A stretch of 28,347 nucleotides of DNA from a virus, in the IMG/VR virus record IMGVR_UViG_3300025314_000079, positions 1-28,347 of that record; one strand, written 5' to 3'. Of this stretch, positions 1 through 28,347 are shown one piece after another. The position numbers and the translations under genes are program-made. Within the stretch, counting starts at the first letter, position 1; every line of letters starts with the position of its first letter. Under the pieces are notes generated by a model. That model was not told the DNA's origin, did not search any database, and worked only from the letters and a program-made list of their open reading frames with translations.

Positions 1-2
1 CC

Positions 3-21
3 CGCCGGGGCGTTCCCGGCG
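3..21 (+). other. GC-rich stem-loop upstream of first gene
   Basis: CGCCGGG (3-9) and CCCGGCG (15-21) form a perfect 7-bp stem with a 5-nt loop. It ends 8 nt before the AGGAG ribosome binding site of the gene at 39. No T-run follows, so it is more likely an mRNA 5'-end or processing structure than a terminator. It is at the window edge and may be part of something larger. Confidence 0.4.
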
Positions 22-38
22 TAACCTTAGGAGAAAAT

Positions 39-1085
39 ATGACAGACGAAATGATTATCCACCAAGACGCGCCGGGATTTTTAGCACCGGTTGTCACAGC
101 CAAAGATGCGCTGATCGCCTACCAAGCAAAGAAAGATTTGATTGACGGTATCATGAAGGAAAACGTCGACTATGGCGTTATTCCTGGCAGCAAGAAACCA
201 TCTCTCCTGAAGGCGGGCGCGGAAAAGGCAACGTCTTTCTTTGGCTTGTGCCCCCGTTTTACAGACGCCGAAACCGTCGAAGATTGGACGGGAGAAAAGC
301 ACAACGGCGAGCCGTTCTTTTACTATCGCCGCACCTGCAATCTTTATCGGGGCAATCTTTTGGTTGCCAGCGTTGACGGCTCTTGCAATTCCTGGGAAAA
401 GAAATACCGCTACCGATGGGTTGAAGAAAGTCAGGTTCCTGCGCACATCAACAAAAGCACCCTGAAAACCCAGGGCGGGCGCGTCTCAGAATTTGTCTTT
501 GCAATCGAAAAGGCAGAGACATCGGGCAAATATGGCAAGCCCGCCGAATACTGGCAACGGTTCCGTGATGCAATTGAAAACGGAACGGCTGTACAGATTT
601 CGCGCAAAACCAGCAAGGGGACATCGCCAGCGTGGGAAATTGACGGGACAATGTACTGCCTTCCAAACGAAGACCCCGCCGACATTGTAAATACAATCTT
701 GAAGATGGCCGATAAGCGCGCGCTTGTAGCAGCAACCCTGATCGCGACCGGGTTGAGCGAATACTTTACCCAGGACGTTGAAGACTATATCGATGTCACC
801 GTTTCAGATATTCCCGTTGTCAAGCCAGCCGCGCCTGCGCCCGTAAAAATGACTTACGAGCAAGCCGCCGCATTCAAAATCACCGTCAGGGGCCGCGAGA
901 TGCCAATGGGAGAGATTAAGGACATCAATCAACTCTCTTGGCTTGCTACATCGGCAAAGAACAATGATAGCCGACAGGCCGCGACCATTGTTCTGAAACA
1001 CCATTTCAACCTTGACCCGCCCACCGACATCGATGAAGCCCTGCCCGGTATGGAACCATCTCATACTGGCGGCCTTCCCGACTAG
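39..1085 (+). CDS. phage protein, candidate single-strand DNA annealing/recombination protein
   Basis: A 348-residue protein starting at ATG 39 behind AGGAG at 30-34. Residues about 44-62 contain DYGVIPGSKKPSLLKAGAEK. The segment around 214-247 (DIVNTILKMADKRALV, then a Gly and FTQDVED) resembles a helix seen in phage Rad52-like/ERF-type annealing proteins, where an N-T-x-L-K-x-A-x-K-R-A pattern recurs. This comparison is from memory of the family and is inferred. A proline/alanine-rich linker near residues 263-270 separates a smaller C-terminal domain. It leads the early block, upstream of many small genes and a replication module, which fits a recombination role. It could be another early DNA-binding protein; the sequence shows no catalytic motif. 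Confidence 0.4.
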   Translation: MTDEMIIHQDAPGFLAPVVTAKDALIAYQAKKDLIDGIMKENVDYGVIPGSKKPSLLKAGAEKATSFFGLCPRFTDAETVEDWTGEKHNGEPFFYYRRTCNLYRGNLLVASVDGSCNSWEKKYRYRWVEESQVPAHINKSTLKTQGGRVSEFVFAIEKAETSGKYGKPAEYWQRFRDAIENGTAVQISRKTSKGTSPAWEIDGTMYCLPNEDPADIVNTILKMADKRALVAATLIATGLSEYFTQDVEDYIDVTVSDIPVVKPAAPAPVKMTYEQAAAFKITVRGREMPMGEIKDINQLSWLATSAKNNDSRQAATIVLKHHFNLDPPTDIDEALPGMEPSHTGGLPD

Positions 1086-1106
1086 CCCGCGCCCCTGACC
1101 CACCTT

Positions 1107-1130
1107 CCCCGCCGTCACCCGGCGGCGGGG
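1107..1130 (+). other. GC-rich stem-loop between genes
   Basis: CCCCGCCG (1107-1114) pairs with CGGCGGGG (1123-1130), 8 bp with an 8-nt loop, in the 63-nt gap after the gene ending at 1085. No T-run follows, so a transcript-processing or stabilising hairpin is as likely as a terminator. It stands 18 nt upstream of the start at 1149, like the hairpin at 3-21. Confidence 0.4.
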
Positions 1131-1148
1131 ATACAAGACGAAAGGATT

Positions 1149-1409
1149 ATGACGATGAAAACGGTCGAAGATAAAATCAAGGAACTGCTTATGCAAAACG
1201 GGATGAACCCGCCCGCCGCCGATGCCGTAATGGAAGCCGTAAAAAGCGCCCCGGAAAACGAAGCTATGCAGGGGCGATGGTCAGACAGCGCCGAAGGTTA
1301 TCCGCCCGCTATTTTTATCCTGGCGTGGATGTCCGCGAAAGAAAAGGCGCTCGAATGGATTGACGCGAATTGCCCAAAGGCGTGGTATCGCCCGATGTTT
1401 ACCGAATAG
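1149..1409 (+). CDS. hypothetical phage protein, 86 aa
   Basis: Starts at ATG 1149 just after AAAGGA (1141-1146); a second ATG at 1155 is also possible. The N-terminal half looks helical (VEDKIKELLMQNG and AADAVMEAVKS). The C-terminal part has aromatic residues and the segment SAKEKALEWIDANCPKAWY. I recognise no family. It is a small early gene in a co-directional run and probably shares a transcript with its neighbours. Confidence 0.6.
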   Translation: MTMKTVEDKIKELLMQNGMNPPAADAVMEAVKSAPENEAMQGRWSDSAEGYPPAIFILAWMSAKEKALEWIDANCPKAWYRPMFTE

Positions 1410-1450
1410 AAAATCGCCCCCGGCCTTGCGACCGTGGAAAGGATGACAAA

Positions 1451-1639
1451 ATGGATGAACTGATTGAATTTCTGAAAAACGAGAACACCCGGATTGAATA
1501 CGGCTATCGCTGGCTGGTAATGCACGAAGATAATGTGATCAACGTATACAGCCGCCGCCCCGGAAAAAGAGTTACCATTTGCGAATACGAAGGCACCGAC
1601 ATGGCCGAAGCCGTGCGCATTTTGAAGGGGGATGAATAA
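1451..1639 (+). CDS. hypothetical phage protein, 62 aa
   Basis: The chosen start is ATG 1451, with GGAAAGGA at 1436-1443. The same frame is open further upstream, but those residues overlap the previous gene and lack a ribosome binding site. The protein begins MDELIEFLKNENTRIEYGYRWLV and ends MAEAVRILKGDE, suggesting a small alpha/beta fold with a central strand region (DNVINVYSRR, KRVTICEYEG). Function unknown. Confidence 0.55.
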   Translation: MDELIEFLKNENTRIEYGYRWLVMHEDNVINVYSRRPGKRVTICEYEGTDMAEAVRILKGDE

Positions 1640-1640
1640 C

Positions 1641-1847
1641 ATGCCAAACTCAGGATGCACCGCACGAACCGAAACACTGACCCCAAAAGGCCAGACGGCT
1701 ATCAACGCGGTAGAATATTACCGTAACCATCCTGGCTATCTTCCCGACTATGCCCCGGCTGTAACCGACCCCTATTTTGCGCAGTGGGTATCCGTCCACA
1801 TGCCTGTACCGGTCGAATTGCGCCGGGCTGAACGGGGGGACGAATGA
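1641..1847 (+). CDS. hypothetical phage protein, 68 aa
   Basis: ATG 1641 lies 9 nt after GGGGG (1627-1631), which fits translation better than the in-frame ATG at 1632, which directly abuts the G-run. The product is rich in Pro and Tyr (YYRNHPGYLPDYAPAVTDPY) with a charged tail RRAERGDE. Its stop overlaps the next start as ATGA, so the two are probably translationally coupled. No family recognised. Confidence 0.5.
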   Translation: MPNSGCTARTETLTPKGQTAINAVEYYRNHPGYLPDYAPAVTDPYFAQWVSVHMPVPVELRRAERGDE

Positions 1848-2020
1848 CTACCGTAACAATCAAAATCACCGAGCCAATCCGCACGCGCGGACAAGTCGCC
1901 CTGAAAGTTGGCGATAAGGTGACGGCTGAAAAGGCCGCCGATGGCAAGAATTATCGCGTCAGCACTACGCGCGGTTATCTGGTTGTGCCTGGATGCGCCT
2001 GCGAAGTGGTGACGGAATGA
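1844..2020 (+). CDS. small beta-rich hypothetical protein, 58 aa
   Basis: ATG 1844 overlaps the previous stop (ATGA) and its own stop overlaps the next start at 2017 in the same way. The translation runs MTTVTIKITEPIRTRG, then QVALKVGDKVTAEKA, ending GYLVVPGCACEVVTE. Alternating hydrophobic residues and the V-G-D-K-V turn suggest an SH3-like small beta barrel. That is an inference from pattern only. It is too short for ordinary ORF cut-offs but fills an otherwise empty gap exactly. Confidence 0.65.
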   Translation: MTTVTIKITEPIRTRGQVALKVGDKVTAEKAADGKNYRVSTTRGYLVVPGCACEVVTE

Positions 2021-2181
2021 CACCCACTCCAAAGCCTATCACCAAGAACACAGCCATCCGCGAACTATGCGCGATTGTAGACCGTGAAGTCAAGGCATAC
2101 CACGAGTGGGCCGCGTTCGACTGGGAACGCCAGAACAAAGAAGAACGCGAGCAGAAAGAAAAGGAACAGGCGCAAAAATGA
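2017..2181 (+). CDS. small charged hypothetical protein, 54 aa
   Basis: ATG 2017 overlaps the stop of the preceding gene by ATGA; the frame extends upstream, but coupling supports this start. The N-terminal half contains ITKNTAIRELCAIVDREVKAYHEW. The C-terminus is a run of Glu, Lys and Gln (KEEREQKEKEQAQK), probably a charged helix. The stop overlaps the next start at 2178. Function unknown. Confidence 0.55.
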   Translation: MTPTPKPITKNTAIRELCAIVDREVKAYHEWAAFDWERQNKEEREQKEKEQAQK

Positions 2182-2387
2182 CAGACACAAACATAGCAGT
2201 TTTTATAAAGGACAAAATCGGCGACGCGTTCAACGAATTAGCCGTAGTGCTTGGTAACGAATTAGCCGAAAAGTACGGCGAAGATTTACCCGCCGGGCAA
2301 CTGGCGTTCGAGCTAATGTCAGCGCAGATGTTCCTTGAGGGACAGTGGGAATCGTACTGTCGCCGAAAGATGGATGGCGAACAATGA
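2178..2387 (+). CDS. small acidic helical hypothetical protein, 69 aa
   Basis: Starts at ATG 2178, coupled by ATGA to the previous gene, and ends coupled to the next start at 2384. The protein reads as amphipathic helices (DKIGDAFNELAVVLGNELAEKYGED, then ELMSAQMFLEGQWESY). No motif recognised. It belongs to the chain of tiny overlapping early genes at 1641-3028. Confidence 0.55.
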   Translation: MTDTNIAVFIKDKIGDAFNELAVVLGNELAEKYGEDLPAGQLAFELMSAQMFLEGQWESYCRRKMDGEQ

Positions 2388-2587
2388 CCACGCTCCCCGC
2401 ATCCTACACCGCCGCGCTTGACCTGCTTGTGGACGGCGCTACATGGAAACAATTGGCCGCGTGTTTCAACGTCAGCACCCGGCACGCTGTTTCGTACCAT
2501 TTGCGCATTCTACACGCGCAGCGGTACGAAATTAGGTCATGTGCCATGCGGGGCAAACACTGGTACAAATTAGTCAAAGGAAAGTAA
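2384..2587 (+). CDS. winged helix-turn-helix protein, 67 aa
   Basis: ATG 2384 overlaps the previous stop as ATGA. Residues about 8-45 read as a DNA-binding fold: ALDLLVDGATWKQLAACFN, a turn (VSTRHA), a recognition-like helix (VSYHLRILHAQ), then a basic wing (RYEIRSCAMRGKHWYKL). The length is near the minimum for a winged helix. A role as a small phage transcription factor is inferred; no target is known, though the palindrome at 3489-3500 is a nearby candidate operator. Confidence 0.55.
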   Translation: MTTLPASYTAALDLLVDGATWKQLAACFNVSTRHAVSYHLRILHAQRYEIRSCAMRGKHWYKLVKGK

Positions 2588-2588
2588 G

Positions 2589-2807
2589 ATGCAGAGAATT
2601 TATACCCATCGCGGTACAGGTGAACTGGAAATGTCGGGAACAGTTCACTTGGCAGGCCCGCAGGCTTTGTCAGAAATTCCCGTCGAAGTTGTAAAAATGT
2701 TTCAAGATAATCCCGCCCTTAACCGCGTTGTTACCTGCTCCGAAAAGGATAACCGCAAATATTGGGTAATCTACGATTCTATAGCAGACGCAGTCATCAC
2801 GGTATAG
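2589..2807 (+). CDS. hypothetical phage protein, 72 aa
   Basis: ATG 2589 sits one nucleotide after the stop of the HTH gene, with AAAGGAAAG at 2577-2585 inside that gene's end. The translation has beta-rich ends (IYTHRGTGELEMSGTVHLAG and KYWVIYDSIADAVITV) around a helix EVVKMFQDNPALN. No family recognised. Confidence 0.55.
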   Translation: MQRIYTHRGTGELEMSGTVHLAGPQALSEIPVEVVKMFQDNPALNRVVTCSEKDNRKYWVIYDSIADAVITV

Positions 2808-2815
2808 GTGCTGTC

Positions 2816-3028
2816 ATGATTTGCAAACTCTCCGACCAAGAGCGCGCCGAGCAGTCCCGCATCCCGGCGGGCCATGTACACAAGTGGGGGCAATGGTTCA
2901 CAGATGACCCGCGCCCCGGCGTTATCTCGGACTGCTGTAAGCGCGTTTGCAAATGCGGCACGTTTCAGCGGGCAAAGTGGACGGCCTGGGGTAAGGTGGT
3001 TTCTGAGCCGAGAACGGTGATGCTGTGA
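2816..3028 (+). CDS. small cysteine-rich protein, 70 aa
   Basis: ATG 2816 is the start that fits the spacing after the previous gene. The protein contains HKWGQWF and then CCKRVCKCGTFQ, a cluster of four Cys that could bind zinc with the nearby His residues. The stop overlaps the GTG start of the methyltransferase gene (GTGA at 3025-3028), indicating coupled translation. Function unknown. Confidence 0.55.
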   Translation: MICKLSDQERAEQSRIPAGHVHKWGQWFTDDPRPGVISDCCKRVCKCGTFQRAKWTAWGKVVSEPRTVML

Positions 3029-3492
3029 AAACAATCCTTGATGTGTGTTGCGGAAAAAAGGCGATGTGGTTTGATAAACAAGATGAAAGGGCTTTTTACG
3101 TGGACATTCGCAATGAAGTAATCACCCCCGATAAACGCCCTGGGCGCAAGCCCTGGGTTATCCAGCCCGATAGCGTTGCGAACTTTACCGCATTGCCTTT
3201 TGCTGATAATTCTTTTTCCGTTGTTGTCTTTGACCCGCCGCATGTGAGTTTCGGTAAAACAAGTTTCATGGCGGCGATGTACGGCAGGCTTGAAGGCGAT
3301 TGGCGCGAAATGCTGCGCAAAGGTTTTGTAGAGTGTTTTCGCGTTCTGCGCCCACAAGGTGTTTTGATTTTCAAGTGGAATGAGATGGAGCATGGCCTCG
3401 CGGAAATTCTGAAACTTACGCCAGAACAACCACTCTTTGGTCACAAGACAGGGCGCGCAACAGGTACGCATTGGGTAACTTTCACGAAGTGA
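3025..3492 (+). CDS. phage class I SAM-dependent methyltransferase
   Basis: A 155-residue protein starting at GTG 3025, coupled to the preceding gene. Residues 6-10 are DVCCG, a SAM-binding motif I. D27 in YVDIR fits the acidic end of strand 2. D70-P-P-H73 corresponds to the catalytic D/N-P-P-Y/F/H motif of amino-methyltransferases acting on DNA or protein. The C-terminal pattern FRVLRPQGVLIFKWNE and PLFGHKTGR is familiar from a compact phage methyltransferase family. The likely role is modification of phage or host DNA, but no target-recognition domain is visible, so the substrate is unknown. It is the last gene before the structured region at 3489-3844. Confidence 0.8.
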   Translation: MKTILDVCCGKKAMWFDKQDERAFYVDIRNEVITPDKRPGRKPWVIQPDSVANFTALPFADNSFSVVVFDPPHVSFGKTSFMAAMYGRLEGDWREMLRKGFVECFRVLRPQGVLIFKWNEMEHGLAEILKLTPEQPLFGHKTGRATGTHWVTFTK

Positions 3493-3500
3493 CCGGTCAC
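3489..3500. promoter_or_regulatory. 12-bp perfect palindrome, candidate operator
   Basis: GTGACCGGTCAC is its own reverse complement. It overlaps the methyltransferase stop codon and lies 11 nt upstream of the -35 box of the promoter at 3512-3538. That is a typical place for a dimeric regulator to bind. Binding itself is inferred. Confidence 0.4.
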
Positions 3501-3511
3501 AAATATCACCC

Positions 3512-3538
3512 TTTACTTTCTTCCGAAGGTTGTATAAT
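3512..3538 (+). promoter_or_regulatory. putative sigma70-like promoter
   Basis: TATAAT at 3533-3538 is a perfect -10 box. TTTACT at 3512-3517 is a 4/6 match to the -35 box with a 15-bp spacer, slightly short. Transcription would start near 3545, at the first arm of the structured region that follows. Confidence 0.45.
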
Positions 3539-3543
3539 GAGTA

Positions 3544-3815
3544 TGCCAGCGGGTTGACCCGTAGCAGATCGGCTACAGAGTGGGACGCGAAAACTGGCAA
3601 AGCGGGCGGCGGCGAAAGCCGTTAGCAAATCTAATAGCCTTATACTCCTAATCATACCGATTAGCGGTGACAATGAAGGCCCGCCCGCAGCAACACAAGA
3701 CCCGCGCCGTGTATGCAGAAACCCGTTTTTACGGTGCTAAACTAGAGACGGCAGAGCGGCGCGGGTCACAACAAAACATTGCCAGCCTGCATCTCGCGGA
3801 ATTTGCGGCTGGTAA
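3544..3815 (+). ncRNA. candidate structured non-coding RNA or long leader
   Basis: This stretch of about 270 nt has no convincing gene but holds four consecutive folded domains. Domain 1 is closed by TGCCAG (3544-3549) with CTGGCA (3594-3599) and encloses hairpins 3550-3561 and 3561-3576. Domain 2 is closed by GCGGGCGG (3602-3609) with CCGCCCGC (3681-3688) and encloses CGGC-GAAA-GCCG (3610-3621, a GNRA tetraloop) and CTAATC/GATTAG (3648-3664). Domain 3 has an 11-bp perfect stem, 3699-3709 with 3757-3767, enclosing CCGT-TTTT-ACGG (3723-3734). Domain 4 pairs 3779-3787 with 3807-3815 with one G-U. It follows the promoter at 3512-3538 and precedes the gene at 3845. I match it to no known RNA family. 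It may be a stand-alone RNA or a leader. Confidence 0.55.
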
Positions 3816-3844
3816 CTAGTACGAAAAACTCAAAAGGAGAAACG

Positions 3845-4033
3845 ATGATAATCAAAGAGAAAATGAGCGGAAAAATTCTAAATAATAGCCAAATAAAGCG
3901 GCGTATTGAAAAGCAGATTGACTATATTCGCAAAATGATTTTGTCTAAAACAATGCCAGAAAGCAGAATCAGCGACTGGCAAGACGAAATCGAGCGATTG
4001 GAGAAAGTTCTAAAGACCCACGAATCCGCTTGA
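3845..4033 (+). CDS. small helical basic protein, 62 aa
   Basis: ATG 3845 follows AAAAGGAG (3832-3839). The protein is mostly helix-forming and charged: IKRRIEKQIDYIRKMILSK, then SDWQDEIERLEKVLKTHESA, likely a short coiled coil. Its start context GGAGAAACGATGA is repeated exactly at the next gene, and its stop lies in a 14-nt sequence (4027-4040) repeated at the end of that gene. Function unknown. Confidence 0.6.
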   Translation: MIIKEKMSGKILNNSQIKRRIEKQIDYIRKMILSKTMPESRISDWQDEIERLEKVLKTHESA

Positions 4034-4040
4034 CACTTCG
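4027..4040 (+). repeat. 14-nt direct repeat, copy 1
   Basis: CGCTTGACACTTCG occurs here and at 4254-4267. Each copy contains the stop codon of a small gene plus a TTGACA hexamer. This copy has no -10 box at the right distance. Confidence 0.7.
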
Positions 4041-4065
4041 GGCGATGCAACGAAAGGGAGAAACG

Positions 4066-4260
4066 ATGAACGACAACGAATGTGACCACTGCACCGCACA
4101 GGTGCTGAAAGAAACCGAAACGCATGAGTTAGATTTGTGCGAATGGGAATGTCAAAAGCTGGTACTCTATGAAAAAGTCGGGGAAGGCGAAATCCGTGAA
4201 ATTGCGACGTTCAGCCTTGATTACCTTGTGGAATTGGTAATGTATGGCAAACTCGCTTGA
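4066..4260 (+). CDS. small acidic cysteine-containing protein, 64 aa
   Basis: ATG 4066 follows AAAGGGAG (4053-4060) with a 5-nt spacer. The N-terminus has CDHC (C-x-x-C) and later two Cys in LDLCEWECQKL, so a small zinc site is possible. The C-terminus (EIREIATFSLDYLVELVMYGKLA) looks helical. The start context matches that of the gene at 3845. The stop overlaps the -35 box of the strong promoter at 4257-4285. Confidence 0.6.
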   Translation: MNDNECDHCTAQVLKETETHELDLCEWECQKLVLYEKVGEGEIREIATFSLDYLVELVMYGKLA

Positions 4261-4267
4261 CACTTCG
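4254..4267 (+). repeat. 14-nt direct repeat, copy 2
   Basis: Exact copy of the sequence at 4027-4040. Here the TTGACA serves as the -35 element of a complete promoter because TAATAT follows 17 bp downstream. Confidence 0.7.
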
Positions 4268-4285
4268 AACGGTATCGAGTAATAT
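4257..4285 (+). promoter_or_regulatory. near-consensus sigma70 promoter
   Basis: TTGACA (4257-4262), a 17-bp spacer and TAATAT (4280-4285) match the bacterial housekeeping promoter at all -35 positions and 5 of 6 -10 positions or nearly so. Transcription would start near 4292. The transcript would open with the structured leader at 4302-4422 and then enter the replication genes. Confidence 0.75.
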
Positions 4286-4301
4286 TGAGAAGTAAGACAA
4301 A

Positions 4302-4422
4302 AGCGGAGTGGCTGCCGCTATAGAGAACAAACCGGCAAAGCGAATCATTTCTTTTTGCGTGCTTGTCGCCCACCCCGCCGGGGGTGCCAGCCACAGGCGC
4401 AGGCACGCGAAAGGGAATGATT
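4302..4422 (+). ncRNA. structured leader RNA with sequestered ribosome binding site and predicted pseudoknot
   Basis: A small hairpin pairs AGCGG (4302-4306) with CCGCT (4315-4319). A long hairpin pairs 4343-4365 with 4400-4422: 23 consecutive pairs, of which 4 are G-U and none mismatched. It is topped by CGCC/GGCG (4367-4370 with 4396-4399) and CACCCC/GGGGTG (4371-4376 with 4381-4386). The small hairpin's loop GTGGCTG (4308-4314) is perfectly complementary to CAGCCAC (4388-4394), which lies in the unpaired side of the long hairpin, so a loop-loop contact is predicted. AAAGGG (4410-4415), the best ribosome binding site for the gene at 4429, is inside the long stem. The structure suggests control of translation. 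Confidence 0.65.
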
Positions 4423-4428
4423 TTTATT

Positions 4429-4626
4429 ATGGACAAACTGACAGCAAACCAGTATTACGAGTTACAAGCGCAATATGACCGAACGCCAGCGCCGGGGGAT
4501 TCCTTTGGTGCAAGCGGGGAGCATTATGTTTTAGTTGCCATCTTAAAGCGTATCGGGTTCAACGAACCGGACAAATGGAAGGCGCTAAAGTTGGCAGAAA
4601 GGTTACTTGAAAATGGCTACTCATAA
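4429..4626 (+). CDS. small phage protein, 65 aa, downstream of structured leader
   Basis: ATG 4429 (MDKLTANQYYELQAQYD) is preferred. An in-frame ATG at 4417 is only one nucleotide from AAAGGG and cannot be served by it. From 4429 the spacing to AAAGGG is 13 nt, rather long, which fits conditional translation under the upstream RNA fold. The protein is helical in its second half (PDKWKALKLAERLLENGYS). No family recognised. It overlaps the next gene by 14 nt. Confidence 0.55.
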   Translation: MDKLTANQYYELQAQYDRTPAPGDSFGASGEHYVLVAILKRIGFNEPDKWKALKLAERLLENGYS

Positions 4627-4801
4627 AAGTGTTACCGACCCGTTGCTGCGCAAAATTATGGCACATGAATTGTGGGTACTGCGCAGTCAAATAAAGCGCA
4701 TGGGTTACTCACGAAGCTCCGAAACCTATCTATGGATTGTGATGGGCTTCGAGACGGCATTAAGGCGCGTTGAACACGCGCAAAGATTGGGGGAGAGATG
4801 A
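4613..4801 (+). CDS. small helical hypothetical protein, 62 aa
   Basis: ATG 4613 lies 10 nt after AAAGG (4598-4602). The protein reads MATHKSVTDPLLRKIMAHELWVL, then SQIKRMGYSRSSETYLWIVMGFETALRRVEHAQRL, mostly helix. Its stop overlaps the next start (ATGA at 4798-4801), so the two are coupled. Function unknown. Confidence 0.55.
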   Translation: MATHKSVTDPLLRKIMAHELWVLRSQIKRMGYSRSSETYLWIVMGFETALRRVEHAQRLGER

Positions 4802-5094
4802 GCCAACAACAAGCCGAATACAAAGTAGACGGATGGGTGTATCTAATACAACCAGTTGGTCATAATGTATATAAGATTGGGAATACTACTAACCTGGAAA
4901 AGCGCATCACCCAGAATATAAAGAAACTAAAGCACTCAGTAAAACTTATTCACGCCTTTAGAAGTAAGAATTGTTTTCACTCTGAGCAAGATGCGCATAT
5001 TATTTTTTCTCACGCTCACCTTGTTAGTGAATGGTTTATTCTGTCAGATAAGGACGTGGCCGCGTTTTGTGCCATAAAGGATTATGAACTATGA
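4798..5094 (+). CDS. GIY-YIG domain protein of the T5orf172/MUG113 type
   Basis: A 98-residue protein in which residues 12-36 (GWVYLIQP, then YKIGNT, then NLEKRI) match the GIY-YIG core as it appears in the T5orf172/MUG113 group: Y15, Y25-K-I-G28 and R36. E63 and H67 in HSEQDAH and E78-W-F in the C-terminal half match the conserved E-x-x-H and EWF positions. The family is nuclease-like; whether this small copy cuts DNA is unknown. The gene is visibly more AT-rich than its neighbours, hinting at separate acquisition. It is coupled to both neighbours (ATGA at 4798; next start 5091). Confidence 0.75.
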   Translation: MSQQQAEYKVDGWVYLIQPVGHNVYKIGNTTNLEKRITQNIKKLKHSVKLIHAFRSKNCFHSEQDAHIIFSHAHLVSEWFILSDKDVAAFCAIKDYEL

Positions 5095-5828
5095 GCGGCA
5101 ATCAAAGATTTTCAATTACGCCAGCGGTTGCAGTAGAAGATACAACCCTTAGCGATTCTGTGTTCAGGACGCTTGCCTGCTTGGGCGTTTATGGCGACAA
5201 AAACGGTTGGTGCTGGCCTTCACTCAAAACGATTGCAGACATGCGCGGCGTATCGAAAGAACGAATCAGCGCAGATATAAAGATATTGGTTCAGCGGGGA
5301 TATGTCCAAAAGAAGGAACGATACCAGGACAATACACAGATCACAAATATGTACAGGATTTTATTTGACACGTCAGTTACCCCCCCATTAACCCCAGAAG
5401 TTAACCCCCCATTAACTACTGAGATTAATACCCCATTAACCCCAGAAGTTAATCAGAACGCCCCAATTAACGACCTACTTAACGATAAAGAAGAAGCTGC
5501 AAAATCCGCCGAAGTATTCACCTTTTACCAGAACAACATCGAAATGCTAACACCCTACAATTCACAGCTTCTTGGTGACTTTATCGATACCTACTCCGCC
5601 CACTGGGTGATGGAAGCCCTGGAAGATTGCGCCGAATATAATCACAAGAATATCCGTTACTGCGAAGCCATCCTAAAGGGTTGGAAAGCTAACGGGTTCC
5701 GGGTTGATAACAGACAGAAAGGGAATTATGCAAAACAGAATTACAGAACTCAAAGAATTGTTACACCAGCGCCAGTTATCACAGACGCCCAGCGCGCCCT
5801 CGCAGCCCAAATCCTTGCCGGTGATTGA
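5091..5828 (+). CDS. DnaD-like replication initiation protein
   Basis: A 245-residue protein, ATG 5091 overlapping the previous stop. Residues about 18-90 form a winged helix typical of phage initiators: LSDSVFRTLACLGVY, W40-C-W-P-S-L, IADMRGVSKERISADIKILVQRG. Residues 97-121 are a threefold repeat (T/P-P-L-T-x-E-V/I-N). Residues about 142-203 fit a DnaD/DnaB_2 domain (FTFYQNNIEMLTPYN, then the pattern ending YCEAILKGWKANGF). Such proteins bind the origin and bring the helicase loader, which is encoded next. The DNA for the repeat is iteron-like, so the origin may lie within the gene. The last 101 nt overlap the loader gene in another frame. Confidence 0.8.
   Translation: MSGNQRFSITPAVAVEDTTLSDSVFRTLACLGVYGDKNGWCWPSLKTIADMRGVSKERISADIKILVQRGYVQKKERYQDNTQITNMYRILFDTSVTPPLTPEVNPPLTTEINTPLTPEVNQNAPINDLLNDKEEAAKSAEVFTFYQNNIEMLTPYNSQLLGDFIDTYSAHWVMEALEDCAEYNHKNIRYCEAILKGWKANGFRVDNRQKGNYAKQNYRTQRIVTPAPVITDAQRALAAQILAGD
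5383..5471 (+). repeat. iteron-like tandem repeats inside the initiator gene
   Basis: CCCCATTAAC starts at 5383, 5407 and 5431, a strict 24-bp period, and a variant CCCCAATTAAC starts at 5461. Copies 1 and 3 are identical over 22 bp (5383-5404 and 5431-5452). Within a copy, ATTAAC and GTTAAY flank a 7-bp centre as an inverted repeat, suiting a dimeric or multimeric binder. By analogy with lambda O, whose binding sites lie in its own gene, this is a candidate replication origin. Confidence 0.55.
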
Positions 5829-6492
5829 GTGCGATTATTGCGACGGCAGGAAGTTCTACACATACAACGTTGATGTAGATCATCCCTACTTTGGCCGGGC
5901 GTTTCCTTGCCCGAAATGCAACAAGCCCGCCCTGGATGCGCTTTGTGGACTGCGCACACACGAACGAGAAATAACACTCAAAACGCTAAGGGTGACAAGC
6001 GCTACACCATGCACCGCCGAAATAAAGCGGCGTGCCCAGGCGTTTATCGGCAATCCACGCGGGCTACTGCCAATATACGGCACGAACGGGAACGGCAAAA
6101 CTATTGCGCTTATGGCGATTGTAAACGCTTGTATTGAAAAGGGTATCGAAGCCCGCTACATTACCGGCCACGAATTGATGGATTATCTGAAAGAAGCCTT
6201 CGACCCTAAAGTGATGGATACGGACATCGCCAGAATCAATCGGCTTGCAAGAATACCAGTTCTGGTAATTGACGAACTCGAAAAGGCAAAAGATACCGAG
6301 TACGCTGCCGACATGCAGCAACACCTGATAAACGAACGGTATAGGGATGCAAAGATTTTAGGGACTGTCATTTGTTGGAATGGAGAAATGAACACTTTGC
6401 CCTGGCCCGCCGTTGTATCTCGTTTGAGTGAGTATAAGCCTGTAAAAAACACCGACCCGGATTTACGGGCCGCGATAGGGGAAATGAAATGA
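5728..6492 (+). CDS. DnaC-like AAA+ helicase loader with N-terminal zinc finger
   Basis: A 254-residue protein starting at ATG 5728, 4 nt after AAAGGG (5718-5723). The start lies 101 nt inside the initiator gene. C35-x2-C38 and C61-x2-C64 form a zinc site, as in DnaI/DnaC-type loaders that use this domain to contact the helicase. Walker A is GTNGNGKT (118-125) and Walker B is VLVIDEL (178-184). R232 in VVSRLSE may be the arginine finger. The expected role is ATP-dependent loading of a replicative helicase at the origin with the DnaD-like partner. No phage helicase is in the window, so a host DnaB is the likely partner. Confidence 0.85.
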   Translation: MQNRITELKELLHQRQLSQTPSAPSQPKSLPVIECDYCDGRKFYTYNVDVDHPYFGRAFPCPKCNKPALDALCGLRTHEREITLKTLRVTSATPCTAEIKRRAQAFIGNPRGLLPIYGTNGNGKTIALMAIVNACIEKGIEARYITGHELMDYLKEAFDPKVMDTDIARINRLARIPVLVIDELEKAKDTEYAADMQQHLINERYRDAKILGTVICWNGEMNTLPWPAVVSRLSEYKPVKNTDPDLRAAIGEMK

Positions 6493-6704
6493 AACTACAA
6501 GAGATTGATCGCGATATTTGCTACATCGAAGATGCAATACTGCAAGCCCTGATCGAAGTGGAAAGCGGGAACTTTGAGCACTACAAGCCGCATGATAAGC
6601 CGTACATTATCGCGTTTCTGGTAAACCACCGCCGCCAGTGTTCCACCTGTCAGGGAGTAGCGCTTACAGAACAGTTATTCAAGGGCGCGGTAAAAGTCGT
6701 ATGA
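6489..6704 (+). CDS. small hypothetical protein with C-x-x-C, 71 aa
   Basis: ATG 6489 overlaps the helicase-loader stop and its own stop overlaps the next start at 6701. The protein is acidic and helical at first (KLQEIDRDICYIEDAILQALIEVE) and has C-S-T-C near residue 53 (HRRQCSTCQG). A second Cys pair is absent, so a dimeric zinc site or none is possible. Function unknown. Confidence 0.55.
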   Translation: MKLQEIDRDICYIEDAILQALIEVESGNFEHYKPHDKPYIIAFLVNHRRQCSTCQGVALTEQLFKGAVKVV

Positions 6705-6856
6705 AGCGATGCCCGTTCTGTAACCGCCCGCGCCTGACATGGCGTCACGGCACTTGTGGCCGCTGGGAATGCGCAGACAAGCAGCAGCTTGCAACGTACC
6801 GCCGATACTACCTTGCACATGAGTACAGGCAGAAACACAAGCCCGCGCCGAAATAG
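6701..6856 (+). CDS. small zinc-ribbon-like protein, 51 aa
   Basis: ATG 6701 is coupled to the previous gene. The sequence has C4-P-F-C7 and later C17 and C22 (GTCGRWEC), a four-Cys zinc ribbon. The tail (RRYYLAHEYRQKHKPAPK) is basic and aromatic, compatible with nucleic-acid binding. No specific family recognised. Confidence 0.5.
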   Translation: MKRCPFCNRPRLTWRHGTCGRWECADKQQLATYRRYYLAHEYRQKHKPAPK

Positions 6857-6893
6857 CCGCCCGCGGCCCCGGCCCGGCGAGATGGGAGATGAG

Positions 6894-7034
6894 ATGACAA
6901 CGATTGATGAAATTATTGCAAAAATGCAAGAGATTGAAGATGACCCGGAAATGCAAGACGGCTGGAACGCATGGATTGAACTAAAGGAGTGGCTTGATGA
7001 ACAAAATAAGCAAAACAAATCAAGCGGCGATTGA
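6894..7034 (+). CDS. small acidic hypothetical protein, 46 aa
   Basis: ATG 6894 follows GGGAG (6884-6888). The protein MTTIDEIIAKMQEIEDDPEM, then NAWIELKEWLDEQNKQNK, is acidic and helical. The frame extends upstream through GC-rich sequence, but the ribosome binding site supports this start. It overlaps the next gene by 38 nt. Confidence 0.5.
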   Translation: MTTIDEIIAKMQEIEDDPEMQDGWNAWIELKEWLDEQNKQNKSSGD

Positions 7035-7221
7035 AGCGCTGCGTCGGCAAATTAGGCCGATTGCGTTCGATGCAAACATATATGATACGGGCTTAGGCGA
7101 TTATCCCCATGCTGAAAATTGCTCGAAAAAACGCAAGGCGCTGCTTGCTGTAATCGCGGAGTTGCAAGGGACGCCCGCCACGATTATGGCAAGAGCCGAT
7201 AAACAAGAAAGATTATTCTGA
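6997..7221 (+). CDS. hypothetical phage protein, 74 aa
   Basis: ATG 6997 follows AAAGGAG (6983-6989) with a 7-nt spacer, a strong site lying inside the previous gene. The protein begins MNKISKTNQAAIEALRRQIRP and contains CSKKRKALLAVIAELQGT, suggesting two helices. Function unknown. Confidence 0.55.
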   Translation: MNKISKTNQAAIEALRRQIRPIAFDANIYDTGLGDYPHAENCSKKRKALLAVIAELQGTPATIMARADKQERLF

Positions 7222-7238
7222 GAGACGGGAGAGACGAG

Positions 7239-7514
7239 ATGACAGGCAAACCAATAGGTGAAAAAGCAATGACCAACGCAAAACGACAGCGCCGCTACAA
7301 CGAGCGCCACCCTGACCGGGTGCAGGCTTCGCGGCTACGCAATGCGCAGAAACGCGCCGAGGCCGGGAAGATACCAATGCGTATCACAACCTGTAGCGCG
7401 TGCCCGTTGCACGTGCAATGCGAGATTGAAAAGGCAGAAAGCTGGACAAAATACAGCTATGATAATGACCCTGACATGGCGCGGCGGATGAAGCCGCTGC
7501 CGTGTGACCCGTAG
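7239..7514 (+). CDS. basic cysteine-containing phage protein, 91 aa
   Basis: ATG 7239 follows GGGAGAGACGAG. The N-terminus NAKRQRRYNERHPDRVQASR is strongly basic, a pattern seen in many small phage proteins. C-S-A-C-P and HVQC near residues 52-61, plus a terminal CDP, may bind metal. Nucleic-acid binding is plausible but unproven. A second in-frame ATG (MTNAKRQRR) at 7269 is possible. Confidence 0.5.
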   Translation: MTGKPIGEKAMTNAKRQRRYNERHPDRVQASRLRNAQKRAEAGKIPMRITTCSACPLHVQCEIEKAESWTKYSYDNDPDMARRMKPLPCDP

Positions 7515-7524
7515 AAAGGTGAAA

Positions 7525-7758
7525 ATGGATACTAAAAAATATGTTGTCGGTCTTGATTTATCAAATGATGAAGATGAAGGCGCAATTGCCGAGGGATACT
7601 GGTTGAACGGTGTTTTTACAGTAACCAAAGTACACCGCCTAACACATCGTAAAGCGTCTGGGGCTATATGCCGCCACGATTTTGATGTCACGGATGGAAC
7701 TCTTGATTATTGTATAAGGTGCGGGGAAACTCGCCCCGCCGGTAACGCCTGCCGTTAG
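7525..7758 (+). CDS. hypothetical phage protein with zinc-binding pattern, 77 aa
   Basis: ATG 7525 follows AAAGGTG (7515-7521). The N-terminal part KYVVGLDLSNDEDEGAIAEG, then YWLNGVFTVTKV, is a beta-hairpin-like segment. The C-terminal part has ICRHDF and DYCIRCGETR, a C/H plus C-x-x-C pattern that could bind zinc. It is the last early gene, followed by the convergent terminator. Confidence 0.5.
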   Translation: MDTKKYVVGLDLSNDEDEGAIAEGYWLNGVFTVTKVHRLTHRKASGAICRHDFDVTDGTLDYCIRCGETRPAGNACR

Positions 7759-7766
7759 TAACACAA

Positions 7767-7793
7767 AATAGAGCCGGTCATCCCGGCTCTATT
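7767..7793. terminator. bidirectional rho-independent terminator
   Basis: AATAGAGCCGG (7767-7777) and CCGGCTCTATT (7783-7793) form an 11-bp perfect stem with a 5-nt loop. GTTATTT follows on the + strand and TTTGTGTT on the - strand. It lies between the ends of two convergent gene blocks, so it can stop both transcripts. Confidence 0.85.
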
Positions 7794-7794
7794 G

Positions 7795-8157
7795 TTATTT
7801 AAGCGCCTGTCCGTTGCTTTCGGGCAGGTCAGACCAAAGAACATCCCGAATCGCAATAACTAATTGAGCCAACTCGATAACCCTGGCCCGTAACGCTACG
7901 ACATTTCCGCCATTATTTTCTATGTACTCCGCTACGCTGGCCGCCGTAACTGTCTTTAGAGCCGTCACGGCTTTTGCATTGGAGCGCGCCAAACTCTTGC
8001 GAGTTTCCGCCGCCGCTTTTGCCGCTACAAATTCCGGCGTAGGCGTTGGTTCTGTTTCGCTCCATGTTTCTCCTGGAGAGAGCGGATCGGTATCATAAGC
8101 CCGTCGCCACGAGTTGCCGCTGTTTGATGTGGCATAACCAAGTATTTTATCTGCCAT
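7795..8157 (-). CDS. fibre-associated small phage protein, 120 aa
   Basis: ATG at 8157 ([12 protein letters not shown]) is preferred over upstream codons inside the fibre gene; the two genes overlap by 11 nt. A Pro/Glu-rich segment ([11 protein letters not shown]) precedes a long Ala-rich helical part ([20 protein letters not shown], then [15 protein letters not shown]). Its place immediately after the tail fibre suggests a fibre chaperone, accessory subunit or adhesion factor. That is inference from position only. Confidence 0.5.
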
Positions 8158-10846
8158 AGTAGTATCCAGTTTCAAAGATATAAGCTCCGCTTCCTGCTCC
8201 ACCAATTAAATAATTGAATTGTTGGTTGGCATCAAGAGGAATGTCTGCTGTAATTGCCATCGTGGGATTGACCAGAAATACGCCTTTTGTATTGGAAAGG
8301 GCGGCGTTGTCTTCACTATTTCCTAGCGCGATACGATATGAAGCATTGGCGCTGGATATGTAGAGGGATATTCCAATGGCCGTGATGGGTGTGATTGTGC
8401 TTACATTTGTTTCTGTTAAGGCTCCGCCATTTGAAACCACCAACCAAGGCGATTGATCGGTGTCTTCCAGCACAGACATTTTTCCAGTTTGCGGATTGTG
8501 GCTCCAATATCCAAGCACGTTGGTAGCAGTCGCATACCATGATCCAACGTAGCGCCGGGACGTGTCGCCGGTTTTGCTGCGGGCCGTACCCTTGTAGGGC
8601 GTGGCCGGGGCAGTTGTTACGACTTCGATTGTAGGTGTCCCCGAATTGAGATAGACATAGATATGATACCAAGTGGCCGCAGTGAGCGAAATGCTCGCCA
8701 GGGATATGTCACTCGCGGACTGTATTACATCTCCGTTCTCGCAACAGCAATCAATACCAAGAGATAGTTTTAGTGCTTGGTTTCCAGTTCGTACAATCTT
8801 CCCAGTCGATGGGCTGAAATGAGCGAGATTTTTGGATTGCGCTCCCAGGGTAACGAGCATAGCCGCAATAGTTGCGTCATCAAGCACGGTTCGGGCAGCT
8901 GCGGTAAGGTCAGTCAGCGCCGCAGTTCCAGAGCCGGTGAAGTAAGGCAGTTTATTCGCCGCACTTACGAGCCCAGCGATGGCCGTTAGTTCCGCGTCGA
9001 GCGGTTGTTTTTCGGTATCCAGTTCTTCAATCGCGGCTTGAACATTTGTAGCCGCAATGTTTCCGGATGGCGTAAACGAAACAAGGGACGCACTCGTGGC
9101 GCTTGTGCTACCGGCGTTATTTGCTATTGCGTCCCTTCGGTAGTCAGTCACCGAGATAATCTGACATTTGCCATTGTTAGAATTGGCCGCCGAAGTCTTG
9201 TAGATAATCCTATATAGGAGTTTATACTCCGTGAATAGCGTTAGTAAACTTGGGAACGCTTCGGCTTGTGCCGCCGTGAGATTCCCGTTATCAAGCCTGC
9301 CCGGTATCACTACAATTGGTTCGCTTTGATTGGTTGTGCCGACAACCCAATACACTACCCAGGACGATGAACCAATGGAAGTAGTGTAATCCCATGTGCC
9401 CGCGTTGTTCCGGTTGTAATAAATGTAGTTATTGCTCACCGGCTGAAATGGGTAGGATGTGGCGGTTACTTTACGCCATACGGGAGTCGCCCCGCTCAGG
9501 TAGTAAATCGGGAGCGCGGCAAAGTTAGCATCCGCCGTCCCTGCGCTGCCCAGCAATTGCTCCCATATCGCGGTTGGCGTGGCGGAGTGAGTGATATAAG
9601 CAGAAACACTCTCATCGTGTATCTCGCCATTCGTTAGCTTGACGCGGGTATCGTTGTTTGCCGCTGTCAGGCCGTAGGAAATGTCAAGCCCGTTTGCGTA
9701 GCGCGTGCCAAAGCTCTCGTGAGCGTAGCCATGAATGGAAGGGCTGTAAAAAGCGGACGAATGAAATTCGGGCTGAATCCAGATCGCAGCGTTATTTGTA
9801 TTGTCCCAATAAAATTCCCATAGCATCAAGTCAGAGCGGATCGCCCCGCTAACCATATCAAAGATATAAAATGGGGTTTGATTTAGAACGAAGTTTACAC
9901 CATCGGTTGAATAGCAGTACCAGATACCTTCGGCTTTATCGTCGGTTGAATTGACCGTAATAGATGTAAGCCCGGTATCAACCTTTCTCCCGCGCCAGTA
10001 GTAGGTAATGTCCGTGCTTGCACTTACGACAATCCGCAACTTCGTGGTGACAACACTCACCACCGCCTTGCTCCAAATTTGAGCAGCGTCCCAACCTTGC
10101 GGGGCGAATGTATCTATTCCGATGGTATTCCCCGCGCTTCCCGCCCCGCCAAAGCGTAAATCCCGCAAGTCCTTCGTAACTGGAGAGTAGATAAACTCAG
10201 TCATCCCGTTGATACAACGCACGGCCCAAATGGTTTGATTCCCCGCCGTTTGTGCCGGGATGTCATCGGGCGATAACAAATCAGCCGCAACCGCGACCCC
10301 GTCCACCACCGCAAGCGCCCCGGCGCTGGTTTTCTCCACCCGCACCCAGGCTGCAAATCCAGCCGTAGCGGGAATATGGGACGTCATATCCACATCTTGC
10401 GGGGGAATGTCTACAACCGTTGTGCCGTCATCAAACGAGCCGCCATAGTAGCGTAGGGTCAAGCCGCCAGGGACGGGAATAAGCAAGTCTGGTGAGAACT
10501 GCCCACCGTCCACAAAGAGCACGTCCGAGCCGAAACGTGCGTGTGTCTTGGCGTGAGATGGAAACTCTTGCAGGCTGGTGGTGTAAGGCTGGCGTACCTT
10601 CTCGACATAATAATGCCCGTCGCGGAACTTGACTTCCACAGGATAACCGCGCGTATTCGGGCATTTCTGGTTTATCGCCAGGGCTTCGGAGCCGTCCCAA
10701 AGTGTAACCCAAACCTGAAAGGGATAATCCCCTTCTAGCTTGCCATCAGATCCGCCGATAAAGGCCGTCTGCGTTTCAGGCGCTTTGGGTGTCTGCTTTT
10801 TGATTTGCTTATTCTGCTGTTTTAGCTTTGCAAAGTTGTTTTTCAT
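8147..10846 (-). CDS. phage tail fibre / receptor-binding protein, 899 aa
   Basis: ATG at 10846 overlaps the previous stop as ATGA and follows AAGGTG. The N-terminus is basic and Gln/Lys-rich ([16 protein letters not shown]), then a tail-attachment part. The middle carries typical fibre sequence: [55 protein letters not shown] and [16 protein letters not shown]. These short units recur in many trimeric fibres. The last 200 residues are beta-rich and probably form the receptor-binding tip. It is the largest fibre candidate in the window and lies at the end of the late operon, as usual. Confidence 0.7.
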
Positions 10847-13767
10847 AGCCAGCACCTTACGTATCGCGGCCTAAAGTCTGGCCCAAGTAAGTCGTATAAA
10901 TTAGATGTAATGTCAATCCAGGTTGCGGAATTATCCTGAGTAATGTACACGCCAGCGTCCCCGGATGCGGCCTGAGTACCAACCGCCCAAACCCACTGCG
11001 ACGCGTTCACCCATTGGATTGCGCTGAAGTACGCCCCGGTCGTCTTGGGGAATGTCGCAATGGTTGACCAGGAGCCGCCGCCGTCTATAGACAGTTTCGC
11101 AACCGCGCCGGTATTCTCGCGTGCGAGTATGGTTGTTCCGGTCGGTTCGCTGGCTACACCCTCATCGTCGAATAGTTCAATGCCGGTCAGGGCCGTTTCG
11201 GTTGACCCGCCCGCCGTCAAAGCGGACGAACGTCCGATAATAAATGTTTTATCGCCTGAGTAGCCCGCATGTTTGGTGTATAGGTTTACTTCGGTGTTCG
11301 GGGTAATGGCGTCAGATAATTCGATTGTGCTGCCATCCGCAGAAATGCGCAAAACGCGGACGGGATTGTATAGCAGTTGGGGGTAGACAGACAGCCACTT
11401 GCCCAGGTTGAATGTCAAGCCGTGAGTATCCCAAACCTGTTCAGGATATGCGGTACCCAGCGCGAAAGGCGTCAATGCCCCGCCCACATAAAGCCCGTCT
11501 ATCGCGGTTGTAAAATCGCGGCCCGAAAATGCGACCGAGTCGGCGGCGTTGTCATCCACGCCAAAACCCCAGGCGGCGGAAACGGCGGGTATCTCTACTT
11601 CTTGCATCTGATCGCCCAACAGGCACGAGAACAGGCCACCCGTTACCGTACCAAAATAGAGACGCCCGGCGCGGTTTGAGCCGTAGAATACTTTTGTGTC
11701 CGAAACGGCCGTAGACGATATGATACCCGTGCAAAGTTTCCAGATTGGCAGGTTGGTTATAGAATCCAGCGTGTCATAATAAGCCAGCCCGCCGGTTGTC
11801 ACAAGGTACCCATAGCGCGGGATGTTGTTGATTGGGAAGGGCGGAAACGGGAGCGGGGGCAATGGGGGCAATGGCGGGAACTCTGAAAAGTCAGGGTTAT
11901 TGTCCGCGTCATTCGGCTTGTCCCCATCGCTGGATATGTCTTCCGTTACCACGCCTTCAAAGCCAACGTCAATAGTTAGTCTGCCGTCTTCTTCGATTTC
12001 CATTGAGATGGTACGCGGGATAACCAAACCAGAATAGCCCACGCCGCGCGGATTATCCGCCGCCAATATGGTCAGGGAGCAGTATTGGCGCGGGGCGACA
12101 TCAATCATGCGGTTGTTTTGGGGCATGGCTACGGGGATATTTGGAAAAGGATTATTCCCGCTCGCCAGCAACAGCCCGGCCATTGTTTTGGCGTAGGCTT
12201 GGGTCTGGAACAACAGCCTATCCTTTTTGATAGGCTTGCCCACGTCCTTATCGATGTGACCGGGAGAAATGGCAAAGAATGTATCTGCATTATCGAGCGC
12301 AGCGCCTTTGAAGTTGATACCGCTGATGTCTACAAAGGACGTGCGCGGCGTGGTGACGTGCTCAAACTCCACGGTATCGGCCCGGTCTGCCTTTGTGATG
12401 GTCATCACGGTTACAATCCCGCTACGCTCGGACGATGGTGTGTTATTCGGGTCAATCTCCACAAATAAACGTCCGTAACGGTCACAGGCAGGCCGGGCCA
12501 GGATTTGGTCATTGCAAAATGTATTGAGCTGCGTCCATGCGTCGCCCTTCGGCGCTTCTACGGATGCAGTCAAAAGCGTCGCGGGTGTTCCGGTTGGATA
12601 ATAACAGTCCGTAATTTGCGTTAGCGTCGTGCGCCATGTAAGCCAGGCTACCAGCCCGCGCGGTACCGTCAGACCTTCGATGGCTGTCCATGCGCTGGAA
12701 TGACCTGTTCCGGCGTGGTACTCTACCCCAACCGGGAAGTTCTCGCGGTTTTGCAACCACCACGTCAGCCCGGCGATGTCAAAAGATACCTTCCCGCCGT
12801 TCAAGTTTTCCGTGACAGTTTCCCCGCGCGCCCAGCCAACCATGAGTATATTTTCACGGTTTACGATTTGTCCCGGCGTAGTAATCGCGGCCCCGCCCGC
12901 GTAATCTTCCGAGAACAGAATACACATAGCCCGGTCGGGGATGGTCTGACCTACGCCAGAATAGGCGGTGATTTGCGCGTTCCATCCGCCGTCAATGTCA
13001 GCGGAAAACGAACTGACGGCAACGGCGGGCGGCGGGCTGGCTTCGTCCCAAACATAGACGCAACGATAGGCGTATTGCGTTTTGCTGTTTGTAAACGAAT
13101 AGACAAGGCACTTTATCCAATACACCCCGACCGCGTCGTAGGTAAAGTCACAATAAAGATTTGTTCCGCCCGGCTCGGTCTTGGTTCCGCCGCCCAACGC
13201 CGTCCATTGGCATTGCCACAAAGTATCATCAATGATATAGCTATCCGACGCGTCAAACCGCACGGTAACGTCTGCGCCGGTCAGTTTCACTACCGCGTGA
13301 GTTCCCAAAATGGGGACTGGTTTCCAAAAGCGGTATTGGTCTGTGTAGGCTACATCATAATCCATGTAGGTTGTACCATCGGCCAACACGCGCAAATGTC
13401 GGGCATGGGGCAGGAAGTCAAGCACGCCCGTTATGTGGTAGTTGTTCATAAAATTGACTTCGGATGTCTCGCCGATGTAAATCTTTGTTCCATCCGCCGC
13501 TTTGCGTACCCGACACTTGCCCACATCGCAAGCGCCCGCGCTGGTTCCAATCCATAGCTCCATGTCAAGTTGTAAATCGGTATAGGCCCCGGTTGTTACC
13601 GTATCGTAGGTGATCTCATAGATACAATCCCAGGCGGAGAACGTCTGATTAATAAGCGCCTGAAACACAACCGGCGGCGTGATGATAGCACAACGGACTT
13701 TTGACGCCTGCGGATATGTGCGCAGCGTGGCAAGTTCTGGGGAGGTTGCGGAGTGAATAGCGGCCAT
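10843..13767 (-). CDS. tail tip/baseplate protein with PKD-like and Asp-box domains, 974 aa
   Basis: ATG at 13767 directly follows the previous stop. Residues about 160-240 look like a PKD/Ig-like domain ([15 protein letters not shown], then [15 protein letters not shown]). The central 300 residues (for example [15 protein letters not shown] and [15 protein letters not shown]) resemble a baseplate or tail-hub protein of the T4 gp27/siphophage Tal kind, inferred weakly. Residues about 629-645 are a Pro-rich linker ([16 protein letters not shown]). The rest looks like a beta-propeller with Asp boxes: SIDGGGSW (about 893) and TQDNSATW (about 943). The propeller may bind a surface glycan. No catalytic residues could be assigned. 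Confidence 0.65.
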
Positions 13768-14190
13768 TTACGAACTCGGTGTAACGTCAATCATGTAGCG
13801 GACATCCAGGCGGAAATTCATTATTTTGTGTGTATCGCCCGCTTCGGTCGGTTCCGGCATAGGCCAGTCTGCAACACAGGTGTAGTATTTCCAAACTTCA
13901 TCCGATGATGAATTTCCGCCGCTGTACTCTTTTGTCGGCAGTACCATCGAAACGGCGGCGGATACCCCCGGAACTTTGACGCGTAAAGCATTCCTTTGCG
14001 GGATGGTAAGATAGCCAAAGTCAAGCGGGCATTGGGGGAAACCCAACCCCGCCCTGACCCCATTCGCCAGGAGCGCGGTGTCTGCTACGGGCTGGAAGTG
14101 GGGAACAGGAGCGGGTACACCCAGGCTTGCAAAGGTGACGTAATCCGTGTCGCTGCTGCCCTTGATTGCGTATTCTTTGAGTAATGTCAT
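13768..14190 (-). CDS. tail protein in distal-tail position, 140 aa
   Basis: ATG at 14190 overlaps the tape measure stop (ATGA) and the stop abuts the next start. It is beta-rich with many Pro and Gly residues (GVPAPVPHFQPVADTALLANG, then LPTKEYSGG). Its place between the tape measure and the large tail-tip protein fits a distal tail (Dit-like) or tail-tip component, but it is shorter than usual Dit proteins (around 200-300 aa) and no signature was recognised. Confidence 0.5.
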   Translation of the reverse strand: MTLLKEYAIKGSSDTDYVTFASLGVPAPVPHFQPVADTALLANGVRAGLGFPQCPLDFGYLTIPQRNALRVKVPGVSAAVSMVLPTKEYSGGNSSSDEVWKYYTCVADWPMPEPTEAGDTHKIMNFRLDVRYMIDVTPSS

Positions 14191-16004
14191 CCTGCGACTC
14201 CCATAGCCCGCATCAAATCGCGGTTATTGTTTCCGATTGCCTGATTGACGACTTGCATCGTTTGGGACACAGATAGCCCGCCGCCGTTTACCGTGACGTT
14301 GGATGTTGACGAACTTCCCCCGCCGCCGCTACGTTGTGCGCTGGTGGCGTAGGGATTGGACGACGCGCCATAGCCAGAGCCGGAAGCGGTGGGGACGCCC
14401 GCATAGGGCGTATTCATCGATTGTGTTGCCTGTAGTGCTGCCTGTCTCGCCTGTTGCAACATTTGGAGCATGGCTTGGTAGACAGTCTGTGCGCTCTGTA
14501 ATTCCGCCTGGCGCGCCTGTTGCATAAACTCATACTCCCGGCTGCGGCGCTGGGCTTCGATTTGGAAGTTACGATCCATTTCGCGCAGCTTGTTTTGGAA
14601 GTCCTGATTTCGGCGGCGCTTCTCTTTGTTGTAGTTCTCGTTTTCTTCACCAATCTTTGCGGCGGCGGCGCGTTTCTCGCGGACAATACCCAGGGCGTCA
14701 CGCTGAGATACAAGGCCCTCGATACGTTCGCGGCTCTCGCGTTGAATCTGTGCAATGCGCTGCTGGTGGTCTTCTTCGGCGCGCTGGTTCTCGATGTTGT
14801 GTTGTTGTATCGCGTCCGAGCGCTGATTTTGATAATCCTGATAGGCATCCGATTCCTGCTGGTTGAATTGCCGGGCCGCGTCCGCTATGGACTTCTCAAT
14901 TGACGCGCGCTTGTCGGCATACGATTTCTGCGCATCCATGATTTTCTGCTGTGTATCGCGCTCAATCTTTGCGCGTTCTTCGGCGGCCTTCATACCTTCG
15001 GCAATGATTTTCTGACGAGCTTCATCGTCCGCTTTGGTTTTCATTTCGCCGGGCGCTTGGTAGGGTTCGGCATCCGGCCCCAAGATGCGATCCGCTCCCC
15101 TTTCAGCAAAGGCGCGCATGTCTATAGCTAAATCAGACAGTTGCTTACCCGTATCCCCAAACAGCGGTATCTTTGCCAGACCATCCCCAAGTATTTTTAG
15201 CATGGCGGCAGGCAAAGATAACCAGGTCACAAAGATGTCCTTCCAGGTTTGCTCATCCTGCCCAAGTGCTTTATTGATAGCGTTACCCAGGGCCAGCCCG
15301 GTTTCAGCGGCCAATATAACCGACGTGGCGTATAAAGCCACTTCGGAGAGTTTACCCACTCCGCCCGCTACTTTGCCCATACCAACATTCCCGGTCAGGC
15401 TTGACATGGTTGCTAACTGCTTGGATACCGTCGCCAGGGCCGCAACAGCTCCGCCGCCCGCAATAAGTGTAGCACCCATGCTCAAAAGCCCGGACAGGGC
15501 CGCCGGGTTCTTTTCCAGGCTGCTCATGGCCTTGCTTACCAAGTCGGCAGTCTTTTCAAGCGCAGGATTGAGAACACTGGCAGTCTCGCGCCCGAGGCGC
15601 GCTTGCGCATCAGCTATCTTGTCGGTGCTGGTTTTCCACCTTTGCGCTACCTTGTCGGCTTCACTTGCGTTGCTGATGTAGGAGTTCAGGGACGCGACAA
15701 AGGGAGCCATCGCAGCCGCTCCCAGCATTGCCATCTGTGTACCAATTTGCGCGAGCTTTTCCATTTTCTCACGCTGTTGGTTTATCTTCTTTGTCGTTTC
15801 TTCTATGGCCTTTTGCTTGGCGCGTTCTGCGGCTACAACCCGGTCGGCCTCTTCCTTCTGCGCTTTCTTGCGCTTGTCGGATTGCTCAATTAACTTTTGA
15901 CCACGCTTTAGCGTTTCGTCTAAAGCGCGATTAGCCGCAGCAAAGGACTGCGCATCTGGTAGGACTTCGATGGGGATTTCTACGCCGTCAACGACAAGAG
16001 CCAT
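14187..16004 (-). CDS. tape measure protein, 605 aa
   Basis: ATG at 16004 lies just after the end of the frameshifted chaperone reading frame. The protein has an N-terminal coiled coil (AKQKAIEETTKKINQQREKM), hydrophobic segments near residues 85-105 and 165-190 (LSMGATLIAGGGAVAALATV), a very long charged coiled coil at about 320-530, and a Gly/Ser-rich end (SGSGYGASSNPYAT, then GGGGSSSTSNVTVNGG). This is the usual tape measure composition. At about 0.15 nm per residue, a figure known for siphophages, the tail would be near 90 nm. Position after the chaperones supports the call. Confidence 0.85.
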   Translation of the reverse strand: MALVVDGVEIPIEVLPDAQSFAAANRALDETLKRGQKLIEQSDKRKKAQKEEADRVVAAERAKQKAIEETTKKINQQREKMEKLAQIGTQMAMLGAAAMAPFVASLNSYISNASEADKVAQRWKTSTDKIADAQARLGRETASVLNPALEKTADLVSKAMSSLEKNPAALSGLLSMGATLIAGGGAVAALATVSKQLATMSSLTGNVGMGKVAGGVGKLSEVALYATSVILAAETGLALGNAINKALGQDEQTWKDIFVTWLSLPAAMLKILGDGLAKIPLFGDTGKQLSDLAIDMRAFAERGADRILGPDAEPYQAPGEMKTKADDEARQKIIAEGMKAAEERAKIERDTQQKIMDAQKSYADKRASIEKSIADAARQFNQQESDAYQDYQNQRSDAIQQHNIENQRAEEDHQQRIAQIQRESRERIEGLVSQRDALGIVREKRAAAAKIGEENENYNKEKRRRNQDFQNKLREMDRNFQIEAQRRSREYEFMQQARQAELQSAQTVYQAMLQMLQQARQAALQATQSMNTPYAGVPTASGSGYGASSNPYATSAQRSGGGGSSSTSNVTVNGGGLSVSQTMQVVNQAIGNNNRDLMRAMGVAG

Positions 16005-16006
16005 GA

Positions 16007-16671
16007 TTAAAGTTTCCCTTCTTTTTCTTTTTCAATCTGCCTGCGCATTTTTAGCCCGGTCGATTTCAGACGGACAACGGCGTCAAGTAAGGCGGCGGGC
16101 TGCTGCATGGCTTCGCTTAGTGTCCATTTCCACTCGCACGCTTCCATGATTTCCAGCATCCGCACGGCGTCATCAATAAGCGAATGGTGTATGCCCGCAA
16201 ATGGTTCGTTTCCCAGGTCTGAGTTATCCGAAAAGTCACAATAAAATTCAGAGAGAAAACTCAGGATTTGCTTTTTTTTTCTTCATCGCCGCCGGTTACG
16301 GCTTCATCGGCTTTGCTTTCGAGTAGATGCGGGTTATCTTCAAAAACGCGATTTTGCCAGACATCGAAAAGCGCGGCGGGGAGCAGGCAGAACGATTCCC
16401 ACTCCAGCTTACGCACGTCAATCTCTGTGCCATCAATTGAGATGAATCCCGTAGAACAGGACACGCACGCGGGGAACACTACCAGGGCAATCCAGGTAGT
16501 ATCCAGGTCAGTAAAATCGATGTCCGCGCGCTTGCCGGTAAAGTAGGCAATCCGGGAACGCTTGGTACTATCGATGGTCGTTTCGTTGTGCGTCTCAATT
16601 TTGGCGACATAATGGACTTGCTTTTTCTCGCCATTGACACGCTGGGTTAGAGTATGGTCAAGTTCAATCAT
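16007..16671 (-). CDS. tail assembly chaperone GT, -1 frameshift product, 221 aa
   Basis: The GT form is made from the G frame by a -1 slip on the run of nine A (T on the + strand, 16272-16280). After K133 translation continues as KQILSFLSEFYCDF and is open for 88 codons to the TAA at 16007-16009, just before the tape measure start. The extension is acidic and helical (LIDDAVRMLEIMEACEWKW) with a basic end (LKMRRQIEKEKEGKL). In siphophages the G and GT proteins coat the tape measure before tail tube assembly. The absence of a stop and of any start codon context for a separate gene in 16007-16260 supports a frameshift. Confidence 0.75.
16261..16671 (-). CDS. tail assembly chaperone G, 136 aa
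   Basis: Chosen start is ATG at 16671 (MIELDHTLTQRVNGE). A longer version from GTG 16704 would lie within the terminator hairpin at 16690-16710. No good ribosome binding site is visible, so this start is moderately sure. The protein is an alpha/beta domain (IDFTDLDTTWIALVVFPAC, then LEWESFCLLPAALFDVW) ending in a Lys-rich tail DEEKKSKS that is encoded by the slippery run. Position between major tail protein and tape measure is diagnostic for the family. Confidence 0.7.
   Translation of the reverse strand: MIELDHTLTQRVNGEKKQVHYVAKIETHNETTIDSTKRSRIAYFTGKRADIDFTDLDTTWIALVVFPACVSCSTGFISIDGTEIDVRKLEWESFCLLPAALFDVWQNRVFEDNPHLLESKADEAVTGGDEEKKSKS
16272..16280 (-). other. programmed -1 ribosomal frameshift site
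   Basis: On the coding strand the sequence is GAA GAA AAA AAA AGC. It contains A AAA AAA in the correct register for X-XXY-YYZ slippage. A -1 slip avoids the TGA at 16261-16263 and opens the GT extension. The site is at the 3' end of G, as in lambda and many other siphophages. Confidence 0.75.
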
Positions 16672-16684
16672 AATAATGGCAGTC

Positions 16685-16710
16685 AAAAAGGGCGGGGCTT
16701 TCACCCGCCC
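16685..16710 (-). terminator. rho-independent terminator after the major tail protein gene
   Basis: Read on the - strand, GGGCGGG (16710-16704) pairs with CCCGCCC (16696-16690), a 7-bp stem followed directly by five T (16689-16685). It lies between the major tail protein stop (16723) and the chaperone start (16671). It probably reduces, rather than stops, transcription into the chaperone and tape measure genes, which are needed in smaller amounts. Confidence 0.7.
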
Positions 16711-16722
16711 GGCTGTTTTGAT

Positions 16723-17565
16723 TTACACACGAACCAGTAACGGCCCTTCGTACAGACAGGTGACGGTTTTGCCAACACCATCGGTGTCGTAACCGGGCGA
16801 AACTGCGAAGGTAACGCCGGTTTTGGCCTTGCTGTAATCACTAGTTGCGGCCAGGACATCATTGACCCATACGCCTAAAATGGCGGCGTCGCTGTCCGTT
16901 GCGGCCTTGTCGGTGTCAAACGGGAATGCCACATCTGAACTCGTGACCTTCCAGCCGACAAGATACGGATAGCCGGTCGAGGCGAATTGCCCCACCTGTG
17001 CGGTAGTAGCGCCGTTGGTCGCGCTTGTCCAAGAGTCGCCCCACAGTTTGCGGGTGCTGATGGCAGGCGCGATTTTGTAACGCAAGTCTGCGGTGGCGTC
17101 AGTCATGGCGGACGGCATAAACACGACTTTGGCAGAGCTAAAGATATAGCTTTCCCAACGCCGTAACCCGCTGATGTTCTGTGTTTGGCGGGCGAACCAC
17201 GCGCCCATGATAGGCTCGAAGCCCATTTGGGATGTCTGCAACGGGTTCAGCTTGGCCGTACCAATGGTCTCGGTCTTGACCCCACCCACTGCGGCCTGAA
17301 TGTTCAACTCTGTGGCCGATGTGGTAAGTTCCGCGTCCATGCCTTCCAGGGCCGGGAGCCAGTCAATCTGTAACGGGCGGTCTTGGCCGACGTGCGTAAT
17401 TTTGCGCGGCTCGGTGATGTTCATCGTCAGGCCCTTCGGCCCGTAGACGACAAGCCCATAATAGGGCGTCATGTTTGTTGCTTTAATGCGTCCGGTCGTT
17501 TGGTCGAGTTCGTAGAATACGGCCAACCGCGTGCCGGAAGCGAAGTATCTATCTTCCATTGTCAT
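16723..17565 (-). CDS. major tail (tube) protein, 280 aa
   Basis: ATG at 17565 overlaps the previous stop (ATGA) and follows AGGAG; an ATG two codons later is possible. The protein has the size and beta-rich make-up of a siphovirus tube protein: GLVVYGPKGLTMNITEPRKI, then GTAKLNPLQTSQMGFEP, and a C-terminal Ig-like segment (TVTCLYEGPLLVRV). It lies directly upstream of the frameshifted chaperones, separated by a terminator. High-level expression is expected. Confidence 0.75.
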   Translation of the reverse strand: MTMEDRYFASGTRLAVFYELDQTTGRIKATNMTPYYGLVVYGPKGLTMNITEPRKITHVGQDRPLQIDWLPALEGMDAELTTSATELNIQAAVGGVKTETIGTAKLNPLQTSQMGFEPIMGAWFARQTQNISGLRRWESYIFSSAKVVFMPSAMTDATADLRYKIAPAISTRKLWGDSWTSATNGATTAQVGQFASTGYPYLVGWKVTSSDVAFPFDTDKAATDSDAAILGVWVNDVLAATSDYSKAKTGVTFAVSPGYDTDGVGKTVTCLYEGPLLVRV

Positions 17566-17999
17566 GGTATGTACTCCTGTGCGGTTACGGTTAGGCCGCA
17601 ACCATAGAATTTACCCGCCGGGTCTGTAAGCTGCCCAAACGATGTAACAGAAACTTTCTTAATACTCATGGCGACCAGGTCAATCCTGATCAGCTTTGAC
17701 ACCAATGTATAAACCAGCGTCGCCATGCCGTTATAAAAATCAGAGATACCGCGCCCGGTGCTTAGTTGTGCGTATGCCAGGACGTAGGTCAGGTTGTGCT
17801 CATATTGCACGCGGCCCGCGATGACGTTATCAAAGTTTCCCGGAGTCGCTGCGCCTTGCCCCAGCCAGTTAGACGGAGACGGGAACAAGAGCGGGCAATC
17901 CCTATCAAAAACTTCCTGCGGGATATTTGACAGGCTCTTGATAGTCAGTCCCGTAATGGTCAGGGCGGCAATGGCGGAGTCGAGGGTTTGAGCGCTCAT
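17562..17999 (-). CDS. tail terminator/completion protein candidate, 145 aa
   Basis: ATG at 17999 overlaps the connector stop. Sequence includes LDSAIAALTITGLTIKSLSNIPQ, RVQYEHNLTYVLAYAQL, then FYNGMATLVYTLVSKLIRIDLVAMSIKKV. The helix then two-strand-helix order and place immediately before the major tail protein suit a tail terminator (lambda gpU-like fold). I saw no signature motif, so this is position-based inference. Confidence 0.5.
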   Translation of the reverse strand: MSAQTLDSAIAALTITGLTIKSLSNIPQEVFDRDCPLLFPSPSNWLGQGAATPGNFDNVIAGRVQYEHNLTYVLAYAQLSTGRGISDFYNGMATLVYTLVSKLIRIDLVAMSIKKVSVTSFGQLTDPAGKFYGCGLTVTAQEYIP

Positions 18000-18583
18000 C
18001 CGAATGTTATCCTGCGGTGATTGTGTATTGCCTGCAATGCCTTCGCTGGCACATCTTCGGGCGTCACGAGTAGGCCGCCTGCGGTGATGGTTGTGATCCC
18101 GCTCATATTCTCGCCAAAGCGCCGATTGTAGGACGCCTTTGCAATCATGAGACAAGCTTCTTTGATGTCAAGCGGGCAGGATATACCAGTAGCGCCGGTC
18201 ACTTCGATACACTGCAACGGGTTCCCGTTGTCTGTTTTCCACGTCACGCCGACGGTGGGGATTAGTTGTAATCCGTACTTTGGTACGCTATTGGCTGGCA
18301 ACAGCACATAGGCAGTAGACGCGATGATTGCCCCGTCGCCATTGGTGACACTTGTAACGCTCGAAAAGTCATCATCAAAATAAAGCGTATTCCCGGCGGG
18401 GGTGTCGAAGTAGTGCGTGTCAGATGACGATTGATAGAAACGGCGCTGGGCTTCGGCATCAATATAGCGGGATGCGGCTTCGAGGATGGTTTCGGCAACC
18501 GAGTCATCGTCCGAACTGGTGGACGTAATCCGCGCCCAGGACTTGAACTCTGCAAGCGTGGCGTATCCGTTTGTAATCGTCAT
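17996..18583 (-). CDS. head-tail connector (gp6-like adaptor), 195 aa
   Basis: ATG at 18583 (MTITNGYATLAEFKSWARI) overlaps the previous stop (ATGA). The N-terminal helix pattern YATLAEFKSWARITS, DDSVAETILEAASRYIDAEAQRRFY is typical of HK97 gp6-like/SPP1 gp15-like adaptor proteins that sit below the portal. The C-terminal part (CPLDIKEACLMIAKASYNRR) also fits this helical family. Its position between capsid and tail genes agrees. Confidence 0.75.
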   Translation of the reverse strand: MTITNGYATLAEFKSWARITSTSSDDDSVAETILEAASRYIDAEAQRRFYQSSSDTHYFDTPAGNTLYFDDDFSSVTSVTNGDGAIIASTAYVLLPANSVPKYGLQLIPTVGVTWKTDNGNPLQCIEVTGATGISCPLDIKEACLMIAKASYNRRFGENMSGITTITAGGLLVTPEDVPAKALQAIHNHRRITFG

Positions 18584-19470
18584 TCGTCCGCCTCGGTCAA
18601 GACTTGCAAGGCTTTCTCTCCGCCCGCTGCCTGAATCAGCGCGTCAACTTCGCCGATGTATTGGTGAGTAATGGCAAGCTGCCCGGTCACAACGCCGTAT
18701 TGGAAAATCTTGTCACTTTGTTCGTTGAACGCGGTAATCAAATCGGCGTAGAGCTTGTTCGCTTTGTCTTGGTCACGTTCTTCGGCCAATTGTTTCAGGA
18801 TAGTATTGACCTTGCCCGACAATTCGAACGCCGTTGCTTTTGCCTGTTCTGCCTGCGGCCCAAGGGCGCGCGCTACAATCTCTAATCGTTGCCTTTGCAA
18901 AGTGACCTCGCCTGTGTACCCATACAAATGAGCACGCAATAGAATTGATTTATCTTGCAGTGTGACCTTGATACCGCGCCCGGTCGCAATGCCGAGCCAG
19001 AATGTAACGCCGTCCCGCTGGGCAAAGTATTCGGTATCGCTTGTCATCTCTACGCCGCAAATCTCAATCTCTTGATATCCCTTGTAGATTGCCAGGGCCA
19101 GGGCATAGGCGGCGGATGACGTGAAATACTTTACGGGCTTGCCTGATTTGCGGGCAATGTTTGGCAGTAGTGTTTCGCAAATCTCATCAAGCGGGTATTT
19201 CACCGAGGCGGGCACATCCGCAAAAACGTCTTGCATGAATACCGGGTAGTCGTGCGGCTGTTGTAACCATTCGTAGTGACCGGCAAAGTTCGTGTTTCCG
19301 GGATTGCGCCAAATCTTTTCAACGTGCATTTGAAACACGCCGTCGCAACGTTTGAACGCCGGGTGTGCACCCGTTTCGTTGAACAGCCAATAGTCTGTAT
19401 TGCTTTGCTCCCAATCCACGAATGGCAGGGTGATTCTATTTGCTCCGACAATACAGACTTTTGGCTTCAT
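18580..19470 (-). CDS. Rossmann-like protein of glycosyltransferase (MptE/DUF115-GT42) type with helical tail, 296 aa
   Basis: ATG at 19470; no clear ribosome binding site. Residues 1-190 begin KVCIVGANRITLPFVDWE and contain TSSAAYALALAIYKGY followed by EIEICGVEM. This S-(x)-A-Y-(x3)-A-(x6)-G-(x)-(x)-E-I-(x3)-G-V/I-E/D pattern is known from the GT42 sialyltransferase and DUF115/MptE-like Rossmann folds. A second protein in the window (22686-23354) has the same pattern. Residues 195-296 are long helices (QRLEIVARALGPQAEQAKATA, then ILKQLAEERDQDKANK). Phages often carry this protein type among head genes. The substrate is unknown and capsid glycosylation is speculative. Confidence 0.55.
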   Translation of the reverse strand: MKPKVCIVGANRITLPFVDWEQSNTDYWLFNETGAHPAFKRCDGVFQMHVEKIWRNPGNTNFAGHYEWLQQPHDYPVFMQDVFADVPASVKYPLDEICETLLPNIARKSGKPVKYFTSSAAYALALAIYKGYQEIEICGVEMTSDTEYFAQRDGVTFWLGIATGRGIKVTLQDKSILLRAHLYGYTGEVTLQRQRLEIVARALGPQAEQAKATAFELSGKVNTILKQLAEERDQDKANKLYADLITAFNEQSDKIFQYGVVTGQLAITHQYIGEVDALIQAAGGEKALQVLTEADE

Positions 19471-19473
19471 AGG

Positions 19474-19863
19474 TTATGAGCTGCGCTTGACCAGGAACAC
19501 GGTAGCCGAAACGCCAAGATTTGGCGTTCCGCCCGCAACGGTGCCGACGTAACGCAGGTTTGCTACGCTGGCAGGGATGGCAAATTCGATTTGCTCAAAC
19601 GCGGCGGTGTCGGATGAGTTCGCGGTAGTAAAAGCCGCGCCGGTAATGTCGGCAAAGTCAGTAGCCACAGTTGTGGCGCTGCCTTGCAGTTTTCCGGTAA
19701 TGTTGCCAACGTCGGTAGAGACGGCGCAGTTTACGACCGACTGAGTCGCAAACACCGAGCGTGTACCGGGGGAAGCGAAGTAGCCAGCCAGGGCCACCTG
19801 ATTGGCGGTAGCCGTTGCGGTGTACTTCGCTTTTACGAGATTCAGGCCATAAATGAGAGACAT
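19474..19863 (-). CDS. probable head decoration/structural protein, 129 aa
   Basis: ATG at 19863 follows AAAAGGATGG in the gap after the capsid gene. The protein has Ala/Thr-rich strands (NQVALAGYFASPGTRSVFAT, then VGNITGKLQGSATTVATDF and NLRYVGTVAGG) typical of small beta-sandwich phage structural proteins that follow the major capsid gene. Decoration of the capsid is inferred from this order; a tail or head-completion role cannot be excluded. Confidence 0.5.
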   Translation of the reverse strand: MSLIYGLNLVKAKYTATATANQVALAGYFASPGTRSVFATQSVVNCAVSTDVGNITGKLQGSATTVATDFADITGAAFTTANSSDTAAFEQIEFAIPASVANLRYVGTVAGGTPNLGVSATVFLVKRSS

Positions 19864-19878
19864 TGTGACACCATCCTT

Positions 19879-21276
19879 TTAGGCGGTATAGCCCAGGAAT
19901 TTCATCATCCAGTAGCGAACCAAATCGCCGCCGACACGCTTGCGCATGTAGACCACGACCTGATCGCGCATCCCCAGAATATAGGGATTGACTTCGACCG
20001 AAAGACCAACGCGGTCGATGATGAAGTAGCCCTTCATGTTACCGAGCGCGGCAACGGTTTTCGCGGTGCCCTGCGCATAAGTCGGCATGAACTGATTGCG
20101 GGCAGTGGCGTAACCCAAAAGCATGGCCTGATAGTTGTTGCCCAAGTTAGGCCAGGAGTCACCAAGTGACCACTGCGGCAGGGTGGCGGTGCCAGCGTTC
20201 AGCGCGCGGATGCGGCTGTAGGTGTTCTTGGCGGCATACCATTTCGCGCCTTCTTCATACTGCGGGGCGAGCGCAGCCTCGACGCCGAACAAGCCGGTGC
20301 CAGCTGCGGCGGTGCCCCAGGCCAGGTCAGACGAACCGGTGCCGACATAATCGCCGGAATAGGTCACGCCCGCAACGGTGCTTGTGGAACCCTGCGCAAT
20401 GCTCGCGGCGGGGTGGGACAGGAAACCGCGCGGTTTGCCGTTGCCGTCGCCATTCGTGAACGCATCTTCTTCACCCAGGCTAAAGGCTTCGGCTCCGAGT
20501 TCGGAGATATAGCCCAGGATGTCAAAGCTGTTGTCTTCAATCTGCGCCCGCTGCAAGATGATCGCGGCGGTGGCCAGATGGACAGGGATTTTGATTTGCC
20601 CGGATACCGGGTTGGTGGCTTCGGAGATGTCCGAAGTCTGCGCGCCTGCGCCCTGCCAGGTAAAGCGCACGCCGCTGGTGTACTGGTCTGCGGTCGTGGC
20701 ATAATTGGCCTGGGGGAAGGTCACTTCATTGGTGCCGGTGGTATAGACACTGGCATTGGGCCGCACGCTGGTGACAGTCGCCATGCGTTTGACAAGCTCG
20801 GCGCGGAAGTCAGGCGGAAGCCAGGCTTCGCCAGCCGTCCAGGAGCCTTCGTTCAGCACCTTCATGGCACGCCCGGCGCGGTCGGTGTTCTTGGTGCCCA
20901 TGCCCCGGATGTACTCGGCAAAGGCGTCCTTATACGCGGCGCTTTTCAGGTGTGCGACGTTCTTAGATCCGCTGTAACTGCCCGCAATGGAGTAGATTTC
21001 ACCACTGCGCGGATCGGCAGAAACGCCGGGGATGTCGCCTTCATCGGGAAGGGCCATGCGGTCAAACGACGCAGCAACGGCAGAACCGGCGGACTTATCG
21101 CCCCAATCCTTGACTGCCTTCGCGCGTGTCTGCGCGTCGATTTGGTTTTTCAGACCTTCGGCCTGTTCCACCAAACCTTGATACGATTTCATTTGCTCGC
21201 CGGTCAGCGATTCGGACAGGTTGAAGCCGTCCAACTTTTCAATCACTGACTTGAGAGCGGTTTGCAAGTTATCCAT
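19879..21276 (-). CDS. HK97-type major capsid protein, 465 aa
   Basis: ATG at 21276 follows AAAGGAG, which lies in the last codons of the protease gene. Residues 1 to about 110 are a helical N-terminal delta domain (SLTGEQMKSYQGLVEQAEGL), likely a built-in scaffold removed by the protease. The mature part has AWLPPDFRAELVKRM, IKIPVHLATAAIILQ, and LGEEDAFTNGDGNGKPRGFL, a hallmark of the HK97 fold capsid family, and ends with a conserved P/A-domain sequence (YFIIDRVGLSVEVNP, RVGGDLVRYWMMKFL). It assembles the icosahedral head. Confidence 0.95.
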   Translation of the reverse strand: MDNLQTALKSVIEKLDGFNLSESLTGEQMKSYQGLVEQAEGLKNQIDAQTRAKAVKDWGDKSAGSAVAASFDRMALPDEGDIPGVSADPRSGEIYSIAGSYSGSKNVAHLKSAAYKDAFAEYIRGMGTKNTDRAGRAMKVLNEGSWTAGEAWLPPDFRAELVKRMATVTSVRPNASVYTTGTNEVTFPQANYATTADQYTSGVRFTWQGAGAQTSDISEATNPVSGQIKIPVHLATAAIILQRAQIEDNSFDILGYISELGAEAFSLGEEDAFTNGDGNGKPRGFLSHPAASIAQGSTSTVAGVTYSGDYVGTGSSDLAWGTAAAGTGLFGVEAALAPQYEEGAKWYAAKNTYSRIRALNAGTATLPQWSLGDSWPNLGNNYQAMLLGYATARNQFMPTYAQGTAKTVAALGNMKGYFIIDRVGLSVEVNPYILGMRDQVVVYMRKRVGGDLVRYWMMKFLGYTA

Positions 21277-21278
21277 TG

Positions 21279-22199
21279 TTACGCTCCTTTGAGTTTCAAA
21301 ATTCTTGCACGAAGTTGTAACGCTTCAAACTCCCGCGCCATGTCCGGCGCATCCGGGAGACTAATGCCTAACGATTTGAGAAATTCCGGGCTGCCATCCG
21401 TAAGCATTCGCGGCTCACAAGGTTGGTTAGTCAAAGCCGCAGCAAAGAAAGGCCACGTTTTGAGCCAGGTTGCTTTCCCGGTTTTTACCCGTTCGACGTA
21501 CTGCGGGGCGCTATCGGACGACGTACCCAGCTTGCCCGCCTTGATAAGTGCGTCAATCGCTTTGCGGTACTTGTGGGAGCCGTCCAGTTTTGCAACGTAC
21601 CAACGCCCAATTTCATCGTCGCCAAAATCCAAAATCGAACCAATAACGGGATTGGCCTTGAACTCGCTATCCTGGGCGTGATCCCACGTAAGCGGGCGGG
21701 CGTATTTACCTAATGTCGCATCCCAAAAATCAGTTTTGGGCGTGAAGTATTCCACGTCCAAATCAGCGACTTTCTCACTACCCCACAAGTGGGAGTAACC
21801 CCGGATTTCATCGGCCCCGATGGACTTGACGGCCAGCACATCGGCGGGCAGGTCAATCCCTAAACTTTTGGCATAGGATGATTTCAGCATGGTATTGTCA
21901 CCAACAAGTGACGCGAGATTTTCAAGGGTCATATCGACGGCTTCCGGCTCATCTTCTTCCGGTTCAAGTTCCCGCGTCAATTCAATCAGCGCGGCGGCCT
22001 GTTTACGGATGTCCAAAATAGTCAACTTATCCCGGCGGCTATTGCGCGCGCCGCTCTTGCTGGCTTCGGGTTCGTCAGCATACAGCGCCCGCAGTTGTGC
22101 GTCAGCTTTGGCGCGCGTGGCATGAGTCGCCACTACTTCCCCGGTCTCCTTGTTCACTACCGCGAACTTGTCATCTTTCTTTTCAATGGCGTAGGGCAT
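21279..22199 (-). CDS. prohead protease, S78-like, 306 aa
   Basis: ATG at 22199 follows GGGAG. The first 40 residues form a small separate domain found in other phage head proteins (PYAIEKKDDKFAVVNKETG). The protease core includes RPLTWDHAQDSEF with H174, then NPVIGSILDFGDDEIGRWY, KYRKAIDALIKAGKLGTSSDS with candidate catalytic Ser at 227-230, and PFFAAALTNQPCEPRML. Such a His/Ser pattern fits the HK97 prohead protease group, which cleaves the capsid delta domain. It directly precedes the capsid gene and is the first gene after the promoter at 22310-22338. Confidence 0.8.
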   Translation of the reverse strand: MPYAIEKKDDKFAVVNKETGEVVATHATRAKADAQLRALYADEPEASKSGARNSRRDKLTILDIRKQAAALIELTRELEPEEDEPEAVDMTLENLASLVGDNTMLKSSYAKSLGIDLPADVLAVKSIGADEIRGYSHLWGSEKVADLDVEYFTPKTDFWDATLGKYARPLTWDHAQDSEFKANPVIGSILDFGDDEIGRWYVAKLDGSHKYRKAIDALIKAGKLGTSSDSAPQYVERVKTGKATWLKTWPFFAAALTNQPCEPRMLTDGSPEFLKSLGISLPDAPDMAREFEALQLRARILKLKGA

Positions 22200-22222
22200 G
22201 GTATAGCTCCCGGAAAACGAAA

Positions 22223-22263
22223 AGCGGCGAAATGGTAGAGTTGTCTCTACACATTTCGCCGCT
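22223..22263 (-). terminator. leader hairpin, candidate attenuator
   Basis: AGCGGCGAAATG (22223-22234) pairs with CATTTCGCCGCT (22252-22263), continued by GTAGAG/CTCTAC (22235-22240 with 22245-22250) and one bulged base, an 18-bp stem. On the - strand TTTTCGTTTT follows at once. It lies between the promoter at 22310-22338 and the protease start, so it may attenuate the head operon or simply protect the mRNA end. Confidence 0.6.
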
Positions 22264-22309
22264 GAGTAATCAGCATCAGGCTAGATGCAAAGTATTAATC
22301 TGTAGGATT

Positions 22310-22338
22310 AGTATATGCTAATCGCAGAGATTTGTCAA
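22310..22338 (-). promoter_or_regulatory. near-consensus sigma70 promoter for the head-tail operon
   Basis: On the - strand TTGACA (22338-22333), a 17-bp spacer and TATACT (22315-22310). Transcription would begin near 22303 and run into the protease and capsid genes. An inverted repeat GATTAG/CTAATC (22306-22311 and 22318-22323 region) flanks the -10 box and may be an operator. Confidence 0.75.
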
Positions 22339-22342
22339 TGAT

Positions 22343-22374
22343 AAAAAACACCTTTCCGCTTCGCCCTGCGGAAA
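22343..22374 (-). terminator. terminator of the upstream packaging/accessory unit
   Basis: On the - strand the stem TTTCCGC/GCGGAAA (22374-22368 with 22359-22353, 8-nt loop) is followed 4 nt later by TTTTTT (22348-22343). It ends just before the promoter at 22338. Another GC hairpin, GCGGGC-CTGC-GCCCGC (22416-22431), stands upstream of it in the 3' region of the gene at 22451. Confidence 0.55.
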
Positions 22375-22450
22375 AATAATCCAACGGCTCGCAACCTTTG
22401 CGCGCGCCCTTTGTGGCGGGCCTGCGCCCGCAGGAACTGGTTTATTGTTT

Positions 22451-22675
22451 TCATCGTAGCCCCAATACGTCAGAAACCCACGCAAAAAATCCGACATTGC
22501 GCCCGGCTCTCGTTTCTCTAATTTCTTGCAAGAGATTTAGTTCGTGGTGATGTTTCTCTCTTTCGTCTTGCAACATCAAGCCCATTTGCATAACAATTTC
22601 AATAAGCTCGTCTCTTGTTTTGTTTTCGATGGGTTCTCCCATCCAGTACCCCTTGTGTTTAATTTTGTCGCTCAT
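22451..22675 (-). CDS. small hypothetical phage protein, 74 aa
   Basis: ATG at 22675 (MSDKIKHKGYWMGEPIENK) follows AAAGGA with a 6-nt spacer; the frame is open further upstream but overlaps the next gene. A helical middle (TRDELIEIVMQMGLMLQDER) with His/Glu residues and an amphipathic C-terminus (VGFFAWVSDVLGLR) that could touch a membrane. Last gene of the upstream unit, before terminator hairpins. Function unknown. Confidence 0.55.
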   Translation of the reverse strand: MSDKIKHKGYWMGEPIENKTRDELIEIVMQMGLMLQDEREKHHHELNLLQEIRETRAGRNVGFFAWVSDVLGLR

Positions 22676-22685
22676 AAGTAATCCT

Positions 22686-23354
22686 TTACTCCAAAAGTTC
22701 GTGTGTCTCTGTGCATATCTGGCCGAAGTCGGTATCGCGCGCGGTGTGTACGTAGTCTCGCATGTTGCCCCGCGTGAATATCTTATCCAACTCTGAAGGC
22801 GGGGACAGGTTGATAATCTCGCGTCCATTCTCGCTGTAAATCGTTTGGGCCAGCGTGAAGTGATAGCGCATCCCTTCCATGTTCGGGTTCTTTGCCTGCG
22901 GATAGCTGGGGTCAAAATGCTCAAACGATTGGGTGTGATCCACGCCCACAAGTAGCGCCCGCTTGAAGCCCATAAAGAACGCGATTTTCAGGGCCACATA
23001 AACGGCAGTGTTGCCGCTCATGTATTTCTCACAGTCAAAGACGAAGGTATCAGCCCCGACCGGGATGTGATTCGGCAATGAGCGCAGGCGGTCAAGCAGC
23101 GGGTTAGGCAGAATGTAGCTGCTGATAAACGCGTGCCGGGCCATCGCCGCGACGTTGTAAATTTCTCCGGCGTTGTGGCATAGAACTGTGCTATCGATAC
23201 AGGTGTAGTATGTGGGATAGAACGGCAAGCGGTTGATGTAGTTACACCCGAACGATGGATACTTGCGCAGCAATTCATCCGGGACGGTTTTCAGGCTCGG
23301 CCCGTTTCCAATGATTACGCAGGTTTCGCCGGTGTGGTCAGGGAGTGCGCTCAC
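22686..23354 (-). CDS. DUF115/MptE-like Rossmann protein, putative glycosyltransferase-related, 222 aa
   Basis: GTG at 23354 (MSALPDHTGETCVIIGNGPSL) is chosen because it overlaps the stop of the newly recognised 56-aa gene (23351-23521) as GTGA. A longer frame from TTG 23504 would cover that gene completely. The protein begins with CVIIGNGPSLK, the NGPSL signature of DUF115/6-hydroxymethylpterin-pyrophosphokinase MptE-like proteins, and contains MSGNTAVYVALKIAFFMGF followed by LLVGVDH, the same pattern as the protein at 18580-19470. These folds include flagellin-glycosylation accessory factors and sialyltransferase-like enzymes. A sugar-transfer role is inferred only. Confidence 0.65.
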   Translation of the reverse strand: MSALPDHTGETCVIIGNGPSLKTVPDELLRKYPSFGCNYINRLPFYPTYYTCIDSTVLCHNAGEIYNVAAMARHAFISSYILPNPLLDRLRSLPNHIPVGADTFVFDCEKYMSGNTAVYVALKIAFFMGFKRALLVGVDHTQSFEHFDPSYPQAKNPNMEGMRYHFTLAQTIYSENGREIINLSPPSELDKIFTRGNMRDYVHTARDTDFGQICTETHELLE

Positions 23355-23521
23355 ATTATGCTCTCTAACTTTTTGTGGTGATACTTTTCCCAATCGTTCT
23401 TTGTTAGCGATTTGGTGCATTCCTGGCAATACACTTCGTAAAGTATTCTGCCGTCTAACAAGGGGCTTATTGCCGCAGCGGGAATGTGAAATCCCAAAGC
23501 GCAAAGGATTTTCCTAATCAC
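23351..23521 (-). CDS. small zinc-ribbon-like protein, 56 aa
   Basis: GTG at 23521 overlaps the stop of the gene at 23518 (GTGA), and the stop at 23351-23353 overlaps the GTG start of the next gene. The translation MIRKILCALGFHIPAAAISP, then LYEVYCQECTKSLTKNDWEK, has C7 and H12 plus C32-x2-C35, a common small phage zinc-binding layout. The reading frame is shorter than usual cut-offs. The alternative long frame across this stretch gives sequence without recognisable order. Confidence 0.6.
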   Translation of the reverse strand: MIRKILCALGFHIPAAAISPLLDGRILYEVYCQECTKSLTKNDWEKYHHKKLESIM

Positions 23522-23709
23522 AATTCGCCTTCCGTTTCTTCGACAGAATACGTCTCATCAAAGTTCTTTTCCTTGCGGGCGGTCTTGTTCTTTTCTGCGC
23601 AAAACGCATCTGCCCGCGCCCTATCAGAGAAAATCTTAACGATACTATCATCGTAGGACTCGCCCCACTTATCATAATCCGTGTGACAAGTAACGGCGTA
23701 TAGTTTCAT
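23518..23709 (-). CDS. small hypothetical phage protein, 63 aa
   Basis: ATG at 23709 (MKLYAVTCHTDYDKWGESYD) follows AGGTGG with a 5-nt spacer; GTG at 23718 is the other option. The pattern strand-helix (DDSIVKIFSDRARADAFCAE) then a charged end (TYSVEETEGEL) is typical of small alpha/beta phage proteins of unknown role. Confidence 0.55.
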   Translation of the reverse strand: MKLYAVTCHTDYDKWGESYDDSIVKIFSDRARADAFCAEKNKTARKEKNFDETYSVEETEGEL

Positions 23710-23718
23710 GCTATCCAC

Positions 23719-23844
23719 CTATTGAGTTATCCAATTACCAAGCCAGGACGGGCACGGAATACAAAAGATTCGCAGGATGCGAAACTCGTATTTTTGCGTT
23801 CTTAGATTATATGCAATCCATTTGTTCCGAACGGGGTAATACAT
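23719..23844 (-). CDS. very small hypothetical protein, 41 aa
   Basis: ATG at 23844 follows GGGAG with a 6-nt spacer, just after the ferritin stop. The product MYYPVRNKWIAYNLRTQKYE, ending PCPSWLGNWITQ, is rich in Trp, Tyr and Arg. Longer frames upstream overlap the ferritin gene out of frame and are not believed. No family recognised; the good ribosome binding site is the main support. Confidence 0.45.
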   Translation of the reverse strand: MYYPVRNKWIAYNLRTQKYEFRILRIFCIPCPSWLGNWITQ

Positions 23845-23845
23845 A

Positions 23846-24316
23846 TCACGCTCCCAGGGAGTTGTCGAATACCAATCTATCCACCGGGCGCGCCAGCATT
23901 TTGAGATAGTCTCCAATCTCGCGGATGCTGCGGCGCTGCTCGACCAGGAACGGGAATATAAACTCACAGGCGTCATACTCGCCCGCTTCTTCGGCCATGC
24001 GGTAGATTTCCTTGATAGTTTCATCGGTCAGGACTTCGCGCGCCATTGCGGCCTGAAAAAAGGCGGTATGGTCATCTCCAGCAGGGGAGGCAACGCGCAC
24101 AATGTCGCTGATTTCTGGCAGGACGTTTTTGTCTACCAGGAACGCGGCCACTTTTGCGGCGTGCTCCCGTTCTTCATCCGCTGCGTGCTTGCACCACTTC
24201 GCAAGGCCGGGCCAGTTGACGTTGTCAGCTTGAACAAAAAGCGCATCATAGGCGGCGCTGTTTTGGCGCTCGGTGGTGTGCCATTCTTGGAATGCCTGGG
24301 TTAGTGTGCTATCCAT
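23846..24316 (-). CDS. ferritin-like protein (FtnA type), 156 aa
   Basis: ATG at 24316 follows GGGAG with a 7-nt spacer and overlaps the previous gene by 8 nt. The sequence fits a four-helix ferritin: E16 with Y23, PGLAKWCKHAADEEREHAAK with E49 and H52, E94 in AMAREVLTD, and Q127 in FLVEQ. From memory, E. coli FtnA uses E17, Y24, E50, H53, E94 and Q127, so all diiron-site ligands are present in register. FtnA E130 is replaced by S130. The helix IKEIYRMAEEAGEYDA also fits. Such proteins oxidise and store iron. It lies among phage head genes, an unusual place; a host-derived morphon is possible. Confidence 0.75.
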   Translation of the reverse strand: MDSTLTQAFQEWHTTERQNSAAYDALFVQADNVNWPGLAKWCKHAADEEREHAAKVAAFLVDKNVLPEISDIVRVASPAGDDHTAFFQAAMAREVLTDETIKEIYRMAEEAGEYDACEFIFPFLVEQRRSIREIGDYLKMLARPVDRLVFDNSLGA

Positions 24317-24515
24317 TCTTTTGCTCCCATTGTTCACAGCTTGCATTGTCGCGGGTCATGCCGTGCCCTTTTGCACACAGGCCTTCCCAATAGCCCTTTA
24401 GTTTGTTGTTAGGGTTCCAGTGTCGGCATTGGTCGCAATTGCCCTGAAAGGCAATCACGGGGACAGGTACAATCGGGGGGATTTCAGCGGGTGTAGATGC
24501 TTTCTTTCTGCTCAT
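24309..24515 (-). CDS. small cysteine-rich phage protein, 68 aa
   Basis: ATG at 24515 overlaps the previous stop (ATGA). After a Pro-rich start (PAEIPPIVPVPVIAFQG) comes CDQCRHWNP, C47 and then SCEQWE, four Cys in a zinc-binding layout (C27, C30, C47, C60) with aromatic neighbours, common among small phage proteins. The function is unknown. The stop overlaps the ferritin start by 8 nt, suggesting coupled translation. Confidence 0.55.
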   Translation of the reverse strand: MSRKKASTPAEIPPIVPVPVIAFQGNCDQCRHWNPNNKLKGYWEGLCAKGHGMTRDNASCEQWEQKNG

Positions 24516-25009
24516 AGTTTTACATTCTCCATTGCTTTTGTGACATCATCGATGGCGTCTACCATCGCTTTGTCAAGGTGTTCGGTGATATTCTTCCCAG
24601 CCTTTACCCAGCCCACCATTGCGGGTTGCCGGGCTTGCCATTTGTCGTTTTGCGTCCAGCGCGCGCCTTCGGTGTCATTTACGATTGTAGCACGTTCACC
24701 CTGTTTCACAACGTGCCAGCCAGCCGATGTAATTCCAAAGCGGTTTGATGTTCCGGGCGTGATTGACCCTTCACGGATGCGGGCCATCACATAGCGGCGC
24801 TGCTTGTCGCTCACAAACGTTTTACCATAGGCGGATTTGCGAGAGACGTATTTATACTCAGGCTCTACCTTTAGCGCCTTGACCAAGTTCTCCGCTACGG
24901 CTTCGACATACACACCGCGCCAAATACGCGGCAACTGCGATGTCACGAAGCTCGAAACATCGGCAAGGTTACGCACGCGGACGTGGATTGTCTTGGTCGT
25001 GATTTTCAC
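24512..25009 (-). CDS. tail-component/neck protein candidate, 165 aa
   Basis: GTG at 25009 overlaps the previous stop (GTGA). The order KYVSRKSAYGKTFVSDKQRRY, then SNRFGITSAGWHVVKQGE, then TIVNDTEGARW and RQPAMVGW resembles phage HK97 gp10-like tail-completion or minor structural proteins, which have a T-G-x-L-x-x-S/G-W, N-D, Q-x-x-M-x-x-G-W series. That comparison is from memory. Lying near the portal rather than beside the tail genes is unusual for that family. Confidence 0.5.
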   Translation of the reverse strand: MKITTKTIHVRVRNLADVSSFVTSQLPRIWRGVYVEAVAENLVKALKVEPEYKYVSRKSAYGKTFVSDKQRRYVMARIREGSITPGTSNRFGITSAGWHVVKQGERATIVNDTEGARWTQNDKWQARQPAMVGWVKAGKNITEHLDKAMVDAIDDVTKAMENVKL

Positions 25010-25263
25010 TTGGGCAACTCTTTCATCCTTTTGACGCCTTCGTCTATGTCATACGAAAGGTCGCGCAAACTAATTTCCAAGTCTTTTTGCAGTATAGCCC
25101 TATTTTCTTGATAGTTTCGTTCGAGTTCGCTTAGCTTAAGATTACTATTGTAAATCATGCGGCTTTTCATTTCGTCAAGGCATGATTGGCAATAGAGTAA
25201 AAAGTATCCCGTCTTGGGGAAGACGGCAACAGCGTCAACTTCTGGGTGATTGTCGCATTTCAT
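25006..25263 (-). CDS. small protein with zinc-binding N-terminus and coiled coil, 85 aa
   Basis: ATG at 25263 overlaps the stop of the small membrane protein gene. Residues 3-28 (C3 and H6 in KCDNHPEV, then LLYCQSC) suit a zinc knuckle. Residues 30-85 are a charged coiled coil (LSELERNYQENRAILQKDLE, then GVKRMKELPK). Function unknown. It may assemble into oligomers near the head. Confidence 0.55.
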   Translation of the reverse strand: MKCDNHPEVDAVAVFPKTGYFLLYCQSCLDEMKSRMIYNSNLKLSELERNYQENRAILQKDLEISLRDLSYDIDEGVKRMKELPK

Positions 25264-25409
25264 TTTCGCTTGCCTTTCTTTTCTCCGCGCGTGACAATCC
25301 AGGTGTATCCCAAAACAAGGACAGACCAGACAAACATGAGCGGCGTCAGCGTTCTTATGACGTGCTCGCTATCTCTGAAAAAATTCATACCGGACGGTTC
25401 AAGGCTCAT
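25260..25409 (-). CDS. small single-span membrane protein, 49 aa
   Basis: ATG at 25409 follows GGAG with a 10-nt spacer. The stop overlaps the next start as ATGA. Residues 21-40 (LTPLMFVWSVLVLGYTWIVT) form one transmembrane helix, followed by a strongly basic tail (RGEKKGKRK) that by the positive-inside rule stays in the cytoplasm. It was missed by length cut-offs. A lysis role such as a holin-like protein is possible, but nothing in the sequence proves it. Confidence 0.55.
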   Translation of the reverse strand: MSLEPSGMNFFRDSEHVIRTLTPLMFVWSVLVLGYTWIVTRGEKKGKRK

Positions 25410-25450
25410 AGTGTTCTTTCTCCACTATTCCATTATACGCCCAATGTCAA

Positions 25451-26161
25451 CTATACGTTGCGTGCCGTCGCAATTGTAAGCAACCGGTCAAGGGCGTTAG
25501 CCGTGCGGCGCTTGTTGGTGTTTTCGAGCCGACACTGGCAATGCCAGCCGCCGCACTCAATCAGCGGGTTCGGGGCGTTTTGCGGCTTGAATCCACTTAT
25601 CTGCCATTCGGTTGCATAAGCAACAATACCATTCAGGGCTAAACACGTCTCGCACTTATCTTCCGTATCGCCTTCAATCCAAACCAGTTTACCACCAGTC
25701 TCGGCGGTGATTTGCATAATCGCGTCATTCTTTGCCTGAGTGTACCGATTGGCCCATAACTCAGCGCGGGATTGTAGCGGCTCAATGGGTGACTTATCCA
25801 CGCGGGCGTCGATAATGGCCTTGTAATAGCCGTCCACATATCCGGCCTGTTCGTCAGCAAGTGCGGCGGCGGCTTGTTCCAAATAGGGCGGGAGCGGGAG
25901 CGCGTTCCCGTCGTCTGTCCACGCTTCTTCATAAGCCCGGCGCATCTGCCCACGTATCAAGTTTTTGAGCGTATCGACAAACTCCCCGCCGATGAAGCCA
26001 TCGTAAAGCGACTTTACCAGGCGCTGGATGGTCTTGGAGAAAAACGGCAGGGACTTCATGACGGGGACAGCCTGAACGCATAACTCAATCGGCGGTGCGA
26101 TGTTGTTCACATCGCACCACGCGAACGAGTATTTTAGAGCGATTAAGAGAGCATCATTCAT
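25451..26161 (-). CDS. MuF-like minor head protein, 236 aa
   Basis: ATG at 26161 (MNDALLIALKYSFAW) is coupled to the previous stop (TAATG). The C-terminal region carries the MuF/SPP1 gp7 signature: NRYTQAKNDAIMQITAETG, then C170-E-T-C173-L-A-L-N-G and C203-G-G-W-H-C208-Q-C210 with R following. The Cys/His set probably binds zinc. Family members sit inside the head near the portal and can be ejected with DNA. The length is short compared with many family members (often around 300 aa). Confidence 0.75.
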   Translation of the reverse strand: MNDALLIALKYSFAWCDVNNIAPPIELCVQAVPVMKSLPFFSKTIQRLVKSLYDGFIGGEFVDTLKNLIRGQMRRAYEEAWTDDGNALPLPPYLEQAAAALADEQAGYVDGYYKAIIDARVDKSPIEPLQSRAELWANRYTQAKNDAIMQITAETGGKLVWIEGDTEDKCETCLALNGIVAYATEWQISGFKPQNAPNPLIECGGWHCQCRLENTNKRRTANALDRLLTIATARNV

Positions 26162-26409
26162 TAGTAAATCCCAACAGGAGCGCCGCAGTGGGGGCAGTTT
26201 GTTTTCACTGCGGCCCAACCATTGCAAAAAGAGCACTTGACGATTACGGGTTCGTTTGTGTTTTTCTCGAACGGAATAAACTCTATTCCTTGCCCCAGCA
26301 CAACCGTTCTACCGCTGCTTATGGTAGATTCCCATTCGTATCGTATTCTGTCGGCTTCTGCTTGGGAAAGTCGCCTGTCCGCTTTGAGATACCCGGTCGG
26401 AGTTATCAT
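26161..26409 (-). CDS. mini-protein: portal-like segment fused to a zinc ribbon, 82 aa
   Basis: ATG at 26409 overlaps the portal stop (ATGA). Residues 6-47 (GYLKADRRLSQAEADRIRYEW, then VVLGQGIEFIPF) align with portal residues 239-284 (GMLKTEQALNDAEATRARVLW, then AVLGKGIEFKPT): the same L-x-x-A-E-A-x-R-x-R-x-x-W core and V-L-G-x-G-I-E-F end. Residues 59-75 are a zinc ribbon (C59-SF-C62 and C72-PH-C75 with GAP). It looks like a fragment of a portal gene captured and joined to a zinc ribbon. Function unknown, possibly portal or packaging regulation. Confidence 0.6.
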   Translation of the reverse strand: MITPTGYLKADRRLSQAEADRIRYEWESTISSGRTVVLGQGIEFIPFEKNTNEPVIVKCSFCNGWAAVKTNCPHCGAPVGIY

Positions 26410-28010
26410 TTCGTCACTTCCTTCATCGCCTTACTCATTTGCTCAATCAGCGCCGGAGCGGCATACATCGCCACAATTGACGCGGCGTGCTCCGGGGATA
26501 GGTGCTTGAACTCATAAGCCGGAATGTCGGCGTACTTGCCTTCCTTGATACGGTGCTTTGCAAACGCCTTGAATTTCTCGGCTTCTTCCTTGGCTTCGTC
26601 GCCATCCTGTTCGGGGGGCTCTACGGCGTCCATAGCGGGCTTTTGCTCACCATCGGGGGAAATGATTTTACCATCCTGCGCCATTGCAAGCGCCGGGGGC
26701 GGCTCTGGTGGGTTTAATTGGTCTTCCTGCGTCTTGGCACCACCGGAGCCAATAAATACCGGTTCATCGTCAATCGGGTCATAGCCGATAATCTCGCGGG
26801 CTTCATCGCGGGTGATCAGGTTGGATTTTGCATCTTCCCGCGCGCGGGCGTGCAATGCATCGCTTTCTTCCTGCAGCACCTTTACGCTGCGCAAGTCAAA
26901 CTCAACGCCATATTTTCGGTAATCCTGGTCGAACTGCGGGAGAAGTTGCTGCCAAAGGTTATCCGCGATCCAGTCCCATTCGGGAACCGTCACGCGCTCC
27001 GCCTGTGCTTTGCGGGCTTCGGCGTAGTTGTTGTACGTTGCAACACCAATGCCGACTTTTGCCGAAATAACCAACGGCGATACGCGATAGGTCATGCAAA
27101 TGCGCGATTCGCTGCGGGCGTCAACTTCCGGAAATACCATCTCGCGAAAAGTGTTTTGCGTGGGCTTGAATTCGATACCCTTGCCCAGGACGGCAATTTG
27201 CCCGGCGTTTTCTGCCCCGCCATGTGACTGCTGCCACAGGACGCGCGCGCGCGTAGCTTCGGCGTCATTTAGCGCCTGTTCGGTTTTCAGCATCCCGCCC
27301 AGGAACGCGCCGTTTGTCAGAAAAGCCTTGACCATCTCGGTCATGCTGGTGTCTGTGCCGATGATACGCAATGCAACAGCGGTCGGGCTAAGTCCTTTCA
27401 GCAGCGGCCACAATGGATCGAAGTATTGTAGATATAGCACGTCCGCAACGGGAATATCAAGCGGGGGCAGTCCGTAGGGTTGATAGCGTATGGCGCGTAG
27501 TGGCTGGCCTTCCCCGCGATAGGTAGAGCACCAGTCCGGGCGCATCGGCCACAGGGCAATTGGTTCCCCGCGATTATTGCGCTCAATTTCCCAATAGCAC
27601 ACGCCAGCAATCAACAGGTAAGTTTCGGTAATCCGCAACCATTCGGCCAGGGTCAGGTATCCGGGGCATGGCTCCCGCATCAGCAAGGTAAGCGGATGGT
27701 CTTTGATTTCTTCGTCAGTTTCACCGCTCAGGCGCTTGACCAATACGCGCTTTACGGCCGCGAGATTTTCGGCGCGTTCGTTGATACACGCGTAGGCCAA
27801 TTCATTCTCACGGTATCCGACTTGTGCCAACGGGTACGGGCTGGGGGTCTGATACTGCGGACTTGTGACTTCATAGGTAGGGTAGAACTGTGCGTAGGCT
27901 TCATTGGCGCCTTCCGGTTTCTGCTGGGTACTGTATGCCGGTTTCCCGCGCCCAAACATGGTAGGCAGACTGCCAATTAATCTATTCCAAAATGATGTAT
28001 CGTTAGGCAT
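26406..28010 (-). CDS. portal protein, 534 aa
   Basis: ATG at 28010 (MPNDTSFWNRLIGSLPTMFG) follows GAGGAG with a 6-nt spacer. The protein has the HK97/phage portal layout: NELAYACINERAENLAAVK, DHPLTLLMREPCPGYLT, LLIAGVCYWEIERN, the wing helix around residue 240-290 and VSPLVISAKVGIGVATYNN. The C-terminus is Pro/Glu-rich (NPPEPPPALAMA), then a helical basic part (EKFKAFAKHRIKEGKYADIPA) that might contact a scaffold or the protease. Twelve copies form the DNA entry channel. It overlaps the zinc-ribbon gene by 8 nt. Confidence 0.9.
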   Translation of the reverse strand: MPNDTSFWNRLIGSLPTMFGRGKPAYSTQQKPEGANEAYAQFYPTYEVTSPQYQTPSPYPLAQVGYRENELAYACINERAENLAAVKRVLVKRLSGETDEEIKDHPLTLLMREPCPGYLTLAEWLRITETYLLIAGVCYWEIERNNRGEPIALWPMRPDWCSTYRGEGQPLRAIRYQPYGLPPLDIPVADVLYLQYFDPLWPLLKGLSPTAVALRIIGTDTSMTEMVKAFLTNGAFLGGMLKTEQALNDAEATRARVLWQQSHGGAENAGQIAVLGKGIEFKPTQNTFREMVFPEVDARSESRICMTYRVSPLVISAKVGIGVATYNNYAEARKAQAERVTVPEWDWIADNLWQQLLPQFDQDYRKYGVEFDLRSVKVLQEESDALHARAREDAKSNLITRDEAREIIGYDPIDDEPVFIGSGGAKTQEDQLNPPEPPPALAMAQDGKIISPDGEQKPAMDAVEPPEQDGDEAKEEAEKFKAFAKHRIKEGKYADIPAYEFKHLSPEHAASIVAMYAAPALIEQMSKAMKEVTK

Positions 28011-28230
28011 TCGGTTCTCCTCGGGGCGCACCGCACGCAGTACAATTTCCCCTTTTATCGTTTTCTGTTTGTCCGTGACAATATGGGCACGTAGCCGTGA
28101 GCCTAAGTCTCGGTACTCTGTATTCATTCTCTGCCAGAAATAGGTCAGTAGACGTGCTTACATCTTCGTCAGGAAGAAAACTACTAGAACAAGAGTAGTA
28201 CACTACCGACCGATTACGATAATTTAGCAT
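28003..28230 (-). CDS. small zinc-ribbon protein, 75 aa
   Basis: ATG at 28230 (MLNYRNRSVVYYS) follows AAGGAG at the end of the upstream gene; the frame upstream also contains an ATG, but this spacing is best. Residues 48-66 form a zinc ribbon, C48-PY-C51 and C63-TA-C66 followed by GAPRGE. The C-terminal pattern resembles that of the protein at 26161-26409, so two such proteins flank the portal gene. It overlaps its upstream neighbour by 17 nt and the portal start by 8 nt. Confidence 0.55.
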   Translation of the reverse strand: MLNYRNRSVVYYSCSSSFLPDEDVSTSTDLFLAENEYRVPRLRLTATCPYCHGQTENDKRGNCTACGAPRGEPNA

Positions 28231-28347
28231 TGACGACTCCTTCAAGAATACCAACAGGGCGCATGTTTGCGCCCCGCTTTCGTTCGGCGCGCTCTTCGGG
28301 GGTGTACCCGGACAGGTACCAGTCTATACCTTCGGGCGCAAAGAATC
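28214..28347 (-). CDS. partial gene, possible C-terminus of terminase large subunit
   Basis: The open frame runs off the window edge, so its start is not seen. The visible 43 residues read FFAPEGIDWYLSGYTPEERA, ending VGILEGVVNAKLS with TAA at 28214-28216. In this phage type the gene just before the portal usually encodes the terminase large subunit, so the call rests on position; no catalytic motif is in the visible part. Confidence 0.35.
   Translation of the reverse strand, partial: FFAPEGIDWYLSGYTPEERAERKRGANMRPVGILEGVVNAKLS

What the first reader, a model, noticed from the sequence alone, without database searches (positions are those of the whole stretch)
4257..4428. Promoter-driven leader RNA with a 23-bp hairpin that hides a ribosome binding site and a predicted loop-loop contact
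The sequence shows TTGACA-17 bp-TAATAT, then a 5-bp hairpin (4302-4319) and an 80-nt hairpin whose base stem has 23 consecutive pairs (4343-4365 with 4400-4422), of which 4 are G-U and none mismatched. The loop of the small hairpin (4308-4314) is perfectly complementary to seven unpaired bases of the big one (4388-4394). AAAGGG (4410-4415), the only good ribosome binding site for the gene at 4429, is buried in the stem. The combination of wobble pairs and a precisely placed complementary loop suggests a selected structure. It may act as a translational switch placed upstream of the replication genes. No known RNA family was recognised.
Basis: partly seen in the sequence, partly recalled or inferred. 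Interest (0 to 1): 0.8.

Follow-up and report, generated by a model that had tools for sequence, protein, structure and literature searches.

The report
Pseudoknotted leader RNA of phage replication operon
In front of the replication genes of an uncultured phage, a strong promoter makes an RNA that folds into a very long hairpin with a knot, and leaders built on the same plan but with different letters sit in front of the replication genes of six other phages found here, so this looks like an undescribed kind of RNA switch.

Summary
In detail: promoter, 5-bp hairpin, 23-25-bp G-U-containing stem, 7-nt loop-to-bulge complementarity and buried AAAGGG are all at the stated places. Neither the stem (longest run 22 in 1500 whole-window shuffles) nor the contact (P 0.0002-0.0013) looks like chance. 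Nothing alignable was found, and no Rfam family matches. A structure model, then a topology scan, found eight leaders of the same plan in other, mostly metagenomic phages: sigma-70-like promoter, then an upstream segment complementary to the apical loop of a 12-34-bp hairpin (a crossing pairing). Sequences differ completely; topology is kept. Across nine leaders, non-Watson-Crick positions are 32 G-U against 1 A-C on the promoter strand, so the selected molecule is RNA of that strand. All seven lineages have such a leader at the head of an operon with a replication-initiator-like gene. In six of nine the long stem ends in a U-tract. Best reading: a cis-acting pseudoknotted leader that probably attenuates transcription (pT181-like logic, no antisense promoter seen); in this phage it also covers the only Shine-Dalgarno. 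Function is untested.

The parts
4257..4285 (+). sigma-70-type promoter TTGACA-17-TAATAT; transcription start expected near 4292
   Evidence: start position inferred
4302..4319 (+). small hairpin H1 (AGCGG/CCGCU, 8-nt loop)
4308..4314 (+). loop segment GUGGCUG, 5' partner of the crossing (pseudoknot) pairing
4342..4366 (+). 5' arm of the long stem S3
4367..4370 (+). 5' arm of the 4-bp upper extension of S3 (with 4396-4399), an alternative to the last pair of the 25-pair stem
4371..4386 (+). inner hairpin CACCCC-GCCG-GGGGUG at the top of S3
4388..4394 (+). bulge segment CAGCCAC, 3' partner of the pseudoknot
4399..4423 (+). 3' arm of S3; contains AAAGGG
4410..4415 (+). AAAGGG, only Shine-Dalgarno-like site for 4429, buried in S3 (unpaired probability 0.00), 13 nt from the ATG
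   Evidence: and the sequence
4421..4428 (+). U-rich tract at the foot of S3, terminator-like
4429..4626 (+). 65-aa ORF, first gene behind the leader, no homologue found
5091..5828 (+). replication initiator / DnaD-like gene of the operon (HTH_36, DnaB_2)
5728..6492 (+). DnaC-like helicase loader gene
3512..3767 (+). candidate second leader of the same plan (weak): promoter-like 3512-3538, helix 3548-3555/3720-3727 crossing 3699-3710/3756-3767
   Evidence: -36.6 against best shuffle -34.1; fold z -4.1

Best explanation
The feature is the 5' leader of the phage's replication-operon mRNA. It folds as RNA of the + strand into a very long hairpin (S3) whose apical bulge is complementary to an upstream segment, giving a crossing (pseudoknotted) pairing. 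It is one of a recurrent, sequence-divergent set of leaders that sit between a sigma-70-like promoter and replication genes in this loose group of phages. Mechanism (inferred): while RNA polymerase moves through the leader, the upstream segment pairs first with the apical segment; when the 3' arm of S3 appears, S3 forms and displaces or strains that pairing. In most of these leaders S3 ends in a U-tract, so S3 most likely acts as a terminator (attenuator) whose formation depends on the earlier helices. In this phage S3 also covers the only Shine-Dalgarno, so it would turn down the first gene by translation too. Shown: structure beyond chance, recurrence, strand, gene context. Inferred: cis regulation, order of switching, the termination step, and what shifts the balance.
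For: Structure beyond chance. Same plan in eight other leaders with different sequences; 8 promoter-anchored hits scoring 37 or more in 0.88 Mb of related phage DNA against 0.125 per shuffle, none above 33 in 0.98 Mb of unrelated phage DNA. G-U 32 against A-C 1 on the promoter strand, p 8e-9. In unknotted folding of growing transcripts the early helix forms before the S3 3' arm exists in all nine leaders (0.59-1.0, apart from helix S2 of L010A and L010B), then S3 takes over. UUUU at the S3 end in 6 of 9 leaders, background 6.4%, p 5e-6. Replication-initiator-like gene downstream in all seven lineages. No antisense promoter in any of the nine leaders.
Against: The leaders cannot be aligned, so homology is not shown and convergence is possible. 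Three leaders (L190, L010A, L010B) have no UUUU run at the stem end, and in the window the lower stem is A-U-rich, unlike a classical terminator. The early helix and S3 need not exclude each other here: the 27-nt link could span S3 (own geometric estimate). The crossing topology cannot be computed with the unknotted folding model used. Loci were sampled near replication/recombination genes, which inflates the context association. No transcript, probing or regulation data exist.
Confidence: 0.5

Rival explanations
1. Purely translational control: S3 hides the AAAGGG site of the 65-aa gene, and a protein, pseudoknot formation or RNase III cleavage of the 23-25-bp duplex opens it (as in the phage lambda N leader, IncI repZ or T4 gene 32).
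For: AAAGGG is fully paired; the near-perfect 23-25-bp duplex would suit RNase III (own knowledge of the enzyme); phage and plasmid precedents exist.
Against: The ribosome site is fully buried in this leader only; spacing to the ATG is 13 nt, so the site is weak even when open; U-tracts are not explained.
Confidence: 0.25
2. A 5'-end protector of early mRNA: a stable knotted 5' structure blocks 5'-dependent decay (RNase J or RNase E/RppH type).
For: In L188, L190, L010A, L010B and L021m the first helix starts at or near the expected transcription start; 5' roadblocks stabilise mRNA against RNase J (PMC3997798); structure without sequence conservation fits a physical barrier.
Against: In the window, L003 and L193 the crossing segment lies well inside the transcript; a plain 5' hairpin would do; U-tracts are not explained.
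Confidence: 0.12
3. A small RNA: the transcript ends at the S3 U-tract and acts in trans, like other terminated phage small RNAs.
For: Promoter plus terminator-like stem frames a stand-alone RNA of about 135 nt.
Against: Always directly upstream of a gene start, usually with a Shine-Dalgarno right behind the stem; no conserved sequence that could be a seed.
Confidence: 0.08
4. A DNA-level element (replication origin, protein site or hairpin DNA) with no RNA function.
For: It lies beside replication genes and contains long inverted repeats.
Against: Non-Watson-Crick positions are 32 G-U and 1 A-C on the promoter strand (p 8e-9); all copies lie behind promoters in sense orientation; topology is kept while sequence is not.
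Confidence: 0.05

Closest known systems
pT181 / pIP501 rep leader attenuators (plasmid copy-number control)
   Same: Leader of a replication-initiator gene; an early pairing competes with a late stem just before the gene that resembles a terminator and, in pT181, contains the ribosome site (PMC5703833).
   Different: There an antisense RNA sets the balance; no antisense promoter was seen here. There the competing pairings share a strand; here they cross as a pseudoknot.
IncI / IncL-M repZ (repA) leader pseudoknot
   Same: Long-range loop pairing in the leader of a replication initiator (titles of references listed in PMC10724649).
   Different: There, by published titles and own knowledge, the pseudoknot switches translation on, with an antisense RNA; here the stems are 12-34 bp and no antisense promoter was seen.
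T4 gene 32 leader pseudoknot
   Same: Pseudoknot in the 5' leader of a phage DNA-replication gene (PMC3014915).
   Different: That pseudoknot is conserved in sequence between T4, T2 and RB69 and is bound by its own gene product, gp32; the leaders here share no sequence, have stems up to 34 bp and occur with several unrelated genes.
HK022 put RNA
   Same: Structured cis RNA behind early phage promoters, two copies per genome (PMC9378689).
   Different: About 70 nt, two stem-loops, sequence similar between copies; it suppresses termination rather than carrying a terminator-like stem.
Phage lambda N leader (nutL plus RNase III hairpin)
   Same: Promoter, small hairpin, then a large hairpin at the ribosome site of the first gene (own knowledge).
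   Different: The topology scan found no comparable element in the lambda N-cI region, L210; no boxA or N-like gene was recognised here.

Membership tests
Any Rfam 15 family | covariance-model score at or above the gathering cut-off | tested here: not met
   No match in the window or in six related loci; the permissive search gave only weak hits
pT181-type attenuator | late terminator-like stem directly before the first gene of a replication operon | tested here: met
   S3 and U-tract end at the start of the 65-aa gene; U-tract in 6 of 9 leaders
pT181-type attenuator | antisense RNA promoter inside the leader | tested here: not met
   No antisense promoter-like site in any of nine leaders at 9 of 12 matches; weaker promoters not excluded
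pT181-type attenuator | termination in the leader depends on the competing pairing | not testable with these tools
   needs in vitro transcription
IncI repZ type pseudoknot | loop-to-distal-segment pairing in the leader of a replication gene | tested here: met
   7-nt contact, P 0.0002-0.0013; 8-16-nt contacts in other leaders
IncI repZ type pseudoknot | pseudoknot activates translation, antisense RNA opposes it | not testable with these tools
   no expression data; no antisense promoter seen
HK022 put RNA | about 70 nt, two stem-loops, sequence shared between copies | tested here: not met
   Leaders here are larger and share no sequence even within one phage; definition from PMC9378689
T4 gene 32 operator | leader of the single-stranded-DNA-binding protein gene | tested here: not met
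   Downstream genes are a 65-aa protein of unknown function, a replication initiator and a helicase loader
Lambda N leader | nut site (boxA plus boxB) and N-like antiterminator gene | tested here: inconclusive
   No boxA seen by eye; the first gene has no family match
RNase III-processed leader | cleavage of the duplex in vivo | not testable with these tools
   A 23-25-bp perfect duplex would be a plausible substrate
Type III toxin-antitoxin RNA (ToxI) | tandem RNA repeats followed by a ToxN-like gene | tested here: not met
   No tandem repeats at 3400-4800; no defence-family hit in five nearby small proteins

The most novel reading that the evidence does not exclude
A new class of phage regulatory RNA: serial crossing helices (S1a S2a S3a S1b S2b S3b) made in order during transcription, in which each helix tends to exclude the next, the last being a terminator. 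It would be a pseudoknot-gated timer that needs no protein or antisense RNA and recurs in front of phage replication genes, with its topology but none of its sequence conserved.
Probability: 0.3. Interest if true: 0.87.

Novelty: new variant of a known kind. Interest (0 to 1): 0.7.

Why it matters
Structured leaders that gate replication genes are well known in plasmids but little known in phages. A recurrent phage leader conserved only in topology would be missed by sequence and covariance searches, so it may be widespread and uncharted. It also makes a concrete, cheap test of whether crossing helices formed in order during transcription can act as an attenuator.

Tried and rejected
Sequence homologues of the leader and of the 65-aa gene: none in INPHARED, IMG/VR or GTDB genomes; single-sequence scans with the initiator and loader proteins found no close relatives in IMG/VR. 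Rfam at gathering and permissive thresholds: nothing. Retron, tRNA-like and type III toxin-antitoxin readings: no reverse-transcriptase-like product among the ORFs read, no tRNA, no tandem repeats, no defence-family hit. The structure model in 396 genomes of one bacterial class (that of the Promineifilum MAG holding L120): nothing, and such an empty answer shows little. The large-batch model search missed the L003 hit that a smaller batch found, so empty batch results were not trusted. A 14-nt shared motif (3591-3604 and 4329-4342) was considered as a family signature, but about one such match is expected by chance (own estimate). The 48-aa ORF at 3673-3819 was considered and is doubtful because predicted structure runs across it. 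Scan hits in L127 (low complexity), L139 (AT-rich) and L181 were set aside. Cultured-phage stretches L208-L211 (D6E, Mx4, lambda N-cI region, part of HK022) gave no convincing case; one weak stem in HK022 (L211 4328-4411) was not followed.

Full report
What was checked. The window is a 28,347-base IMG/VR virus record, with structural genes on the minus strand and a replication region on the plus strand. AAAGGG is buried in the 3' arm.

Chance. The fold is 4.9 standard deviations below shuffles. The longest G-U-allowed stem in 1500 dinucleotide shuffles of the whole window is 22 pairs, against 25 observed. With the stems held fixed and the unpaired letters shuffled, a 7-nt Watson-Crick match of the small loop to the bulge arises in 0.0175% of trials, and to any unpaired stretch in 0.13%.

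First relative. Nothing similar to the leader or the 65-aa product was found by sequence, and no Rfam family matches. A covariance model built from this one leader (R1), searched over a small batch, gave one good hit (E 6.9e-5) in phage record IMGVR_UViG_3300035130_000101 (L003 6436-6605, minus strand). It ends 93 nt upstream of a DnaD-like replication gene and lies behind two TTGACA-17-TATAAT promoters. It has a 28-bp stem with U-G pairs, AAAGGGG in its 3' arm, a U-tract, and an 8-nt perfect complementarity (GGACAGGG/CCCUGUCC) between the upstream leader and the apical bulge. The letters differ from the window; the arrangement is the same. That locus had been fetched because of weak DnaD-like similarity.

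A set of leaders. A scan for 'long stem plus upstream-to-apical-loop complementarity' over 2.3 Mb of loci put L008 (34-bp stem, 11-nt contact), L003, L118 = L010B (19 bp, 11 nt), L021 (16 bp, 12 nt), the window and L010A among its top hits, with a few others in between that were set aside (L127, L181, L139). Anchoring on promoters added L188 and L190 (same phage as L003) and L193. In the related phages 8 hits score 37 or more in 0.88 Mb; eight shuffles give 0.125 per shuffle, and 0.98 Mb of real DNA from unrelated phages (the methyltransferase set) gives none above 33. A stricter scan, requiring a helix that starts near the transcription start and crosses a later stem, again returns almost only these phages. 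In L008, L010A and L010B three mutually crossing helices are laid out in the order S1a S2a S3a S1b S2b S3b; in the others two are clear. These leaders cannot be aligned, so the claim is recurrence of topology, not proven homology.

RNA, and which strand. With G-U and A-C mismatches treated alike when the helices were extended, the promoter strand shows 296 Watson-Crick, 32 G-U, 1 A-C and 2 other pairs (p 8e-9). A DNA-level repeat, or RNA of the other strand, would not give this. Caution: three of the nine leaders came from a promoter-oriented scan; the five G-U-bearing leaders found without it (window, L003, L010A, L010B, L008) all agree in orientation with their promoters and genes.

Context. 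In all seven phage lineages a leader heads an operon that holds a replication-initiation-like gene (window 5091-5828; L003 5507-6349; L008 3738-4538; L010 2101-2904; L118 980-1786; L193 17980-18942; L174 3696-3983). Extra copies precede an HNH-like gene plus a primase-like gene with a DnaG zinc ribbon (L010A) and two other genes (L188, L190). Part of the association comes from how loci were fetched (near a protein common in replication regions, or by DnaD similarity), but L021m and L193 came from whole records scanned without that criterion. Most of these phages are known only from metagenomes; L118 lies in a genome bin of a wastewater-type assembly and its host is uncertain.

Mechanism. In unknotted folding of growing transcripts the early upstream-apical helix is present (0.59-1.0; helix S2 of L010A and L010B stays near 0) before the 3' arm of S3 is made, and S3 mostly takes over in the longest transcript (0.69-0.99). 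This model cannot represent both at once. Six of nine leaders have UUUU at the end of S3, against 6.4% expected (p 5e-6; the test was chosen after seeing the sequences). This is the layout of an attenuator: an earlier pairing and a late terminator-like stem just before the first gene. [quoted passage not shown] In this window S3 also hides the only Shine-Dalgarno; elsewhere the site lies outside the stem and is partly open, so ribosome-site hiding looks like a local extra. Geometry (own estimate, about 2.8 A per base pair and 6 A per linker nucleotide): in the window the 27 nt between the two elements can span S3, so pseudoknot and stem could coexist; in L008 a 4-nt link to a 34-bp stem makes its adjacent contact and the full stem exclusive.

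Verdict. A real, selected RNA structure; a recurrent leader type in this phage group that no library or paper found here describes; function most likely cis-regulatory for replication genes, probably by attenuation. The functional steps are inferred and untested.

Noticed in passing
window 3493-3845: A second strongly folding stretch without a convincing ORF (z -4.1), behind a TATAAT-type promoter, perhaps a second leader of the same plan (weak score).
   Followed up: partly
window 4027-4040 and 4254-4267: CGCTTGACACTTCG is repeated exactly; the first copy has no good -10 box.
   Followed up: no
L118 and L010: The two records share an identical leader and an identical initiator C-terminal half, but differ in the gene start and initiator N-terminal half between them, as if the DNA-binding part had been swapped next to the leader.
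   Followed up: no
L016 (IMGVR_UViG_3300025174_000570): A second record of the same phage, 100% identical to window 16245-28336; it does not reach the leader.
   Followed up: yes
window 4798-5094: Small GIY-YIG-like T5orf172/MUG113 protein inside the replication operon.
   Followed up: no
window 5383-5452: Three in-frame 24-bp repeats (CCCCATTAACCCCAGAAGTTAA) inside the initiator gene; such repeats within an initiator gene could be origin iterons.
   Followed up: no
window 22161-22380, both strands: The strongest folding stretch of the window relative to its G+C, on both strands, at a gene boundary; probably a bidirectional terminator.
   Followed up: no
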